DNA of 64,000 bases from Streptacidiphilus sp. ASG 303 (GTDB lineage: Bacteria; Actinomycetota; Actinomycetes; Streptomycetales; Streptomycetaceae), in the NCBI RefSeq assembly GCF_020991365.1, contig NZ_JAJLRA010000008.1, positions 186,001 through 250,000 on the forward strand. Reading direction: 5' to 3'. The stretch's first letter is position 1, and each line of letters opens with the position of its first letter. The translations under genes and the position numbers were made by a program. The notes beneath the pieces are model-generated. The model worked only from the letters and a program-made list of their open reading frames with translations, did not search any database and had not been told where the DNA came from. Of this stretch, positions 1-64,000 are shown one piece after another.

Positions 1-147
1 ACCGACCGTTCTCACGCAGCGGTGCCGGCCGCCACCGTCGTCGTCGGGACGCCCCCTCCGGAAGCCTCCGCATGCGCGGCAGCGCTGATCCGGCTCACTC
101 CTGACCTGCGACGCAGCGCGGTGCCTGCCATCGTGCGCTGTGAGTGA
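1..147 (+). CDS. possible 3' end of a gene starting outside the window
   Basis: Reading frame 1 is open from the first base to a TGA at 145-147 and gives a 48-residue tail ending ...VPAIVRCE. Third codon positions are mostly G or C, as in a real gene, but there is no recognisable domain. It could equally be a chance open frame in GC-rich DNA. The 74 bp that follow hold the SDR promoter region. Confidence 0.3.
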   Translation, partial: TDRSHAAVPAATVVVGTPPPEASACAAALIRLTPDLRRSAVPAIVRCE

Positions 148-193
148 CCTCCAGATGCCGGGCAACCCGGCACGGCTGCGGCACGGGACATTG

Positions 194-215
194 ACCCTGA
201 CGTCGGCGGCAGGGT
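194..215 (+). promoter_or_regulatory. MerR-type operator/promoter ahead of the SDR gene
   Basis: A TTGACC box at 191-196 overlaps an inverted repeat, ACCCTG (194-199) and CAGGGT (210-215), with 10 bp between the arms. This spacing and its position next to a -35 box are typical of MerR-family operators. The repeat ends 6 bp before the SDR ATG, so the transcript would have almost no leader. The MerR protein encoded at 1016 is the obvious candidate ligand, but this is inference. Confidence 0.45.
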
Positions 216-221
216 TGCACC

Positions 222-989
222 ATGACCGGCATGAACAGCACCGCACCGCAAAGCAGCAGAGTCGTCGCCGTCACCGGGGCCGGCACCGGCATCGGCCGGG
301 CCACTGCACGCGCCTTCGCTGCCGAGGGCGCCCACGTCTTCGCCATCGGACGGCGAAGCGGACCACTCGAGGAGACTGCGGCCCTGAGCGACCGGATCAC
401 GCCGCTGCTCGCCGACATCACCGCCGAAGGCGGACCCGAGGGGATCGTCCGGGCCGCACTGGGGACCTACGGCCGACTGGATGTCCTGATCAACAATGCC
501 GGCATCGTGTGCAGCGGCGCTCTCGGCGTGCTGACGCCGGACATGATCGCGTCCCAGCTGGCCACCAACCTCATCGCTCCTGTCCTGCTGACCCAAGCCG
601 CCCTGCCGCTTTTGGAGACGTCGAGCGGAGTGGTCGTCAACGTGAGTACGTCCGTGGGCCTGCGCGCCTGGCCCGGCAGCTCGGTCTACGCCGCGACCAA
701 GACCGCCCTTGAATCGTTGACCCGCAGCTGGGCCGTTGAGCTGGCACCCCGCGGAATCCGGGTGGTGGCGGTCGCCCCAGGCGCGATCGACACCCCCATC
801 GGCGAGCATCAGGGCCTTTCGCCGGAACGCAGGGCCGCCCTCCGGGAGTGGCAGCTGGCGCACACTCCGCTGGGTCGGATCGGCCGGTCCGAGGAGGTCG
901 CCCGGGCCATCACGCACCTGGCCGCACCGGCCGCGTCGTTCACCACCGGGGTGGTGCTCCCCGTCGACGGCGGGGCAGTCGTGGCGTGA
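222..989 (+). CDS. short-chain dehydrogenase/reductase (SDR)
   Basis: Classical SDR oxidoreductase of 255 residues, the usual size, expected to use NAD(P)H on an unknown carbonyl or hydroxyl substrate in the cytoplasm. The Rossmann glycine motif TGAGTGIG is at residues 18-25, the structural NNAG at 91-94, the catalytic Ser at 142 or 144, and the YxxxK pair at Tyr156/Lys160 (VYAATK). The C-terminus has the usual VLPVDGG. The start is ATG 222; a second in-frame ATG at 231 is possible, and neither has a strong Shine-Dalgarno site. The MerR gene starts 26 bp after the stop, which suggests an operon under MerR autoregulation through the operator at 194-215. Confidence 0.9.
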   Translation: MTGMNSTAPQSSRVVAVTGAGTGIGRATARAFAAEGAHVFAIGRRSGPLEETAALSDRITPLLADITAEGGPEGIVRAALGTYGRLDVLINNAGIVCSGALGVLTPDMIASQLATNLIAPVLLTQAALPLLETSSGVVVNVSTSVGLRAWPGSSVYAATKTALESLTRSWAVELAPRGIRVVAVAPGAIDTPIGEHQGLSPERRAALREWQLAHTPLGRIGRSEEVARAITHLAAPAASFTTGVVLPVDGGAVVA

Positions 990-1015
990 TAGGAGTGGCC
1001 CCGGAGGTGGGAAGG

Positions 1016-1405
1016 GTGCGGATCGGCGAGCTGGCTAGGGCAACCGGGACGACCGCTCGTGCGCTGCGGCACTACGAGCAGGCAGGGATGATTTGTCCGG
1101 ATCGGACATCGAACGGCTACCGCATCTATGACGAGCACGCGGTGGTGCGGGTCCGCAACCTTCGCCACCTGCTGGCCGCCGGCCTCACCCTGGAGGACGT
1201 CCGCGTCTTCCTGCCGTGCCTGGACGGCGACCTGGCGTCCGCCCCGCCCTCTGAGAAGGGCCTTCAAGTTGCGCGGGAACGGCTGGCGATCCTCAACGAG
1301 AGGATCGCCGCCCAGACCGAAGTGCGAGACCGGCTGGAGACCGCACTCCGGGAGAAGGCACGGGAGACCCACGCTCGGGAGGCCCGAGGCCTCCACGACC
1401 AGTAA
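1016..1405 (+). CDS. MerR-family transcriptional regulator
   Basis: This 129-residue protein starts at GTG 1016, which lies 8 bp after a clear GGAGG (1003-1007). The N-terminal winged helix-turn-helix is evident (RIGELARATG...ALRHYEQAGM, residues 2-25), followed by the typical NGYRIYDE wing and a C-terminal coiled helix (about residues 85-120) for dimerisation. No metal-binding Cys cluster is seen, so the effector is unknown. It follows the SDR gene on the same strand and probably regulates it. Its TAA stop lies inside the left terminal inverted repeat of the adjacent IS, so the last residues may have been altered by that insertion. Confidence 0.88.
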   Translation: MRIGELARATGTTARALRHYEQAGMICPDRTSNGYRIYDEHAVVRVRNLRHLLAAGLTLEDVRVFLPCLDGDLASAPPSEKGLQVARERLAILNERIAAQTEVRDRLETALREKARETHAREARGLHDQ

Positions 1406-2278
1406 GCACCTTCAGGATGGCCACCGACCGGGTGACCGCTGCAGGCCGTAACAGGCGAGGCCCTCGGGCTGTTGACCGAGATGCCTCACGTCTCACGTCG
1501 CCAGCCTGGCGGCCTCGTTGGCCGTCTGTCCTGCCGCACTCGACCTGCCGCACGCGCTCATCGAGCGGGTCACGATGCTCATCCTCACCCGCGAGGGTGA
1601 CCGACGATGCAAGCTCCCACCCCACTGGCGGGCCCTGGTCGCGCTGGTCTACCTGCGGGAGCACACCACCTACGCGAAGATCGCCGCCGGGTTCGGTATC
1701 AGCGAAGGCACCGCCCACGCCTACGTACGCTCCGTGACCGACCTGCTCGCCGGCCGGGCACCCTCCCTGACCCGGGCCCTGCGCCGAGCCCGCCCCGAGT
1801 ACGTGCTCGTGGACGGCACCCTGGCCGAGTGCGACCGCGTCGGCGACAGCGAGGCCGGTTCCTCGGGCAAGGCCAGGCGGCACGGGGTCAACGTCCAGGC
1901 CGTCACCGCACCCGACGGCGCCCTGCTGTGGCTCTCGCCCGCGTTGCCGGGCCGCACCCACGATCTGACCGCGGCCCGCACCCACCGCATCATCACCGTC
2001 TGTGAACGCCTGAAGATCCCCGCCCTCGCGGACCGGGCCTACGTCGGGGCCGGCGGTACCTTCTGCACACCCTTCAAGCGCCACGGCGGGCGCGACCTCA
2101 CCGCCAAGCAGCAGGCCGTCAACCGCGCGCACGCCCGACTCCGCTTCCCCGTCGAACGCGCCTTCGCCCGCCTGAAGACCTGGCGCATCTTCCGCAAGGC
2201 CCGCTGCAGCCCGAACCGGCTCACGTCAGCGATCCGGGCCGTCCTCACCCTGGAGCAGCACCGCTGAAGATGCTTACT
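1401..2278. mobile_element. IS5-family insertion sequence, complete
   Basis: Near-perfect terminal inverted repeats bracket a single transposase gene: AGTAAGCACCTTCAG at 1401-1415 and its complement CTGAAGATGCTTACT at 2264-2278, matching at 14 of 15 positions. The length of about 0.88 kb fits small IS5-group elements. No unambiguous target duplication could be read because the outermost bases are shared with the flanking stop codons. The transposase frame is intact, so the element may still be mobile. Confidence 0.85.
1518..2267 (+). CDS. IS5-family DDE transposase
   Basis: A 249-residue transposase of the DDE_Tnp_4/IS5 type. A helix-turn-helix (YAKIAAGFGISEGTAHAYV, about residues 52-70) is followed by the catalytic core, with candidate DDE residues Asp99 (LVDGTL), Asp172 (ADRAY) and Glu213 (VERAFARLK). 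HDLTA at 148-152 is also typical. The frame opens after a stop at 1473-1475; TTG 1518 is the first plausible start and ATG 1575 is an alternative. The gene ends 3 bp before the right inverted repeat begins its last residues. It appears intact, with no frameshift. Confidence 0.9.
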   Translation: MAVCPAALDLPHALIERVTMLILTREGDRRCKLPPHWRALVALVYLREHTTYAKIAAGFGISEGTAHAYVRSVTDLLAGRAPSLTRALRRARPEYVLVDGTLAECDRVGDSEAGSSGKARRHGVNVQAVTAPDGALLWLSPALPGRTHDLTAARTHRIITVCERLKIPALADRAYVGAGGTFCTPFKRHGGRDLTAKQQAVNRAHARLRFPVERAFARLKTWRIFRKARCSPNRLTSAIRAVLTLEQHR

Positions 2279-2528
2279 CGTAGACCGTGGCAGCAGCGAG
2301 TGCCCGCGCCAAGAAGGTCCAGTCGCCTCGGGCCGGCAACTCCTGGTGGAAGTTGCCATACCAACCGGGAGACGCCTTGACCCACGCTGCCAGCGCCTCA
2401 AGGAAGCGGTCAAGCGTCGGGTTCTCCCACTCGTCCCCACGCCGGATGAAGTCGTCGTGCAGTTCCCGCAGGAAGGCGACGAACGCCTCTCGGTCGGAAA
2501 TCTCCTCGTCGGGACGTAGCAGCGGCAT
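2274..2528 (-). CDS. DUF7660-like protein
   Basis: This 84-residue acidic protein has the hallmarks of the DUF7660 family: FLRELHDDF near residues 19-27, then DEWENPTLDRFLEALAAWV, a short Trp/Tyr stretch and a C-terminal LARALAAATVYE. Function is unknown; members often occur near mobile or toxin-immunity loci, but nothing here proves a role. The TAA stop lies within the right inverted repeat of the neighbouring IS5 element. There is no good ribosome binding site before ATG 2528. About 210 bp of DNA without a recognisable gene separate it from the next gene upstream. Confidence 0.65.
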   Translation of the reverse strand: MPLLRPDEEISDREAFVAFLRELHDDFIRRGDEWENPTLDRFLEALAAWVKASPGWYGNFHQELPARGDWTFLARALAAATVYE

Positions 2529-2737
2529 GGGGGAACACTACTGCTCGGACGTGGGACCGCGGCCAAAGGCCGGTTCTCCGGGTGCAGGCATGGTCCTCTC
2601 CGTGTCGCAGATCCAGGAGGGCTGCCCAGGTCGCCACATGGATCTGAAAGGTCAGCTCTGGCCTTCGTCCGTCGTCGGGCGCCCTCGCACGGTCCATAGA
2701 CGGCCCAAGCACAACCAGCCCCGGTCCGTACCGCGGA

Positions 2738-2917
2738 TCACTGCTTCTCCAAGGAGACCTTGAGAGCTCGCGTGGTCCTGCGGAGACGGAGCGCTCTGAA
2801 GGCCCTTTTGATGGCCTTCACGAACCCTTCGAGCAGCACGTCGCCGATCAGGTCAAAGATGAGCCATGCAATACCGCGAAAGACGGCGCCCACAATAGCG
2901 CCGACTATCTCTTCCAC
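2738..2917 (-). CDS. small membrane protein, 59 residues
   Basis: A short gene on the minus strand. GTG 2917 is preceded by GGGAGG with 4 bp spacing, and the product begins VEEIVGAIVGAVFRGIAWL. Residues 4-24 form one hydrophobic or amphipathic helix, and the rest is basic (KRAFRALRLRRTTRALK), so the protein should sit in the membrane with a positive cytoplasmic tail. Such small proteins are common and uncharacterised in streptomycetes. The frame, ribosome binding site and transmembrane-plus-basic design support a real gene; the function is unknown. Confidence 0.6.
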   Translation of the reverse strand: MEEIVGAIVGAVFRGIAWLIFDLIGDVLLEGFVKAIKRAFRALRLRRTTRALKVSLEKQ

Positions 2918-3282
2918 CAGGCCTCCCAGGGGTCAAGGCGGATGACGTTACACGCGGGCGCTGGCGCGATCTTTGGCCGGTGGCCTGCCTGGGCTGGGAT
3001 CGAGCATGATCAGGGGCCGTACGCCTGTCGGCAATTCGGGCAGGTCCTGGGCCTGCCCGCCATGTGTCCGAGTGGCCTCCTCGTCGTGCATGACGCGGGT
3101 CCCGGACCTGGTAGGTGCCCAAAGATCGTGTCGGCGCCCGCCCCAACCCCCGGCCTTCCCTCGTCTGCGGGGCGCCCGGGCGGCCGCCGGAGCGGCACGG
3201 AGGCAGGAGTGACGGCGAGCGGACCGGCGCGCGCCGCGCCGCGCTGTGCGCGGCGCCTCGAACCCGCGGAGAAGGTTGTTGT

Positions 3283-3493
3283 TCAGCTGCTCATGGATGC
3301 CGGTTCCGGCTGGTGCGCCCGGGTCTCCTCGGCATGGTGCAGCGCGACTCTGACGGTCCGGCCGTTCGCATGGCTGAGCACGTCCATACGGCTGGGGAGG
3401 GCTTCGACCAGGGTGAGGTCTCGGCCACTGGTGGAGCCGTCGCCGGCTTGGCGGGCGTGGGGGATGCCGAGGGCTCCGCCGTTGTCGGAGACG
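3283..3493 (-). pseudogene. fragment of an RsbW-like ATP-binding regulatory protein
   Basis: On the minus strand the translation reads VSDNGGALG...GRDLTLVEALPSR...GRTVRVALHH. This resembles the C-terminal half of the HATPase_c_2 (RsbW-like anti-sigma) domain that is abundant in Streptomyces: the DNGG-type N/G box, a G-x-G-L-x-L-V-x-A-L helix and a terminal beta strand. The N-terminal half is missing: upstream sequence abruptly becomes the integrase relic on the other strand at about 3493. The region 2918-3282 next to it holds no gene that I could support. Confidence 0.5.
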
Positions 3494-3874
3494 GCCGGCG
3501 ACCGGTGGCAGGGCCGGGGCCTGGTCTTCGCGACGGCGAACGGCACGCCGATCGAGCCGGGGAACCTCAACAGCCACGGGTGCGGCGTCCGCGAGCGGGC
3601 CGGCCGGACCGCCCGGTTCCACGACCTCAGGCACACCGGCATCACGCTGCTGCTCGGCCTCGGTGCCCCGCCGCACGTGGTCCGCGACATCGTCGGGCAG
3701 AGTGCCCTGGAGGTGACGATGAACATCTGCGCTCACGTCGACCTGTCGAAGAAGCGGGCGGCGCCCGACCGGCTGGGTGGTCTCCGCGACGGGTGGCCCC
3801 CGTTGCCGTCGGCACTGCCGCCAGAACGCACCGGCGCCCCTGAACCGATCCCCGGTCCGGGACGTTCGTCCTGA
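3490..3874 (+). pseudogene. integrase C-terminal relic (catalytic Tyr replaced by Cys)
   Basis: The frame ending at 3874 gives AGDRWQGRGLVFATANGTPI..., then FHDLRHTGITLLLGLG and VVRDIVGQSALEVTMNICAHVDLSKK. This is the C-terminal catalytic domain of a tyrosine integrase and is similar in layout to the intact integrase at 22353. The HxxR motif is present, but the Tyr expected in the (I/V)YAH motif is Cys (codon TGC), and the N-terminal and core-binding parts are absent. It should be inactive. It reads directly towards a decayed tRNA-Arg 3' end, the normal place for such a gene relative to its attachment site. Confidence 0.75.
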
Positions 3875-3881
3875 TGAGAGG

Positions 3882-3950
3882 TGGCGCCCCCGGCAGGACT
3901 CGAACCTGCGACCAAGTGCTTAGAAGGGGCATACGCTCTGTCTAGCTAGA
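3882..3950 (-). pseudogene. decayed tRNA-Arg(UCU), probable old attachment site
   Basis: The complement carries a perfect T arm (GCAGG-TTCGAGT-CCTGC), an acceptor 3' strand CGGGGGC with CCA, and an anticodon loop CTTCTAA, which identify tRNA-Arg(UCU). The anticodon stem pairs at only about two of five positions, and the matching 5' acceptor strand GCCCCCG is missing. It cannot fold as a tRNA. Retention of a 3' tRNA part beside an integrase relic is what an att site leaves behind. Confidence 0.7.
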
Positions 3951-4336
3951 GCATGTGTGACCTGCGCAAACGTCCCAGCCAGGGCTGGCGGCGCGTCTTG
4001 TCACCGCGTATTCGCCAGAAGACATGAGCAGGGGGCGGCACTCCCAGTAGCCGAATATATGTTCGGCACCAGTTGGATCGGCCTTGCCAGGGGGTGTTTC
4101 GGCTTGATGCGTACACATCTTTGCCTGCGTCTGTGAGCAAAGATCAAGCCTTCGTTCACCTATGGGTAAGTTAGCTCCGCAGGCATCCAAGCTCCCTGAC
4201 CTGCGGCTGCTGCGTAGCCCCGAAGGCATGTAGCCCTACCGGCGGGTAAGGCGATGGTGTGTCGCAACGCTTGCGCACGCACCCCCTACTTGCTCTAGGC
4301 TGCTGGATCTACTGCAGTGGGCAGAGTGGGGGACGT
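3951..4336. other. gene-free stretch upstream of the Gabija-like operon
   Basis: No open frame with coding character was found. Base composition drops markedly from here, continuing to about 8,200. A possible promoter, TTGCGC then about 19 bp then TAGGCT (about 4269-4299), precedes the GTG start at 4337. Otherwise I see nothing I can name. Confidence 0.4.
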
Positions 4337-6298
4337 GTGCGTATCAGCCGAGTTCTTATCCAGAACTATCGCAATTTTCGCAAGCTGGAGATCAACCCAT
4401 TTCCTGCAAGTGCAGTAATTGTCGGCGAGAACGGAGTGGGAAAGTCAAATTTGCTCCGGGCGCTGAGGATCGTTCTAGACCCTGATCTCCCAGAAAGCGC
4501 TCGCATGCTCCGCAGCGAGGATATCTGTGATTACGCAGAGGTTGGTCTAGCTGAAGGCGTTGAGGTCCGGATTGAAGTTGATCTCACTGACTTTGAAGGA
4601 AACAGGAAGGCTGAGGCCGCCCTCGACGGGTGCTTCGTAAGCCTCGACCCTTTGACGGCCCGCATCACCTATTTCTTTCATCCCCTCAGGGGCATTGGAG
4701 AAGAAACAAAAGCTTCAGGCCTTACACGCGATGACTACACCTGGGAGGTCGGAGGAGGGCCCGAGGGGAAGCGAGATGCAAAATATCTGCGGCGCGACGT
4801 CCCCTTCACTGTCCTCCCTGCCCTGCGAGACGCAGTGGGCGACCTATCTCGTTGGCGTGACTCACCCCTGCAAGAACTTCTTGAAGTTCGCCCCCCTAGC
4901 AGGGACTCGCTCGAGCTAGCCGCACAACGCATCTCTGATGCCATGGATGAGCTTGCGAAGGCGCCTGAGCTGAGCGAGGTCTCGAAGGACCTTTCTCAGC
5001 GTTTGCAGTTGATGGCAGGAAATCGACTCTCTATTGAGCCGAATTTTGGGTTTGCCTCAAGTGACGCGGATAGGCTGCTGAGGGCGATCCGGATGTTTGT
5101 GGACTCGGCGCGGATTAGGAGTGTTGCTGACACATCCACCGGCGCCGCCAACGTCATCTATTTGGCATTGCTCTTGGAGCGCTTGAGCGGTCGACAGAAG
5201 ACTGACTCTATTTTGCAGTCCATCCTTGCTGTGGAAGAGCCGGAAGCTCACCTTCATCCGGTTCTCCAGCGGCAGGTTTTCCGTTATTTGCTCAAGCATG
5301 AGCCAGCGCTGATTGTTAGCACGCACAGCCCTAATATCGCTGCAGTATCACGGCTCGAGTCGCTGGTGCTACTACGACCTGGTTCTGACGGGTCCACTGT
5401 AGCTTCATACACTTCCAGGATTGAGCTCGAAGAAAGGCAGCATCAAGACCTGGAACGGTACCTTGATGTGAGCCGCGCTGAGATTCTATTTTGTTCAGCG
5501 GCCATCCTTGTGGAAGGCACCGCTGAAGTTTACGTAATCCCGGCCCTGGCTAAGTCTCTAGGATTCGACCTTGATTTCCACGGGGTGATCGTGGGGAATA
5601 TATCTGGAACGGATTTCAAGCCTTTCCGGACCTTGTTGGGAGAGTCCGCCCTAGCTGTTCCGCATGTCATTGTTACCGACGGAGACCCAACTAGTAAAAA
5701 GGGCGATTACATTCACTTGGGGTTGCGTCGGGCAGCAAAGCTTATTCCTGCGCCCAGGAAGGCGGAATTTGACATGCGTATCGAATCCCTCATCTCCGCC
5801 AAGGACACGGCTTCTAGTGCCCCCCTTAGGCTTGAGGCTGCTGAAGCGGATGTCTTCATTGGGCCGAAGACCCTAGAAGTAGATGTGGCCGGCTTGCTGC
5901 ATAAGGAGATGGTTCTCGCTCACACTGAACTAGAGGAGTCGACAAAGCTCCGAGTTAAATTCGACGAAGCTGTGTACGCCCTCAGGTCGGGAAGCGAAGA
6001 ATCTGAAGTTCAGGATGAGCTTCTGCGGCGGGTCAATCACGTCAGCAAGGGGCGCTTTGCCCAGCGTCTTGCTGCGCATGTGGAAGAAGCTGACCTAGCG
6101 TCCACCTTGGTGAGCCTTATTTCTAAGGTTCATGAAGAAGCTATGGATGCCAAAAGTGAGAGCGCTGAAGAGCGAGTGCAGCGCGCCCTTATTAACTATG
6201 CGCCCTATGGATACTTGCTGGCAGCGCTTGATAGAGTCTCTATTCTAGTGCGCGGGCACGGTCTATTTTCGGAATTCTCTGGAGTTGCGAATGTCTGA
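4337..6298 (+). CDS. OLD-family ATPase/TOPRIM endonuclease, GajA-like
   Basis: A 653-residue protein built as an N-terminal ABC-type ATPase plus a C-terminal TOPRIM nuclease, as in class 2 OLD nucleases and GajA of the Gabija anti-phage system. The Walker A is GENGVGKS at residues 30-37. STGAANVIYLALLLERL is the signature-like helix, VEEPEAHLHP the Walker B region, and VSTHSP the H-loop. The TOPRIM glutamate is Glu393 (LVEG) and the acidic pair is Asp448/Asp450 (TDGD). GTG 4337 was chosen because it directly precedes the conserved ISRVLIQNYRNF strand and follows GGGGGA. The helicase gene overlaps its 3' end by 8 bp. GC content is clearly lower than in flanking genes, suggesting transfer. It is longer than the founding GajA (about 580 residues). 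Confidence 0.85.
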   Translation: MRISRVLIQNYRNFRKLEINPFPASAVIVGENGVGKSNLLRALRIVLDPDLPESARMLRSEDICDYAEVGLAEGVEVRIEVDLTDFEGNRKAEAALDGCFVSLDPLTARITYFFHPLRGIGEETKASGLTRDDYTWEVGGGPEGKRDAKYLRRDVPFTVLPALRDAVGDLSRWRDSPLQELLEVRPPSRDSLELAAQRISDAMDELAKAPELSEVSKDLSQRLQLMAGNRLSIEPNFGFASSDADRLLRAIRMFVDSARIRSVADTSTGAANVIYLALLLERLSGRQKTDSILQSILAVEEPEAHLHPVLQRQVFRYLLKHEPALIVSTHSPNIAAVSRLESLVLLRPGSDGSTVASYTSRIELEERQHQDLERYLDVSRAEILFCSAAILVEGTAEVYVIPALAKSLGFDLDFHGVIVGNISGTDFKPFRTLLGESALAVPHVIVTDGDPTSKKGDYIHLGLRRAAKLIPAPRKAEFDMRIESLISAKDTASSAPLRLEAAEADVFIGPKTLEVDVAGLLHKEMVLAHTELEESTKLRVKFDEAVYALRSGSEESEVQDELLRRVNHVSKGRFAQRLAAHVEEADLASTLVSLISKVHEEAMDAKSESAEERVQRALINYAPYGYLLAALDRVSILVRGHGLFSEFSGVANV

Positions 6299-8153
6299 CC
6301 AGAAGACCGTGCGGCCCGTCCTGGCTGCTGAGATTGAGCAGCTCAACCCGGCTCAGCGCATGGCAGCAATGCACAACGGCGACCTGGTTGTTCGAGCAGG
6401 ACCGGGCTCAGGTAAAACGCGGACACTAGTCGCAAGAGTGGGCTACCTTCTGGAAAGCGAAATATCGCGGTACCGTGGTGTCGCAGCCCTAACTTACACC
6501 CGACATGCGGCCCAGGAAATTGTAGATCGCTTGGATCGTCTAAGTGTCAGGCCAGGACGTAGACTTACTGCAGGAACTGTTCATTCCTGGTGTCTTTCTG
6601 CAGTCCTCAGGCCGTATTCATACCTTGTAGGGCTTCCGTCGCCCGATGAATCTAAGCTCGTAGATGATAAATCCGGTGAATGGATTACTCTACTTCAGAG
6701 ATGCTTCGATGTAGCTGGTGCTCTTGAAAATCCCAGATACGAGAAAGCAGCCATTACTAGGCTTCGCCGGCGGATCGCTGCTGGATATGAGGTCCAAGCA
6801 GATGACCCGATGACGCAAGCCGCAATACTGGTCGATAGGGAACTCGAAAGGCGCGGTTGGATTGATTTCGACGCAATGGTCTCTCGCAGTCTAAAGATCA
6901 TCAATGAGAATCCCAAGATTGCGCGCCTAATCGTTTCTAGATACCCGTCTCTCGTAGTTGATGAATATCAAGACCTCGGCCCCGTCCTGCACAGGTTGGT
7001 AGTTACACTTCGGGATGAATTCGATATCCAGGTTTCGGCCTTTGGGGACGTAGACCAGGCGGTGATGGGATTTACTGGAGCTGAACCCGAGTTTCTGAAT
7101 GAGCTATCTTCCAAAGATAAATTTGAGACCATCTCTCTTCCGCTCAATTATCGGAGTGGCCAGGCTATCATCTCTGCGAGTCAGGCAGTGCTTAATGAAT
7201 CTCGTCCCTATCAAGCAACCCCCGATAGGGAAGATTTGGGAAGTATTGAGTTGGCTTACGTAGAGGACGGTGGTCTGTGGGATCACAGCAATGCAGTAAT
7301 GGAGTATATTGATGAATTTTTGGCCTCCGGATTTCCTTGTCATCAAATAGCTGTGCTGTACCCAAGGAAGGGGCCCCTGCTGGATGCGCTGCTGTACGCG
7401 TTCAAGCAAAGCAGCCATGCCTATGTGCATGAGGGTGATGAAAGCCTTCCGAGGAGCGATCTAACTGACTTCATCCGAACATGTGCGGCTCGCACCTTTT
7501 CCGGATTTCAACCGATCGGGAGCCTGGCTGAAAAAGACGCCTCCGACGTTGCAACCTTGCGTGGTATTTCTCGACGTTACGCCGAATTGCGACGAAAGAG
7601 CGGACTGGTGGAGCTGGAGAGCCGTGCTTGTGACGCTTTGATCGCAGAGGTCTGCGTGGCTGCCTCATGGGGAAGCTCTGGAGACCTTCTCAGTTGGCTC
7701 AGCTTTATGGTCGAAACTCTTGAACTTAAGGCAGTGGCGAACGCGAGCAACCGAATCGGGGATAGCGAGGATCTGAAGCTCTTTTTGGATCGGTGCGAAG
7801 AGCTTGAAATAACTTTTGAGGACATGTCCTCGGCCGCGATCCGAGCTGGCAAAGTGACGCTTACTACGTATCACTCAGCTAAAGGGAGAGAGTGGGACGT
7901 TGTAATCCTTCCAGGGCTTGTTGAAGGCGTGATGCCGGGATGGAGGTGGAACCAGCGAATGAAACGCTTTGTGGAGCCCTCTGGCAGGCAACTTTCCCAA
8001 GATCGAATGGCGTTTTATGTCGGGTTGACTCGTGCGCGTTCCTCCGCCGTCCTTGTATTTGGGGATTATTGGGAGGGGAAATATGGTTATGTAAATCGAT
8101 TTGGAATCTCGCGTTTTGCGCGAGACGTGATCGATCATATGAGCGCTCAGTGA
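6291..8153 (+). CDS. UvrD/PcrA-like SF1 helicase, GajB-like
   Basis: A 620-residue superfamily 1A helicase with all core motifs: I (GPGSGKTRTL), Ia (LTYTRHAAQEI), II (VVDEYQDL), III (FGDVDQAVMGFTGA), IV (LPLNYRSG), V (TYHSAKGREWDVV) and VI (VGLTRAR). ATG 6291 lies 6 bp after GGAG and overlaps the nuclease gene by 8 bp, so the two are translationally coupled. A UvrD-like helicase directly behind an OLD-TOPRIM nuclease defines class 2 OLD loci, i.e. Gabija, in which GajB acts with the GajA complex in phage defence. It lacks the extra length of housekeeping UvrD or RecB proteins. A stand-alone repair helicase is possible but less likely given the pairing and low GC. Confidence 0.85.
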   Translation: MSDQKTVRPVLAAEIEQLNPAQRMAAMHNGDLVVRAGPGSGKTRTLVARVGYLLESEISRYRGVAALTYTRHAAQEIVDRLDRLSVRPGRRLTAGTVHSWCLSAVLRPYSYLVGLPSPDESKLVDDKSGEWITLLQRCFDVAGALENPRYEKAAITRLRRRIAAGYEVQADDPMTQAAILVDRELERRGWIDFDAMVSRSLKIINENPKIARLIVSRYPSLVVDEYQDLGPVLHRLVVTLRDEFDIQVSAFGDVDQAVMGFTGAEPEFLNELSSKDKFETISLPLNYRSGQAIISASQAVLNESRPYQATPDREDLGSIELAYVEDGGLWDHSNAVMEYIDEFLASGFPCHQIAVLYPRKGPLLDALLYAFKQSSHAYVHEGDESLPRSDLTDFIRTCAARTFSGFQPIGSLAEKDASDVATLRGISRRYAELRRKSGLVELESRACDALIAEVCVAASWGSSGDLLSWLSFMVETLELKAVANASNRIGDSEDLKLFLDRCEELEITFEDMSSAAIRAGKVTLTTYHSAKGREWDVVILPGLVEGVMPGWRWNQRMKRFVEPSGRQLSQDRMAFYVGLTRARSSAVLVFGDYWEGKYGYVNRFGISRFARDVIDHMSAQ

Positions 8154-8365
8154 TGGAGGGGTCCTGCTTTACATCCAGCTGCTACGGGTTGCCGCAGCGA
8201 TGAAGTCACCTCCGGCCGGTCTCGCCGACAAGGATCCTAGGATTGGGCTCTACCGGACGCCTCCAGCGATAATGGTGGCCGACGGACCAGCCTTCACGTA
8301 GCTGGGAGACTCATTCATGCTGGTATGGCCAGTGAGGGGTCTGAAGTCTAGGTGAGGAGAGCCCA

Positions 8366-8827
8366 GTGCCAGAGACCAGCCCTAGAGGAACGTACCTTCA
8401 GGTCGCGAACGCGATTCGCAAGGGCCTTGCTGATGGTTCCATCGCCTCGAATGAGCTACTACCGTCTGAGGCGCAACTTATGTGTCAGTTTGGCGTGGCG
8501 CGCACGACGGTACGGCGAGCGTTTCGGGAACTGGAGCTTGCCGGAGAGATCGAGACGATTGCCGGTGTTGGCCGACGGGTGAAAGGTGCGGTTCAGGGGG
8601 CCCCGTTCCAGCGGGTGGTGGATGCGCTCGTTCGGCAGGTGCGCGACGGTTCGCTTCCGACGGGGGTGAAGATTCCGAGCGAAGCCGAGTTGGCGACGGA
8701 GCACGGTGTCACACGGAACACCGTCCGTCGGGCCGTACGGGAGCTGGAGGCTGCTGGTGTCATTGAGTCGAGGCATGGGGTCGGGCGCTTCGTTCGGCAG
8801 GCTCCGAGCGCAGAAGACCAACCGTAG
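8366..8827 (+). CDS. GntR-family regulator with two tandem winged helices
   Basis: This 153-residue protein is unusual in consisting only of two consecutive GntR winged helix-turn-helix domains. The first runs from about residue 8 to 68 (LPSEAQLMCQFGVARTTVRRAFRELELAG), the second from about 83 to 147 (IPSEAELATEHGVTRNTVRRAVRELEAAG). There is no UTRA or FCD effector domain. GTG 8366 follows GAGGAG by 6 bp. Single-domain GntR proteins such as KorSA control transfer genes of pSAM2-type AICEs, so this is a plausible element repressor, with the duplicated head perhaps acting as an obligate intramolecular dimer. The HD gene follows after 9 bp, suggesting an operon. Confidence 0.85.
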   Translation: MPETSPRGTYLQVANAIRKGLADGSIASNELLPSEAQLMCQFGVARTTVRRAFRELELAGEIETIAGVGRRVKGAVQGAPFQRVVDALVRQVRDGSLPTGVKIPSEAELATEHGVTRNTVRRAVRELEAAGVIESRHGVGRFVRQAPSAEDQP

Positions 8828-8836
8828 GCTGGTGGA

Positions 8837-9391
8837 ATGGGACTGACCGACTGGGCGTATGACCTTGCCGAATCCCTGCTCTCCGAGCGCTTGCCCCAAC
8901 GTTGGGCGCACTCTAAGCGAGTCCTTGCGCAGGCTCAGCGGCTGGCGCCGGCCCTCGGTGCTGATGCTGAGCTGCTGGCCGCAGCGGCCATTGCACACGA
9001 CGTGGGCTATGCCCCTGATGCCGTCGACACCAAGCAGCACATGATCGACGGAGGTCGGTACCTCCGCGACGTGGTCGGTGCCGATGCTCGAATGTGCAGC
9101 CTGGTGGCCTTCCACACGTCGTCGCCGTGGGAGGCGGCCGAGTTGGGACTGTCCGACGTGCTCGCCGAGTTCGAGCCGGTGGTTCCCGAGCTGGTCGACG
9201 CCATCACGTACTGCGACCTGACCAGCGGACCGACCGGCGACCTGGTTGACCCTGTTCGTCGTCTCGATGAGGTCTTGCGGCGATATGGCCCCGGCCATGT
9301 GGTGTTCCGGGCGGTGTCCGCGGCGCGGCCGAGTCTGCTGGAGATGGTCAGGCGGGTGGAGAAGCGGCTGGCGGCGGCCGGCGTCCGGTAG
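8837..9391 (+). CDS. HD-domain phosphohydrolase
   Basis: A 184-residue protein with the HD-superfamily metal site: His25 (RWAHSKRV), the His54-Asp55 doublet (AIAHDVGYA), a later His (VAFHTSSPWEA) and Asp (TYCDLTSG). The substrate is unknown; relatives hydrolyse nucleotides or modified nucleotides. It follows the GntR gene by 9 bp on the same strand and meets the Nudix gene tail to tail with no gap (9391/9392). This GntR-HD-Nudix-XRE group recurs in actinomycete AICEs to my knowledge, where Nudix proteins such as pSAM2 Pif limit redundant transfer, so the HD protein may share such a role (inference). Confidence 0.82.
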   Translation: MGLTDWAYDLAESLLSERLPQRWAHSKRVLAQAQRLAPALGADAELLAAAAIAHDVGYAPDAVDTKQHMIDGGRYLRDVVGADARMCSLVAFHTSSPWEAAELGLSDVLAEFEPVVPELVDAITYCDLTSGPTGDLVDPVRRLDEVLRRYGPGHVVFRAVSAARPSLLEMVRRVEKRLAAAGVR

Positions 9392-9862
9392 TCAGCCGAT
9401 GTGTGGCTCGGAGCGTTCCTGGAACCCGTGGTCGAGGCGGAGGCGTGTGGTGGGCGACATGTCGAGCCTCGGGAGTTCGCCGCGGGGAACCCACCGCACC
9501 TCGTAGGACTCCGAGCTGGCGGTGACGGTGCCGCTCAGGGGCCGGGCGCGGAAGCACAGAGAGAACTCCTGGCGTACCTCGCCGTCGGAGAATGCGATGA
9601 CGTGCCCAGGGTCGGTATAGATGCCGACCAAGCCGACCACCTCGACCTTGATGCCGGTCTCTTCCAGCACCTCGCGGACGACCGTGCCCGTGATGTTCTC
9701 CCCGATTTCCTGGACGCCTCCGGGCATGCCCCAGCGCCCGTTGTCCGAGCGCCGCTCCAGTAGCACTTCGTGCCGGTCGTTGACGACGAACGCCGTCACG
9801 GCCGGGACGATGCTGTTCGGCTTCGGGGCGGCCGGATCGTTGAAGTAGTCGCTGCGGCTCAC
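9392..9862 (-). CDS. Nudix hydrolase, possible Pif-like transfer-immunity protein
   Basis: A 156-residue Nudix protein. The Nudix box is complete: Gly49, Glu55 and REVLEETG at residues 63-70, so it should hydrolyse a nucleoside diphosphate derivative. PGGVQEIGE precedes it, as usual. The gene starts 4 bp after the XRE regulator stops, so the two form an operon on the minus strand. In pSAM2 the Pif protein, which prevents transfer between element-carrying cells, contains a Nudix motif; the location beside AICE regulators makes a similar role plausible, but this is inference. A house-cleaning function is the alternative. Confidence 0.85.
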   Translation of the reverse strand: MSRSDYFNDPAAPKPNSIVPAVTAFVVNDRHEVLLERRSDNGRWGMPGGVQEIGENITGTVVREVLEETGIKVEVVGLVGIYTDPGHVIAFSDGEVRQEFSLCFRARPLSGTVTASSESYEVRWVPRGELPRLDMSPTTRLRLDHGFQERSEPHIG

Positions 9863-9866
9863 GTTT

Positions 9867-10607
9867 TCACCTCGGGAGCGGTACGGATTCGGCCCAGACC
9901 TTCTCGAAGCTCTGCTGGTATGTCGAGACCAGCGCTGCTCCGGCGATCTTGCGCAGGTGCAACACCGGCGCCATAGGGGCGCTTACCCCATAGACCTGCG
10001 TGTTGACCAGCCACTCGTCATCCGAGCGATACAGCGAGTTGTGGAGCGTCGACCGGTGCTGCCGGAACTCGATCCCCGAGACGTCGTACAGCGGGCGGTA
10101 GAGCTTCATCACCTCACGGACCTTATAGGCGACGCCCGCGCCGATCTCTTCCTCTTCCCCACGCCGTGCGATCTCCGGGCTGTCGGGGTCCCCGAGCAGG
10201 ATCCGGGCCTGAACGCCGGACTGTGTTTTCAGCCTCAGTAGTTGCAGCCACCGGGGGTTCTCGGCGAGGAAGACGCCGGCGTGCACCAAGACGCCGATTT
10301 CCCGTTCGGCCCGGCCGAAGAGCTCCAGCCATAGGTCCGGCGGCACGTAGGACCGGTGCGGGTAGACCTTGAGCACTTCCGCATCTGCGGCGTCCTTCCG
10401 CTGGCCGTCGGGCAGGCCATCCGGCCACAGGTACGCCTCGTCCTCGCGCACGTACGCGGCGACGGCCAGCCGATGCCGGCGGTACGGGGCCCGCCCTTTG
10501 GTTATCCACCGTTCGACCGTCTTCGGGTCGACGCCGATGTGGTCCGCAAGCTGCTCGACGCTGATGCCGCGGGTCAGCATGGCTGAGCGCAGGCGTTCGT
10601 TCGCCAT
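9867..10607 (-). CDS. XRE-family regulator with C-terminal sensor-like domain
   Basis: A 246-residue protein with an N-terminal Cro/CI helix-turn-helix (residues 2-37, ISVEQLADHIGVDPKTVERW) and a roughly 180-residue C-terminal domain of unknown function containing VHAGVFLAENPRW and ILLGDPDSPE. Such proteins sit in or beside many actinomycete integrative elements. ATG 10607 was chosen because it follows AGGAG at proper spacing and starts the HTH; the open frame upstream to 10799 lacks domain character. Three GGGACGT boxes lie just upstream (10618-10668) and probably mediate autoregulation. It is co-transcribed with the Nudix gene. Confidence 0.82.
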   Translation of the reverse strand: MANERLRSAMLTRGISVEQLADHIGVDPKTVERWITKGRAPYRRHRLAVAAYVREDEAYLWPDGLPDGQRKDAADAEVLKVYPHRSYVPPDLWLELFGRAEREIGVLVHAGVFLAENPRWLQLLRLKTQSGVQARILLGDPDSPEIARRGEEEEIGAGVAYKVREVMKLYRPLYDVSGIEFRQHRSTLHNSLYRSDDEWLVNTQVYGVSAPMAPVLHLRKIAGAALVSTYQQSFEKVWAESVPLPR

Positions 10608-10617
10608 CCTTGCTCCT

Positions 10618-10668
10618 GGGACGTCTGGGGACGTACTCCGTGCCTCTGACGCTATCCGGGACGTCCCG
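10618..10668. promoter_or_regulatory. GGGACGT operator array upstream of the XRE gene
   Basis: Three copies of GGGACGT occur at 10618-10624, 10628-10634 and 10658-10664. The third is part of the perfect 12-bp palindrome CGGGACGTCCCG (10657-10668). They lie 11-61 bp upstream of the XRE start codon, ideal for autoregulation. The assignment of the XRE protein as ligand is inferred from position. Confidence 0.5.
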
Positions 10669-10779
10669 CCGCGTCCAGTTCTGCGGTCTCTGAGTCCCCT
10701 GTCAGTCCGGCACTCTGATGCCACGTCAGGAAAGACGGCGAATCCGGGAGAGGGCTTGACACCTGGATGAGACCGCGTC

Positions 10780-10818
10780 ACCGTGAGATGCACGGTCAAC
10801 CATGTATCTCATGGTTGA
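10780..10818. promoter_or_regulatory. two abutting inverted repeats, likely AICE operators
   Basis: The first is ACCGTG-n5-CACGGT (10780-10796). The second is TCAACCATG-n5-CATGGTTGA (10796-10818), a perfect 9-bp dyad. Both have 5-bp spacers and share one base. A TTGACA box lies at 10756-10761. They sit between the divergent XRE-Nudix and transfer operons, so a GntR- or XRE-type regulator bound here could control both directions. Confidence 0.5.
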
Positions 10819-10964
10819 GCGGCCCGAACAAGGCCGCTCCGACCTGCACAAACGCGCCTGCCGACGGAGGGCCTGCGCCCACCTCGGCAAGTGAAGGGGC
10901 CCCGGACGGACGGGGCCGAGGGACCCGGACCCCTGGTCAACCGGAGGGCGAGACCGAAAGGTCA

Positions 10965-11182
10965 TGTCGTCTGTGCCTGAAGCGGGAGCGCGCTCCCGAA
11001 GAGGACGACACCACTGGCTGTGCCGCCGAGACCGGGCGGCGCGGGCTACTGCTGATCAACCCATGTCTTTTCGCCCCGGCCCGTGTTTCCCGGCCGGGGC
11101 CTCTTTGCTCGGACTCTGCCGAGCGTCCCCGGCCTGTGAGTCGGGGCGGCTGCCTCCCGGCCAAGGAAAGCGCAGCCGCCCC
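10965..11182 (+). other. structured leader ahead of the transfer operon
   Basis: About 400 bp before the first transfer-operon gene contain no gene but strong secondary structures. TGTCGTC (10965-10971) pairs with GACGACA (11004-11010) and encloses the 16-bp palindrome at 10983-10998. GCCCCGGCC (11073-11081) pairs with GGCCGGGGC (11092-11100) and is followed by CTCTTT. GGGGCGGCTGC (11143-11153) pairs with GCAGCCGCCCC (11172-11182). The last two look like terminators or attenuators. An unrecognised regulatory RNA is possible. Confidence 0.45.
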
Positions 11183-11221
11183 GCTCCGGGCCGGTCCCGT
11201 CTAACCCAAGGAGATCGACCC

Positions 11222-11509
11222 GTGAGGACCATCGTCTCAGGTCAGTACGCCGCTACGGCGGCGGAGTTCGTTGAGCTGGCGCTCGGCATCGACACCGAGC
11301 TGTTCACCGGCCCGGCCGGCCCGGAGTCGCCCGAGGAGCGGGCGGCGCGGTTGGACGTGGCCGGCGCGGTGCTGGCGGACCTGCGCCGGGAGGACCCGGA
11401 GCTGGCCGCCTACGCCACCGCCCTGCTCGCCACCGCCCCCGTCCCGCTGCACTCCCGGCGTCCGACCGCTGCCCGCCGCCCCGCCACCCCGGCGGGGGTG
11501 GCGGCATGA
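11222..11509 (+). CDS. conserved AICE protein of unknown function, 95 residues
   Basis: First gene of the transfer operon. GTG 11222 lies behind AAGGAG (11206-11211), and the product starts VRTIVSGQYAATAAEFVEL. It is a mostly helical acidic protein with a basic, Ala/Pro-rich end (RRPTAARRPATPAG). I know similar small proteins from Streptomyces AICEs, always without assigned function. The next gene overlaps by 4 bp (ATGA). No catalytic motif or membrane segment is visible. An open frame runs further upstream, but it crosses the hairpins and lacks a ribosome binding site. Confidence 0.72.
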   Translation: MRTIVSGQYAATAAEFVELALGIDTELFTGPAGPESPEERAARLDVAGAVLADLRREDPELAAYATALLATAPVPLHSRRPTAARRPATPAGVAA

Positions 11510-11727
11510 GGACCGGACCGTTCCCCGCCGTGCTCGCCCGACTGCGGCTGCTGGCCGTGCTCGCCGGCCTGGCGTGGCTGCTGGGCATCACCCCCGCCGT
11601 CCCGGTGCGGCTGCTGCTGTGTGTCATGGGCGCCATGGTCCTGGCCGTGGACGTCCTCTCCGACGCCGCCCGCCCCACCGGCCCGGCCCGCACGCCGGGC
11701 CGCGACACCCGGGGAGGTGCCCGGTGA
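11506..11727 (+). CDS. small two-helix membrane protein
   Basis: A 73-residue protein with two hydrophobic segments (about residues 9-27 and 30-49) and a basic, Gly/Arg-rich tail, so it is likely an inner-membrane protein with the tail in the cytoplasm. It overlaps the preceding gene by 4 bp and the following by 4 bp (GTGA), so it is translationally coupled in the transfer operon. It could be an Spd-like spread component, but nothing in the sequence is specific. Confidence 0.65.
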   Translation: MRTGPFPAVLARLRLLAVLAGLAWLLGITPAVPVRLLLCVMGAMVLAVDVLSDAARPTGPARTPGRDTRGGAR

Positions 11728-11852
11728 CCGCAGCCGCCCGCGAGGCCGCCGCCCGCGCCGCCGAGGCGGCCAGGGCCGCCGCTGCCGCCGCCCACGCCGC
11801 GGCCGAGGCCGCCCGCCGGGCCCGCGAGGCCGCTACCGGGGGTGCCCGGTGA
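11724..11852 (+). CDS. 42-residue Ala-rich helical peptide
   Basis: GTG 11724 to TGA 11852, starting VTAAAREAAARAAEAARAAA and ending in GGAR. About half of the residues are alanine, with regularly spaced Arg and Glu, predicting one long amphipathic helix. The start overlaps the previous stop (GTGA) and the stop overlaps the next GTG at 11849, and a GGGAGG (11712-11717) precedes the start. Perfect coupling at both ends argues for a real gene despite low complexity; otherwise it would be an unexplained gap in a tight operon. Confidence 0.5.
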   Translation: MTAAAREAAARAAEAARAAAAAAHAAAEAARRAREAATGGAR

Positions 11853-12730
11853 AGCGCGGACCGAAGATCCTGCTGGTGCTCGGACTGCTGGCCGTGGTCG
11901 GCATGGCGTTCCGGGTCTCCTGGAACGCGCTGCGCGACGTGGCCCACGTCATCGGCGCGGACCCGGTCGCCGCCACCGTCTACCCGCTGGTGGTCGACGG
12001 CCTCATGGCGCTGGCGCTGGTGGCGGCCCTGGTGCTGCCGGAGGGCGACCGCCGGTTCGCGCTGCGGATCCTGGCCGGGTACACCGTCGCGTCGCTGGTG
12101 CTGAACTACGTGCACGGGCTGGTGCCCGGCCTGCACAATGCCGGCCGGGTGCGGCTGGCCGACTGGTCGCCCGCCAACTGGGCGCTGGTGCTGCTGGCCA
12201 CCTCGCTGCCGGTCGGCTCCATCTTCTACGGCTCCGACCTGGTCGCCAAAGTGCTGCACCACCGTCCCGCGACCGGCGAAGCACCGCAGACCGTGACGAA
12301 TCGGTCGGTGCCTGACCTGCCCGCACCGGCCGACCCCGCCCCCGAGCCGTCGGTCTACGCCCCGCCGCCCCCGGCCCCGACCGAGGCGGCGCCGGTCGTG
12401 CCGCTCGCCGCTCCTGTGGCCGACTCCCGTCCGACCGTGGCCGCCCGTGCGGTCCGGCCGCGCAAGCCGACCGGGAAGCTCCCGGCCGCCGCCCGGTCGC
12501 CCCGACCGGTCCGCACCCCGGACCAACTCCTCACCGAGGCGCGGGAGGCCACCGCCGGGTGGCCGGACCGGGAGCTGACGGCCGACCGCATCCGGGTCGC
12601 GGTCCGCACCTCCGCCGAGAGGGCCCGCACCCTGCGGGACGCCCTCAAGGCCGAGCGCGTCGCCGCCACCACCCCGGCCGGGCTGCACCTGGTCACCGAG
12701 GCCGCTCCGGATGCTGCGGCGGTTGAGTGA
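11849..12730 (+). CDS. DUF2637 membrane protein of the transfer operon
   Basis: A 293-residue protein. The first about 130 residues hold four hydrophobic segments of the DUF2637 type (LLVLGLLAVVGMAF, VYPLVVDGLMALALVAALVL, ILAGYTVASLVLNYVHG, WALVLLATSLPVGSIFYG). A Pro/Ala-rich linker follows, then a basic helical domain (about residues 220-285; TPDQLLTEAREATAGWPDRELTADRIRVAV) that could be a DNA-binding fold. DUF2637 proteins are typical of actinomycete mobile elements next to FtsK-like Tra and may help position the conjugation complex (inference). GTG 11849 overlaps the previous stop. Confidence 0.8.
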   Translation: MKRGPKILLVLGLLAVVGMAFRVSWNALRDVAHVIGADPVAATVYPLVVDGLMALALVAALVLPEGDRRFALRILAGYTVASLVLNYVHGLVPGLHNAGRVRLADWSPANWALVLLATSLPVGSIFYGSDLVAKVLHHRPATGEAPQTVTNRSVPDLPAPADPAPEPSVYAPPPPAPTEAAPVVPLAAPVADSRPTVAARAVRPRKPTGKLPAAARSPRPVRTPDQLLTEAREATAGWPDRELTADRIRVAVRTSAERARTLRDALKAERVAATTPAGLHLVTEAAPDAAAVE

Positions 12731-13101
12731 TGGGCGGCCCCCGGTTCTGGGACCCCGACGGGGAGCGGTTCGGCCTGCCGACCTACCCGTGGCGGATGGC
12801 CCCGGAGGGTCTGGCGACCCGGCGGCAGCTCCGTGCCGAGGGGCTGCGGCCCGGCGGCCAGGACGTGGCTGCGCAGATCCTCTGGCGCAACCGGCGGCGC
12901 GGCGTTCGCGCGGCTTACCTCTACAGGGTCGACCTGGCTCGCCCGGTGCGGCCGATGACCCCCGCCCGCGCCGCCGCACTCGCGGCGGCGATGCGGGCCC
13001 GCCGCACCTGCCCGGTCTGCGGGCGGGATGCGGGCTACGTCCTCCCCGCCCGCTACGGCACCTGCCTGCCCTGCGCGGAACCCGCCGCAGCCGCGGCCTG
13101 A
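12730..13101 (+). CDS. RRQRL-motif zinc-binding protein
   Basis: A 123-residue protein of the family NCBI names RRQRL motif-containing zinc-binding protein. The motif is seen here as RRQLRAEGLRPGGQD. The middle part is VAAQILWRNRRRGVRAAYLYRVDLA, and a C-terminal zinc ribbon has CPVCGRDAGY...CLPC. It is found in AICE transfer operons beside DUF2637 and Tra; the role is unknown and nucleic-acid binding is likely. ATG 12730 overlaps the preceding TGA; GTG 12727 is an alternative start. Confidence 0.8.
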   Translation: MGGPRFWDPDGERFGLPTYPWRMAPEGLATRRQLRAEGLRPGGQDVAAQILWRNRRRGVRAAYLYRVDLARPVRPMTPARAAALAAAMRARRTCPVCGRDAGYVLPARYGTCLPCAEPAAAAA

Positions 13102-13136
13102 GGAACAGAGCCACTTCCAGTTGATCCGGGGCGCGC

Positions 13137-13175
13137 CCTCGCTTGCCGGCTTCCGGCGCGCCCCGGCACCTCCAC
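13137..13175 (+). terminator. GC-rich hairpin just ahead of tra
   Basis: CGGGGCGCGCC (13137-13147) and GGCGCGCCCCG (13165-13175) form a perfect 11-bp stem with a 17-nt loop between the zinc-protein gene and the tra start. There is no U tract, so it could be an attenuator or a stem protecting the tra mRNA rather than a terminator. Confidence 0.4.
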
Positions 13176-13195
13176 TCATGAGAGAGGCACGCGAA

Positions 13196-15376
13196 GTGAA
13201 CCACGACGACCACAGCGCTGACGACGAGCTGTTCGCCCGTCTGGAGGCGGATCTGACCGCCGACTTCCCCGAGACACCGGGGGGTGAGGTGGTGGACCTG
13301 GGCAAGGCCCGCACCGCCCGTCGCCCCGCCGACGGCCCCGCCGTCGTGCCGGTGGTGGGCACCGCGGCGGACGCGGACGACGACCCGGACGACACCGTGT
13401 ACGTGGACGACCCGGCCGCCGCCCCCGCTGACGTGGCGGCCGAGCGGCGGCGGGAGCCGATCCTGCCGAAGTGGGCGAGCAACGCGGAGCAGTTCAAGGC
13501 CGCCGCGAAGTGGGCCGCCGGACAGGCCGCCTACGTCACCGCCTACCACGCCGCCCGCTCCCCGCTCTACGCTGCCCGCCTGACCGCCCGCGCCCCGCGC
13601 GGTGCCGCCCGGATCGTCCGCGGCGCCGGCCGGTGGGTGGCCGACACTCAGGGCGCGCCGATGCGGGCGGTGGCGGTGCGCAAGGAGGACGCGGAGCTCT
13701 ACCTGCGCCTGACCCGGCAGCGGGACGCCAAGGTGCGGCTGCGGACCCTGATCGCGGCTCTGGTCGCCGCGTTCGGCGTCGCGTTCGTGGCGGTGCTGCT
13801 GGTCATGACCCCCGGCTGGACCCACCTGGCGCTCGCTGCCGCCACCGTCGCGGCGCTGGGGTGGGCCGGGGCCCCGGCCGATCAGCCCCTGGTCACCCGG
13901 GCGGTGGTGAAGACCCGGGCGCCGCGGCTCACCTCGGACATCGTGGAGCGGGCGCTGCTGGCGCTCGGGATCGGCGGCATGGGCAAGGGGGAGATCACCT
14001 TTCCCGCCCCCATCACCCGCGACGGCCCCGGCTGGCGCGCGGACGTTGACCTGCCCCACGGCGTGACGGCGGGGGACATCATGGAGCGCCGCAAGCGCCT
14101 GGCCTCCGGGCTGCGTCGTCCGCTGGGGTGCGTGTGGCCGGAGGGCAACGCGGACGAGCACGAGGGGCGGCTTGTGCTGTGGGTCGGGGACAAGGACCTG
14201 TCCAAGGCGGAGAAGATCGCGTGGCCGCTGGCCAAGTCTGGCCGCCACGACCTGTTCAAGCCGGTGCCGTTCGGCCGCAACCCGCGCGGGCAGTGGGTCG
14301 CGGTGCCGCTGGTGCAGCACAACGTGCTGTTCGGCTCCCAGCCCGGCCAGGGCAAGACCTCCTCCGTGCGGGTACTGGCCGCCGGGGCGGCGCTGGACCC
14401 CACGGCGGAGATGTGGACGCACGAGCTGAAGGGTTCCGGCGACCTGGACCCCTTCGAGCCCATCTCCCACCGGTTCGTCTCCGGCATCGACGACGACTCC
14501 ATCGAGTACGCCGCCGAGTCCCTCACCCTGCTCCGCAAGGAGGTGATGCGCCGCACCGGCGCGCTGAAGAAGCTGCCGCGGGACCTGTGCCCGGACAAGC
14601 GCGTCACCCGCGAGATCGCCGACAAGCGGATCGGGCTGCACCCGCTGGTCTGCATCGTGGACGAGTGCCAGAACCTGTTCGCCCACGCCAAGGTGGGCAA
14701 GCAGGCCGGGGAGGACGCCGAGTTCATCATCAAGATCGGCCGTGCGTTCGGCGTCATCCTCATCCTGGCCACCCAGCGCCCCGACAAGGACTCCCTGCCC
14801 ACCGGCGTCTCGGGGAACGTGTCGATCCGGTTCTGCCTGCGGGTCGCCGGCCAGGTCGAGAACGACATGATCCTGGGCACCTCCGCCTACAAGAACGGCA
14901 TCCGCGCCACCACCTTCCGCCCCGAGGTCGACGCCGGCCTGGGCTACCTCGCCGGCGCCACGGCGACGCCGACCGTGGTGAAGACCGCCTACCTCGACAC
15001 CCCCGCCACCGAGGCCATCGCCAAGCGCGCCCGCGCCATGCGCGCCGCGGCCGGCACCCTCACCGGCCACGCCGCCGGGGAGGCGCCGGAGCGCTCCGAC
15101 CCGCACGCCACCCTGCTGGACGACCTGGCCGCCGTCTGGCCCGCCGGTGAGGCCCGGGTGTGGGGCGAGACCCTGACCGGCGCCCTGGCCGCCCTCCGCC
15201 CCGACGCCTACGCCGGGTGGGCCCCGGAGCAGCTGGCCGCGGCGCTGCGGCCGCTGGGCATCGAGCCGGGGCAGATCGGCCGCCGTATCGACGGCAAGAC
15301 CGTCAACCGGCGCGGCTACGACCGCGCCCACATCACCGCCGCGATCGCGGAGCGTGACCGGAACCGGTCCGCCTGA
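13196..15376 (+). CDS. FtsK/SpoIIIE-type conjugative DNA translocase (TraSA/TraB-like)
   Basis: This 726-residue protein is the single-protein conjugation motor of actinomycete elements, moving double-stranded DNA between mycelial cells. An acidic N-terminus precedes two transmembrane helices (about residues 182-225; LIAALVAAFGVAFVAVLLVM and the following segment). The ATPase domain has Walker A GSQPGQGKT at 380-388 and Walker B VCIVDE near 485-490, plus a TQRPD motif. The C-terminus (about 640-726) is a winged-helix region that in TraB reads the clt repeats. GTG 13196 has GAGAGG 8 bp upstream; ATG 13178 in frame is an alternative. CTAG-rich palindromes lie immediately downstream. It is likely controlled by the operators at 10780-10818. 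Confidence 0.9.
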   Translation: MNHDDHSADDELFARLEADLTADFPETPGGEVVDLGKARTARRPADGPAVVPVVGTAADADDDPDDTVYVDDPAAAPADVAAERRREPILPKWASNAEQFKAAAKWAAGQAAYVTAYHAARSPLYAARLTARAPRGAARIVRGAGRWVADTQGAPMRAVAVRKEDAELYLRLTRQRDAKVRLRTLIAALVAAFGVAFVAVLLVMTPGWTHLALAAATVAALGWAGAPADQPLVTRAVVKTRAPRLTSDIVERALLALGIGGMGKGEITFPAPITRDGPGWRADVDLPHGVTAGDIMERRKRLASGLRRPLGCVWPEGNADEHEGRLVLWVGDKDLSKAEKIAWPLAKSGRHDLFKPVPFGRNPRGQWVAVPLVQHNVLFGSQPGQGKTSSVRVLAAGAALDPTAEMWTHELKGSGDLDPFEPISHRFVSGIDDDSIEYAAESLTLLRKEVMRRTGALKKLPRDLCPDKRVTREIADKRIGLHPLVCIVDECQNLFAHAKVGKQAGEDAEFIIKIGRAFGVILILATQRPDKDSLPTGVSGNVSIRFCLRVAGQVENDMILGTSAYKNGIRATTFRPEVDAGLGYLAGATATPTVVKTAYLDTPATEAIAKRARAMRAAAGTLTGHAAGEAPERSDPHATLLDDLAAVWPAGEARVWGETLTGALAALRPDAYAGWAPEQLAAALRPLGIEPGQIGRRIDGKTVNRRGYDRAHITAAIAERDRNRSA

Positions 15377-15386
15377 CCGCCCGCCC

Positions 15387-15476
15387 GGGGTGCTAGCGCT
15401 AGCGGGCCCACCCCGCTAGCGCTAGCACCCCCGCTAGCACCCCACAGTGCTTCCCACCAGTGCGCTAGCGCATAGC
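15387..15476. repeat. CTAG palindrome cluster, candidate clt transfer site
   Basis: Ten bases after tra, a perfect 20-bp inverted repeat (15387-15406 and 15412-15431, 5-bp spacer) is built from GTGCTAGC and GCTAGCGG units. Further GCTAGCAC (15433-15440) and GCGCTAGCGC (15462-15471) copies follow within 40 bp. CTAG is rare in such GC-rich DNA, so the density is striking. Known TraB proteins bind 8-bp repeats (TRS) in clt, located near traB. The identity as clt is inferred; a strong terminator for tra is the alternative. Confidence 0.55.
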
Positions 15477-15520
15477 ACCCTACCTGCACAAACCCCCGAA
15501 ACCGGCCCCGGAGACCCCCT

Positions 15521-15772
15521 GTGACCCTCCTCCTGCTCGCCCTCGCCTGCCTGACCGTCGTCACGCTCGGTTACGCCGGGCTGTGTGCGGTCCAGCCGTT
15601 CGGGCCCTGCCGCGCCTGCCGCGGCATCGGCTTCCAGACCACCACCGACCGCAAGGGCCGCCTCAAGCGCGGCAAGGACTGCCGCCGTTGCAAGACCACC
15701 GGCCACCGCATCCGCACCGGCCGTCACCTCTACAACGCCTGGCGCCGCACCTACCGCGCCGGCACCCGCTGA
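15521..15772 (+). CDS. small membrane-anchored zinc-ribbon protein
   Basis: An 83-residue protein. GTG 15521 starts a hydrophobic N-terminal helix (residues 2-22). This is followed by a DnaJ-like zinc-binding pattern, CRACRGIGF and CRRCKTTGHRIRTG, and a basic end, YNAWRRTYRAGTR. The layout suggests a membrane-tethered nucleic-acid-binding protein. It sits after tra among small genes, where spd genes for plasmid spread through the mycelium normally lie, so an Spd-type role is reasonable but unproven. Confidence 0.7.
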   Translation: MTLLLLALACLTVVTLGYAGLCAVQPFGPCRACRGIGFQTTTDRKGRLKRGKDCRRCKTTGHRIRTGRHLYNAWRRTYRAGTR

Positions 15773-15813
15773 TCCCCTGCCCACGCACCGCCCGACCGAT
15801 CGGGAGTCCTGCC

Positions 15814-16005
15814 GTGCTCATCACCTTCTCGACCGCGTTCGTCTTCGGCCTGATCACCGGCGTCCTGGTGTGGACCAAGCGCGTCGGGGTCGGCACCGCG
15901 CTCGCCGTGTGGCTGTCCGGCTTCACCCTCGCCTCCACCGGCCTGGCCGGGCCCGTCAACACCGCCCTCGCCTCCGTCATCACCGCCCTGACCCAGCTCC
16001 ACTGA
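15814..16005 (+). CDS. Spd-like small membrane protein, 63 residues
   Basis: GTG 15814 follows GGGAGT by 8 bp. The product has two hydrophobic helices (about residues 3-20 and 27-60) and almost no soluble part, like the small SpdA/SpdD proteins found behind tra in AICEs. An AAAGGAG site follows its stop and serves the next gene 14 bp away, so the spread genes form one transcript. Assignment rests on size, hydrophobicity and position. Confidence 0.62.
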   Translation: MLITFSTAFVFGLITGVLVWTKRVGVGTALAVWLSGFTLASTGLAGPVNTALASVITALTQLH

Positions 16006-16019
16006 AAGGAGCCGCCGCC

Positions 16020-16247
16020 GTGTCCACGCTGCCCGCCCGGCCTGCGCCGCCCAGCGTCCGGCCGCTGGCCGCCGCCCACTTCAAGGACGCCCTGCGCGCC
16101 CTGGAGAGCGGCGACCGGCCCGCCGCCGTCCGCGCCCTGCTCGACATCGACCCCGAGTCCTGGACCGGCATCGAACACCGCCTCGCCCTGCTCGGGGAAG
16201 ACCTGGCCGCCCTGCTCACCCTCGCCGCCGCGGACGTGGCCCGGTGA
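16020..16247 (+). CDS. small helical AICE protein, 75 residues
   Basis: GTG 16020 follows AAAGGAG (16004-16010). The product is soluble and mainly helical (FKDALRALESGDRPAAVRALLDIDPESW, about residues 22-49). No catalytic motif is seen. It overlaps the following gene by 4 bp, so the two are coupled. Similar unnamed proteins are common behind tra in Streptomyces elements. The function is unknown. Confidence 0.62.
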   Translation: MSTLPARPAPPSVRPLAAAHFKDALRALESGDRPAAVRALLDIDPESWTGIEHRLALLGEDLAALLTLAAADVAR

Positions 16248-16519
16248 CCGGCGACGCCGTGTTCCTCGCCGCCGCCACCGCCCCCGCCGCCCTCCTCCTG
16301 CCTCCGCTAGCCGTCGCCTGGCGGCGCTCCGCACGGCAGGGCGCGGCTGTGCTGGCGATGCTCGCCGACGAACGCGCCAAGCGCGCCGCCGGGCCGGACG
16401 ACGACCCGCCGCCCCCGGACGGCGGCCAGCCCGCCGAGGCACCCGCGCACCTGGCCCCGGTCATCCCCCTGCACACCCGCACCGCCCCTGCGGCCGCCCG
16501 GCTGCGGCGCGCGATCTGA
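16244..16519 (+). CDS. small membrane protein, 91 residues
   Basis: GTG 16244 overlaps the preceding stop. One N-terminal hydrophobic helix (about residues 6-26) is followed by RRSARQGAAVLAMLADERAKR and a Pro/Asp-rich, disordered tail ending AAARLRRAI. It is a predicted single-pass inner-membrane protein with a cytoplasmic tail and probably the last gene of the transfer/spread operon. The function is unknown. Confidence 0.6.
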   Translation: MTGDAVFLAAATAPAALLLPPLAVAWRRSARQGAAVLAMLADERAKRAAGPDDDPPPPDGGQPAEAPAHLAPVIPLHTRTAPAAARLRRAI

Positions 16520-16565
16520 AGGCAGCCCCCGTGTCCGGTAGTCGCGGGCCGGGGGGCGCGGTGGT

Positions 16566-16985
16566 TCAGTGCAGCGTTCGCTGCCTCCACCACCGGCCTA
16601 TGTCCCACTCGTTCACCGTGCCGATGAACGGGCTTGTACGCCGCCGTAGCCGATTGTCCAGAGGCTCCAGAAGACGTCCGAGGTCTGTTCTGGCCCGCGG
16701 TGGCAAGCGGTGCAGCACTACGTCCAGTCGGTCTCGCGCTGTGAGCCAGTCACACCCCGGACACGGACAGGGAAAGAGATCCATACGGCCGGGCTCGCAG
16801 ACCGCTTCCCGGTAGCGGGCCAGGTCTGCCGCGACGTCACCCGGCAACAGGCCGTCGCTCTGCAACTCGACACGTCGGATGGCCACTCTGGTGGCGGCAG
16901 ACACCCCGGCGACCTGCCGTAGGGGTCTGCCAAAGCTCAATCTCCGGTGCTGAGCGCGAAGCAGATTCGGGCGCCTACGCGGCAT
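16566..16985 (-). CDS. hypothetical Cys-containing protein, opposite strand
   Basis: A 139-residue protein on the strand opposite to the operon. It has a basic N-terminus (MPRRRPNLLRAQHRRLSFG), a central CPCPGC cluster that could bind a metal, and a helical end (RLDVVLHRLPPRARTDLGRLLEPL). Codon use here is less GC-biased at third positions than in neighbours, and no gene fits the plus strand, which supports it as a recently acquired gene. No family was recognised. The 175 bp between it and the GGDEF gene hold a possible shared promoter zone but nothing I could define. Confidence 0.55.
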   Translation of the reverse strand: MPRRRPNLLRAQHRRLSFGRPLRQVAGVSAATRVAIRRVELQSDGLLPGDVAADLARYREAVCEPGRMDLFPCPCPGCDWLTARDRLDVVLHRLPPRARTDLGRLLEPLDNRLRRRTSPFIGTVNEWDIGRWWRQRTLH

Positions 16986-17160
16986 AGCCCTTTCGGTTCG
17001 CAGTCACAGCGTCATCCTTCCACGCTCACTGCAACCCCCGCTGCTCGATTAAGCCCGTCCACGCACGAGCCCCGGGACCGGTCGGCATCTCCCGCCAAGG
17101 TTCCGCCGCCCGCCCCGGGGCCCTACCTGATCCCGCAGCAACGAGACAGGAGATCCCAGG

Positions 17161-17823
17161 ATGCACCCGCCCGCGCTGCCCGCGCAGCGCCACCTGCCGG
17201 CCATCCTCGCCGCGAGCGTGCCGCTCGCCGGATGGGCCGCCACCACCACCGTCCTGGCCCGCCGCCTGGACGCCGCCCGCCGCGACCCCCTGACCGGGCT
17301 GATGACCCGCGACGCGTTCACCGCCCGCGCCACCCGCCTGATCGCCCGCCGACCGGTGCTGGTGGTGCTGGTCGACCTGGACGGCTTCAAAGTTCTAAAC
17401 GACGCCCGCGGCCACGCCGCCGGAGACGCCGTCCTCGCTCACACCGCCCACCGGCTCGCCGCCGCCATCGGCCCCACCGGGGCGGTCGGCCGGTTCGGCG
17501 GAGACGAGTTCACCGCCGCCCTGCCCATCGGCCCTGACATCGACCACGCCCTGACCGCGCTGTCGCTGCTGCACTCCGAGCTGACCGAACCCGTCCCATT
17601 CGGCACGGACCTGCTGCCCGTCGGCGCCTCGGTCGGCGGCCACCTGGCCGCCCCCAGCACACCGTTGGCCGACGCGCTGACGGCGGCGGACGCGGCGATG
17701 TACGCGGCCAAAAGGGGCGGCGGCGGGTGGGAGCTGTCCGAGCACCCCGCCCGCACCTACACCGCCGCCCCGCGCCGCTGGCGCCGTCACCGCCCCACCA
17801 CCGCCGAGCGGAGGGCCACCTGA
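17161..17823 (+). CDS. GGDEF-domain protein (putative diguanylate cyclase)
   Basis: A 220-residue protein with one N-terminal transmembrane helix (about residues 13-33) and a full GGDEF domain: DPLTGL at 42-47, the metal-binding VDLDGFKVLND at 71-81 and the intact signature RFGGDEF at 111-117. The active site looks competent for making cyclic-di-GMP. No RxxD inhibitory site is visible just before the signature. Cyclic-di-GMP controls sporulation and development in Streptomyces through BldD, so an element carrying its own cyclase could alter host development (inference). A downstream gene starts at the stop codon (TGATG). Confidence 0.85.
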   Translation: MHPPALPAQRHLPAILAASVPLAGWAATTTVLARRLDAARRDPLTGLMTRDAFTARATRLIARRPVLVVLVDLDGFKVLNDARGHAAGDAVLAHTAHRLAAAIGPTGAVGRFGGDEFTAALPIGPDIDHALTALSLLHSELTEPVPFGTDLLPVGASVGGHLAAPSTPLADALTAADAAMYAAKRGGGGWELSEHPARTYTAAPRRWRRHRPTTAERRAT

Positions 17824-18083
17824 TGTCCCCACAGCCCACCCCCGGGCGCTGCCCGGCAGCCCACCCCGAGGACCCCACCGGCTGTGACGGCCCCGCCGAC
17901 GCCGTGACCATCCACGACCGGCACGGTGCCATGGTGACCGGGTGCGTGCACCACGGTGCCCGACTGCTCGCCTCCCTGGACGGCGGCCAGGTCCACCCCG
18001 GCACCGTCCCCGGGGCAGCCCTGGACGCCTACTGCCGCGCCACCGTGCTGCCGCCGTTCTGCTGGCTCAGGGAGGCCCAGTGA
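17823..18083 (+). CDS. hypothetical protein, Cys/His-rich, 86 residues
   Basis: ATG 17823 overlaps the GGDEF stop, and GTG of the next gene overlaps this stop. Residues include CPAAHPED, CDGPADAV, GCVHHGARLL and a C-terminal CRATVLPPFCW, giving several Cys and His that could form a zinc site. No family was recognised. Tight coupling to both neighbours indicates one cargo operon (GGDEF, this protein, PAPS-reductase-like, HNH-like). Confidence 0.65.
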   Translation: MSPQPTPGRCPAAHPEDPTGCDGPADAVTIHDRHGAMVTGCVHHGARLLASLDGGQVHPGTVPGAALDAYCRATVLPPFCWLREAQ

Positions 18084-18913
18084 GCACCCCTACCGTTGTG
18101 AGGGATCTGCGGTCGTTCTCCTTCGGAGGCGGGGTGCAGTCGATGGCCGCGCTGGTGCTCGCCGCGCAGGGCCGCATCGACTACCACACGTTCCTGTTCG
18201 CCAACGTCGGGGACGACTCGGAGAACCCCGCCACCCTCACCTACGTCCAGCGCTACGCCCGCCCCTACGCCGCGGCCCACGGCATCGAGCTGACCACCCT
18301 GGACCGGGTCATGGTCCGCTCCGGCGAGACCCGCACCCTCTACGGAGAGATCACCCGGGAGGGCTCGAAGTCGCTGAAGATCCCGGTGCGGATGTCCAAC
18401 GGGGCCCCCGGCACCCGCTCGTGCACCGCGGACTACAAGATCCTGGTCATCGGCCGGGAGCTCAAGCGCCGCGGCGCCACCCCCGACCACCCCGCCACGG
18501 TCGGGATCGGCATCTCCCTGGACGAGATCCACCGCGCGAATCGGCGCCGCAGCGAACCCCACGAGCACATCGCCTACCCACTGCTGGAACTCGGCCTGCG
18601 GCGGACCGACTGCGCCCGGATCATCCGCGACGCCGGACTGCCGGTGCCGCCGAAGTCCTCCTGCTGGTTCTGCCCCTTCAAGCGCCCCGAGTCCTGGCAC
18701 GAGCAGCGCCGCAGCGAGCCCGAGCTGTTCGAGAAGGCGTGCCAGCTCGAAGAGCTGCTGAACCGTCGCCGCGACGAGCTGGGCAAGGACCACGTCTACC
18801 TCACCCGCTTCGGCAAGCCCCTACGGGACGCGATCCCGGACGGCGTGGACACCCTGCCCTTCGAGATCGACGACGGGGATGGGCTGTGCGACTCCGGGTG
18901 GTGCATGACATGA
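18080..18913 (+). CDS. PAPS-reductase/adenine nucleotide alpha-hydrolase-like (PP-loop) protein
   Basis: A 277-residue protein of the PAPS-reductase superfamily. The PP-loop is FSFGGGVQS at residues 13-21. Four Cys that could hold an iron-sulfur cluster are Cys115 (RSCTADYK), Cys178, and Cys195/Cys198 (SCWFCPF). Relatives in phages and mobile elements are uncharacterised. DndC, from the DNA phosphorothioation pathway, belongs to the same superfamily, so a role in modifying nucleic acid or in antirestriction is conceivable, but no Dnd partners are seen. It is not a normal assimilatory CysH, which lacks this context. GTG 18080 follows GGGAGG; the next gene overlaps by 4 bp. Confidence 0.82.
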   Translation: MSTPTVVRDLRSFSFGGGVQSMAALVLAAQGRIDYHTFLFANVGDDSENPATLTYVQRYARPYAAAHGIELTTLDRVMVRSGETRTLYGEITREGSKSLKIPVRMSNGAPGTRSCTADYKILVIGRELKRRGATPDHPATVGIGISLDEIHRANRRRSEPHEHIAYPLLELGLRRTDCARIIRDAGLPVPPKSSCWFCPFKRPESWHEQRRSEPELFEKACQLEELLNRRRDELGKDHVYLTRFGKPLRDAIPDGVDTLPFEIDDGDGLCDSGWCMT

Positions 18914-19263
18914 CCCACCCCGCCCTCCCCCCGCTGGCCGGCGCCGCCACCTGGCAGGCCGTCATGCAGACCGCCGGCCACCGCTGCCAGTGCACCGGAA
19001 CCTGCGGCGACCCCCACCCCCGCGGCGGCGGACGCTGCGACCGCGTCCACGGCGGCCACACCCACCGCCACGGCGGCGGCACCGTCCGCCTCCTCGCCGC
19101 CCCCGCCGATCCGGCCCGGCTCACCCTGCCCCTACACCGCGCCACAGCCCTGCCCGTCGGGGACCTGGCCGCGTGGTGCCCGCCGTGCCACGACGCGGCC
19201 CGCCGCACCGCCGCCGCCCGGACCGCCGAGGCGGCCCCGCCCGGCGCCGACGCCCTGTTCTGA
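18910..19263 (+). CDS. HNH-like Cys/His protein
   Basis: A 117-residue protein with a Cys/His arrangement resembling zinc-containing HNH nucleases: HRCQCTGTCG at residues 25-33, GRCDRVHGG at 41-49 and AWCPPCHDAARR near residues 91-102. Whether the His-Asn-His catalytic triad is complete cannot be decided by eye, since no clear Asn is present at the central position. It overlaps the PP-loop gene by 4 bp, which argues for joint action. It may be a nuclease or only a zinc-binding DNA protein. Confidence 0.6.
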   Translation: MTHPALPPLAGAATWQAVMQTAGHRCQCTGTCGDPHPRGGGRCDRVHGGHTHRHGGGTVRLLAAPADPARLTLPLHRATALPVGDLAAWCPPCHDAARRTAAARTAEAAPPGADALF

Positions 19264-19297
19264 CCCGCACCGCGCAGGCACCCGGTCGCCAGAGCAA

Positions 19298-19312
19298 CGT
19301 TGAATTTCAACG
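19298..19312. promoter_or_regulatory. palindrome upstream of the replication operon
   Basis: CGTTGAA-T-TTCAACG is a perfect 7-bp dyad with a 1-bp centre, and AT-rich for this region. It lies 57 bp before the primase-polymerase start, where a repressor of AICE replication would bind. The ligand is unknown; the GntR or XRE regulators are candidates. Confidence 0.42.
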
Positions 19313-19368
19313 CTGCCAACTCCGGCCGGGCGCCTGCGTCCCTCCCGCTCGAAGGGAGCACCGCCCGC

Positions 19369-20262
19369 ATGACCGCATCCTCGACCCCCGTCCTGACCGC
19401 CGCCGCCCTCGCCGCGGCCCGCCGCGGCTGGCACGTCTTCCCCCTCACCCCCGGCGCGAAGAGGCCCGCCGTCCGCGACTGGGAGCACCGCGCCACGACC
19501 GACCCCGGCCGCATCCGGCGCTGCTGGCAGTCCGGCCCGTTCAACATCGGCCTGGCCTGCGGCCCCTCCCGGCTGCTCGTGGTGGACCTGGACACCCCCA
19601 AGCACCCCAGGGACACCCCGCCCGAGGCGTGGGCGCTGCCCGGTGTCGTGGACGGCGCCGACGTCCTCGCCGTGCTCTGCGAGCGGGCCGGACAGCCGTT
19701 CCCGGACGCCACGTTCACCGTCCGGACCCGGTCCGGTGGGCTGCACCTGTACTTCGCCGTCCCCGAGGCGGTGCCGCTGCCGCCGTCCACGATCGGCACG
19801 CTCGGGTGGAAGGTGGACACCCGCTGCCGCGGCGGCTACGTCCTCGCCCCCGGCTCGATGGTGGACGGGGCCACCTACCGCGTGGAGCGCAACGACCCGC
19901 CCGCGCCCCTTCCCTCCTTGCTGATCAGCGAGGAGGCCCCGGACCGGCAGGCGCCGCGGATCACCCCCGCCCGGTGGCGGGACCGGATGAGCGACGCCGA
20001 CGCCTACAGCCGCGCCGCCCTGGACGGCGAGACCACCCGCGTCCGGCAGGCCCCGGAGGGACAGCGCAACCACACCCTGTTCCGCGCCGCCGCCGCCCTC
20101 GGGCGCTTGGTGGCCGCCGGCACCCTGCCCCGCGAGGCCGCCGAGGGGGCGCTCACCGAGGCCGCCGCCGCCGTCGGGCTGGGGGAGGCGGAGATCCGCC
20201 GCACCCTCGCCTCCGGCCTCGCCCGCGGCGCCCAGCCCACGATCCCGGGAGTGGCCGCATGA
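19369..20262 (+). CDS. bifunctional primase-polymerase (prim-pol) of the AICE
   Basis: A 297-residue protein with the N-terminal prim-pol fold: GWHVFPLTPGAKRPAV near residues 20-35, the metal-binding LLVVDLDTPK near 67-76, and GGLHLYFAVP with the conserved His near 125-134. GGYVLAPGSMV follows. ATG 19369 was chosen because AAGGGAG precedes it by 10 bp; the in-frame ATG 19300 lies in the palindrome and lacks a site. With the overlapping DUF3987 gene it forms the replication module of this AICE class, in place of a rolling-circle RepSA. Confidence 0.86.
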   Translation: MTASSTPVLTAAALAAARRGWHVFPLTPGAKRPAVRDWEHRATTDPGRIRRCWQSGPFNIGLACGPSRLLVVDLDTPKHPRDTPPEAWALPGVVDGADVLAVLCERAGQPFPDATFTVRTRSGGLHLYFAVPEAVPLPPSTIGTLGWKVDTRCRGGYVLAPGSMVDGATYRVERNDPPAPLPSLLISEEAPDRQAPRITPARWRDRMSDADAYSRAALDGETTRVRQAPEGQRNHTLFRAAAALGRLVAAGTLPREAAEGALTEAAAAVGLGEAEIRRTLASGLARGAQPTIPGVAA

Positions 20263-21824
20263 GCATCCACAGCCCTGTGGGCGGCTCCCTCTTCGCGGAC
20301 TGGGACGCCGCCCTCACCCCGCCCCCGCCGCCGCAGGCCGAGGCGGAGTTGTGGGAGGACCCCATCCCCCTCGGGCAGGCCCGCGCCCTGCCCCCGTTCC
20401 CCACCGACGCCCTGCCCGCGTGGCTGGCCGACATGGTGGCGGCCGTGGCGGAGGAGACCCAGACCCCGCCGGACCTGGCCGGGTGCGTCGCCCTGTCGGT
20501 GCTGTCCACCGCCGCCGGCGGCCGCGCGCAGGTGGCGGTGCGCGGGCGGTGGCGGGAGCCGGTGAACACCTTCATCGCCGTCGCCCTGCCGCCCGGCAAC
20601 CGCAAGAGTGCCGTCTTCTCCCTGATGACCGCGCCCCTGCTCGCGGTCGAGAAGACCCTCGTGGAGACCAGCGCCGCGACCCGCGCCGAGGCGGAGACCA
20701 CCGCCCGCCTCGCGCGGGCCGCCGCCGACAAGGCCGCCGCCAAGGCCGCGAACGCCGCCCCCGACGAGCGCGACGCCCTGACCGCCGAGGCCGTCGTGCT
20801 GGCCCAGGCCGCCGAGGCGGCCACCGTCCCCGAGCGGCCCCAACTGGTGGCCGACGACGTCACCCCCGAGGGCCTGGCCACGCTGCTGGCCGAGCAGGGC
20901 GGCCGGATGGCCGTCCTCTCCCCGGAGGGCGGCATCTTCGACATCATCGCCGGCCGCTACTCCGGCACCCCCAACATGGACGTCTTCCTCAAGGGCCACG
21001 CCGGGGACGTGCTGCGGGTCAACCGGCAGGGCCGCGACCGCCAGTACATCGAGGCCCCCGCCCTCACCATGGGCCTGGCGGTGCAGCCGTCGGTGTTCAC
21101 CGACATCGCCAAGGTCAAGGGGTTCGAGGGCCGCGGCCTGCTCGCCCGCTTCCTCTACTGCCTCCCCGCCTCCCTGGTCGGCTACCGCAACCTCACCCCC
21201 GACCTCATCCCGGAGGCGGTGGCGGAGGCGTACACCCGGCAGGTGGCGGCGCTGACCCTGGCCCTGGCCGGTTGGACCGACCCGGCGGTGCTCACCCTCA
21301 CCCCGGAGGCGGATGCCGCGATGCTGGCCCACCAGCAGGGCACCGAGCCCAAGCTCCGCAAGGGCGGCGCCTTGGCCCACATCGACACCTGGGCCAGCAA
21401 GCTGGACGGCGCCGTCGCCCGTCTCGCCGGACTCCTCCACCTGGCCGCCCACCCCGCCGACGGCCATGCCCGCCTCATCGACGCGGACACCATCCGCGCC
21501 GCCGGCCGCCTCGGGGACTACTTCACCGCCCACGCCCTGGCCGTCTTCGACGCCATGGGCTCCGACCCCGCCCACACCGGCGCCCGCACCGTCCTGGACT
21601 GGCTGCGCGCCAACCCCGCCGACCGCATCTCCCGCCGGGAGCTGTTCCGCAAGCTGCCCCGCGGCGAGTTCCCCACCGTCGCCGACCTCGAACCCGCCCT
21701 GGCCCTGCTCGAAGAACACGGCTGGATTCGCCAGGAAGCGCCCCCGGCCCGCGCCGCCCGCGGCGGCCGGCCACCCGCACCCCGGTATGCGCTGCACCCC
21801 GCCATCACCCACCCCGGCCCCTGA
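20259..21824 (+). CDS. DUF3987 (YfjI-like) replication protein
   Basis: A 521-residue protein of the DUF3987/YfjI family, thought to be the helicase or ATPase partner of element prim-pol proteins. A Walker-like loop is PPGNRKSAVF near residues 111-120. A charged Ala-rich coiled region (about 135-185) follows, then the conserved core with GGIFDIIAGRYSGTPNMDVF and GRGLLARFLYCLP. The C-terminus (about 435-515) is a winged helix (DRISRRELFRKLPRGEF). ATG 20259 overlaps the prim-pol stop by 4 bp. Iteron-like repeats directly downstream fit a replication initiator. Confidence 0.82.
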   Translation: MSIHSPVGGSLFADWDAALTPPPPPQAEAELWEDPIPLGQARALPPFPTDALPAWLADMVAAVAEETQTPPDLAGCVALSVLSTAAGGRAQVAVRGRWREPVNTFIAVALPPGNRKSAVFSLMTAPLLAVEKTLVETSAATRAEAETTARLARAAADKAAAKAANAAPDERDALTAEAVVLAQAAEAATVPERPQLVADDVTPEGLATLLAEQGGRMAVLSPEGGIFDIIAGRYSGTPNMDVFLKGHAGDVLRVNRQGRDRQYIEAPALTMGLAVQPSVFTDIAKVKGFEGRGLLARFLYCLPASLVGYRNLTPDLIPEAVAEAYTRQVAALTLALAGWTDPAVLTLTPEADAAMLAHQQGTEPKLRKGGALAHIDTWASKLDGAVARLAGLLHLAAHPADGHARLIDADTIRAAGRLGDYFTAHALAVFDAMGSDPAHTGARTVLDWLRANPADRISRRELFRKLPRGEFPTVADLEPALALLEEHGWIRQEAPPARAARGGRPPAPRYALHPAITHPGP

Positions 21825-21830
21825 CCCCCG

Positions 21831-22060
21831 GACACAACCGACAGAACTGACACAACCCCGCCCCGACACGGCTGACCAGCGCAAACGCCGCCAGGCAGCC
21901 GCGAGACACAACCTCCGGAAACTCAGACACAACCCTGACCGCGCGACCGGCCCCGGGTTTTGGCGGAGTTTCCGGAGATTTCGTCACACCGCACCCCGGC
22001 GCCGAATCCCCAGCTCAGAGCTCACAGCCGGGGGTTCTGTCAGTTCTGGCGGTTCTGTCA
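21831..22060. repeat. iterons and inverted repeats, candidate replication origin
   Basis: This gene-free stretch between rep and xis contains four copies of GACACAACC (21831, 21849, 21905 and 21926). A perfect 12-bp inverted repeat, CTCCGGAAACTC (21913-21924) and GAGTTTCCGGAG (21966-21977), follows. A long-range pair, CGACAGAACTGACA (21839-21852) and TGTCAGTTCTGGCG (22039-22052), matches at 13 of 14 positions; TTCTGTCA is also repeated near 22036 and 22053. Iterons plus dyads behind a rep gene are typical of an origin. The function is inferred. Confidence 0.6.
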
Positions 22061-22164
22061 CGCCCCCACCGCCCGGAGTCGCCCTTGCGCATCCGCCCGC
22101 ACGGCACCGAAGACGGGTGCCACCGCACCGCCACCCCGCCCACTGACGCCGAGGAGGCACCCCA

Positions 22165-22353
22165 GTGACCACCGCCACCCCCGAGGCCCTGACCGTCCCC
22201 GAGGTCATGGCGGCGCTCCGGCTCAGCCGAAGCAAGCTCTACGACCTGCTGCGCTCCGGCGAGCTGTCCAGCATCAAGATCGGCCGTTCCCGCCGCATCC
22301 CCGCCGACAGCCTCGCCACCTTCCTCCGCAACCGAATCGAGGGGAATGCCTGA
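22165..22353 (+). CDS. xis: excisionase (Xis)
   Basis: A 62-residue helix-turn-helix protein of the excisionase/MerR-like fold: ALTVPEVMAALRLSRSKLYDLLRSGEL at residues 8-34, then IKIGRSRRIPADSLATFL, the wing typical of Xis. It binds next to attachment sites and directs the integrase towards excision. GTG 22165 follows GAGGAGG. The integrase ATG overlaps its stop (TGATG), the standard xis-int arrangement. Confidence 0.88.
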   Translation: MTTATPEALTVPEVMAALRLSRSKLYDLLRSGELSSIKIGRSRRIPADSLATFLRNRIEGNA

Positions 22354-23555
22354 TGGCCAAGCGTGCCAACGGTGAGGGAAGCATCAGCCGCCGGAAGGAC
22401 GGCCTCTACCACGGTCGGGCGTACGTCACCACGACCTCGGGCATCCGCAAGCGCGTCTCGGTGTACGGCAAGACCCGCGAGGAAGCGCACCAGAAGATCA
22501 CCAACCTCCAGGCCCAGGACAACCAGGGCGTCCCGACCCCCGACACGAACGTGACCGTGGAGGAGTACCTGGCCTACTGGCTGGCCGGCATCGTCAAGGC
22601 CCAGCGTCGTCCCAAGACGTACCAGGGCTACGAAAGCGTGGTGCGGGTCCACCTGGTCCCTGCCCTGGGCAAGCGCAAGCTGCGGACGCTGCGGGCGGCG
22701 GAGATCCGCAACTGGCTGGGACGGCTGGCCACGACGTGCCAGTGCTGTCGGCACGGCTGGGACGCCGCCCGTACCGAGCCGAAGTGCTGCGCGGCAGGGG
22801 AGTGCTGCCGGTCCCACCTGTCGCGCCGCATGGTGCAGTCCGTGCACGCGGTGCTCCGCAACGCTCTGGAGAACGCCGTCCGCGAGGAGCTGATCGTGCG
22901 GAACGTCGCCAAGCTCGTGCAGGTGCCGACGCCCGACTACGGCATCGGGAAGGGGCTCACCGTCCCTCAGGCCCGGCTGCTGCTCAAGGAGTCCCGCAAG
23001 GACCGGCTGCACGCGCTGTACGTCCTCGCGCTCGTCATGGGGATGCGCCGCGGCGAGCTGCTGGGCCTCCACTGGGATGCCGTCGACCTGGAGCGCGGCA
23101 CGCTGATCGTGTCCAGCAACCTCCAGCGGGTGAAGGGGGAGCTGCTGCTCGGCCCGACCAAGACGGCTTCCTCGCTGCGGACGCTGCCGCTCCCCCCGCT
23201 GGTGGTCGAGGCTCTGGAGGAGCACCGCGAGCGGCAGGCGCAGGAGCGCGCCGCGGCCGGAGACCGGTGGGCCGAACGGGGGCTCGTCTTCGCCTCCCGG
23301 GTCGGTACGCCGATCGAGCCGGACAACCTCCGCCGCAGCTGGTACCCGCTCCGCCGCCGTCTCGGCCTGGACCTCCGGTTCCATGATCTGCGCCACACCT
23401 GCGTCACGCTGCTGCTCGATCTCGGGGTGCCGCCCCACGTGGTCCGCCAGATCGCCGGCCACAGCGACATCGCGGTCACGATGAAGGTGTACGCCCATGC
23501 CTCCCTCGACGAGCAGCGCAGGGCGCTCGGGGCCCTCGGGGAGCGCCTGGGCTGA
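22353..23555 (+). CDS. int: tyrosine-type site-specific integrase
   Basis: A 400-residue phage-type integrase. The N-terminal SAM-like and arm-binding part begins MAKRANGEGSISRRKDGLYH. A Cys-rich insertion with about nine Cys (residues 128-152, starting CQCCRHGWD) resembles that of other AICE integrases. The catalytic domain has Arg in GMRRGELLGLHW, HDLRHT and the nucleophile in KVYAH near residue 380. ATG 22353 overlaps the xis stop. The gene ends 83 bp from the 3' end of tRNA-Phe, which is therefore the expected integration site. All catalytic residues are present, unlike the relic at 3490. Confidence 0.93.
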   Translation: MAKRANGEGSISRRKDGLYHGRAYVTTTSGIRKRVSVYGKTREEAHQKITNLQAQDNQGVPTPDTNVTVEEYLAYWLAGIVKAQRRPKTYQGYESVVRVHLVPALGKRKLRTLRAAEIRNWLGRLATTCQCCRHGWDAARTEPKCCAAGECCRSHLSRRMVQSVHAVLRNALENAVREELIVRNVAKLVQVPTPDYGIGKGLTVPQARLLLKESRKDRLHALYVLALVMGMRRGELLGLHWDAVDLERGTLIVSSNLQRVKGELLLGPTKTASSLRTLPLPPLVVEALEEHRERQAQERAAAGDRWAERGLVFASRVGTPIEPDNLRRSWYPLRRRLGLDLRFHDLRHTCVTLLLDLGVPPHVVRQIAGHSDIAVTMKVYAHASLDEQRRALGALGERLG

Positions 23556-23591
23556 CCCGTTGGGGTACGGGTTGGCGTAGGAGCATGCAAA

Positions 23592-23623
23592 AGAACCCCC
23601 ATCCCGGCGAGGGTGGGGGTTCT
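23592..23623 (+). terminator. hairpin terminator after int
   Basis: AGAACCCCCA (23592-23601) and TGGGGGTTCT (23614-23623) form a 10-bp stem with a 12-nt loop, placed between the integrase and the convergent tRNA-Phe gene. It would serve either strand. Confidence 0.72.
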
Positions 23624-23640
23624 GCTGCTGGTCAAGCTGG

Positions 23641-23714
23641 TGGCCAGGGCCGGGGTCGAACCGGCGACCTTCCGCTTTTCAGGCGGACGCTCGTACCAAC
23701 TGAGCTACCTGGCC
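23641..23714 (-). tRNA. tRNA-Phe(GAA)
   Basis: The complement folds as a complete tRNA. Acceptor GGCCAGG pairs with CCTGGCC, the D arm is AGCTCAGTTGGTACGAGC, the anticodon arm TCCGC-CTGAAAA-GCGGA has anticodon GAA, and the T arm is GCCGG-TTCGACC-CCGGC. CCA is encoded (23638-23640). Its 3' end faces the integrase, so it is the probable attB/attachment gene of the AICE. Confidence 0.95.
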
Positions 23715-23749
23715 GTACTGCACTGCGCATCCCCAGGTTAGGGGATGAG

Positions 23750-23823
23750 CGATCCCGACGGGACTTGAACCCGCGACCTCCACCTTGACAGGGTGGCGAG
23801 CTAACCAACTGCTCCACGGGACC
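23750..23823 (-). tRNA. tRNA-Asp(GTC)
   Basis: The complement has acceptor GGTCCCG pairing with CGGGATC (one G-U), anticodon arm CCACC-CTGTCAA-GGTGG with anticodon GTC, and T arm GCGGG-TTCAAGT-CCCGT. No CCA is encoded. It is the middle gene of a Glu-Asp-Phe cluster. Confidence 0.95.
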
Positions 23824-23860
23824 TCGTGACGCAGATGGACTCTGCGCATGGGTACTGCGG

Positions 23861-23933
23861 TGCCCCCAACGGGATTCGAACCCGTGCTACCGCCTTGAAA
23901 GGGCGGCGTCCTGGGCCACTAGACGATGAGGGC
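23861..23933 (-). tRNA. tRNA-Glu(TTC)
   Basis: The complement has acceptor GCCCTCA pairing with TGGGGGC, anticodon arm CCGCC-CTTTCAA-GGCGG with anticodon TTC, and T arm ACGGG-TTCGAAT-CCCGT. No CCA is encoded. It is the first gene of the Glu-Asp-Phe transcript. Confidence 0.95.
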
Positions 23934-24042
23934 TTTATGGCCCACCCGGCTTCCTTGCGGCCGTCGGGGACGTTGAGAAGCATATGGGATGCCGGGCGGG
24001 AACGCCAAAACCGTTCGCGGCCTGTCGCGCCGTCGCCGCCGG

Positions 24043-25749
24043 TCAGGGGGAGGCCGAGGGCGCCGGGGCCTGGGGGGAGCCCGTCGCGGACCCCGTAGCC
24101 GGGCCCGGCGGCCGTCCCGGCGTGGCGCCGGGGGAGGCGCCCGCCGACGTGCCGGACGGGGCGCCTGCGGGGGAGGCAGGGGAACCGCCCGCCGGCGTGC
24201 CGGACGGGCCCGGCGGCGGAGGCCCGGCGGGGGAGGCGGACGGGCCGCCCGGCGCGGGGGAGGAGGACTCGTCGGCCAGGTGCCGGTCGATCTGCGCTGT
24301 GGTGCGGCCCAGCCCGCCCAGGGTGATGTCGTCCCAGGCCTGCAGCCGGTGGGTCACCCGGTCGAAGTACAGGACGGAGAGGCTGACCGGCGTCGGCGGG
24401 TTGCTCTCCAGTGCCCGCAGCCCGGAGCCCCCGGTCGAGCCCTGGACGAAGATCCGGGTGCCGTGCTCCAGCATCCGGGTGTCGCGCACGTGCGTGTGGC
24501 CGGCGAGGACGAGCGGCACCCGCCCGTCGAGCTGCTGGGCGGCGGTCGGCTCGTGGACGGCGGCGATGTCCGGCGGCGTCCGCATGCCGGCGATCCGCGC
24601 GGCGAAGGCCTTCCCCATCGCCTCCTCGGCCGGCTCCCCGCCCACCTGGACCGACCGGTCCGGGGTGAACTGCGGGTCGCCCCAGCCCGCGATGCGCAGC
24701 CCCGCCACGGTCGCCGTGCGGCCCTCGTCGAGCACGACGGCGTGCCGCTGCCGGGCGACGGCCGCCTGGCTGCCGGCCGAGTCGTGGTTGCCCCGCACGT
24801 AGACGTAGGGCGCGCCCAGGCCGGGGATGCCGTCGGCGAAGGCGTCCTCGGCGGCGGAGCCGTGGTCCATCAGGTCGCCGGTGTCGACGACGGCGTCGAT
24901 CCGGTACTCGGCGACCACGGAGCGGATGAGGTCCCAGGCCGCCGGGTTGAGGTGGATGTCGGAGACGTGCAGCACCCGCACCGTCCCCGGGTCGGGGTTG
25001 TAGGCGGGCAGCGTGGTCGCGGCGTCGTAGAGCTTGGTGACGTTGCCGACCAGACGGGCCAGCTCCTGCCGGTACACGCCGAAGTCGGTGACGATGGACC
25101 GGGCGTTGCCGACCACCTGGGGCGCGCCGGTCAGCAGGCCCGTGAAGTGCGGCTCCAGGACCGACTTGGGGTTCCAGCTGAGGGCCGCCCCGCCCAGGGA
25201 CGCCACCAGGAGCCCGAGCGAGGTGCCCGCGGCGGCCAGGGCGCGGCGCGGGCGGCGGTACACGACCAGCCCGACCGCGCAGGAGCCGGCCGCGACGGCG
25301 GCCGCGGCGCGCAGGCCCAGGTCCAGCATGCCGTGCTCCACGCCGGAGGCGACCTCGTCCTGGAGGTTCGCGAGGCGGGCGGGGTCCTTGGCGATGGCGC
25401 GGGCGGCGTCGGGGTTCAGCCGCCGGACGTCGACGTCCAGGCGGAGCGGCGCGCGGTGGGTGTCCAGCTCCAGGGAGCCGAGCGGGGCGATGTCGACCCG
25501 GCTGCCGCCGTGCAGGTCGGGGTGGAGCGACATCCGCGTCTCCACGGGCCCGACCCTGGCCGGGGAGGTTCCCGCGACCACCAGGCCGAGCCACCCGCCG
25601 AACACCGCCACCGCGGCCAGGACGGCCGCCCGGCGCAGCCCGGGTCCGGGCCGCAGGAACCGGCCCGGTCCGCGTCGGGGCGGCCGGCCGGCCGGGCCGG
25701 GCACGGTGCGCGGGCTGGGGCGGGTGTCGGCAGGCATGCTGGGGATCAT
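24043..25749 (-). CDS. membrane-associated calcineurin-like metallophosphoesterase
   Basis: A 568-residue protein. The N-terminal third has hydrophobic segments (about residues 39-60, 143-163 and 172-190), placing it in the membrane. The C-terminal domain is a calcineurin-type phosphoesterase with the complete two-metal site: SDIHLN, DTGDLMDHG, RGNHD, AVHEPT and LAGHTHVRD, in that order between about residues 270 and 420. The last 75 residues are Pro/Gly/Ser-rich and probably disordered. The substrate is unknown. The tail is encoded by GC-rich low-complexity DNA, so its exact length may vary between strains. It is not part of the AICE, as it lies on the other side of the tRNAs. Confidence 0.87.
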   Translation of the reverse strand: MIPSMPADTRPSPRTVPGPAGRPPRRGPGRFLRPGPGLRRAAVLAAVAVFGGWLGLVVAGTSPARVGPVETRMSLHPDLHGGSRVDIAPLGSLELDTHRAPLRLDVDVRRLNPDAARAIAKDPARLANLQDEVASGVEHGMLDLGLRAAAAVAAGSCAVGLVVYRRPRRALAAAGTSLGLLVASLGGAALSWNPKSVLEPHFTGLLTGAPQVVGNARSIVTDFGVYRQELARLVGNVTKLYDAATTLPAYNPDPGTVRVLHVSDIHLNPAAWDLIRSVVAEYRIDAVVDTGDLMDHGSAAEDAFADGIPGLGAPYVYVRGNHDSAGSQAAVARQRHAVVLDEGRTATVAGLRIAGWGDPQFTPDRSVQVGGEPAEEAMGKAFAARIAGMRTPPDIAAVHEPTAAQQLDGRVPLVLAGHTHVRDTRMLEHGTRIFVQGSTGGSGLRALESNPPTPVSLSVLYFDRVTHRLQAWDDITLGGLGRTTAQIDRHLADESSSPAPGGPSASPAGPPPPGPSGTPAGGSPASPAGAPSGTSAGASPGATPGRPPGPATGSATGSPQAPAPSASP

Positions 25750-25854
25750 GCCCGGGGGTCCCGTCCCTTATACGGGTGCCGGCGCGGGCGGGGAGCGCCC
25801 GGGCGCGGCGCGGACGGGCGCCGGGTTCCCGACCCGGTGTCAGGGGCCCTCCGG

Positions 25855-26196
25855 TCAGGCCCAGCCGAGTTCGTGCAGCCGCTCGTCGTCGATGCCGAAG
25901 TGGTGGCCCACCTCGTGGACGACGGTGGTGCCGATCTCCTCGACGACCTCCTCGCGGGTCCCGCACATGCGCAGCGTCGGGCCCATGTAGACGGTGATCC
26001 GGTCGGGCAGCACCCCGGCGTACCACTCGCCGCGCTCGGTCAGCGGCGTGCCCTCGTACAGGCCCAGCAGCTCCGGGTCGCCGGGGTCCGGCTCCTCCTC
26101 GACGAAGACGGCGACATTGTCCATGAGCTTCGCCAGCTCGGCGGGGATCCGGTCCAGGGCGTCGCCGACGAGGGACTCGAACTCGTCTCGGGTCAT
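25855..26196 (-). CDS. minimal zinc metallopeptidase family protein
   Basis: A 113-residue protein with the motif HEVGHHFGIDDERLHELGW near the C-terminus (about residues 92-110), giving a zinc-binding HExxH plus a downstream acidic or His ligand. The N-terminal MTRDEFESLVGDALDRIPAEL helix is usual for this actinobacterial family of small metallopeptidases, whose substrates are unknown. ATG 26196 has GGAG immediately upstream but too close; GTG 26202 in frame is an alternative. The upstream DNA is the tandem repeat at 26219-26440. Confidence 0.82.
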   Translation of the reverse strand: MTRDEFESLVGDALDRIPAELAKLMDNVAVFVEEEPDPGDPELLGLYEGTPLTERGEWYAGVLPDRITVYMGPTLRMCGTREEVVEEIGTTVVHEVGHHFGIDDERLHELGWA

Positions 26197-26218
26197 CTCC
26201 ACAGGCCCATTGTCGGGC

Positions 26219-26440
26219 CCGCACCGCGCCCGGCCCAGACCCCGCACCGCGCCCGGTCCGGACCCCGGACCCCGCACCGCGCCCGGCCCAGACCCCGCAC
26301 CGCGCCCGGTCCGGACCCCGGACCCCGCACCGCGCCCGGCCCAGACCCCGCACCGCGCCCGGCCCAGACCCCGCACCGCGCCCGGTCCGGACCCCGGACC
26401 CCGCACCGCGCCCGGTCCGGACCCCGCACCGCGCCCGGCC
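26219..26440. repeat. tandem repeat array between two genes
   Basis: Nine copies of the 14-bp unit CGCACCGCGCCCGG recur with two kinds of spacer, CCCAGACC (period 22) and TCCGGACCCCGGACCC (period 30), in mixed order, apart from one shorter spacer before the last copy. The array fills the intergenic space upstream of the metallopeptidase and downstream of crcB. No gene on either strand explains it. Replication slippage would make copy number vary. Confidence 0.8.
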
Positions 26441-26480
26441 CTGGCCCCGTGCCGTCCGCACCGGCCCGGTCGGGCCCGGC

Positions 26481-26855
26481 TCAGCCCCAGACGGCCCGGG
26501 CGATCCCTCCGCCGGCGAAGGCCGCGCCCAGGCCCGCGGCGATGCTCACGGCGACGTTCGCCGCCGCGTACAGCCGGGCGCCCTGCTCGGCCAGCCGCAG
26601 CGTCTCGTACGAGAAGGTGGAGTAGGTGGTCAGCGCCCCGCACAGGCCGGTGCCCAGCAGCAGCTGCAGCGAGGACGGGGCGGCGCCGACGGCGGCCGCG
26701 CCCGTCAGGACGCCCAGCACGAGGCAGCCTGCGACGTTGACGGCCAGCGTGCCCCAGGGGAAGACCGAGTCGTGCCGGGCCTGCACCGCGCGGTCGGTGA
26801 GGTAGCGCAGCGGCGCCCCGACCGCGGCGCCGGCCGCGACCAGCAGCCAGGTCAT
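26481..26855 (-). CDS. crcB: fluoride exporter subunit CrcB/FluC
   Basis: A 124-residue protein with four hydrophobic helices and the FluC signatures [10 protein letters not shown] (residues 13-22), [15 protein letters not shown] (33-47) and [15 protein letters not shown] (72-86), including the Na+-site and Phe-box region. It forms the fluoride channel as a dual-topology dimer, here probably with the second CrcB encoded by the same operon. ATG 26855 overlaps the stop of the DUF190 gene by 4 bp. It is the last gene of the operon. Confidence 0.93.
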
Positions 26856-27280
26856 CCGGCGGCCTCCCCGTACCCGCCGGACGCCTGCCCGCCGGACGCC
26901 TGTCCGCCGGACGCCTGTCCGCCGGACGCCTGTCCGCCGGACGTCCGCCCGCGGCCGCCGCAGCGGACCACCTCGACCCGCTCCAGGGTCACCAGGCCGC
27001 CGGTGAGCAGTTCGTCCAGGTGGGGGAGGAACCCGTGGATCCGCTCCTCGGTGTCGACGATCACCACGGCCACCGGCAGGTCCTCGCTGAGCGACAGCAG
27101 CCGGGTGGTGTGGATCCGGGAGGACGCGCCGTAGCCCTCCACGCCGTGGAAGACGGACGCCCCGGCGAGTCCGGCGGCGTGGGCGCGGTGGACGATCTCG
27201 GAGTGCAGGGGGCGGTGGTGCCAGGTGTCGCTCTCGTTGATGTGGACGGTGAGCCGCACGGCGGGTCCGGTCGTTCTCAT
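26852..27280 (-). CDS. DUF190 protein of the fluoride operon
   Basis: A 142-residue protein. The N-terminal about 105 residues are a DUF190 domain, a small ferredoxin-like alpha-beta fold ([49 protein letters not shown]). DUF190 genes commonly accompany crcB and may regulate the channel. The last about 25 residues are a repetitive SGGQA tail encoded by at least four 15-bp tandem repeats (26878-26940). It overlaps both neighbouring crcB genes by 4 bp. Confidence 0.88.
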
Positions 27281-27774
27281 CGGGTCCTCTGGAGCAGCAG
27301 GCGGCGGGTGAGGGCCGACGCCGCCCAGACGGACAGCAGGGCCGCGGCGGCGGTGGCGGCCAGGTAGGCGGCGGCGGTCGCGGCCCGGCCGGACGCCAGC
27401 AGCCGCTGGGCGTCGACCGCGTAGGTGGAGAAGGTGGTGAAGCCGCCCAGCACACCCGTGCCGAAGAAGGGCCGGAGCAGCCGGTGCGCGGACCACGCCT
27501 CGGTCAGGAGCACCATGAAGACGCCGATCACGGCGCATCCGGCCGCGTTGACGGCCAGGACGGTCCAGGGGAGGGCGCCGGGCGCGGTCGGCCACAGCAG
27601 GGTCGCCCCGTAGCGGGCCCAGGCGCCCAGCACGCCGCCGGCGGCCACCACCGCCACCACCGGACCCTGACCGTGGAGGAGGGGCGGCCGGACGGCGGAC
27701 CGGGGGGCCGGGAGGGGGAGGCCGGGCGCGGAGGCCGGGGGTGCCCCTGCGGTGCCGGGCCGCGGTGTCTGCAC
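27277..27774 (-). CDS. crcB: fluoride exporter subunit CrcB/FluC, second copy
   Basis: A 165-residue CrcB homologue with an N-terminal extension of about 35 residues, then [31 protein letters not shown] and [18 protein letters not shown] 27774 was chosen because GAGGAGGAG lies 8 bp upstream. It is the first gene of a three-gene operon. Two different CrcB proteins probably assemble as a heterodimer of fixed topology, as in many Gram-positive bacteria. I looked for a fluoride riboswitch upstream (27775-28026) and saw none. Confidence 0.9.
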
Positions 27775-28026
27775 GGGGCCTGCTCCTCCTCGTCGCCGTG
27801 CCCCGGCGGGGCGCGGCGCGCGCCGGGCGCACCCGCCGTCGCGCGCCCCCGCGGGGCCTCCCAGCGTACTGCCGCCGTACGGCCGCCGCGCTGCCGTACG
27901 GGCTGCCGTAAGGGCTGCCGCCCGGGCGGACGCAGCGGCCGTGTCCTCACGGCCGTGCGCGCGTTGGGCACCCGTAGTGGCCGCACGCAGCGGGCGGCCC
28001 GGGTGGGGCGTACGAGAGGCTTTCCC

Positions 28027-28686
28027 GTGACTGCGGTTACTCCCGTGACATGTGCGACGTGTCGTCCCGCGGCGGCGGCCGCGCCCGCCACCCGGCCCGC
28101 GCCCGCCACCCGGCCCGTGCGCACCGCCCCGGCCGCCCGGCCCGTGCCGCGCCGCAGGGCCCTCGGCCGCGCCCTGGCCGCGGCGGCCGGCGCGGTGCTG
28201 GCCGCCGGGGCGCTGGGCGGCTGCATGGACGTGAGCAGCGTGCCCGCCTCCCAGGGGCCGACGTCCGACGGCGGCCGGGGCGCGGCCGACCAGGTCGGCC
28301 GGGGCGTGGGCGGCCGTCCGTGGTACGGGGGCTCCCGCCCGGTGCCGGCGGGCTCCAGGGGGTCGGGCACGGTGGACGCCTCCCCCTCCGCCTCGGGGAC
28401 GGCGGTCCCGTCGCCGACCCCCGGCGCCACGGCCCACGCGTCCGGCCGGGCCTCGGCGCCGCCGACGGGTCCGGTGCCCGGCGGTGGCGGTACCGGGACC
28501 ACCGGGCGGCCCGCCCCGGGGGGCACGGGCGGTCCTCCGGGGAGCGCCTCCCCGTCGTCGAGCCCCCAGCCGAGCGTGTCGCCCCCCGCCTCCCCGGCGT
28601 CGCCGTCCGCCTCCCCCGCCCCGGACCCCGCACCCAGCGGCGCCTCCCCGTCGACGCCGGCCGGCGCGGGCGCCTCGCCGCACTGA
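28027..28686 (+). CDS. Pro/Ser/Gly-rich putative lipoprotein
   Basis: A 219-residue frame containing a signal peptide with a lipobox, [16 protein letters not shown] then LAAGALGGC, followed by a low-complexity chain rich in Ser, Pro and Gly. The lipobox Cys predicts attachment to the outer face of the membrane. GTG 28027 has GAGAGG 7 bp upstream but gives a long pre-signal part; GTG 28144 would give a normal 26-residue signal but lacks a ribosome binding site. No fold is recognisable in the mature part, which may be a disordered cell-wall spacer. Confidence 0.55.
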
Positions 28687-28882
28687 GCCGTACCGCCGAC
28701 CCGCCCCGGCCCGCGGTGCCCGCGCCGTGCCCGGCGGGACCGCCGGGTGCGGCGCGCCGCCGGGAATACCCGGCCCGCCGCCGGGGTTCCCCGTACGTCC
28801 TGCGGCCCGTGCCGCGGGACGGGCCGGGCGGTGTGCCCCGGACGGAACGGCCGGTCTGCGGCCGGTGCTCCGAACGGGCGAT

Positions 28883-28912
28883 TTGCGTGCCCCCGTCCGC
28901 GGCGTCTATAGT
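28883..28912 (+). promoter_or_regulatory. promoter of the DEAD-box helicase gene
   Basis: TTGCGT (28883-28888), an 18-bp spacer and TATAGT (28907-28912) fit a housekeeping HrdB-type promoter. The untranslated leader would then be about 137 nt, long as is usual for cold-inducible RNA helicases. The 28687-28882 stretch before it holds no supportable gene. Confidence 0.6.
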
Positions 28913-29055
28913 GGTAGATCGTTTGATTTCATCTGCCCGGCGCCGCTCCCCTACAGGCGCCCTTGGCGCGTTCCGGCGATCCGTGGCTTGACTGCATCGA
29001 GGCGGTCTGTGCGAACCCGCGGACTTAGGCGCGTGCCACTTCCGGAAGGTTCTGC

Positions 29056-31308
29056 ATGTCTCTCGTTGACGACGACCGCTTCGCCATGCCCGCGGACGGT
29101 TCCGCCGCCGATGCCCCCGCCGTCGACCAGCAGGTCGACGCCCCCGTCACCACCACCGCCGACCCCGGCACCGCCGAGGCCCCCGAGGCCGGCGCCGCCG
29201 AGGAGCCGACCGTCACCTTCGGCGACCTGGGCCTGCACCAGGACATCGTCCGCGCCCTCGCGAAGCGCGGCGTCACCACCCCGTTCCCCATCCAGGCCGC
29301 GACCATCCCGGACGCGCTGGCCGGCAAGGACGTGCTGGGCCGCGGTCGCACCGGCTCCGGCAAGACCCTCAGCTTCGGCCTGCCCCTGCTCACCCGTCTG
29401 GCCGAGGGCCGCACCCGGGCCAAGCGCCCGCGCGGCCTGATCCTCGTCCCGACCCGCGAGCTGGCGATGCAGGTCTCCGACGCGCTGGAGCCCTACGGCT
29501 CGGTGCTCGGCCTCAACCTCAAGGTGGTCTGCGGCGGAACCTCGATGCCGCGTCAGATCTACGCGCTGGAGCGGGGCGTCGACGTCCTCGTCGCCACCCC
29601 CGGCCGCCTGCGCGACCTGATCGACCGCGGCGCCGCCACCCTCGACGAGGTGCAGATCGCCGTCCTCGACGAGGCCGACCAGATGGCCGACATGGGCTTC
29701 CTGCCCGAGGTCACCGAGATCCTCGACCTGGTGCCGGCCGGCGGCCAGCGGATGCTCTTCTCGGCCACCCTCGAGAACGAGATCGACACCCTGGTCAAGC
29801 GCTACCTGCAGAACCCGGTCACCCACGAGGTCGACCCCTCCGCGGGCGCGGTCACCACGATGACCCACCACATCCTCGTGGTGAAGCCCAAGGACAAGGC
29901 GCCGATCACCAGCGCCATCGCCGCCCGCAAGGGCCGCACCATCATCTTCGTCCGCACCCAGATGGGCGCCGACCGCGTCGCCGAGCAGCTGCGCGAGGCC
30001 GGTGTCCGCGCCGACGCGCTGCACGGCGGCATGACCCAGGGCGCCCGCACCCGGACCCTGGGCGACTTCAAGGACGGCTACGTCCACGTGCTCGTCGCCA
30101 CCGACGTCGCCGCCCGCGGCATCCACGTCGACGGCATCGACCTGGTGCTCAACGTCGACCCGGCCGGCGACCACAAGGACTACCTGCACCGCTCCGGCCG
30201 CACCGCGCGCGCCGGCCGGTCCGGCATCGTCGTCACCCTCGCCCTGCCGCACCAGCGGCGCGGCGTCTTCCGCCTCATGGAGGACGCCGGGGTGGACGCC
30301 TCCCGCCACGTGGTGGGCGGCTCCTTCGACGCCGACGTGGCCCGCATCACCGGCGCCCGCTCGCTCACCGAGGTGCAGGCGGAGGGCGCGGCCGGCGCCG
30401 CGAAGGCCGCCGAGCGCGAGGTCGAGGACCTGGCCCGCCGCCTGGAGAAGCTGCAGCGCCGCGCCGCCGAGCTGCGCGAGGACGCCGACCGCCTGGCGGC
30501 CCGCGCCGCCCGCGAGCGCGCCGAGCTGGGCATCGAGGACGAGCCGTCCGACGCCGTCGAGGCCCCGGAGGCCGAGGCCGACGCGCGGGTGGCCGCCCCC
30601 GCGGACACCGACGCCGCCCCGTCCGCCGCCCCCGTCGCCGAGGAGGCCGCTCCGGCCGCCGACGCGGAGGAGCGCACCCGTCCGTTCAACCGGGACCGTG
30701 ACGACCGTGGTGGCCGTTCGTTCGAGCGTCGGGACGACCGTGGCGGCTTCAACCGCGACCGCGGTGGGGACCGTCCGTTCAACCGGGACCGTGACGACCG
30801 TGGTGGCCGTTCGTTCGAGCGTCGGGACGACCGTGGCGGCTTCAACCGCGACCGCGGTGGGGACCGTCCGTTCAACCGGGACCGTGACGACCGCGGTGGC
30901 CGTTCGTTCGAGCGTCGGGACGACCGTGGCGGCTTCAACCGCGACCGCGGTGGGGACCGTCCGTTCAACCGGGACCGTGACGACCGCGGCGGTCGTTCGT
31001 TCGAGCGTCGGGACGACCGTGGCGGCTTCAACCGCGACCGCGGTGGCGACCACCGCGGCGGGGACCGTCCGGCCCGCTCCTTCGACCGCCCGTACGGCGG
31101 CGACCGCGACCGCGGCGCCCGTCCGTCGTTCGGCGACCGGGACCGCACCAGCCGCCCCCAGGGCCGGCGCGACGACCACCGCTCCGGCGGCCGCTCCTTC
31201 GGCGACCGTGAGCACGGCGCCGGCGGCCGCGGCTTCGAGCGCCGCGACAACGGCGGCAGCGGCTTCGGCGGCGCCGACCGCAAGCCGCGCTGGAAGCGCA
31301 ACGGCTGA
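29056..31308 (+). CDS. DEAD-box ATP-dependent RNA helicase with repetitive Arg/Gly tail
   Basis: A 750-residue protein. An acidic N-terminus (about 50 residues) precedes a complete DEAD-box core: Q motif FPIQ, GRTGSGKT, PTRELA, LDEADQM, SAT, FVRTQ, VATDVAARG and HRSGRTARAGR. After a coiled, charged stretch (about 450-490) comes a long RNA-binding tail with four identical 31-residue repeats (RPFNRDRDDRGGRSFERR and the following 13 residues), then more RGG-like sequence. It is probably a cold-shock or RNA-decay helicase like RhlE/DeaD. ATG 29056 follows GGAAGG. A promoter and strong terminator isolate it as a single-gene unit. Confidence 0.93.
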   Translation: MSLVDDDRFAMPADGSAADAPAVDQQVDAPVTTTADPGTAEAPEAGAAEEPTVTFGDLGLHQDIVRALAKRGVTTPFPIQAATIPDALAGKDVLGRGRTGSGKTLSFGLPLLTRLAEGRTRAKRPRGLILVPTRELAMQVSDALEPYGSVLGLNLKVVCGGTSMPRQIYALERGVDVLVATPGRLRDLIDRGAATLDEVQIAVLDEADQMADMGFLPEVTEILDLVPAGGQRMLFSATLENEIDTLVKRYLQNPVTHEVDPSAGAVTTMTHHILVVKPKDKAPITSAIAARKGRTIIFVRTQMGADRVAEQLREAGVRADALHGGMTQGARTRTLGDFKDGYVHVLVATDVAARGIHVDGIDLVLNVDPAGDHKDYLHRSGRTARAGRSGIVVTLALPHQRRGVFRLMEDAGVDASRHVVGGSFDADVARITGARSLTEVQAEGAAGAAKAAEREVEDLARRLEKLQRRAAELREDADRLAARAARERAELGIEDEPSDAVEAPEAEADARVAAPADTDAAPSAAPVAEEAAPAADAEERTRPFNRDRDDRGGRSFERRDDRGGFNRDRGGDRPFNRDRDDRGGRSFERRDDRGGFNRDRGGDRPFNRDRDDRGGRSFERRDDRGGFNRDRGGDRPFNRDRDDRGGRSFERRDDRGGFNRDRGGDHRGGDRPARSFDRPYGGDRDRGARPSFGDRDRTSRPQGRRDDHRSGGRSFGDREHGAGGRGFERRDNGGSGFGGADRKPRWKRNG
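30679..31050 (+). repeat. four 93-bp in-frame tandem repeats
   Basis: Units begin at 30679, 30772, 30865 and 30958 and differ by only a few synonymous bases. They encode the Arg/Gly/Asp-rich repeats of the DEAD-box helicase tail. The near identity at DNA level points to recent expansion or ongoing gene conversion. Confidence 0.9.
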
Positions 31309-31369
31309 CCCGCCGTCGGCCGGCCCGCAGCGGCCGACCCCGCACCGGCGGCGCCGGTGACCACGGCTC

Positions 31370-31412
31370 GGGGCCGCCTCCCCCGGACATCGTCCGGACG
31401 GGAGGCGGCCCC
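31370..31412. terminator. strong hairpin after the helicase gene
   Basis: GGGGCCGCCTCCC (31370-31382) and GGGAGGCGGCCCC (31400-31412) pair perfectly, and an inner CCGGAC/GTCCGG extends the stem. The following 31413-31735 shows no gene I can support. Confidence 0.8.
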
Positions 31413-31735
31413 GGGCCGTTTCCGCGTCCGCCCCGGCCCGCCCGCCACGGGTGGACCGGGGCGTCCGGCCCGGACACGCCGGCACCGGGCCTGCGGCGTC
31501 CACCCCGCCGCGTCCCCGGCCTCACGCCGCTGCCGGGTGTCCGGGTCGGCCCTGTCCGTCCCGCGGACATCGCGCGCATCCCGCCCGGACCGCCTCTCCG
31601 CCCGGTGAGGCGTCCCGCCCGGGTGCTAGGCTCCGGCGACCGCACGTGATCATGAGGCGCCGTCCGCCGCTGCGAGGCCGCCCTGTCGCCGTGCTCCACC
31701 GCCCCCACCGCACTCCCGTGCTCCAGGAGCCGTCC

Positions 31736-34700
31736 TTGCGCAGGCCCGCCGCCGCCTTCACCGTCCTCGCCCTGACCCTGTCCCCGCTCGCCGCCGTGCC
31801 GTCGGCCGCAGCCGCGCCCGTCCCCCGGGGGGCGGTGTCCCCCCAGGAGGCGGTGATCCCCGCCGGGACCCTGCCCGGCGTCCAGACCGACACGCCCTCC
31901 CTGGGCGGCACGACGGGCTTCCTCCACACCCAGCAGGCCCTCGGCCTCCTCTGGACCTCCTACGACGGCGCGACCCGCAGGGTCGCCGCCCCGCCGACGC
32001 AGGCGTCGGGGACCTGGACGGGCGGCCCCGACGTCGTGGCGTCCCCCCGCAACCCGGGGATGACCACGGCCGTCCTCCAGGACATGGCCACCGGAGCCGT
32101 CGCAATGGTCCCCGTGCCGACGGGCACGACCTACCGGACGACCGCGGGTTCCACCGTCGTGGCCTCGGGCACGGCCGCCGACGGGACCCAGACCCTCCAC
32201 CTGCTGACCCCGCGCACGGACGGCACCGTCGACCGGGAGCAGGTCGGCGGCCTGCCCGCCCGCATACGCACGTTCAACTCCTTCCTGTGGACGGGCCCCC
32301 GCGGCTTCGCGGTGACCACGACCGACACCTCCGGCGCCTCCCACCGGTCGTACGTCACCCTCGCCGACCACACGGCCCGCCCGCTGCTCGAACAGCACAC
32401 CGTCGACGACGCCCCCTTCGTCCGCGACAGCGACCACGTGGGCGTGTGGACCGCCGACGGCCGCTTCCTGCTGTACCGCTACGACGCCCTCGACACCCCG
32501 GAGCGCACCTACCCGCTGCCCCGGCAGGCCGCCGTCCGGCCCGTCGGCCTGGTCGGCGACTGGCTGCTGGCCGCCCGGTGGGAGGCCTCCGCCGACACCC
32601 CCGGAACGGGTCCCGCCACCGACACCCCCGTCTTCCGCACCGTCGCGATCCACCTCACGGACGGCGAGGAGCGGCCCCTGCTCACGACCTCCACCGCCCA
32701 GGGCGTCCCCCTGCCCGACGGCGGTGCGCTGCTCGTCGGCGGTTCCGGTGCCGACGCCGCGGCGAGCCCCGACTGGGGCGTCCAGCGTGTCGAGCCGGAC
32801 GCCTCGGGCGTCCCGGTGCTCCACCGGGTGTACACCCCCACGCCGAACCGCACCCTCGTCCGCGGCCTCTCGACGGCCCAGGGCTGGCTGACGGCGCTGA
32901 CCCTGCCCCCGAGCGGCCGGGCGGCGTCGCTGACCAGCCGGCAGATCGGAGCGGCGGGCGACATCACGGTGGCCGCACCCTTCACGACCGCCGCCGGTGC
33001 GCGCTACGCCGACTGCTGGCTGGGTGCGGACTGCCCGCACTTCCTGGAGACCGGGCAACGGGCCGAGCAGCCCGACGACACGCTCGGCGGCGCCGGACAG
33101 GGCCCCTCCGAGGTCGTCGACGCGGACGGCCGCCACGTCCTCCACCGGGTGCGGCAGGCCGGGGGCGGCGCGCTCGTGGAGGTCGTCGACACCGACTCGC
33201 GCCACGTCGTGCGCACCGGCACCGGACCGGTCGGCGCCCTGCACGGCACCGCGCTGCTGCAGCCCGGGGCCGCGCCGGGCACGGTGTCCGTGACCGACAT
33301 CGCCACCGGCAGGGCGGCCGCCCCGATCGCGCTGGGCGCCTCCTGTACCCCCACCGAACTCCAGGCGACCGGCCGCTGGGTGTACTGGGCGTGCGGAGCC
33401 GAGCAGGCCGGAGTGCTGGACACCGCGGCCCACCGCACCACCCCGGTCCCCGCGGGCGGCCGCACCGTGCTCGGCGACGGCTTCACCGTCCGCGCCGACG
33501 CCGGCGGCCTGCTGACCCTCACCGACGTGCGGGGGGACGCCCCCGTGTCCCGTCCGGTCGGCACCGCCCGCGACGCGGACCCCGGCGACGGCTGGGCCGT
33601 GGACCGCAACGGCGGCCGCATCGCCTACGTCGACGCCCAGGACGCCGTTCACGTGCAGGCCAGCGGCGTGCCCGCCTCGCCCCTGGCCGTGGCCGACCGC
33701 CGGGAGGGCGCCGCCGCGATCGACCTGCGCTCGGGCGAGAGCTGGCACAGCACCTGGTGGCTCACCCGTCCGACCCCCGGCTGGCGGCTCGAGGTGCGGG
33801 ACCCGCGGACCGGGCGCGTCGTGCGGACCGCCTCCGGCCGTCCCGCCGCGGGCCGGGTCGAGATCTACTGGAGCGGGCGGGGCAGCACCGATGCCCGGGT
33901 CGCCGACGGCACCTACGCCTGGTCGGTGGCCTTCACCCCCGCCGACGGCACCGGACCGGAGGCCACCGCCTCCGGCACGGTGCGCGTGAGCGGCGGCGCC
34001 CCCGCCGACCACGACTACGGCTCCTCCGCGCTCGGCGACGTCCTCGTCTCCAACTCCGCCGGGGACGTCGGCTACCGTCCGGCCACCGGCACCGGCGGCG
34101 TCGGCGCCGCCCGGCGGATCGCCGCCACGCACATGCCGCTCCTGAGCGCCGTCGTGCCGATCGGCGACCTGGACGACGACCGCTGCAACGACGTGCTGCT
34201 CCGCTTCCGGGGCACTCTGGAGATCGCCTACGGCACCTGCGGCGGCACGGTCCGCCCGTCCCTCGCGGTGCTCGACGAGGAGGGCTGGGGCCGGTACGAC
34301 CGGCTCCTCTCGCCCGGCGACCTGACCGGTGACGGACGCCCGGACCTCCTGGCGCGTGACCGGTACGGCGTGCTGTGGATGTACCCGGCGAACAGCACCG
34401 GCCGGCTCGACCCGCGGCGCAGGGCCGGCTCCGGCCTGTCCGGCTACACGCTGCTGGTGGGGGCCGGCGACCTGAACGGCGACGGCGTCGGCGACCTGCT
34501 CGGCCGGGACCGGGCCGGGGTCCTCTGGCGGTGGTTCGGCAACGGCGCGGGCGGCTGGAGCGCCCGCGTCCGGCTCGGTTCCGGCTTCAACTCCTACAAC
34601 GCCCTGGCCGGCGTCGGAGACCTCACCGGCGACGGGAAGGCCGACCTCGTGGGCCGGGACACCCGCGGCAACGTGGTCCGCTGGAACGGCAGGGGCAACG

Positions 34701-34762
34701 GCTCGTACGCGGGCGGCACCCGGATCGCCACCGGCTGGCAGGGCTACAGCGGCCTGTACTGA
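31736..34762 (+). CDS. secreted FG-GAP/VCBS propeller protein
   Basis: A 1008-residue exported protein. TTG 31736 is preceded by AGGAG at 6 bp and starts a good signal peptide (RRPAAAFTVLALTLSPLAAV...SAAAA). The middle part resembles WD-like beta-propeller blades. A FlgD-like Ig segment near residue 700 (GRVVRTASG, ADGTYAW) comes next. The C-terminal about 220 residues hold FG-GAP/VCBS repeats with calcium loops DLDDDRCND, DLTGDGRPD, DLNGDGVGD and DLTGDGKAD. It probably acts at the cell surface or outside in adhesion or binding; no enzyme motif is seen. Upstream in-frame ATG 31652 lacks a ribosome binding site. Confidence 0.83.
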   Translation: MRRPAAAFTVLALTLSPLAAVPSAAAAPVPRGAVSPQEAVIPAGTLPGVQTDTPSLGGTTGFLHTQQALGLLWTSYDGATRRVAAPPTQASGTWTGGPDVVASPRNPGMTTAVLQDMATGAVAMVPVPTGTTYRTTAGSTVVASGTAADGTQTLHLLTPRTDGTVDREQVGGLPARIRTFNSFLWTGPRGFAVTTTDTSGASHRSYVTLADHTARPLLEQHTVDDAPFVRDSDHVGVWTADGRFLLYRYDALDTPERTYPLPRQAAVRPVGLVGDWLLAARWEASADTPGTGPATDTPVFRTVAIHLTDGEERPLLTTSTAQGVPLPDGGALLVGGSGADAAASPDWGVQRVEPDASGVPVLHRVYTPTPNRTLVRGLSTAQGWLTALTLPPSGRAASLTSRQIGAAGDITVAAPFTTAAGARYADCWLGADCPHFLETGQRAEQPDDTLGGAGQGPSEVVDADGRHVLHRVRQAGGGALVEVVDTDSRHVVRTGTGPVGALHGTALLQPGAAPGTVSVTDIATGRAAAPIALGASCTPTELQATGRWVYWACGAEQAGVLDTAAHRTTPVPAGGRTVLGDGFTVRADAGGLLTLTDVRGDAPVSRPVGTARDADPGDGWAVDRNGGRIAYVDAQDAVHVQASGVPASPLAVADRREGAAAIDLRSGESWHSTWWLTRPTPGWRLEVRDPRTGRVVRTASGRPAAGRVEIYWSGRGSTDARVADGTYAWSVAFTPADGTGPEATASGTVRVSGGAPADHDYGSSALGDVLVSNSAGDVGYRPATGTGGVGAARRIAATHMPLLSAVVPIGDLDDDRCNDVLLRFRGTLEIAYGTCGGTVRPSLAVLDEEGWGRYDRLLSPGDLTGDGRPDLLARDRYGVLWMYPANSTGRLDPRRRAGSGLSGYTLLVGAGDLNGDGVGDLLGRDRAGVLWRWFGNGAGGWSARVRLGSGFNSYNALAGVGDLTGDGKADLVGRDTRGNVVRWNGRGNGSYAGGTRIATGWQGYSGLY

Positions 34763-34770
34763 GCCCGCCG

Positions 34771-34808
34771 TCCCGCCGGGGGCCGGAGCCTTGAGGCCCC
34801 CGGCGGGA
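34771..34808. terminator. hairpin after the FG-GAP gene
   Basis: TCCCGCCGGGGGCC (34771-34784) and GGCCCCCGGCGGGA (34795-34808) form a perfect 14-bp stem with a 10-nt loop. Confidence 0.85.
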
Positions 34809-34894
34809 CACCCCCTCAATGCGGTGGCGGACACCCGGGGATCTCCGGGTACGCTTCACTCGGCAGCAGCCGCGTTCACCGGCGCACTGCCGGC

Positions 34895-34967
34895 GGGCCG
34901 CTAGCTCAATTGGCAGAGCTGCGGACTTTTAATCCGTAGGTTCAGGGTTCGAGCCCCTGGCGGCCCA
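34895..34967 (+). tRNA. tRNA-Lys(TTT)
   Basis: Acceptor GGGCCGC pairs with GCGGCCC, the D arm is AGCTCAATTGGCAGAGCT, the anticodon arm GCGGA-CTTTTAA-TCCGT has anticodon TTT, and the T arm is CAGGG-TTCGAGC-CCCTG. Discriminator A is at 34967; no CCA is encoded. Confidence 0.95.
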
Positions 34968-34994
34968 CCCCGCCCGACCTGCACCGGAACACGA

Positions 34995-35027
34995 CGGAGG
35001 CCCCCGCGGAGACCGCGAGGGCCTCCG
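34995..35027 (+). terminator. tRNA-Lys terminator
   Basis: CGGAGGCCC (34995-35003) pairs with GGGCCTCCG (35019-35027), with an inner CGCGG/CCGCG, followed by TTTGTGCTT, a rho-independent-like signal 28 bp after the tRNA. Confidence 0.78.
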
Positions 35028-35222
35028 TTTGTGCTTCGCCGGCCCGCGGCGGGCCGGGGTCCGCCCACCGCGGCCTCCGTGAGGCATCGGGCACGTCCCC
35101 CCTCCACCCCGCCCGGGGCGGGCTGACGGGGCGGACCGCACCCGGGGCTCCGCGACGCCGGTACGGCCCGGGACCGCGGTGCTGCGGATGCGGCGTGCGG
35201 CGGACGCGAGGATGCTGAACGG

Positions 35223-35744
35223 GTGGCACGGGGTACTTCGGCGGGTGGTGCGGACGCGCGGCGGCTGCCGGGCCCCGGACGGGTCAACTATGCGGGGGCG
35301 GTCTACGGTTCACTGCTCGCCGCCTCGGTGGTGGCCGGAGCCGGGACGCCGGGTCCGTATCCGCGCCTGGAGCTGGCCCTGCTGCTCCTCTGCACCGGTG
35401 TGGTGTTCTGGGCCGCGCACGTCTACGCGGGCTTCGTGGGCGAGCGGTTGCGCGAACAGCCTGTCAGCCGGGCCGATGTCCGCCGCATCTGCACGCGCGA
35501 GTGGCCGATCGTCCAGGCGGCCTTCCTGCCGGCCGCCCTGATCGCGTCCAGCCCGCTGCTGGGACTGGGCTTCAGGGGCGCGGCATGGCTGGGGCTGGGC
35601 GCCGCGGTGGTGCAGCAGGTCCTGTGGGCCAGTGCCGCAGTGCTCCGGGCCGGCGCGGCCTGGTGGCAGGTCGTGTCCGCCGGTGTCGTCAACCTGCTCC
35701 TGGGGCTGGTCCTCGTCGTCGCCAAGGTCTGGCTCCAGCACTGA
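35223..35744 (+). CDS. integral membrane protein of unknown function
   Basis: A 173-residue protein from GTG 35223 with five hydrophobic stretches (about residues 24-40, 49-68, 95-112, 118-138 and 145-168) and few charged residues between them. No family was recognised. It appears monocistronic. A 17-bp unit CGGACCACGACGCGCGC repeats about three times just past its end (35821-35872), at the junction with the convergent lipoprotein gene. Confidence 0.7.
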   Translation: MARGTSAGGADARRLPGPGRVNYAGAVYGSLLAASVVAGAGTPGPYPRLELALLLLCTGVVFWAAHVYAGFVGERLREQPVSRADVRRICTREWPIVQAAFLPAALIASSPLLGLGFRGAAWLGLGAAVVQQVLWASAAVLRAGAAWWQVVSAGVVNLLLGLVLVVAKVWLQH

Positions 35745-35859
35745 CGCGTCCGGGTTCCTCCCGCCCGGCACGGCGGAGGACGGGCCGGCGGCCCGTCGTG
35801 CCGGGCAGGGGTGCCGTGCGCCGGACCACGACGCGCGCCGGACCACGACGCGCGCCTGA

Positions 35860-36648
35860 CTACGACGCGCGCCGGACGTCGGCGACCCGGACGTCCTCGG
35901 TCTCCGGGGCGCCGAAGGGCTCCACGAAGGCGCCGTCGCGGGTGGCGGTGACCTCCAGGGCGAGGTTGCCGCCCATGAAGCGCAGGTCGATGCGGGCGCG
36001 GGGCTCGCCGAGGCGCTGCGGCATGCGGTGGATGCGCTCGGCGGGGTAGTCCAGGCCGGTCAGCTCGGCCTGCAGCGCGTCGTAGCCGGTGACCGCGGTG
36101 CCGCGGAGGGCGGCGGTGATGCGGTCGGCGTGGGCGGTGCCCTCGCACGCCTCGATCTCGCTCAGCGGGACCTCGCGGAGCGCGCCGGTGCGGGGGGCGG
36201 TGGCGGTCGGCGCGGGCGGCTCGGGGGCGTCGGCGGGGAGCGGGACGGCGATGTCGCCGTGGGCGTCGGGGGTGCCGGGCGGGGTCTGGCCCGGCCCGTA
36301 TCGCGGGGTCTGCGGGCCCTCCCAGCCGGGCAGGTCCTCGGGCCGCGGCGCGGCGTCGCCCGGGTTCCGGACCGGCAGGCCCTGGGGCGCGGAGGCGTCG
36401 CCCTTGTCCCCGAGCGTCCGGGAGGCGCAGTCCTGCATCGTGCGGTTGACCAGGTCGAGGAAGCGCATCTGCGGGTCGCCGGCGGCAGGCGGAGCCTCCT
36501 GCCGGGCGGCCGGGGCGTGGGCGGCGGCGGGGGCCGCGGAGGCGTGGCCGGCGCCGGCGGCGGCGGGGGCCGTGCTGCCGCAGGCGGAGAGGGCGGCGCA
36601 GCCGAGGGTCGCGGCCAGCAGGGACTTCGTGAGGAAGGTCGATCGCAT
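35860..36648 (-). CDS. putative lipoprotein
   Basis: A 262-residue protein with a lipoprotein signal: MRSTFLTKSLLAATLGCAAL then SACG, so Cys23 would be lipidated. An Ala/Pro linker follows, then two short conserved-looking parts (MRFLDLVNRTMQDCASRTLGD; LSEIEACEGTAHADRITAAL) and a beta-rich C-terminus. The two Cys of the mature part could form a disulfide. No known family was recognised; a secreted binding role is possible. Confidence 0.72.
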   Translation of the reverse strand: MRSTFLTKSLLAATLGCAALSACGSTAPAAAGAGHASAAPAAAHAPAARQEAPPAAGDPQMRFLDLVNRTMQDCASRTLGDKGDASAPQGLPVRNPGDAAPRPEDLPGWEGPQTPRYGPGQTPPGTPDAHGDIAVPLPADAPEPPAPTATAPRTGALREVPLSEIEACEGTAHADRITAALRGTAVTGYDALQAELTGLDYPAERIHRMPQRLGEPRARIDLRFMGGNLALEVTATRDGAFVEPFGAPETEDVRVADVRRAS

Positions 36649-37071
36649 GGGTGAATCATCGGACCAGTGATCATCGCCCCACCTGAGTACCCGTACTCAC
36701 CTTCGCCCGGGGCCGGTGCTCAGTCCGGACCCGTCGGCAGCCGTGAGCCGTGGGCGGCCAACTCCCCTTGACCGCACAGGGTTTGGCCGCTCATCCGGAG
36801 GTCGGCCGCGGCGGCAGGGCCCCGCAGCGGGCGGCGGCGTCCTCGCGCCGGCAACGCGGCGGGGCTGCTCGCCGCGCCCGTCCCGCGGTTCCCCGGGACC
36901 GGCGGATCCGCGGGACCGGCGGATCCGCGGGGCTGCGCCAGGCCGATGGGCCGCCGGGTGGTCCGACGGCCTGTCGGCGGACCGTACCGCGGTCCGGCGG
37001 CCCGTACCGGTGGAGGAGCCGCCCGGTCCGTCACCCCGGGCTCCCCACGGGTCCCGCGCTCCCGGACGGGG
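36649..37071. other. gene-free interval
   Basis: No supported gene on either strand. The only structure seen is a direct duplication of a 17-bp unit GGGACCGGCGGATCCGC near 36895-36930. Open frames here lack coding character. Confidence 0.5.
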
Positions 37072-37710
37072 TCAGCGGGCGGCTTCGCCGCCGTCCTCCC
37101 CGGCGGGGAGGACGTCCGGGGCGAGCGGGGCGCCGGGGCGGAGGTTCCAGCGGCCGGCGCGGCCGCTGAGGGCGGTGGCGGTGAGGGGGGCCACGTCCAG
37201 GCGCCAGAAGGTGCGGGGCGGGGCGCCGAGGGCGTGGACGGCGGCGGCGCGCACCACGTCCGGTTCGGCGACCGCGACGACGCGGGCCGGTCCTCCCTCC
37301 GCCAGGCCGTCCAGCCAGGCGCCGACCCGGGCGAGCAGGCCGAGCAGGGACTCGCCGCCGTGCGGCGCGGCCGCGGGGTCCGCCAGCCAGGCGGCGACCG
37401 CAGCGGGCTCGGCCGCCGCGACCTCGTCCAGCCGCAGTCCCCGCCAGCGGCCCGGGTCGCACCCGCGCAGCGCGTCCTCGGGGGCGGCGCGCAGGCCGAG
37501 GGCCGCCGCCGTCTCCCGGCAGCGCGCCGACGGGGAGGCGAGGACCAGGGCGCCGCGGGGAGCCCGCCCGGCCGCCGCCCGCGCCCGCCGCAGGCCGCCG
37601 GCGTCCAGGCCGCCGCCGCCGCTGCCGTCCGGTCCGCTCCCGTCGCCGAACCGTGCCTCGCGCAGCGCGGCGCAGCCCGCCGGGGCGACCAGGGACACCC
37701 GCACGGTCAT
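37072..37710 (-). CDS. histidine-phosphatase-like protein lacking catalytic histidines
   Basis: A 212-residue protein with the fold pattern of the histidine phosphatase (phosphoglycerate mutase-like) superfamily: MTVRVSLVAPAG at the strand that normally carries RHG, LASPSARCRETAAALG, CDPGRWRGLRLDEVAA, and VVAVAEPDVVRAAAVHALG where active members have a THxG motif. Both catalytic His positions are changed, so phosphatase activity is unlikely. Active relatives in cobalamin loci (CobC type) act on alpha-ribazole phosphate. This one sits divergently from a cobalamin riboswitch and cbtBA, so a cobalt-linked binding role is possible. ATG 37710 has AGGAGGA upstream. Confidence 0.7.
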   Translation of the reverse strand: MTVRVSLVAPAGCAALREARFGDGSGPDGSGGGGLDAGGLRRARAAAGRAPRGALVLASPSARCRETAAALGLRAAPEDALRGCDPGRWRGLRLDEVAAAEPAAVAAWLADPAAAPHGGESLLGLLARVGAWLDGLAEGGPARVVAVAEPDVVRAAAVHALGAPPRTFWRLDVAPLTATALSGRAGRWNLRPGAPLAPDVLPAGEDGGEAAR

Positions 37711-37894
37711 CGGTCCTCCTCCTGTCCGGGCCCCGCGGGGGACTCGCTGCCGGGGCCGCCGGACCCGTGCTGACGGCGGATCGCCCGGACTGGGGCGCCG
37801 GGCGCAACCGGCCCGTCCGGGGCCGCCGCCGGTCCGGATGCCCGAAAGGCGCCCTTGGCCCGACTGCCCGTTCACGGTACGGTCGTCGCACCAT

Positions 37895-38015
37895 GACGAC
37901 GGCGTGACGGAAGCCCGGTGAGAGTCCGGCACGGTCGCGCCACTGTATGCCGCGCAGGCGCAGCCCTCCCTCGGGGGGATGCGGTTGACGGTAAGTCAGA
38001 CCCGGCGCCGTCGTC
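37895..38015 (+). promoter_or_regulatory. cobalamin riboswitch
   Basis: GACGACGGCG (37895-37904) pairs with CGCCGTCGTC (38006-38015) as the closing P1 stem. Inside are the hallmark GGAAGCCCGGTGAGAGTCCG, the B12 box GCGCCACTGTATG (37938-37950) and GTAAGTCAGACCC (37991-38003). It should switch off cbtB-cbtA when adenosyl- or methylcobalamin is abundant. It ends 45 bp before cbtB. Confidence 0.93.
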
Positions 38016-38060
38016 CGTGCTCCATCGAGTGGGACGCGTGTTCCCAGAGGAGGCCCTGCC

Positions 38061-38285
38061 ATGGCAGAGACCGCCGTTCCGGCTGCCCTTCCCCCCGTCC
38101 GCCCCGTCGCGGCACCCCTGTCCGTCCGCGAGATCCTGCCGTGGGCGGCCTTCCTCGCCGTCGTGGCGCTGGTGGTGCTGTACTTCGTCGGCGCCGAGCA
38201 GGGCGCCACGTCGCTCGTCTCCGGCGAGGCGGTGCACGAGTGGGTGCACGACGCCCGCCACCTGCTCGGCTTCCCCTGCCACTGA
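38061..38285 (+). CDS. cbtB: cobalt transporter subunit CbtB
   Basis: A 74-residue protein with one transmembrane helix (LPWAAFLAVVALVVLYFVG, about residues 30-48). The C-terminal His motif (EWVHDARHLLGFPCH) is typical of CbtB, which forms a cobalt uptake system with CbtA. ATG 38061 follows AGAGGAGG. It lies directly after the cobalamin riboswitch and 15 bp ahead of cbtA, so both are under B12 control. Confidence 0.9.
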   Translation: MAETAVPAALPPVRPVAAPLSVREILPWAAFLAVVALVVLYFVGAEQGATSLVSGEAVHEWVHDARHLLGFPCH

Positions 38286-38300
38286 GCGGGGGACGCACCC

Positions 38301-39140
38301 GTGAAGCCCGCATCCGGCGGGCGCCCGCCCGCCGCCCCCGTCCCCCCGCCGCCCCCGCCGTCCCGCCCGGCACCCGCCGGGTCGGCACTGGTCCGGGCCC
38401 TGCTGGTGCGCGGCATGCTGGCGGGCCTCGCCGCCGGCGTGGTCGCGCTCGCCGTGTCGTACCTGCTCGGGGAGCCCCGGGTGGAGGCGGCCGTCGCCTT
38501 CGAGGAGTCCCACGCGCACGGGCACGGCGAGGAGCTCTTCAGCCGGACGCTGCAGTCGACCGGCGGCCTGGCCACGGGGGTCCTGCTCTTCGGGACCGCC
38601 GTGGGCGGCGTCGCGGCGCTGGCCTTCTGCTTCGCCCTCGGCCGCACCGGCCGCCTCGCCCCCCGGGCGACCGCGGCGCTGGTGTCGCTCGCCGCCCTGG
38701 CCGGCCTGTACCTGGTGCCGTTCCTGAAGTACCCGGCGAACCCGCCGTCGGTCGGCGATCCCGACACCATCGGGACGCGGACGGCCCTGTACTTCCTGAT
38801 GATGCTGCTGGGCGTGCTGCTCGCGTCCGCCGCGGCGGTCCTCGGCCGCGCCCTCGTGCCGCGGTTCGGCGCCTGGTACGCCTCCGTGGCGGCGGCCGGC
38901 GCCCTCGTCCTCGCGGTCGGGCTGGCCTACGCCCTCCTGCCGGGGGTGGACGAGGTGCCGGCGGACTTCCCGGCGACGCTGCTGTGGCGGTTCCGCCTCG
39001 CCGCGCTCGCCGTGCAGGCCGCCCTGTGGACCGCCTTCGGCCTGCTCTTCGGGGAGCTGGCCGAGCGGGTGCTGCGGCCGGGCCCCGCCCCGGCCGCCGC
39101 GCGGACGCCGCCCCCGCACCCGGCCGCCTCCGTGCGGTGA
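38301..39140 (+). CDS. cbtA: cobalt transporter CbtA
   Basis: A 279-residue membrane protein with about six hydrophobic helices. CbtA-type signatures include RALLVRGMLAGLAAG, the His-rich EESHAHGHGEELFSR (likely metal entry) and VPFLKYPANPPSVGDPDTI. A Pro-rich stretch precedes the first helix, which is unusual but seen in GC-rich actinobacteria. GTG 38301 follows GAGCGGGG. The second gene of the riboswitch-controlled operon. Confidence 0.9.
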   Translation: MKPASGGRPPAAPVPPPPPPSRPAPAGSALVRALLVRGMLAGLAAGVVALAVSYLLGEPRVEAAVAFEESHAHGHGEELFSRTLQSTGGLATGVLLFGTAVGGVAALAFCFALGRTGRLAPRATAALVSLAALAGLYLVPFLKYPANPPSVGDPDTIGTRTALYFLMMLLGVLLASAAAVLGRALVPRFGAWYASVAAAGALVLAVGLAYALLPGVDEVPADFPATLLWRFRLAALAVQAALWTAFGLLFGELAERVLRPGPAPAAARTPPPHPAASVR

Positions 39141-39222
39141 CGCCGGCGCCGCTCCCCGGGCCCGGGACACCGGGTGGACCCGGCCCCGCCCGGGGAGCGG
39201 CGGCGCGCACTAATCTGGGGAC

Positions 39223-40147
<925 letters not shown>

Positions 40148-40321
40148 TCCGCCCGGTCCCCGGCCGCTCCGGCCCCCCGGCCCCGAGCCGCGGACCGCCC
40201 GCCGTCCGGAGGGGCGCAGACGGCGTCGCGCGGGCGCCGGCGGCCGGGCCGGACGGAGCCGCGGCCGCCGCGGCGGCGGGTGCGGCGGCCTCCGGTGCCG
40301 CCGACTCCCTACTGTGGCCCC

Positions 40322-41263
40322 ATGGGCGATCACGACGCACAGACCACCGGGGGCGGACCGGACGACGCGGCGGGCCAGGAGATCGAGGCCGTCGTCACCC
40401 TCCGGATCCGCGTCACCGACTGGCCGGCACTGCGGGCGGCCGGCCACCGCGCGGTGGCCGGCATCGGCTTCGAGGGCGCCGATCCCGAGCGCCAGCGCGC
40501 CGGCATGGCGGCCGAGGTCGACGAGGGCCCGCAGGGCGCCCTCAACGTCCTGCTCGACCCCGAGCAGCTGCTGGAGGGCGTCCCCGGCGTGGAGCTGCTG
40601 GGCGGCGCCCTCACCACCGCGCCCGGCGACTCCTTCGAGCCCGACTTCGCCGAGGTCTTCCCCCTCGACCTGCCCCCCGACGCCGGGGCCGGCGGCTGGC
40701 TGCTCACCCCGCGCACCGCGTGCCTGCTCCACGAGCAGCTCTCCGCGCTCTCCGACGCGGGCTACGACGACGTGGAGGAGTACGGCGGCGCGCCCGTGGA
40801 GCCCGGCGAGGAGCACGAGTGGGCCCTGCTGGGGCGGCTGCCCCGGCTGACCTGGCGGCAGGACGTCCCGTGGCGGCGCTCCATGGCCCGCGCCTTCGAC
40901 GACCTCGCGGGCGACCTCGCCGACGGCCGCTGGCCGCAGCCCCGCTGCCCCGCCGAGGAGATGGCCCTGCACCTGGCCCTGGACGACGCCGCGGCGGCGC
41001 TGGAGGACGAGCCCGACCACATCGCGGAGCTGATGGAGGAGCTGCCCGCCCACCCCTACGACTACGACTGGGAGGCGTGCCGGGAGGCGTTCCTCCAGGA
41101 CGGCGGGGTCCTGCTGCTGGAGGACCCCGGCGCGGACGGCATCGAGGACCCCGAGTCGGAGGCCAACCGCGAGCTCGGCCTCGGCGACCTGCGCGCGCCC
41201 GCCTGGTTCACGTCCTTCGAGGGCGAGGAGCCGCGCGACCCCGACCGGGGGTTCCGCCGGTGA
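40322..41263 (+). CDS. conserved hypothetical protein, acidic
   Basis: A 313-residue, strongly acidic, soluble protein with a Trp- and Arg-containing core (LGRLPRLTWRQDVPWRRSMARAF, about residues 170-192) and an end rich in Asp and Glu. No family was recognised. I have the impression of similar unnamed proteins across Streptomyces. ATG 40322 lies in a poor ribosome-binding context. It stands alone between the CsoR-type repressor and the YeaQ-like gene. Confidence 0.7.
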   Translation: MGDHDAQTTGGGPDDAAGQEIEAVVTLRIRVTDWPALRAAGHRAVAGIGFEGADPERQRAGMAAEVDEGPQGALNVLLDPEQLLEGVPGVELLGGALTTAPGDSFEPDFAEVFPLDLPPDAGAGGWLLTPRTACLLHEQLSALSDAGYDDVEEYGGAPVEPGEEHEWALLGRLPRLTWRQDVPWRRSMARAFDDLAGDLADGRWPQPRCPAEEMALHLALDDAAAALEDEPDHIAELMEELPAHPYDYDWEACREAFLQDGGVLLLEDPGADGIEDPESEANRELGLGDLRAPAWFTSFEGEEPRDPDRGFRR

Positions 41264-41341
41264 AACCGCCGGGGGCCCCGGCCGCGTCCCCACCGGTGAC
41301 CGTGCGCCGTCCGCGCGGCATCCGAGAGGCAGGGCACCAGC

Positions 41342-41608
41342 ATGGGAATCGTCGCCTGGATCGTCCTCGGCCTGGTCGCCGGGGCCATCGCCAAGATCCT
41401 CCTGCCGGGGCGCGACCCCGGCGGCCTGATCGTCACGACCCTGATCGGGATCGCCGGGGCGTTCGTCGGCGGCTGGCTCTCGGCCAAGCTGCTCCACCGG
41501 ACGATCGGCAACCACTTCTTCGACCTGGCCACCTGGGGCGCGGCGATCGCCGGCTCCCTGGTGCTGCTGGTCGCGTACCGGATCCTCTTCGGCAACTCCC
41601 GCGACTGA
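41342..41608 (+). CDS. GlsB/YeaQ/YmgE stress-response membrane protein
   Basis: An 88-residue protein with three hydrophobic helices and the family pattern MGIVAWIVLGLVAGAIAKIL...DPGG...TTLIGIAGAFVGGWL. It is a transglycosylase-associated-type small membrane protein, probably a general stress protein. The start follows AGAGGCAGGG. It appears monocistronic. Confidence 0.9.
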   Translation: MGIVAWIVLGLVAGAIAKILLPGRDPGGLIVTTLIGIAGAFVGGWLSAKLLHRTIGNHFFDLATWGAAIAGSLVLLVAYRILFGNSRD

Positions 41609-41661
41609 CCCCGGGCCGGCGGGGGCCCGGTGCGGCCCGGCCCCGGCCGGGCGCCCGGGCC

Positions 41662-42870
41662 TCAGCGCGGCCCGGCGGCCTCCGCGCGGCCGACGACCGC
41701 GCCCGCCCGGTCGACGCAGAGCACGTCCACCGCGACCGGCGCGCCGCGCAGCACCTCCAGGGCGGCGCCGCGGGCCGCCGCGGCGACCAGGCCGCCCAGC
41801 GGCACGCCGTCCGCCGCGCAGAGCCGGACCGCCTCCAGCGCGGTCCCGGCCGAGGCCACGGCCTCCACCAGGGCGTCGCCGGCGCCGCCCTCGCGGGCGA
41901 GCCGCGCGAGGAGGGCGTGGTCGACCCGGGAGCGGCCCGAGTGCAGGTCGAGGTGGCCCGCGGCCAGCTTGGACAGCTTGGCGAAGCCGCCCGCCACCGT
42001 GAGCCGCGGCACGGGGTGGCGGCGCAGGTACTTGAGGACGGCGCCCGCGAAGTCGCCCATGTCCAGCAGCGCGTCCTCGGGCAGCCCGTACGCCTCGACG
42101 GCGGCCCGCTCGGAGGTGGCGCCGGTGCAGGCCGCGACGTGGGTGCGCCCGGCGGCGCGGGCCACGTCGACGCCGCGCCGGATCGAGTCGATCCAGGCGG
42201 AGCAGGAGTACGGCACCACGATGCCGGTCGTGCCGAGGATCGACAGCCCGCCGAGGATGCCGAGGCGGGGGTTCCACGTGGAACGGGCGATCTCCTCCCC
42301 GTGGTCGACGGAGAGCTCGACCTCCACGTCGCCGCTGCCGCCGTGCCGGGCGGCGACGGCCGCGACGGCGTCGCGCACCATCCGCCGGGGCACGGGGTTG
42401 ACGGCGGGTTCGCCGACGGGCAGCGGCAGGCCGGGCCGGGTGACGGTGCCCACGCCGGGCCCGGCGCGGAAGACCACCCCGGAGCCGGGCGCGGCCGGGC
42501 GGACGGTGGCGCGGACCAGGGCGCCGTGGGTGACGTCCGGGTCGTCCCCGGCGTCCTTGACGACGCCCGCCATGGCCCGGCCCTCCGCCAGCTCCTCCGC
42601 GGCGAGGGCGAAGGACGGCCGCTGCCCGCCGGGCAGGACGACGGCCACCGGGTCCGGGAAGTCCCCGGTCAGCAGGGCGGTGTACGCGGCCGTGGCCGCG
42701 GCGGTCGCGCAGGTGCCGGTGGTCCAGCCGTGCCGCAGGCCGCTGCTGCGCAGCTGCCCGGCGCGACCGCCCCCGCCGCCCGATCCGTCCCGTGCGCCGC
42801 CCCCGCCGCCCGATCCGTCCCGTGCGCCGCTGCCGCTGCCGCTGCCGCCGTCGCCCCGCCGCTCAGCCAC
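41662..42870 (-). CDS. cbiD: cobalt-precorrin-5B C1-methyltransferase CbiD
   Basis: A 402-residue CbiD. After a low-complexity Gly/Ser/Asp N-terminus (residues 1-38, from two near-identical 30-bp repeats) comes the signature HGWTTGTCA at 47-55. LGTTGIVVPYSCSAWIDSI and GNFxG-like DMGDFAGAVLKYL follow, and FAKLSKLAAG lies near residue 300. It methylates C1 of the corrin precursor using S-adenosylmethionine. It is divergent from cobK, with 56 bp between the start codons, so they share a control region. Confidence 0.92.
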   Translation of the reverse strand: MAERRGDGGSGSGSGARDGSGGGGGARDGSGGGGGRAGQLRSSGLRHGWTTGTCATAAATAAYTALLTGDFPDPVAVVLPGGQRPSFALAAEELAEGRAMAGVVKDAGDDPDVTHGALVRATVRPAAPGSGVVFRAGPGVGTVTRPGLPLPVGEPAVNPVPRRMVRDAVAAVAARHGGSGDVEVELSVDHGEEIARSTWNPRLGILGGLSILGTTGIVVPYSCSAWIDSIRRGVDVARAAGRTHVAACTGATSERAAVEAYGLPEDALLDMGDFAGAVLKYLRRHPVPRLTVAGGFAKLSKLAAGHLDLHSGRSRVDHALLARLAREGGAGDALVEAVASAGTALEAVRLCAADGVPLGGLVAAAARGAALEVLRGAPVAVDVLCVDRAGAVVGRAEAAGPR

Positions 42871-42926
42871 GGGTGCCCCTGCGGCGGTCCCGGCGGCCGC
42901 GGCCGTGCGGGCCGCGGGGGTGTGCG

Positions 42927-43661
42927 GTGAGGGTGCTGGTCCTGGGCGGCACGGCGGAGGGCCGCCGACTGGCGGACGTGCTGGCCGCCGACCCCGCGGT
43001 GGACGTGGTCAGCTCGCTGGCCGGCCGCACGGCGGAGCCCCGGCTCCCCGCCGGGCTGGTGCGCACCGGCGGCTTCGGCGGCCCGGAGGGGCTCGCCGCC
43101 TGGCTGCTGGAGCAGCGGGTGGACGCGGTCATCGACGCCACACATCCCTTCGCCCGGACCGTCACCGCCAACGCGGCCGTGGCGGCCGCCGCCGTCCATG
43201 TTCCCCTGCTGGTCCTCCGGCGCCCCGGGTGGGTGGCCGGACCCGGCGACGCCTGGCACTGGGCCGGGTCGGTGGCGCAGGCGGCGCGGCTGGTGCCGTC
43301 CCTGGGCCGGCGGGTCCTGCTGACCACGGGCAGGGGGGAGGCCGCGGCCTTCGCGGAGGTGTCCGGCGTGTGGTTCCTGGCCCGGTCGGTGGAGCCGCCC
43401 GACCCGCCGCCGCCCGCCCACGTCCGGGTGCTGCTCGCCCGCGGGCCGTTCACCGTGGAGGGGGAGCGGGAGCTGCTGGCAGGGCACCGCATCGACGCGG
43501 TGGTGACCAAGGACAGCGGCGGGGAGGCCACCGCCGCCAAGCTCACCGCCGCGCGCGAGCTGGGTCTGCCCGTGCTGCTGGTGCGGCGGCCGCCGCTGCC
43601 GCCGGGGGTGCCCGCCGCGGAGGACGTCGCGGGGGCGGTGCGCTGGCTGCGGGGGCTGTGA
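42927..43661 (+). CDS. cobK: precorrin-6A reductase CobK/CbiJ
   Basis: A 244-residue NADPH-dependent reductase of the corrin ring. It has the Rossmann start LVLGGTAEGRRLADVL (residues 4-19), VDAVIDATHPFARTVTANA, LLTTGRGEAAAF, and TKDSGGEATAAKLTAARELG, all CobK landmarks. GTG 42927 lies after GGGGGTGTGCG. It pairs functionally with divergent cbiD and convergent cobH. No riboswitch was seen in front of it. Confidence 0.92.
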   Translation: MRVLVLGGTAEGRRLADVLAADPAVDVVSSLAGRTAEPRLPAGLVRTGGFGGPEGLAAWLLEQRVDAVIDATHPFARTVTANAAVAAAAVHVPLLVLRRPGWVAGPGDAWHWAGSVAQAARLVPSLGRRVLLTTGRGEAAAFAEVSGVWFLARSVEPPDPPPPAHVRVLLARGPFTVEGERELLAGHRIDAVVTKDSGGEATAAKLTAARELGLPVLLVRRPPLPPGVPAAEDVAGAVRWLRGL

Positions 43662-43770
43662 GACCGCCGCCCCGCCGTCCTCCGCGCCCCGCCGCTCCCG
43701 CTCCCGCCCCCGCCCCCGCGTCCGTGCCCGTGGCCTCCGCCCGCCCCCCGTTCCGGTCACCCCGTTCCGG

Positions 43771-44397
43771 TCACTCCTCGTCCGAGGCGAGCGCGTTGAC
43801 CGCGGCCGCCGCCATCGCGCTGCCCCCGCGGCGGCCGTGCACCACCAGGTGGTCCAGCGCCGCGGGGTGGGCGGCCAGGGCCTGCTTGGACTCCGCGGCC
43901 CCGACGAAGCCCACCGGCGTGCCGATGACCAGGGCCGGGCGCCCGGCGCCCGACTCGACCAGCTCCAGCAGCCGGAAGAGGGCCGTGGGCGCGTTGCCGA
44001 CGGCGACCACCGCGCCGTCCAGCCGGTCCCGCCACAGCTCCAGGGCGGCGGCGCTGCGGGTGGTGCCCAGCTCGCGGGCCAGGTCCGGCACGGCCGGGTC
44101 GCCGAGGGTGCACACCACCTCGTTGTCCGCGGGCAGCCGCCGGCGGGTGACGCCGTGGGCGACCATGGCCACGTCGCACAGCACCGGCGCGCCGGCCCGC
44201 AGCGCGGCCCGGCCGCGGGCGACCGCCCCCGGGCCGAACGCCAGGTCCCGGACCAGGTCCACCATGCCGCAGGCGTGGATCATGCGGACGGCGACCCGCT
44301 CCTCGGCGGGCTGCAGGCCGGCGAGGTCGGCCTCGGCGCGGATCGTGGCGAACGACCGGCGGTAGATCTCCGCACCGTCCTTCTCGTACGCGGTCAC
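43771..44397 (-). CDS. cobH: precorrin-8X methylmutase CobH/CbiC
   Basis: A 208-residue protein with [16 protein letters not shown], in which the catalytic His (MIHA) moves the methyl group from C11 to C12, then [33 protein letters not shown] and [18 protein letters not shown] 44397 starts VTAYEKDG. It is convergent with cobK. Together with cbiD and cobK it covers three non-adjacent steps, so the rest of the pathway must lie elsewhere. Confidence 0.92.
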
Positions 44398-44460
44398 GGG
44401 TGTCCTCCCGGTGGGCTCTGGCAGGGGTACGGGTACAGGGTGCTGGGTGCCGGGCGGGGC

Positions 44461-45300
44461 TCAGCCCGCGTCGAGGAGGGAGTGCAGGGAGCGCACGAGG
44501 GCGGCGGTGAAGGCGTCCCGGGTCCCCGTGTCCACCAGGTCCAGCGAGAGGTAGGGGTTGAGGTCCTCCAGCTCGACCAGGAGCAGCCCGCCGTCGCGGG
44601 TGCGGCAGGCGTCCACCCGCTGGATCCCGTGGTCGAGGGTGTTCCAGTCGACGAAGCGCTGCGCGAACTCCAGGTCGGCCGCGTCCGCCCGGTAGGGCTC
44701 CAGCTCCCAGCGGCGGTCCGGCCGGGGTGCGTACAGGGCGTACTGGAAGACCCGGTCGACGAAGTAGAACGACACCTCGTACCGGAAGTCGATCCGGGGC
44801 TGCACCAGCAGCCCGCCGTCCGCGACGGGGCCGGCGAGGCCGGGGAGGCCGGCGGCGGGGACGGTCCGCAGGCCGAGGGAGTCGGCGCCCTGCACCGGCT
44901 TGACGACGTACGCGGCCGCCTGCGGCAGGCGGCCGAGGTCCTCGCTGCGGTCCGCGGTGGGGATGACCGGGTACCCGGCCGCGGTCAGCTCCACCAGGTA
45001 GCCCTTGCCGGCCATGTCGCCCCGGCCGTGCAGCGGGTTGAGGACGCGGGTGCCGTGCGCGGCGGCCCGGGCGCGGAACGCGTCGTACGCCTCGCGGTGG
45101 TGCAGCACCGGGCCGCTGTTGCGGACCAGGACGGCGTCGAAGCCGTCCATCAGCCGCACCGCGTCGACCGGGTGGCACAGGGCGACGGTGAACTCCTCGC
45201 GCAGCCGGGCGGAGAGGAGGGTGTCCTCGTCGCCGTAGCGGCGGCCAGCGGCGGGGTAGGTCAGGTCGGTGACGTGCAGGACGGTCGGTCTGGCGGCCAC
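44461..45300 (-). CDS. ATP-grasp superfamily protein
   Basis: A 279-residue protein resembling the ATP-grasp fold: an N-terminal PreATP-like part (LHVTDLTYPAAGRRYGDEDTLL), LNPLHGRGDMAGKGYLVELT, VVKPVQGADSLG for the nucleotide loop, VQPRIDFRYEVSFYF, and the metal-binding end LLLVELEDLNPYLSL. It would ligate a carboxylate to an amine or thiol; the substrate is unknown. It starts about 65 bp after the hydrolase gene ends, on the same strand, so a shared transcript is possible. Confidence 0.75.
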   Translation of the reverse strand: MAARPTVLHVTDLTYPAAGRRYGDEDTLLSARLREEFTVALCHPVDAVRLMDGFDAVLVRNSGPVLHHREAYDAFRARAAAHGTRVLNPLHGRGDMAGKGYLVELTAAGYPVIPTADRSEDLGRLPQAAAYVVKPVQGADSLGLRTVPAAGLPGLAGPVADGGLLVQPRIDFRYEVSFYFVDRVFQYALYAPRPDRRWELEPYRADAADLEFAQRFVDWNTLDHGIQRVDACRTRDGGLLLVELEDLNPYLSLDLVDTGTRDAFTAALVRSLHSLLDAG

Positions 45301-45364
45301 GCCGGCTCCTTCGCGGGGGACCGGTGCGGGTCACCGGCCCCCGTATGGTTACCAGGCGGCCCGG

Positions 45365-46060
45365 TCAGGGGCGGCCGGGGGGTGCGCCGCCGCCCCCGGA
45401 GGGCTCCGCGCCGGTGCCGCCGGGCATCCGCAGGAACCAGTCGGCGGCGGCCGCCGCCACCTCCTCCAGCGTGCCGGGCTCCTCGAAGAGGTGCGTCGCG
45501 CCGGGGACGACGACGACCTCGTGGGGCGCGGTGAGCAGCGCGGCCGCCTCCCGGTTCAGTTGCAGCACCTCGTGGTCCCGGCCGCCGACCAGCAGCAGCA
45601 CGGGCGCCCGGACCCGGCCCAGCGCCCGCCCCGCCAGGTCCGGTCGGCCGCCGCGGGAGACCACGGACCGGACCCGGTCCGGCCGCTCCGCCGCCGCCTC
45701 CAGGGCGGCCGCCGCGCCGGTGCTGGCGCCGAACAGGCCCAGCGGCAGGCCGGCCGTCGCCGGGGCGGCGGCGGCCGCGTCCACGGCCGTGACCAGCCGC
45801 TGCGACAGCAGCGGGATGTCGAACCGGTACCCGGCCGTCACGGCGTCGATCCGCTCCTCCTCCTCGGTGAGCAGGTCGAGCAGCAGCGTCCCCAGGCCGG
45901 CCTGCTGCAGGACCCCCGCCACGGCCCGGTTGCGCGGGCTGTGGCGGGAGCTGCCGCTGCCGTGGGCGAAGAGCACCAGGCCGTGCGGCCGCGCGGGGAG
46001 GACGAGGTCGCCGGCGAGGTGCGACCCGTCGAGGGGGATGCGGACCGGCTCCTCGGACAC
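45365..46060 (-). CDS. alpha/beta hydrolase (dienelactone-hydrolase-like)
   Basis: A 231-residue hydrolase. The oxyanion region is LVLFAHGSGSSRHSPRN (residues 29-45), the nucleophile elbow GASTGA has the catalytic Ser near residue 116, the Asp is in GGRDHEVLQL, and the His is in PGATHLFEEPG. In many actinobacteria this type is fused or next to a phosphoribosyltransferase, which is absent here. The C-terminal 20 residues are Gly/Pro-rich. It lies 29 bp after the CysRS-like gene on the same strand. Confidence 0.85.
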   Translation of the reverse strand: MSEEPVRIPLDGSHLAGDLVLPARPHGLVLFAHGSGSSRHSPRNRAVAGVLQQAGLGTLLLDLLTEEEERIDAVTAGYRFDIPLLSQRLVTAVDAAAAAPATAGLPLGLFGASTGAAAALEAAAERPDRVRSVVSRGGRPDLAGRALGRVRAPVLLLVGGRDHEVLQLNREAAALLTAPHEVVVVPGATHLFEEPGTLEEVAAAAADWFLRMPGGTGAEPSGGGGAPPGRP

Positions 46061-46089
46061 GGTGCCTCCAGGTGGTGCGCGTGGTGCGG

Positions 46090-46803
46090 TCAGCGCCCGA
46101 CGTCGCGGGCCAGCTCCAGGGCCAGCACCCGGTCGAGGTGGGCGAAGGTCTCGAACCGGGACCCGGCCGGCACCTCCTCCGCCTCCTCCAGCCGGTGCAG
46201 CAGGGCGAGGGCGGTCCGGGTGTCCAGGCCGTCGGCGAACCGGGCGCGCGCCTCACGGACGGTCGCCGCGTGCATCGGACGGGACGGCTCGCGCGCCCAT
46301 GCGGCGACCAGCGCCCGCCACCGGGCGGTCGTGGCGGCGGCCCGCCCCAGGTCGCCGGAGGTGAGGTCGGCCGGTTCGCCGGGCGCCAGGCCCAGGAGGG
46401 CGAGCCGCAGGGCCGGGGGGTCGTCCAGGGCGCCGGGGGGCGCCGTGACCGGGCCGACGTCGATGCGGCCGGCCCCGGGGGCGGCGTGCGGCACGGCGCC
46501 GGGGCAGACCACGTGCACGTCGGCCGGTCCGCCGAGCGCGCCGGTGACGTCCTGCACGCCCACCTGCACGGTCGGCGGGTGGACGTTCAGCAGGGCGGCG
46601 TCCCGCATCAGCTCCTTCACCCGCTCCTCGGGCAGGTCCGGCAGGGCCAGTCCGAGGACGGTCTGCCGGCCCCCGAGGGCTGCGGTGCGCAGCAGCACGT
46701 CGGCGACGACGAGCGTCCGCAGGGCGCAGAGGCCGGCGGTGCCGCCGTCCGCGGGGTGGGCGTCCGGGCAGGAGGCGTCGGCGTGGATCCGCAGCAGGGG
46801 CAT
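46090..46803 (-). CDS. degenerate cysteinyl-tRNA-synthetase-like protein
   Basis: A 237-residue protein whose two ends recall class I CysRS. The N-terminal Rossmann part is LRTLVVADVLLRTAALGGRQ. The C-terminal helical part is ARARFADGLDTRTALALLHR followed by RFETFAHLDRVLAL. The catalytic HIGH and KMSKS motifs, zinc Cys set and most of the catalytic core are missing, so it cannot charge tRNA. Reduced CysRS paralogues without known function occur in Streptomyces. ATG 46803 lies in a poor ribosome-binding context. It probably heads an operon with the hydrolase. Confidence 0.65.
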   Translation of the reverse strand: MPLLRIHADASCPDAHPADGGTAGLCALRTLVVADVLLRTAALGGRQTVLGLALPDLPEERVKELMRDAALLNVHPPTVQVGVQDVTGALGGPADVHVVCPGAVPHAAPGAGRIDVGPVTAPPGALDDPPALRLALLGLAPGEPADLTSGDLGRAAATTARWRALVAAWAREPSRPMHAATVREARARFADGLDTRTALALLHRLEEAEEVPAGSRFETFAHLDRVLALELARDVGR

Positions 46804-46957
46804 GGCCAAGACGTCCTCCGGGGGTCGTGCGGCTCCTCCCTTCAGGGTGCACCGCCGCAGGGCCGCCGCGCACCCCGCGGCGCGGACCGGACCGTCACCG
46901 GCCGTCCAGCCCCGGGCCGTCCAGCCGCGGGCCGTCCCGTCCCGGGCCGGGCCCCCG

Positions 46958-47236
46958 TCACCGGCCGTACGGCGGCCGGTCCCGGGACATGCGCCGGGCG
47001 ACGACGGCCAGGTCGACCGCCGCGACGGCGGCGAAGGCCGCGCACAGGGCCGCGAAGAAGACGTAGGTGTCGCGGTTCGGGGCGCTGCCGCCGGGGACGG
47101 TCCGCCAGGCCAGGAGGGCGAAGGCCGCCGCGCCGACGGCGAAGAGCGCGCCGAAGACCAGCGACAGGGTGCGGCGCAGGGGCAGGTCGCTGCGGGCGTG
47201 GCGGGGTTCGGTGCCGCTGCGGCGGGGGCCGGCCAT
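46958..47236 (-). CDS. DUF6343-type small membrane protein
   Basis: A 92-residue protein: a basic N-terminus with ARSDLPLRRTLSLVFGALFA, two hydrophobic helices (about residues 27-47 and 57-80) and a basic end. The pattern fits DUF6343. Function is unknown. ATG 47236 follows GAGGTGACGAC. A repeated CCGTCC motif without genes occupies 46804-46957. Confidence 0.65.
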   Translation of the reverse strand: MAGPRRSGTEPRHARSDLPLRRTLSLVFGALFAVGAAAFALLAWRTVPGGSAPNRDTYVFFAALCAAFAAVAAVDLAVVARRMSRDRPPYGR

Positions 47237-47478
47237 GTCGTCACCTCGATCCGGCTCGGCAGGGGCCGTTCCGTGCGGACCGGCTCCTGTCCGGCCTGGT
47301 CGCCTACCCCCGGGGCGCGGTCGCAGTCGGGCCGGTCCGGTGCCGTCCCCGCCGCTTCCCTGGTGGGCGGGCCCCCGGGCCGTCCCGGGCGTTCCGCCGT
47401 ACGGGGCGCCGGACGGCCGGTGCGGCCCTAGCATGGCGGACTGACGGGTCGTCGGCTGCCGAGGGCAGGGGTGGGAGC

Positions 47479-48315
47479 ATGGTGGAAACGGCTGACTGGA
47501 TGCGTCCGCAGACGGGGGTGGAGCCGGTCGACCTGCGCACCGACCTGCCCCACTCGGCGCGGATGTACGACTACTGGCTCGGCGGCAGGACCAACTTCGC
47601 GCCGGACCGCGCGCTCGGCGAGATGTTCGAGAAGCAGATCCCCGGCATCCGGGCCATGGCCCGCGAGAACCGGCGGTTCCTGGGCCGCGCGGTGCGCCAC
47701 CTGGCGGCGGAGGGCGGCATCCGCCAGTTCCTGGACATCGGCACCGGCATCCCCACCGAGGGCAACACCCACGAGGTCGCGCAGGCCGTCGCCCCCGACA
47801 GCCGGGTGGTGTACGTCGACAACGACCCCATCGTGCTGGCGCACGCGCGGGCCCTGATGACGGGCGGCCGGGAGGGCGGCACCGCCTACATCCACGCCGA
47901 CCTGCGGGAGCCCGGCAGGATCCTCGCCGACCCGGCGCTGGCCGGGACCCTGGACCTGGACCGGCCCGTCGGCCTGACCCTGGTCGCGGTGCTGATGCTG
48001 CTGGAGGACGCCGAGGACCCGTGGGGGCTGGTCCGGGAGCTGATGGACGCGCTGGCGCCCGGCAGCTACGTCGCGGTCACCCACCCCGGCGCCGACTTCG
48101 ACCCGGAGGCCATGGCCGGGGTCGCCGCGATGGCCGCCCAGGGGGGGATGACGCTGGTGCCGCGCACCCGCGACGAGGTGGCGCGGTTCCTCGGCGACTG
48201 GGAGCCGGTCGAGCCCGGCGTCGTGCCCGTCATGGGCTGGCGCCCGGACGGCGAGCCGCCGGCCGACCCCGCGGCCGCCTACTACTGGGCGGGGGTGGCC
48301 CGCAAACGCGGGTGA
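47479..48315 (+). CDS. DUF574 SAM-dependent methyltransferase
   Basis: A 278-residue member of the actinobacterial methyltransferase family PF04672. RMYDYWLGGRTNFAPDR at residues 30-46 is the family signature. FLDIGTGIPTEGNTHEVA is the SAM-binding loop, VVYVDNDPIVLAHARALM the acidic ribose-binding strand, and VTHPGADFD and ARKRG lie near the end. The substrate is unknown. A second paralogue occurs at 54658. ATG 47479 follows GTGGGAGC weakly. Confidence 0.9.
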   Translation: MVETADWMRPQTGVEPVDLRTDLPHSARMYDYWLGGRTNFAPDRALGEMFEKQIPGIRAMARENRRFLGRAVRHLAAEGGIRQFLDIGTGIPTEGNTHEVAQAVAPDSRVVYVDNDPIVLAHARALMTGGREGGTAYIHADLREPGRILADPALAGTLDLDRPVGLTLVAVLMLLEDAEDPWGLVRELMDALAPGSYVAVTHPGADFDPEAMAGVAAMAAQGGMTLVPRTRDEVARFLGDWEPVEPGVVPVMGWRPDGEPPADPAAAYYWAGVARKRG

Positions 48316-48476
48316 CCCCGCCCCTCGGCGTCCCGCCCCCGGCGTCCGGCCCCGGGCGTCCCTTCCCGGGCGGCCCCTCCCCGCGGTGCCCCCGCCGCGG
48401 CCCTCCCCGGTGAACCGTTTCCGCCCGGGGCGCGTAGGCGCTCCCGACGGCGGTCGACGGCACCGGGGAGTGGTCC

Positions 48477-50384
48477 ATGGCGATCGGTGCGCTGCGGCGC
48501 CCGCTGACGGTGCTGCTCCTGCTGTGCGCGCTGCTGCCCCTGGGCGCCGGGCGGGCGGCCGCCCACGCCGTCCTGGAGCGTGAGGCCCCCGCCGACGGCG
48601 TGCTCCTGCGGACCGCGCCCACCGAGGTGGTCCTCCGCTTCAGCGAGGACGTGTCGGTGCCCCCGGACGCCGTCCGGGTCCTGGGCCCGGACGGCCTGCG
48701 CGCCGACGACCGGCGGCCCGGGCACGCCGGGGGCGACGGCCGCACCGTCCGCGTCGGCCTCGGCGGCCGGCTGCCCCGGGGGACCTTCACGGTCTCCTGG
48801 CGGGTGGTCTCCGCCGACGGCCACCCCGTCTCGGGCGGGTCCTCCTTCTCCTTCGGCCGCGAGTCCGCCGCGGTGGCCGCACCCGCCCAGGACACGGGCG
48901 GCGGTCCGGTCGCCCTCCTCTACGGCGTGGGCCGCGGCCTCTCCTACGCGGCGTTCTGCCTGCTCGCGGGCGGTGCGTTCCTCGCAGCCGTGTGCCTGCG
49001 CGGGCCGGTGCCCGCGCCGCTGCGCCGCCTCCTGCTCACGGCCTGGCTGGGCCTGGTCGCCGCCACGGTGCTGCTGCTGGTGCTGCGCACCCCGTACGAG
49101 TCGGGCGGCTCCCTCGACGCGGCCGCGCTGCGGGCGACGGCGGGCGGCAGGCCCGCGCGGGCGCTGCTGCTGCGGCTGGCCCTGGCCGTCCTGCTGGGCC
49201 CGGTGCTGCGGCAGGCCGAGCCGTACCCGGCCGGGCCGCGCCGGGCCGGTCCGTCGGCCGTCGCGGCGCTGCTCCTCCCCGCGGCGCTCGTCTGCGGCAC
49301 CGCGGCCACCTGGGCCGCGGCCGAGCACGCGTCGGTGGGCCCGCAGGCCGCCCTGGCGGTGCCGCTGGACCTGCTGCACCTGCTGGCGGCCGCGGTGTGG
49401 CTGGGCGGCCTGGCCGCGCTGCTCGTCCTGCTGCGCCGGGCGCCGGAGCCGGCGGCGCGGGCCGCGGGGGCGGCGGCCCGCTTCTCGCGGGCGGCGCAGG
49501 CGGCGGTCGCGGTGCTGGCGGTGACGGGGGCGTACCAGTCCTGGCGGCAGGTCGGCTCCTGGGACGCCCTCACCGGGACCGGCTACGGGCGGCTGCTGCT
49601 GGCCAAGCTCGCCGGGGTGGCGCTGCTGCTGGCGGCGGCCGGGTACTCGCGGCGGTGGACGGCGCGCCCGGCCCGGCAGCCGCTGCGGGCGGACGCCCGG
49701 ACGGCGGTGGCCGTCGCGGCCGTCGCGGCCCGGCCGGCGGCGGACGCCCGCCCGGCGGCCGCGGACGGCCCGCTCGGGTCGGACGCCCCGGCTGGCGGCC
49801 CGGCTGGCGCCCCGGACGAGGGTCCGAGCGGGTCGGACGGCCCGGACGCCCCGTTCCCGGAGCCGGCGGAGGCGGCACCGGGGACGGGCGACGCCCGGCG
49901 CCGGCTGCTGCGCTCGGTGGCCGCCGAGGTGGCCGTGGGCGCGGTCGTGCTCGCGCTGACGACCGCGCTCACGGCGGCGGAGCCCGCCCGGACCGGCCGG
50001 GGGTCCGCGGCCGCGGCGGCCGCCCCGGCGCCGACCGCGTTCCTGGAGCTCCCCTTCGACACGGGTGCCCCGGCGGGCCGCGGCCGGGGCAAGGTCGACG
50101 TCGTCATGGACCCCGGCCGCACCGGCGACAACACCCTGCAGGCCGTCGTGCTCGCCCGGGGCGACGCCGTCGCGCTGGTCCCCGAGGTCCGGGTCCGCAT
50201 CGCCCTGCCGGAGCGGGGGATCGGCCCGATGGAGGTGCGGCTGCGGCGGCGCGGCTACGTCTGGCAGGCCGACGACCTGCGGGTTCCGCTGCCGGGCCGG
50301 TGGACGGTGACCGTGGTGGTGCGCACCTCCGACACCGACGAGGACACCGTGACCGGCCGGATGGACGTCCCGCCGTACCGGTGA
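48477..50384 (+). CDS. CopC-CopD copper resistance/uptake fusion protein
   Basis: A 635-residue protein. The signal peptide ends at AAAH, so the mature N-terminal His30 can bind Cu(II) as in CopC. The CopC domain spans about 30-125 (LEREAPADG, VVSADGHPVSGGSSF). About eight transmembrane helices of CopD follow (about 145-400), then a long Ala/Pro linker, another helix (about 480-500) and a periplasmic YtkA/FixH-like beta domain (about 515-633). It should carry copper across the membrane. No regulator is adjacent; the CsoR-type gene is 8 kb away. Confidence 0.9.
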   Translation: MAIGALRRPLTVLLLLCALLPLGAGRAAAHAVLEREAPADGVLLRTAPTEVVLRFSEDVSVPPDAVRVLGPDGLRADDRRPGHAGGDGRTVRVGLGGRLPRGTFTVSWRVVSADGHPVSGGSSFSFGRESAAVAAPAQDTGGGPVALLYGVGRGLSYAAFCLLAGGAFLAAVCLRGPVPAPLRRLLLTAWLGLVAATVLLLVLRTPYESGGSLDAAALRATAGGRPARALLLRLALAVLLGPVLRQAEPYPAGPRRAGPSAVAALLLPAALVCGTAATWAAAEHASVGPQAALAVPLDLLHLLAAAVWLGGLAALLVLLRRAPEPAARAAGAAARFSRAAQAAVAVLAVTGAYQSWRQVGSWDALTGTGYGRLLLAKLAGVALLLAAAGYSRRWTARPARQPLRADARTAVAVAAVAARPAADARPAAADGPLGSDAPAGGPAGAPDEGPSGSDGPDAPFPEPAEAAPGTGDARRRLLRSVAAEVAVGAVVLALTTALTAAEPARTGRGSAAAAAAPAPTAFLELPFDTGAPAGRGRGKVDVVMDPGRTGDNTLQAVVLARGDAVALVPEVRVRIALPERGIGPMEVRLRRRGYVWQADDLRVPLPGRWTVTVVVRTSDTDEDTVTGRMDVPPYR

Positions 50385-50499
50385 CGCCGACCCGCCGGTC
50401 CGGCCGGTCCCGCAGCTCCCGCCGGTCCGGCCGAACCCTGCGGCCCCCTGCTCCGTACTCCTTGGGGGCGGCAGGACCGCCCGGTCAGGAGGAAGGGCC

Positions 50500-50718
50500 A
50501 TGGACGACCGGATCCGCTACACGCTCACACGCACCGACGGAGCGGGTGGGGCGGGGGGCCTGCGGGAGTCGCTCTCCCGTGTCGAGGGGGTGTCCGAGGT
50601 GGCCGTCGACCGGGCCCTGCGCACCGTGACCGTCCGCGGCACCGACCTGGAGGGCTGCCTGCTGCGCGCGGCCGCCGGGACGGCCGGCTACGCCCTGGTG
50701 GACGCCGTCGCCGTCTGA
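50500..50718 (+). CDS. HMA-like domain protein without CxxC
   Basis: A 72-residue protein with the ferredoxin-like beta-alpha-beta pattern of heavy-metal-associated domains: an N-terminal strand, LRESLSRVEGVSEVAVDRALRTVTVRG, then AAAGTAGYALVDAVAV. The metal-binding CxxC is absent; only one Cys (EGCLL) is present. It lies 115 bp after the CopCD gene, so it may be a copper-related companion, but metal transfer is doubtful. ATG 50500 follows AGGAGG. Confidence 0.65.
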   Translation: MDDRIRYTLTRTDGAGGAGGLRESLSRVEGVSEVAVDRALRTVTVRGTDLEGCLLRAAAGTAGYALVDAVAV

Positions 50719-50829
50719 CGCGTCCCGCCCCCGCCCCCGCACGTGCCGGAGACCCGCCCCGGCCGTCCGCGCCGTGCGCGATGCTGGTCCCCTGGAGGCG
50801 GACGGGCGTGCGGAAGGGGACGGCGGGCG

Positions 50830-51390
50830 ATGGCTGCGGACTGGGCGTGCGTGGAGGCACCCGAACCCCTGGGCGGGGTGAGCGTGGCGGTGACGGCCGC
50901 CGGGGCCGCCGCCGTGTCGTTCTCGCCCCGGCCGCCGGACGGGGCGGACCCCCGCCTGGCGGCCGCGCCGCCCGCCGGGGAGGAGCGGGCCGCCCTGGTG
51001 GCCCGGCAGGTCGCCGAGTACCTCGCGGGGCGGCGGCGCGCCTTCGACTTCCCCGTGGACTGGGGCCTCACCGCGGGGCCGCAGCGCACCGTCCTGCAGA
51101 CGCTGCACCGCACCGTCGGCTACGGCCGCACCGTGACGTATGGGGAGCTGGCGGCGGCCAGCGGGGTGTACGACGACGTGGCGCCCGGCGAACGGTGGGC
51201 GGGCGCGCGCGGCGTGGGGCAGATCATGGGGTCCAACCCGCTGGCGCTGATCGTGCCGTGCCACCGGGTGGTCGCCGCGGACGGCCTGGGCGGCTACGGC
51301 GGCGGGTACGGCGGGGTGGGGACCAAGCGCTGGCTGCTCACCCTGGAGGGCGTGCTGGCGCCCACCCTGGACTGGAACGGGCCCGGCTGA
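50830..51390 (+). CDS. ogt: methylated-DNA-protein-cysteine methyltransferase
   Basis: A 186-residue suicide repair protein that removes O6-alkyl groups from guanine. The C-terminal domain carries TVTYGELAAASGV, the Arg-finger helix ARGVGQIMGSNP, and the active-site IVPCHRVV with the acceptor Cys. A short insertion (YDDVAPGERWAG) precedes the helix. The N-terminal domain (about 1-75) lacks the zinc Cys set of Ada. ATG 50830 follows GGGGACGGCGGGCG. Confidence 0.92.
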   Translation: MAADWACVEAPEPLGGVSVAVTAAGAAAVSFSPRPPDGADPRLAAAPPAGEERAALVARQVAEYLAGRRRAFDFPVDWGLTAGPQRTVLQTLHRTVGYGRTVTYGELAAASGVYDDVAPGERWAGARGVGQIMGSNPLALIVPCHRVVAADGLGGYGGGYGGVGTKRWLLTLEGVLAPTLDWNGPG

Positions 51391-51421
51391 GACCCGTCCG
51401 GGCGCGGACGCGCCGGAGGCC

Positions 51422-51461
51422 CGGCCGGTGCCCGGCCGGTGCCCGGCCGGTGCCCGGCCGG
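51422..51461. repeat. short tandem repeat between ogt and tatA
   Basis: An 11-bp unit CGGCCGGTGCC recurs three times plus a partial copy. It lies between two convergent genes and can fold into GC-rich hairpins, so it may act as a terminator zone. Confidence 0.7.
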
Positions 51462-51475
51462 GCCTCCCCGGGACG

Positions 51476-51802
51476 TCAGGACGTCCGCTGCCCCGGCTGC
51501 GGTGCGGGCGCCGCGGGTCCGGCTGCGGGTGCGGGCTGCTGCGGCTGTGCCTGCGCTGCCGGGGCCTGCGCCGGTGCGGGGGCCTGCGCCTGCGGGTCCT
51601 GCGCCCGGTGCGCCTCCTCGGGGGCGATCCGCTCCACCGTCGGGGACTCGTCCCGCATCGCCTTGGTCTCGGCCTTCAGGATGCGCATCGACTTGCCCAG
51701 CCCCCGCGCGATGTCCGGCAGCTTCTTGGAGCCGAACAGCAGGAACACCACCACCAGCACCAGGATCAGGTGCCAGGGCTCCAGTCCGTTCCTCAACCAC
51801 AC
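51476..51802 (-). CDS. tatA: Sec-independent translocase subunit TatA
   Basis: A 108-residue TatA-type protein: [20 protein letters not shown] (residues 7-26) is the transmembrane helix, followed by the hinge [20 protein letters not shown] and the amphipathic helix. The C-terminal half is a Gln/Ala/Pro-rich tail. GTG 51802 starts VWLRNG and follows GGTGAG by 6 bp; the longer frame upstream (51850) has no family support. It oligomerises to form the Tat pore for folded proteins. It is close to tat-type exported metal enzymes only by chance as far as seen. Confidence 0.9.
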
Positions 51803-51883
51803 GGTCGGCTCACCCCTCTCTGCGTCGCAGGTCCGGGCGGACGCCCGCACCCTCCTGAAGTATCACCCTCGCGAGCCGGTCCG

Positions 51884-54499
51884 TCAGGCCCCTCCCTCCC
51901 CGGGCGCCGCCCGCCCGGGGAGCCCCGCGAGCCCCGCCAGCACCCGGTCGGGCCGGATCGGCAGGTCCAGCGGCCGCCAGCCGGTGGCGTTGTGCACCGC
52001 GTTGCCGATCGACGCGGCCACCGCCACCGTGGAGATCTCGCCCAGGCCCACGCCCCCGCCCGGCACGTGCTCCCAGCCCTCCTCGTGGAAGCGGACCGTG
52101 ATCTCGGGGATGTCGCCGATCCGCGGCAGCCGGTAGGAGTCGAGGCTGTCGGTGAGCACCGCCCCGGTCACCGGGTCGGTGCGCCGCTCCTCGTGCAGCG
52201 CGTAGCCGACGCCCTGCACGATGCCGCCCTCGCACTGGCTGCGGGCCAGCCGCTCCGCGTAGATCCGCCCGGCCGCGATCCCCGCCCAGATCCGCAGCGG
52301 CCGCACCGTGCCGAGCCCGGTGTCGACCTCCACCTCGGTGACGTTGACCGCGCCCGCGAAGCCCCGGCCGATGGCGAGCCCGCCCAGCGGGAACGGCGTG
52401 ACGTACCCGCGCCGGTCGCGCCGCCGCCGGCCGACGACCCGCAGGCCCTCGGCGCCGTCCAGCGCCGCGGCCGGCCCGCCCGGCAGCGCGGCCCGCAGCC
52501 GGGCGGCGGCGTCGAGCGCGGCGGGCCCGATCGAGGGCGTGCCCGAGCTGGCGGCCGACGCCGGCCCGTGCACCGTGCCGCTGTGCCCGACCTCGACGCG
52601 GACCCGGTCGGCGGGCAGCCCCAGCTCGGCGCGGAGCACGTCCGCGATGACGCTGCGGCTGCCGGTGCCGATGTCCTGGGTGGCGGTGCGGGCCACCACC
52701 ACGCCGCCCTCGACGGTCAGCTCGACCTCGGCCGCCGGGTCCAGCAGGTACAGCCAGTTGGCGGTCGCGACGCCCACGCCGCGCCGGAACCGCCCCGTGG
52801 CCGACCCGGACGGGGCCCGCCCCGCCCAGGCGGGCAGCGCCGCCGCCCAGTCGTAGACGGCGGCGCGCCTCGGGTTGCCGTCCCAGCGGCGGCGCAGCGC
52901 GATCGGGTCCTCGCCGAGCCGGTGCGCCGCCTCGTCGACGGCCTGCTCCAGCGCCCAGGCCATCGGCGGCCCGCCCGGCGCCCGGAACGGCAGCCCGGGC
53001 GGCGTGTGGGTGACCACGTCGTGGTCGCGCAGCCGGCGCGGCGCGGTGCCGTACAGGTAGCGGGCGAGCGCGGCGCTGTTGGTGCCGACGGCGGTGCCGC
53101 CGTCGCCGTGCACGTCCAGGGTGAGCGCGGCGAGGTTCCCGTCGGCGTCGGCGAGCAGGGACAGCTCGGCGCGGGTGGCGGGCCGGTGGCCGCCGTGGGC
53201 GAGCTCCTCGGCGCGGGTGAACACGACCCGCACGGGGGCGCCGGCGGCGCGGGCCAGCTCCGCGGCGGCGACCGTCTCCACCCCCAGGCCCACCTTGGCG
53301 CCGAAGCCGCCGCCGACGTGCTCGGCGTGCACGTGCACGCGCTCCGGCGCCAGTCCCCAGCGCTTCGCGGCGGCGGCCCGCACCTTGGCGACCGACTGGG
53401 TGGAGACGTGCAGGTGCAGGTCACCGGCCCCGTCCCAGTGGGCGACGCAGGCGTGCGGCTCGGGGGAGGAGTGGGACTGCGCGGCGGTGGTGAAGACGGC
53501 GCTGACCAGCCGCTCGTCGCCGCGGGCGCGGGCGGCCGCGATCCGCTTGGCGGCGGTCCCGCCGCGCCAGCTGAAGTCGGCCGGCCCGCGGACGTTGCCC
53601 CGCCACTTCGCCGGGGGCGGCGGCGCCTCGTTGGACCGGGGCGCCGCCCTGCGGGCCTCCGCGGTGCCGTACACCAGGGGCGCGTCCGGCCGCCGGGCCG
53701 CGTCCGCGTCCAGGACGGCGGGCAGCGGCGTCCACTCCAGCGGCAGCGCGGCCGCCGCGGCCAGCGCCGCGGCCCGGGTGGGGGCGGCGACGGCGGCGAC
53801 CGGCTGTCCGGCCCAGCGCGCCGTGCGGTCCGCGCCCAGCAGGTCCACCACGGCGGACGCCCCGTCGTGGGCGGCGGGCACGGCGCCGACCCGGGCGTGC
53901 GGGTGCGGGGAGCGCACCAGGACGCCCTCCAGCTGCCCGGGCAGCCGCACGTCGGTGGTGTACCGGGCGCGGCCGGTCGTCTTCTCCGCGGCCTCGACGC
54001 GGGCTGGGGCGGTCCCGTCGGGGGCGTCGTGCTTGCCGGCGCAGGCCGCGGCGACGGCGGCGAGGATGCCCTCGTACGCGCCGCAGCGGCACACGTGCCC
54101 GGCCAGTGCCTCGGCGATCTCCGCCCGGGCCGGCTCGCCGTCGCCGTTCTTCGCGCGCCACCGGTCGGTGAAGGCGGCGGCCGCCACCACGAAGCCGGGG
54201 GTGCAGTAGCCGCACTGCAGGGCGTCGTGCGCGGCGAACGCCCGCTGCACGGGGTGGTCGCCGCCCAGCCCCTCCACGGTGGTGACCTCGCGGCCGCCGA
54301 CCTCGGCGCAGGGGGTGGTGCAGGCGGTGGCGGGCTCGCCGTCCAGCAGCACGGTGCAGGAGCCGCAGGCCCCGGTGCCGCAGATCGTCTTGGTGCCGGT
54401 GAGCCCCAGCCCGTCCCGGAGCGCCTCCGCGACGGTGCTGCCGGGGGCCGTGCCGACGCTGCGGCGCGCCCCGTTGACGGTGAGGTCCGTGTTCTCCAT
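51884..54499 (-). CDS. fused 2Fe-2S/molybdopterin xanthine-oxidase-type dehydrogenase
   Basis: An 871-residue fusion. The N-terminus is a two-cluster ferredoxin domain: Cys40, 45, 48 and 60 (CGTGACGSC...C) and Cys96, 99, 137 and 139 (CGYC...CRC). Without an intervening FAD subunit, the molybdopterin-cytosine-dinucleotide domain follows (about 170-860), with GQPVAAVAA, QSHSSPEPHACVA, EHVGGGFGAK and the catalytic Glu in GGVGLGEISTV. The substrate (purine, aldehyde or other) cannot be told. Electrons must pass to a separate partner, since the FAD module is missing. ATG 54499 follows AGGA. Confidence 0.87.
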   Translation of the reverse strand: MENTDLTVNGARRSVGTAPGSTVAEALRDGLGLTGTKTICGTGACGSCTVLLDGEPATACTTPCAEVGGREVTTVEGLGGDHPVQRAFAAHDALQCGYCTPGFVVAAAAFTDRWRAKNGDGEPARAEIAEALAGHVCRCGAYEGILAAVAAACAGKHDAPDGTAPARVEAAEKTTGRARYTTDVRLPGQLEGVLVRSPHPHARVGAVPAAHDGASAVVDLLGADRTARWAGQPVAAVAAPTRAAALAAAAALPLEWTPLPAVLDADAARRPDAPLVYGTAEARRAAPRSNEAPPPPAKWRGNVRGPADFSWRGGTAAKRIAAARARGDERLVSAVFTTAAQSHSSPEPHACVAHWDGAGDLHLHVSTQSVAKVRAAAAKRWGLAPERVHVHAEHVGGGFGAKVGLGVETVAAAELARAAGAPVRVVFTRAEELAHGGHRPATRAELSLLADADGNLAALTLDVHGDGGTAVGTNSAALARYLYGTAPRRLRDHDVVTHTPPGLPFRAPGGPPMAWALEQAVDEAAHRLGEDPIALRRRWDGNPRRAAVYDWAAALPAWAGRAPSGSATGRFRRGVGVATANWLYLLDPAAEVELTVEGGVVVARTATQDIGTGSRSVIADVLRAELGLPADRVRVEVGHSGTVHGPASAASSGTPSIGPAALDAAARLRAALPGGPAAALDGAEGLRVVGRRRRDRRGYVTPFPLGGLAIGRGFAGAVNVTEVEVDTGLGTVRPLRIWAGIAAGRIYAERLARSQCEGGIVQGVGYALHEERRTDPVTGAVLTDSLDSYRLPRIGDIPEITVRFHEEGWEHVPGGGVGLGEISTVAVAASIGNAVHNATGWRPLDLPIRPDRVLAGLAGLPGRAAPGEGGA

Positions 54500-54657
54500 G
54501 CGCACATCCTGGGGGCGGCGCGACGCCCTGTCAGGAGGGAACCGGAAATCCGTGCGGCCCGGACCCCGGACCGGGGTCCCGGAGATCGCCGGGGCCGCTA
54601 GAGTCTGCGCTGAACGGACGTCACCCATCCTGCCCCGGCAGGGAACGGAGGACCGCA

Positions 54658-55488
54658 GTGCCGGACCGCGACCCGCGGCCGACGGCCGACCGCCGGCCCG
54701 TCGGCGCCCCTCCGCCGAACATCGCCCGGATCTACGACTACCTCCTGGGCGGCAAGGACCACTTCTCCTCCGACCGCGAGGTCGGCACCCTCATCGAGCG
54801 GAACACCCCCGAGATCCACATGGGCGTGAAGGCGCAGCGCGACGTGCTGCGCCGCGTCGTGCGCCACCTGGTCGCCGAGGCCGGGATCACCCAGCTCGTC
54901 GACATCGGCTCCGGGCTGCCCAGCGCCGGCAACGTCCACGAGGTCGCCCACGCGATCGACCCGTCGGTGCGCGTCGCCTACGTCGACAACGACCCGGTGG
55001 TGCTCACCCACGCCCGCGCGCTGCTCGCCGACAACGACCGGACGATCGTCGTCGAGGGCGACCTGCGCCGGCCGGCCGGGATCCTGGCCGACCCCGCGCT
55101 GCGCGCCCACATCGACTTCGGCAGGCCGGTCGGGCTGCTGCTCTGCGGCATCCTCCACTACGTCCTCGACGAGGAGGACCCGGCGGGCGTCACCCGGCAG
55201 CTGTACGACGCCCTGGCCCCGGGCAGCCACGTCTTCGTCCACCACCTGGTGGCCAACGGGGACGACGCCGACCCCGACGCGGTCTCCATCGAGCGGGCGC
55301 TGCGGCAGAGCGTCGGCCGGGGCCAGTTCAGGACCCTGGAGGAGATCGCGGCGCTGCTGCACGACCTGGAGCCGGTGGAGCCCGGGGTCACCCTGGTCTC
55401 CCGCTGGCGGCCCGACGCCGACACCGCGCAGCTGGAGGAGCACCCGGTGCTGCGCCTGGCGGCGGTGGCCGTCGCCCGCAAGGGCTGA
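54658..55488 (+). CDS. DUF574 SAM-dependent methyltransferase, second copy
   Basis: A 276-residue paralogue of the protein at 47479. It has NIARIYDYLLGGKDHFSSDR at residues 21-40, VDIGSGLPSAGNVHEVA, VAYVDNDPVVLTHARALL, a charged central part, and the closing VAVARKG. Catalytic-fold residues are conserved. GTG 54658 lies 7 bp after GGAGGA. The gene points away from the dehydrogenase gene, with 158 bp between starts. The substrate is unknown. Confidence 0.9.
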   Translation: MPDRDPRPTADRRPVGAPPPNIARIYDYLLGGKDHFSSDREVGTLIERNTPEIHMGVKAQRDVLRRVVRHLVAEAGITQLVDIGSGLPSAGNVHEVAHAIDPSVRVAYVDNDPVVLTHARALLADNDRTIVVEGDLRRPAGILADPALRAHIDFGRPVGLLLCGILHYVLDEEDPAGVTRQLYDALAPGSHVFVHHLVANGDDADPDAVSIERALRQSVGRGQFRTLEEIAALLHDLEPVEPGVTLVSRWRPDADTAQLEEHPVLRLAAVAVARKG

Positions 55489-55595
55489 CCCCGCCCCCGG
55501 ACCTCCCGGGCGGCCGTACGTCGTGCGGGCGGACCGGCCCGGGCCGGTCCGCCCGGGCCGGGCGGCCACACGGTCCGGCGGCCCGTGCCGGGCCG

Positions 55596-56063
55596 TCAGC
55601 GGCGGTCCGCCGCCGCCGCGTCCACCGCGATCATGGTGGCCTGCATCAGCGCCACCGGCTTGCCCGAACCGGTCGTCGCGTCGGCCCCGCCGAGGGACTC
55701 CACGGCGGCGGTCACCACGGTGATCGTGCGCCCGGAGCGCACCACCGTGGCGGCGGCGCGCAGCCGCTCGCCCACGCCGGGGCTCAGCAGGTTCACCTTG
55801 AACTCCACGCTGAGCACGTTCTTCCCGGCCGGCATCATCGACTGCGCCGCGGCCCCGGCGGCGGCGTCGGCCAGCGCGGTGACGGCCCCGGCGTGCACGA
55901 AGCCGTCCTGCTGGGCGACCTCCGGGCGCACCGGCAGGTCCAGCACCACCCGGCCGGGCTCCACCTCCACCACCTCGACGCCCAGCGTCCGCAGCAGGCC
56001 CTGGCGGGCGAGGGTGTCCCGCACCCGGTCGGCGGCGGCGGTCTCGTCGGCGGTCGCGGTCAT
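55596..56063 (-). CDS. hotdog-fold thioesterase (PaaI-type)
   Basis: A 155-residue protein with the hotdog helix and strand pattern VRPEVAQQDGFVHAGAVTAL then ADAAAGAAA. The Asn/Gln-x-x-Gly...His-Ala-Gly segment is the usual active region of PaaI-type acyl-CoA thioesterases. ATG 56063 has GGAG 8 bp upstream; an earlier in-frame start at 56120 has none. The acyl substrate is unknown. Confidence 0.85.
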   Translation of the reverse strand: MTATADETAAADRVRDTLARQGLLRTLGVEVVEVEPGRVVLDLPVRPEVAQQDGFVHAGAVTALADAAAGAAAQSMMPAGKNVLSVEFKVNLLSPGVGERLRAAATVVRSGRTITVVTAAVESLGGADATTGSGKPVALMQATMIAVDAAAADRR

Positions 56064-56210
56064 GGTCTCGGCTCCAGTCGTACGGTGCACGGCGGTCCGG
56101 TGCACGGGCCCGGCCACCATGCGCGGCCCGCGCCGCCCCCGTCAAGATCGCCCCGCCGCGGCCGTCCCGGCCGGGTCCGCCCCCGCCGCCCCGGCCCCCG
56201 CCCGCCGCGC

Positions 56211-56501
56211 TCAGACGCCGTCCACCTTGAACGGGTCGTGCTCGGCGAGCAGCTTCTCCAGTCGCGCCTGGTCGACCCGGTTCACCACCTCCGCGCTCTC
56301 CTGCCGGTCGCGCACGCACTTGGCCAGCGTGAACGCCGAGGTGACCACGTACAGCAGCCCCACCGCGAGGAACGCCCGCGTCCACGGGTCGACGGGCAGG
56401 CAGGCGATCCCCGTGGCGAGGGCCGCACCGGACAGGGCGAAGGAGAGGACGGCCTGGACGTAGTAGGCGGACGTGGTCCGCGGCTGCATCGATGCGCTCA
56501 T
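56211..56501 (-). CDS. YiaA/YiaB-type inner membrane protein
   Basis: A 96-residue protein: [20 protein letters not shown] and [20 protein letters not shown] are two membrane helices (about residues 12-33 and 40-60), followed by [25 protein letters not shown], a soluble helix. The pattern fits the YiaA/YiaB domain, often stress-linked in Gram-negatives. It is a single gene, 266 bp from the divergent MFS gene. Confidence 0.8.
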
Positions 56502-56767
56502 GTCCGCATGGTGGCGGCGACCGGGCGCCCCCGCCTGAGTACGGCTACTCAACCCCGGCCCGTGCGTCCCCCCGTGCCTCCCCTGCCCGTCCCCCGTCCG
56601 CCTCCCGTGCGCCTTCCCGCGGGCCCCGCGTGCGGCCCCGGGCACGGCCGCGGGCCCGGGGCGTGATCCCCGGACGGCCGGGGCAGACGCACCCCCGCAG
56701 CTGTGCAGGCACAGCGCCGACGCCGGCGGGACCGGCGCCGGGGGCCGCGACTGTGGAGGACCGCACG

Positions 56768-58378
56768 ATGAGTTCCAGAGCAGGGCAGGACACAGGACCA
56801 GGGGCGCGGGACGCCTCCTCGCCGCCCCCGGACGGCCGCACCGACCTGCGGCCGGGACCGGCCGCGGCGGGCGCGGGCGCGGCCGGGTCCGGCGGCGCTG
56901 CCGGGGCCGGCGACGGGGTGCAGACCGGCACCGTCCGCACCAAGGTCCCCGCACGGCTGGACCGCCTGCCCTGGTCCTCCTGGCACTGGCGCATCATCAT
57001 CGGCCTCGGCACCGTCTGGATCCTGGACGGCCTCGAGGTCACCATCGTCGGCAACATCGCCGGCCGCCTCTCCGAGAAGGGCAGCGGCCTGGCGATCTCC
57101 GCCGCCCAGGTCTCCGGGCTGGCCGCCGCCCTCTACGTGGCGGGCGCCTGCGCGGGCGCGCTCTTCTTCGGCTGGCTCACCGACCGGTACGGCCGCAAGA
57201 AGCTCTTCATGCTGACGCTCCTGGTCTACCTGGCCGCCACCGCCCTGACCGCGGTCTCCTGGACGGCCTGGTTCTTCCTCCTCTGCCGCTTCCTCACGGG
57301 CTTCGGCATCGGCGGCGAGTACGCGGCGATCAACTCCGCGATCGACGAGCTGATCCCGAGCCGCCACCGCGGCCGGATCGACATCATCATCAACGGCTCG
57401 TTCTGGATCGGGGCCGGCGCCGGCGCGCTGATCTCCGTCCCGCTGCTGAACACCGCGTTCCTGGCCGTGAACGTCGGCTGGCGCCTGGCCTTCGGCCTGG
57501 GCGTCGTGCTCGGCCTGGTGATCCTGCTGGTCCGCCGGCACGTCCCGGAGAGCCCGCGGTGGCTCTTCATCCACGGCCGCGACCACGAGGCGGAGGACGT
57601 CGTCGCCGAGGCGGAGCGCACCGTCGAGGCGGAGAAGGGCGTGCGGCTGGAGGAGCCGGACGAGGCGATCACCATCCGGCAGCGCCGCAGCATCGGCTTC
57701 CTCACCATCGCCCGCACCATGGTGAAGCTCTACCCGGGCCGCACCGCCCTGGGCCTGTCGCTCTTCATCGGCCAGGCGTTCCTCTACAACGCGGTGACCT
57801 TCGGGTACGCCACCATCCTCAACGCCTTCTTCCACGTGCCGAACGGCTCGACGGGCTACTACTTCGTCGTGATCTGCGTCGGCAACTTCCTCGGCCCGCT
57901 GCTGCTGGGACCGCTCTTCGACTCGGTCGGCCGCAAGCCGATGATCTCCGGGACGTACATCCTCTCCGGGGTGCTGCTGCTCGGCACCGCGGCGCTCTTC
58001 CAGAACGGCGCGCTCTCCGCGACCACGCTCACCCTCTGCTGGACCGTCGTGCTCTTCTTCGCCTCGGCGGGTGCCAGCTCGGCGTACCTGACCGTCAGCG
58101 AGGTCTTCCCGATGGAGACCCGCGCGCTGGCGATCGCCTTCTTCTACGCGGTGGGCACGGCGGTCGGCGGCATCTCCGGCCCGCTGATCTTCTCCAAGCT
58201 GGTGAGCACCGGGAAGCCCGGCGACACGGCGCTGGCCTTCGCGATCGGCGCGGGGCTGATGATCGCGGCGGGCGTCGTGGAGCTCTTCCTCGGGGTGAAG
58301 GCGGAGCGGCGCGGCCTGGAGTCGATCGCGCTGCCGCTGACGGCGGAGGAGCCGAAGGCCGGCGCGGTGGCGGCCTGA
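56768..58378 (+). CDS. MFS transporter (sugar-porter-like)
   Basis: A 536-residue transporter with a soluble N-terminus of about 75 residues, then twelve predicted helices. Signatures are [13 protein letters not shown] after helix 2, [18 protein letters not shown], the [12 protein letters not shown] motif after helix 6, [11 protein letters not shown], and [10 protein letters not shown] after helix 10. These fit the sugar/aromatic-acid porter subfamily; a metabolite importer is likely, the substrate unknown. ATG 56768 follows GGAGGAC. 56502-56767 holds no gene. Confidence 0.9.
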
Positions 58379-58620
58379 CCGGCCGGCCGCACCGGACGGA
58401 CCACCGCACCCGAGGACCCTCTCCTCACCCACGGTGACCGATTCCTGACGGGGCGGGAGGGACGTGGCGCCGCGGATCGCACGATCCGCGACAAAACGCC
58501 CCTCCCGCCCCTGCCGTATCACCCCGCATCGTCCAAGTGGCTTGGAATCACGGCGTCCTGCGATTAACGTTTGATAACGCAGCGCGGTCGCAAACGCCGT
58601 ACCACGACGGCACCGTGCGC

Positions 58621-58826
58621 CATCGCCTAATCCCACGGCGCCGCCCCCTCGGTGCCAGGGAGCCGGGGAACCACGTTCCTTGGGGTGAATCGGCCGTACC
58701 GGACCTGCCCGCTCCCCGACGAGGCGTCACCCCGCCTTCCGCCGGGGTCCGGACCCGCAGGCCCGTGGCCGTAGGAGACCTTCCTGCTCCGAACCCGTCA
58801 GCTAACCCGGTAGGCGAGAGGGAAGG
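58621..58826 (+). promoter_or_regulatory. cyclic-di-AMP (ydaO/yuaA) riboswitch
   Basis: The element contains the hallmarks of the ydaO class: CATCGCCTAATCC near the 5' end, GGGAGCCGGGGAACCACG then TTCCTTGGGGTGAATCGG in the middle, GAGACCTTCCTGCTCCGAAC, and CCGTCAGCTAACCCGGTAGG at the 3' end. It ends at the ribosome binding site of the M23 peptidase. In actinobacteria this class controls cell-wall hydrolases; high c-di-AMP lowers expression. Confidence 0.92.
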
Positions 58827-58832
58827 AAAGGA

Positions 58833-59747
58833 GTGCGCCAAGCCGTGGCGTCGTCGTACCCCGAGGGCATGCCCTCGACCCTGCCCCTGCCGTCGGAGCA
58901 GGCCTGGGCCCCCGTCCCCGAACCCGTCGCCGCCCTCGCGGGCGACCCCGACCGCGGCCGCCACCGGCTGCCCCGGCAGCGCGGCGGTGTCGGCTCCTCC
59001 GCGGTGATCGGCGTCGCCGCGATGGCCGCCACCCTCGGCACCACCGGCTTCACCACGTACGCCGCCGCCTCCGCGGCCGAGCACGCGGACGAGCAGGGGA
59101 GCGCCGACGCCGTCGACCCCGGGCTGGCCCTCGCCGCCCGCATCCAGGCCCAGGCCGACAGCCAGCGCACCGCCGCCGACGAGTCGGCCCGGATCCAGGC
59201 CGCCCGCGACGCCGAGGCCAAGCGCGCCGTCCAGGAGCAGGCGGCCAAGGCGTCCGAGGCCAAGGAGCTGGCCGCCCGGCGCGTCGAGGAGGCGCGGCAG
59301 AAGAAGGAGGCCGCGGAGCGCGCCGCCCGCGAGGCGGAGCGCAGGCTGCTCGGCACCTTCGTCGTGCCGGTCTCCGGCTACACCCTCACCGCCGGCTTCG
59401 GCCAGGCCGGCTCGTACTGGTCCCACCTGCACACCGGACTGGACTTCGCCGTGCCCACCGGCACCGCCGTGAAGGCCCTGGGCGCGGGCACCGTCACCTC
59501 GGCGGCCTGGGCCGGGTCCTACGGGTACCGCGTCATCGAGACGCTGCCCGACGGCACCGAGATCTGGTACTGCCACCTCTCGTCGATCGTCCAGGGCTCC
59601 GGCAAGGTCAGGCCCGGGGACGTCATCGCCCGCTCGGGCGCCACCGGCAACGTCACCGGCCCCCACCTCCACCTGGAGGTCCGGCCGGGCGGCGGCGCGC
59701 CGATCGACCCCAAGCCCTGGCTGACCGGGCACGGCCTCGAGCTCTGA
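58833..59747 (+). CDS. M23-family peptidoglycan hydrolase (LytM-like)
   Basis: A 304-residue protein: an N-terminal cytoplasmic part, a hydrophobic signal/anchor (about residues 54-78), a coiled coil rich in Ala, Glu and Lys (about 95-170), then the M23 domain with AGFGQAGSYWSHLHTGLDFA, HLSSI and GPHLHLEVRPGG. Zinc ligands HxxxD and HxH are present. It cleaves peptide cross-links. GTG 58833 has GGAAGG 6 bp upstream; GTG 58845 behind AAGGAG is equally good. The c-di-AMP riboswitch directly upstream links wall remodelling to osmotic or turgor signals. Confidence 0.9.
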   Translation: MRQAVASSYPEGMPSTLPLPSEQAWAPVPEPVAALAGDPDRGRHRLPRQRGGVGSSAVIGVAAMAATLGTTGFTTYAAASAAEHADEQGSADAVDPGLALAARIQAQADSQRTAADESARIQAARDAEAKRAVQEQAAKASEAKELAARRVEEARQKKEAAERAAREAERRLLGTFVVPVSGYTLTAGFGQAGSYWSHLHTGLDFAVPTGTAVKALGAGTVTSAAWAGSYGYRVIETLPDGTEIWYCHLSSIVQGSGKVRPGDVIARSGATGNVTGPHLHLEVRPGGGAPIDPKPWLTGHGLEL

Positions 59748-59900
59748 GACGCGTTCCCCCTCCGTCCCCGACGGCCCCGGTGATCCCCCCCGACACCGGG
59801 GCCGTCGGTCTGTCCGGGCCCGCCCGACCGCGCCTGCCCGCCCGACCGCGCCTGCCCGCCCGTGCGGGCAGGTCCGTGCGGGCCGGCCCGGGGCGCGCCC

Positions 59901-60203
59901 TCAGCCGCGCCGGTCGGCCACCACGTACGACGCCAGCGCCACCGCACCGGACACCGCGAACACCGAGGGCCACGCGCCGAGCCGCTTCGCCAGGGGGTGC
60001 GACCCGGCGAACGCCGCCGCGTACAGCCCGGTCAGCGCCACCGCGCCGCCCGTGCCCGCCTGCCGCCGCCACTGGCGCGCCGCCACCGCGCCGGCCGCGG
60101 CCAGCGCGACGCCGCCCAGCGGCCGCCGCTTCGTCCACCGGGCCACCCCGTAGCCCCCGACGAGCCCGCCCGCCGCCACCGCCGCCGTCGGAACCTTCGC
60201 CAC
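59901..60203 (-). CDS. small membrane protein, unknown
   Basis: A 100-residue protein starting at GTG 60203, with GGAGGAG at good spacing. It contains Gly/Ala-rich hydrophobic segments (about residues 4-20, 28-43, 52-68 and 76-96) and basic loops (RWTKRRPLGG, ARQWRRQAG). No family was recognised. Confidence 0.68.
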   Translation of the reverse strand: MAKVPTAAVAAGGLVGGYGVARWTKRRPLGGVALAAAGAVAARQWRRQAGTGGAVALTGLYAAAFAGSHPLAKRLGAWPSVFAVSGAVALASYVVADRRG

Positions 60204-60346
60204 CGTTCTCCTCCTCCGCGTCCGGACCTGCTTCCACCCCGACCCTAGGCCGCCGGACCCGGTCCGGCGGCGCCGGGGCATCGCGGACCGCAGGTGTCCG
60301 CGTTCCCTCCTAGCGTGGTCCCACCGACGAAGAAAGGGACCGTCCC

Positions 60347-60925
60347 ATGGCGACCTCCTCCGCAGCCCCCGCCCCCTCCGCCCCCTCCGGGACCCCCGCC
60401 CCCTCCGGGACCCCCGACGGGGAGCGCGGCGACCTCCTGCGGATCCTGTCCGACCAGCGCCGCCTGCTGCGGATCGCGGTCCGCGGCGTCACCGACGAGG
60501 ACGCCCGCCGCCGCACCACCGTGAGCGGGCTGACCCTCGGCGGCATCCTGCGCCACGTCACCGCCTGCGAACGCTCCTGGGTGGGCCTGATGACCCGCGG
60601 CGACGGCGTCATGCCCGAGGGCATGCTCGACGGGGACCAGCACCGGATGCGGGACGACGAGACCGTCGCCGGGCTCCTCGACGACTACGCGGCGGCCGCC
60701 CGCGAGACCGAGGAGGCCGTGGCCGCGCTGGAGAGCCTGGACCGGCAGTGCCTGCTGCCGCGGTTCCCCTGGGGTCCGCAGGAGGACGTCCACTGGTCGG
60801 CCCGGTTCGTCCTGCTGCACGTCCTGCGGGAGACGGCCCACCACTGCGGCCACGCCGACATCGTCCGCGAGGCCCTGGACGGGTCCAGCACCACCGCGCA
60901 GATGGCGGGGGACCCCGCCGCCTGA
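60347..60925 (+). CDS. DinB/DUF664-family protein
   Basis: A 192-residue four-helix-bundle protein. The metal-type histidines expected in DinB-like proteins appear as LGGILRHVTACERSWVG (His at about residue 71) and LLHVLRETAHHCGHADIVRE, the typical C-terminal HxxxH pattern (about 162-178). Such proteins are thiol-dependent (mycothiol-type) transferases or of unknown use. The first 25 residues are a PSAPSGTPA repeat. Confidence 0.88.
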   Translation: MATSSAAPAPSAPSGTPAPSGTPDGERGDLLRILSDQRRLLRIAVRGVTDEDARRRTTVSGLTLGGILRHVTACERSWVGLMTRGDGVMPEGMLDGDQHRMRDDETVAGLLDDYAAAARETEEAVAALESLDRQCLLPRFPWGPQEDVHWSARFVLLHVLRETAHHCGHADIVREALDGSSTTAQMAGDPAA

Positions 60926-61029
60926 CCGGACCGGCTGCCCGGTCGGACCGGTTGCCCGACCGGACCGGACCGGCCGGCTGCCGGGCCCGGGCGGCCGCGT
61001 CCCGCCGCCGGCCCCCTCCGGGCCCGGCC

Positions 61030-61899
61030 TCAGGCCGCGCCGTCCCCCGAGAGCGCATCGAGCCCGGCCTGGTCGGGCTCGGGCGCCAGGTCCGGGTACT
61101 CGTCCCGCAGCAGGGCCGGCAGGCCCGGGACCGTCCACTCGCCCAGCAGCCGCACGGCCTCCTCGGCGACCAGCCGCCCGTACCCCTCGACGTCGCGGCC
61201 CAGCTCGGGCGGCAGGCCGCCACCCGTGGCGATCATGGCGGAGAGGCTGCGGTACACCCGCTCCAGCAGCCGGTTGCCGAGGAGGAGCCGTGCGTTGTCC
61301 GTCGTCATGCCCAGCATGAGGACCCGGGTGCCGTCCCACGCCTCGGGCCGGCCGTGCTCCTCCTCGGGCACCACCAGCTGCGGCAGCGCCGCCCAGGCGG
61401 CCGCGCGCCCCTCCGGGCCGAGCTCCCGGTAGGCGTCCAGCCGGGCCCGCACCGCCGCCGGGTCCGCGAGGTCCACGCCGTCCGCCCGCAGCAGCATCGC
61501 GTACAGCCGGGGCCAGGTCAGCCGGCCCGGGATGCGCATCACCAGCGGGAAGCCCTCGGCGAGGGCCGCGACCTCCGCCTGCAGGCGGGCCTGCCGCTTG
61601 GCGTTGAGCCGCTTGGCCGCCCGCTGGTGGTCGACGACCGCGGCCAGCGCGTCCAGGTACGCCCCGCAGCCCTCGGCCTCCGCGTCGGCGGTCATCGGCA
61701 GCAGCTCGTACAGGAGGCGGTCGGCGTCCTCGGCGGTGGGCTCGGGGAAACCGTCGTGCATGCGGGCGCCGGAGAGCTCCAGCAGGGTGAGCACGGCGCG
61801 CAGCGGCCGCTCCGCCACCTCGCGGCCCTGCTCGGCGCACCAGGCCAGCAGGTCGTCGGTGCGGGTGCGGGGGGTGAGCTCGAGAGCCGTGGTGTCCAT
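61030..61899 (-). CDS. conserved hypothetical protein
   Basis: A 289-residue mainly helical protein (LLAWCAEQGREVAERPLRAVLTLLE; LNAKRQARLQAEVAALAEG; NARLLLGNRLLERVYRSLSAMIATG). No family or catalytic motif was recognised and no membrane segment is visible. Normal codon use supports the gene. About 176 bp with a short CGTCTCGCCCGC repeat separate it from the divergent acetyltransferase. Confidence 0.72.
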   Translation of the reverse strand: MDTTALELTPRTRTDDLLAWCAEQGREVAERPLRAVLTLLELSGARMHDGFPEPTAEDADRLLYELLPMTADAEAEGCGAYLDALAAVVDHQRAAKRLNAKRQARLQAEVAALAEGFPLVMRIPGRLTWPRLYAMLLRADGVDLADPAAVRARLDAYRELGPEGRAAAWAALPQLVVPEEEHGRPEAWDGTRVLMLGMTTDNARLLLGNRLLERVYRSLSAMIATGGGLPPELGRDVEGYGRLVAEEAVRLLGEWTVPGLPALLRDEYPDLAPEPDQAGLDALSGDGAA

Positions 61900-62075
61900 G
61901 CCCTCACCGTAGCCCGGACGCCGGGGCCCCTCCGCCGTCTCGCCCGCCGTCTCGCCCGCCGTCCCGCCGAGCGCCCCCCTCTGCGGTCCCGGACCCGCGG
62001 CGGCGGCCCCCGCCGCGGGTCCGGCCGCGGGTCCGGCCGCCTCCGGCGGCCCGTCCGCGGGTAGAGTCGCCCGCC

Positions 62076-62648
62076 GTGCACCCCGTACAGATCCGAGGCC
62101 CGCGGCTGGCGCTCCGCGAGTTCACCGCCACCGCCGCCGACACCGACGCCCTCCAGGGGATCTTCGGCGATCCCGAGACCGTCCTCCACCTGCCCTTCGG
62201 GACGCGCGACCGCGCCACCTGCGAGCAACTCGTCGCGGGCTACCTGAAGGACGCCGCGACCACCCCCCGCACCGCCTACGCCCTGGCCGTCGAACGGCGC
62301 GACACCGGCGAGGTGGTCGGCACCGCCTACTTCTGGACCGCCGACGAGCACGCCGGGGTCATCGGCTACGCGCTGCACCGCGGCAGCTGGGGCTGCGGGC
62401 TCGGCTCGGAGACCGTGCACCTCCTCTGCGCCCTGGGCTTCCGCGGGCTCGGCCGGCACCGCCTCACCGCCGACCGCGAGCCGCTGAACGAGGCGTCCGG
62501 GCGCGTGCTGGAGAAGGCGGGGTTCACCGTCGAGGGCTACGCCCGCGAGAACGTCCTGGTGGACGGTGAGTGGCACGACTCGGTGCGCCACGCGCTCCTG
62601 GAGTACGAGTGGCAGCCCCCGGAGGGCATCACCCTCGCGGAGGCGTAG
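62076..62648 (+). CDS. GNAT-family N-acetyltransferase (RimJ/RimL-like)
   Basis: A 190-residue acetyltransferase: RGPRLALREFTATAADTDAL at the start, VIGYALHRGSWGCGLGSETV as the acetyl-CoA-binding loop (near residues 90-109), HRLTADREPLNEASGRVLEKAGF, the RimJ/RimL-type helix, and the closing EYEW. It likely acetylates a protein amino group or small molecule. GTG 62076 is the start, with a weak ribosome binding site. Confidence 0.9.
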   Translation: MHPVQIRGPRLALREFTATAADTDALQGIFGDPETVLHLPFGTRDRATCEQLVAGYLKDAATTPRTAYALAVERRDTGEVVGTAYFWTADEHAGVIGYALHRGSWGCGLGSETVHLLCALGFRGLGRHRLTADREPLNEASGRVLEKAGFTVEGYARENVLVDGEWHDSVRHALLEYEWQPPEGITLAEA

Positions 62649-63054
62649 CCGCCCGGCGGGTCCGGTGCCGCGCCGGGGCCTGTGCCCCGGGGGTCCGGTG
62701 CCGCGCCGGGCCGCGGACCCGCGTGCGCCCGGACCCCCGTGCGCCCGGCGGGTGCCGTGCCCGGCCGGTCCGTGTCCGTCTGCCGCATGCCCGCTCGCCC
62801 CGGCCCGCTCGCCGGGTGCCGGCCGCCCGGAGGGCGACCGGCGCTCGGCGGGGGCGTGCGCGCCGGTGCGGCAGCGCCAGGGGAGCGCTTCGCCTGAAGT
62901 TCACGCTGGCGGCGGGTACACCGCTGGCGCGGTGCCGCAGGCCGGTGGCACGGTGGAGGGACACCCCGCACGGCCTGCCGCGCGCCGCCGCCCGGCGGCC
63001 CGCCCCCGTGGCCCCGGCCCTCGACCCCCGACCCTCGAAGGGTGCGGTCACCGC
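62649..63054. other. gene-free interval
   Basis: No supportable gene. GGGTCCGGTGCCGCGCCGGG occurs twice (62658 and 62693), a direct duplication, and other GC-rich short repeats fill the rest. No promoter for the downstream STAS gene was identifiable. Confidence 0.5.
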
Positions 63055-63372
63055 ATGGACCAGACCCTCACCGCCACACTCGACCGGCGCGCCGGACTGA
63101 CCGTCCTCACCCTGGTCGGAGACATCGACCACGACGCCCGCCCGATGCTCGACCGCCTGCTCGCCGGGCTCCCGGAGCCGCTCGGCCGGATACGTGTCGA
63201 CATGCGCGGCGTCGCCTTCATGGACTCCGCCGGCCTGCACTTCCTGGCCGAGCTCCACCGCCGCCAGTCCGGGGGCGGGGACGGGGCGCCCACACTGGTG
63301 GGCATCCGGCAGCAGCCCGCCGACGTGCTGCGGATGACGGGCATGGACGCCCTGCTCACCATGGCCGCCTGA
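63055..63372 (+). CDS. STAS-domain anti-sigma factor antagonist
   Basis: A 105-residue single STAS domain. GVAFMDSAGLHFLAEL near residues 55-70 contains the phosphorylatable Ser of the DSAGL motif; LVGDIDHDARPMLDRLL and IRQQPADVLRMTGM complete the fold. When dephosphorylated it would bind an RsbW-like kinase and free a sigma factor. No kinase partner is adjacent; a kinase fragment exists at 3283 but is unrelated in location. ATG 63055 lies in a weak context. Confidence 0.9.
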   Translation: MDQTLTATLDRRAGLTVLTLVGDIDHDARPMLDRLLAGLPEPLGRIRVDMRGVAFMDSAGLHFLAELHRRQSGGGDGAPTLVGIRQQPADVLRMTGMDALLTMAA

Positions 63373-63539
63373 CGGAGGGCCGTGCGGCGTGCGGCACCCG
63401 GACGGCCCCGCCCGGCGCGAGAACCCCGCCGCGCCGCCGGAGCACGGAGCGCGAGGCGGCGCCCGCCGCACCCCCGCCGCACCCCGTCCCCCTCGGGACA
63501 GGCCCGTGTCCTCCATGCGCGTCGCCCGGGTCGCCGCAC

Positions 63540-63680
63540 GTGGAGGACGCCCTGGCCGTCAGCGCGCCCGGCGGTCTCCGGCCGGCGACCGAGGCCGTCC
63601 CGCTGCCGCAGGTGGACGAGGCGTACGCCCGCATGCTCCCGGGCGCGGCCCGCTTGCTTGCGGTGCTCCTCCCGGACTGA
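63540..63680 (+). pseudogene. 3' relic of a zinc-type alcohol dehydrogenase
   Basis: The open frame gives VEDALAVSAPGGLRPATEAV, PLPQVDEAYARMLPGAARLL and AVLLPD. The tail resembles the end of medium-chain alcohol dehydrogenases, which typically read as an xRP-x-x-E segment, AAEAY-x-RM and a final hydrophobic strand. No upstream part of such an enzyme is found, so this is a truncated remnant. Confidence 0.5.
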
Positions 63681-63685
63681 GGCCG

Positions 63686-63721
63686 GGAGCGGGCTCCGGG
63701 ACGCGCCCCGGAGCCCGCTCC
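63686..63721. terminator. strong hairpin
   Basis: GGAGCGGGCTCCGGG (63686-63700) pairs perfectly with CCCGGAGCCCGCTCC (63707-63721), with a 6-nt loop. It lies just after the dehydrogenase relic and before the end of the next gene on the minus strand, so it would terminate the latter. Confidence 0.8.
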
Positions 63722-63729
63722 GCGCGCCG

Positions 63730-64000
63730 TCAGCCGGCGGCGGCCGCCTTCAGCTTCCCGACCTGCTTCTCCAGCAGCTCCGGCGCCACCTCGGGGGCCC
63801 GGTCGCCCTCCATGAAGTCGAGGGCGGCGAAGAGGGCGAGGGACGACCCGGAGCGGACCTGCACCATGCGGATGACCAGCGGGGAGCCGTCGGAGCTGCC
63901 GGCCAGGTCCAGTGCGATCGCGTCGTCGCCCTGCGAGGGCGCCTGTACGACCTTGACCTTGATCTTCGTGACCGTGCCGTCGCTGTTGTCCTTGGAGGTG
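63730..64000 (-). CDS. C-terminal part of a probable lipoprotein, cut by window end
   Basis: The complement is open from the window edge to TGA 63732-63730, giving at least 89 residues: TSKDNSDGTVTKIKVKVVQA, then DAIALDLAGSSDGSPLVIRMVQVRS, and VAPELLEKQVGKLKAAAAG at the end. Beta strands followed by a C-terminal Lys-rich helix resemble actinobacterial secreted lipoproteins of unknown function. The start is outside the window. Confidence 0.72.
   Translation of the reverse strand, partial: TSKDNSDGTVTKIKVKVVQAPSQGDDAIALDLAGSSDGSPLVIRMVQVRSGSSLALFAALDFMEGDRAPEVAPELLEKQVGKLKAAAAG

What the first reader, a model, noticed from the sequence alone, without database searches (positions are those of the whole stretch)
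4337..8153. Gabija-like defence operon on a low-GC island
An OLD-type ATPase/TOPRIM nuclease (Walker A residues 30-37, TOPRIM Glu393, Asp448/450) overlaps by 8 bp with a complete UvrD-like helicase. This is the exact gene composition of Gabija. Base composition is far lower in GC than the surroundings and the operon sits next to integration relics, so it is probably a horizontally acquired defence system. The nuclease (653) and helicase (620) are both longer than founding GajA/GajB (about 580 and 490), so it may be a variant subtype.
Basis: partly seen in the sequence, partly recalled or inferred. Interest (0 to 1): 0.75.

Follow-up and report, generated by a model that had tools for sequence, protein, structure and literature searches.

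The report
Ordinary long-form Gabija anti-phage operon
This is a two-gene Gabija bacterial defence system, expected to cut invading phage DNA, sitting on a low-GC patch between mobile-element remains in a high-GC genome; it is a divergent but regular member of a well-known family.

Summary
Two intact, overlapping genes lie at 4337-6298 and 6285/6291-8153 (+). The first matches PADLOC GajA at 577.5 bits, the second GajB at 495.2 bits. The Walker A lysine and TOPRIM residues E393, E397, D448, D450, E514 and K571 are invariant in a 40-sequence alignment. Of 80 related genome loci, 75 have a GajB-like gene directly behind GajA, one has it 1.2 kb away, one overlapping a broken gajA, and three end at the contig edge. 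The predicted GajA fold matches solved GajA best (Z 23.9). The operon is 53% GC against 70-77% around it and sits between a tRNA-Arg 3'-half scar with an integrase fragment and integrative-element genes. So it is a Gabija system, probably acquired horizontally.

The 'variant subtype' idea rests on length alone and is weak: in this set of relatives only 2 of 74 complete GajB neighbours are under 500 aa, so the founding B. cereus GajB is the short one. One modest open point: this GajB keeps the C-terminal segment where UvrD bears its separation pin, reported missing in B. cereus GajB, so helicase activity is worth testing. New member of a known kind; low interest.

The parts
4337..6298 (+). gajA: class 2 OLD nuclease, ABC ATPase plus TOPRIM, 653 aa (Walker A 30-37, E300/E301, H330, TOPRIM E393/E397, D448, D450, E514/D516, K571)
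   Evidence: PADLOC PDLC00070 GajA 577.5 bits; Pfam AAA_15 and OLD-like_TOPRIM; conserved residues; fold
6285..8153 (+). gajB: UvrD/PcrA-like SF1A helicase, 622 aa from TTG 6285 or 620 aa from ATG 6291, overlapping gajA
   Evidence: PADLOC PDLC00117 GajB 495.2 bits; UvrD-helicase and UvrD_C; fold
3882..3927 (-). 46-bp tRNA-Arg(TCT) 3' half, an attachment-site scar
   Evidence: 45 of 46 bases match the intact tRNA-Arg at G000:C156; 46 of 46 in genome G003
2942..3874 (+). ORF with a C-terminal tyrosine-integrase fragment (relic) abutting the scar
   Evidence: Pfam Phage_integrase, residues 190-267, 24.7 bits, below the curated cut-off of 27.1
8366..23555 (.). integrative-element genes: GntR, HD, NUDIX, HTH, FtsK/TraB-like 13028-15376, DUF3987 18990-21824, tyrosine integrase 21960-23555 beside tRNA-Phe 23638-23714
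   Evidence: Pfam, tRNA; the TraB-like call is my reading of a Walker A motif and position, no Pfam hit at E 0.001

Best explanation
A Gabija anti-phage system. GajA, an ABC-ATPase/TOPRIM (class 2 OLD) nuclease, assembles with the UvrD-like GajB. High NTP/dNTP keeps the complex quiet; when a replicating phage depletes nucleotides, the TOPRIM site nicks or cuts DNA by two-metal catalysis and stops phage replication. Shown here: gene pair, domains, catalytic residues, predicted fold, conserved pairing, island context. Inferred from B. cereus Gabija (PMC8136825, PMC10781630, PMC10822852, passages): complex formation, nucleotide gating, DNA cutting, phage defence. The operon probably came from a lower-GC donor on a mobile element (inference).
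For: GajA and GajB models win by wide margins: the 25 best-listed PADLOC hits of GajA (of 151) are all GajA models, best 577.5 bits; GajB scores 495.2 bits against 154.8 for the best non-Gabija helicase model among the 25 listed of 54. E393, D448, D450, E514 and K571 are invariant in 14 and in 40 sequences, E397 in the 40 and nearly so in the 14; K571 aligns with the KGRFAQ of XccOLD and BpOLD. A GajB relative follows GajA in 13 of 13 unbroken family-genome and plasmid loci looked at and directly in 75 of 80 genome loci, the other five being one at 1.2 kb, one overlapping a broken gajA and three cut by the contig end. GajA model pLDDT 87.5; best solved match is GajA, Z 23.9, 511 aligned, rmsd 4.4. 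GajB model pLDDT 89.7. Low GC and integration relics.
Against: Identity is modest: highest 47% to any of 52 other GajA rows, on a long branch of 1.01, and only stretches match B. cereus GajA and GajB by phmmer. The GajB model resembles UvrD/PcrA/Rep (Z 35-37) more than B. cereus GajB (Z 22.1; Foldseek rank 50, TM 0.31). None of five literature searches listed a phage test of this lineage. Promoter-like sites are no more than in shuffles (3 against 2.5).
Confidence: 0.93

Rival explanations
1. A class 2 OLD nuclease and a UvrD-like helicase that serve DNA repair or element maintenance (replication, stability of the integrative element) rather than phage defence.
For: The operon lies between mobile-element remains, and GajB is closer in fold to UvrD/PcrA than to B. 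cereus GajB. Relatives occur on many plasmids (459 records).
Against: The gene pair is patchy (8 of 394 family genomes sampled, own included), mobile, and scores as Gabija on both genes; a repair gene would be expected to be core. A review treats class 2 OLD and GajA as synonymous (PMC10568477, passages).
Confidence: 0.06
2. A decayed, non-functional copy left on the island.
For: The neighbouring integrase is a fragment and the GajA branch is long (1.01). Another family genome, G131, has a broken copy.
Against: Both frames are intact, catalytic and helicase motif residues are kept, and both proteins are predicted to fold with high confidence.
Confidence: 0.05

Closest known systems
Gabija GajA/GajB of Bacillus cereus VD045 (PDB 8SM3, 8J4T, 8JQB)
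   Same: Gene pair, domains, TOPRIM E-DxD residues (E393/D448/D450 fall on E379/D432/D434), ATPase Walker A and H330, overall GajA fold
   Different: GajA 653 against 578 aa; GajB 620 against 494 aa with a C-terminal segment beyond the end of the profile match to the solved GajB (match stops at 576 of 603, but runs to 598-599 in UvrD/PcrA)
Class 2 OLD nucleases XccOLD and BpOLD (PDB 6NJV, 6NK8)
   Same: Closest solved relatives of the TOPRIM half by sequence (E 8.2e-27 and 5.1e-22), including the TLE and KGRFAQ motifs
   Different: The entries hold only the C-terminal halves
Gabija operons of Streptomyces plasmids and of the host's family
   Same: 41-47% identity in GajA, same gene order, shared C-terminal tail
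   Different: Their operon GC is 64-69%, near that of their flanks, while this copy is at 53%

Membership tests
Gabija | GajA: OLD-type ABC ATPase plus TOPRIM nuclease | tested here: met
   PDLC00070 577.5 bits; Pfam AAA_15 and OLD-like_TOPRIM; GajA fold
Gabija | GajB: UvrD/PcrA/Rep-like helicase encoded directly beside GajA | tested here: met
   PDLC00117 495.2 bits; overlap of 8 or 14 bp by start codon
Gabija | TOPRIM catalytic residues (E379, D432, D434, D511, K541 of B. cereus GajA) | tested here: met
   E393, D448, D450 by alignment; E514 and K571 invariant; pairing these two with D511 and K541 is inferred from order and from XccOLD
Gabija | No reverse transcriptase or HNH partner (separates it from retron and Septu systems) | tested here: met
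   None among ten flanking ORFs scanned with Pfam, the integrase-fragment ORF on the left and GntR on the right included, nor ten scanned with PADLOC; no Rfam hit at E 0.1 in 3500-9000. Not every small ORF was scanned
Gabija | GajA-GajB 4:4 complex | not testable with these tools
   No prediction of complexes is offered
Gabija | Phage defence | not testable with these tools
   Needs phage challenge

The most novel reading that the evidence does not exclude
The long-form GajB of this clade is a true DNA helicase: it keeps a UvrD-like C-terminal segment at the separation-pin position (two short strands, residues 594-595 and 601-602 of the model) that the B. cereus GajB is reported to lack. Gabija would then come in two mechanistic kinds, one with an unwinding GajB that feeds DNA to GajA and one with a GajB reduced to an ATP-sensing partner.
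Probability: 0.2. Interest if true: 0.45.

Novelty: new member of a known kind. Interest (0 to 1): 0.15.

Why it matters
It adds a divergent Gabija of unusually low GC to a common defence family, in a setting of integrative-element remains. Its wider use is as a test case for whether long-form GajB proteins unwind DNA, since the GajB biochemistry I saw (passages of PMC10681800 and PMC10822852) was done on the short B. cereus GajB.

Tried and rejected
Retron Eco8, Septu PtuA and class 1 OLD were considered for GajA. NCBIfam retron_eff_Eco8 and PtuA hits are far below their cut-offs (49.4 of 250 bits and 45.4 of 500), and no reverse transcriptase or HNH gene showed among the flanking ORFs scanned. 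Ordinary UvrD, PcrA or Rep for GajB was rejected: the four best NCBIfam models of these score 113.7-146.1 bits against cut-offs of 911-1144.

An att repeat linking the tRNA-Phe 3' end to the left side of the island was sought: no shared 15-mer within 1-23000, and the 29-base tRNA-Phe end with up to 3 mismatches has no second copy on this contig. So the left border of the integrative element stays open, and I cannot say whether Gabija is its cargo. Promoter and terminator scans gave no excess over shuffles; no Rfam family at E up to 0.1. The single-protein scan of genome contigs found no relative and was repeated with an alignment. A motif RGIS in a low-confidence stretch of GajB looks a little like the UvrD GIG motif, but the profile leaves the UvrD GIG stretch unaligned, so it carries no weight. 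The UvrD-like fold match is stronger than the GajB match for the helicase; I did not take this as evidence against GajB, because the sequence models decide clearly. A second match to GajA in the same genome (30% over residues 188-450, E 8.9e-4) was not followed.

Rows left out: the structure alignments used the window protein plus 39 (GajA) or 38 (GajB) of the 80 loci, which are themselves the best 80 of 504 confirmed. The GajA length count (76 of 80) leaves out L029, L038, L070 and L095. The GajB count (75) includes one partial frame (L029) and two rows where the best helicase hit is not the neighbour (L092, L105); one search recounts neighbours only (74, without the partial frames of L088 and L091). 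In L029 gajA is broken into two frames and a GajB-like frame overlaps its end, outside my gap limit. Viral contigs: a GajB-like gene near GajA in 56 of 70 loci; of the other 14, four end at the contig edge, and of the remaining ten, nine have GajA scores below 40 bits and one 83 bits.
Full report
What is there. The window is from a high-GC genome, actinobacterial by inference from its GC, its integrative-element genes and its Gabija relatives (70.0% GC for 1-4000, 76.6% for 9001-64000; the operon is 53.3%, with third-position GC 56.1% in gajA and 50.6% in gajB). Two intact genes on the + strand overlap at 6285/6291-6298. The first encodes 653 aa, the second 620 or 622 aa depending on the start.

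What the genes are. Against PADLOC, the best match of the first is GajA (PDLC00070, 577.5 bits, residues 2-600 on model positions 2-593 of 596) and of the second GajB (PDLC00117, 495.2 bits, residues 11-620 on 5-601 of 604). The 25 hits listed (of 151) are all GajA for the first; for the second the 25 listed (of 54) are GajB except one reverse-transcriptase-associated helicase model at 154.8 bits. Pfam gives AAA_15 and OLD-like_TOPRIM for the first, UvrD-helicase and UvrD_C for the second. Retron, Septu and housekeeping helicase models of NCBIfam stay far below their cut-offs. By sequence, the closest solved structures are the C-terminal halves of the class 2 OLD nucleases of Xanthomonas and Burkholderia, followed by Thermus OLD and B. 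cereus GajA.

Catalytic residues. In alignment with B. cereus GajA, E393 falls on E379, and D448/D450 on the DxD that PMC10781630 names D432/D434 (paper passages). E379, D511 and K541 of B. cereus GajA were shown to be needed for cutting (PMC8136825, passages); PMC10822852 (passages) lists E379, E383, D432, D434, D511, D513 and K541 as the site. Here K36, H330, E393, E397, D448, D450, E514 and K571 are invariant in an alignment of the window protein with 39 relatives from several phyla. D516 is nearly invariant in the 14-row alignment and not listed among conserved columns in the 40-row one. Pairing E514/D516 and K571 with D511/D513 and K541 is inferred from order and from the XccOLD alignment, since the printed B. 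cereus alignment ends before them.

Pairing. Among 394 whole genomes sampled from the same family, 8 (own included) hold a GajA match at E up to 1e-40; the foreign ones are at 43-47% identity. One of these, G131, has its copy broken over two contigs with a stop inside. In the six unbroken foreign loci and in seven plasmid loci looked at (six from Streptomyces, one from Rhodobacter; 459 plasmid records matched in all), a GajB relative lies directly downstream: 13 of 13. In genome contigs, 504 relatives were confirmed and the best 80 kept. Of these 80, 75 have a GajB-like gene directly behind or overlapping, one (L096) has it 1.2 kb away, one (L029) has it overlapping a broken gajA, and three end at the contig edge.

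Length and 'variant subtype'. GajA in 76 loci has a median of 598.5 aa (529-692; 11 of 76 at 653 or more). In 74 complete GajB neighbours the median is 602 aa, with 54 at 590 or more, 15 at 620 or more and 2 under 500 (starts mechanical). So within this set, which leans towards the window's own relatives, the 494-aa B. cereus GajB would be among the shortest, and the window pair is at the long end of a normal range. The extra GajA length is mostly a C-terminal tail (about 600-653) that the Streptomyces and family relatives share and the Rhodobacter protein lacks. In the model it is helical (587-602, 610-621, 625-639), and the aligned range of the BpOLD C-terminal region reaches model residue 639. 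A tree of 53 GajA proteins puts the window protein on a long branch (1.01) inside a group of 15 rows (99/99) made of family genomes, Streptomyces and Mycolicibacterium, nearest to three proteins from two family genomes and a Streptomyces plasmid (98/94). That is a divergent lineage within a known family, not a new subtype.

Structure. The GajA model (pLDDT 87.5) matches solved GajA best (8X5I chain D, Z 23.9, 511 aligned, rmsd 4.4; 8SM3, Z 23.5) and also class 2 and class 1 OLD proteins (Foldseek ranks GajA first too). The GajB model (pLDDT 89.7) matches UvrD/PcrA/Rep (Z 35-37) better than B. cereus GajB (8SM3 chain B, Z 22.1, 446 aligned, rmsd 10.2; Foldseek rank 50). PMC10681800 (abstract and passages) reports that B. 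cereus GajB lacks the gating helix, GIG motif and separation pin of UvrD and did not unwind DNA. A profile of 39 GajB proteins aligns to UvrD and PcrA up to position 598-599 of 603 but to B. cereus GajB only up to 576, and the window model has two short strands at 594-595 and 601-602, where I recall the UvrD pin lies. The pairing of these strands was not inspected. The UvrD GIG stretch is not aligned. So the long form seems to keep part of what the short form lost. Whether it unwinds DNA is open.

Context. At 3882-3927 lies a 46-bp 3' half of tRNA-Arg(TCT) in minus orientation; the intact gene, 45 of 46 bases the same, is on another contig of the same genome. It abuts an ORF (2942-3874) with a C-terminal tyrosine-integrase fragment. 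To the left is an IS transposase (DDE_Tnp_4, 1518-2267) with partial or diverged copies elsewhere in the genome. To the right are GntR, HD, NUDIX and HTH genes, an FtsK/TraB-like gene (no Pfam hit; my reading of its Walker motif and position), a DUF3987 protein and a tyrosine integrase next to tRNA-Phe: the usual parts of an actinomycete integrative and conjugative element (name recalled). No second att copy for tRNA-Phe was found on the contig. The 14 relatives' operons measured have 59-69% GC, close to their flanks, so the 53% here points to a donor of lower GC rather than to a property of the family.

Mechanism. From the B. cereus work (PMC8136825, PMC10781630, PMC10822852, passages) the likely action is a GajA tetramer braced by GajB, held off by normal NTP and dNTP levels and released when phage replication and transcription drain them, cutting DNA by the two-metal TOPRIM site. 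None of these steps was tested for this protein pair.

Verdict. A Gabija system, intact, probably horizontally acquired, ordinary in kind. Papers: PMC8136825, PMC10781630, PMC10822852, PMC10681800, PMC10568477 and PMC12935923 were seen as search listings and passages only. PMC12935923 (passages) reports a Gabija from Providencia with a 736-aa GajA that is also longer at the C-terminus and that protected against T4, so an extended GajA is already in print. Searches for Gabija with Streptomyces, actinobacteria or actinomycete integrative elements listed nine entries (eight different papers), among them papers on Rhodococcus and Clavibacter; by title and abstract start none is about this lineage, and none of them was opened.

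Noticed in passing
window 3882-3927: 46-bp tRNA-Arg(TCT) 3' half left as an attachment scar beside an integrase fragment; the intact tRNA-Arg gene lies on another contig (45 of 46 bases the same).
   Followed up: partly
window 8366-23555: Genes of an apparent actinomycete integrative and conjugative element ending in an integrase beside tRNA-Phe; its left border was not found.
   Followed up: partly
window 1518-2267: DDE_Tnp_4 insertion-sequence transposase with diverged or partial copies on other contigs of the genome (C114, C11, C141).
   Followed up: no
L017 and L018 (genome G131); L029: A family relative has its GajA split over two contigs with an in-frame stop, and in Streptomyces torulosus (L029) gajA is in two frames, so the system is probably disrupted there or the assembly is faulty.
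   Followed up: no
L185, L186 (G000:C118:80266 and 82462): Two further exact copies of the 29-base tRNA-Phe 3' end, 2.2 kb apart, with an integrase-like stretch between them, suggest a second element or its relic at a tRNA-Phe site.
   Followed up: no
L020-L024: Five Streptomyces linear plasmids carry Gabija with the same 14-bp overlap; two of them (L020, L024) have DprA and ComF genes just upstream.
   Followed up: no
L002 (G000:C189:125614-126447): A weak second GajA match (30%, E 8.9e-4) on the same contig, perhaps another OLD-type protein.
   Followed up: no
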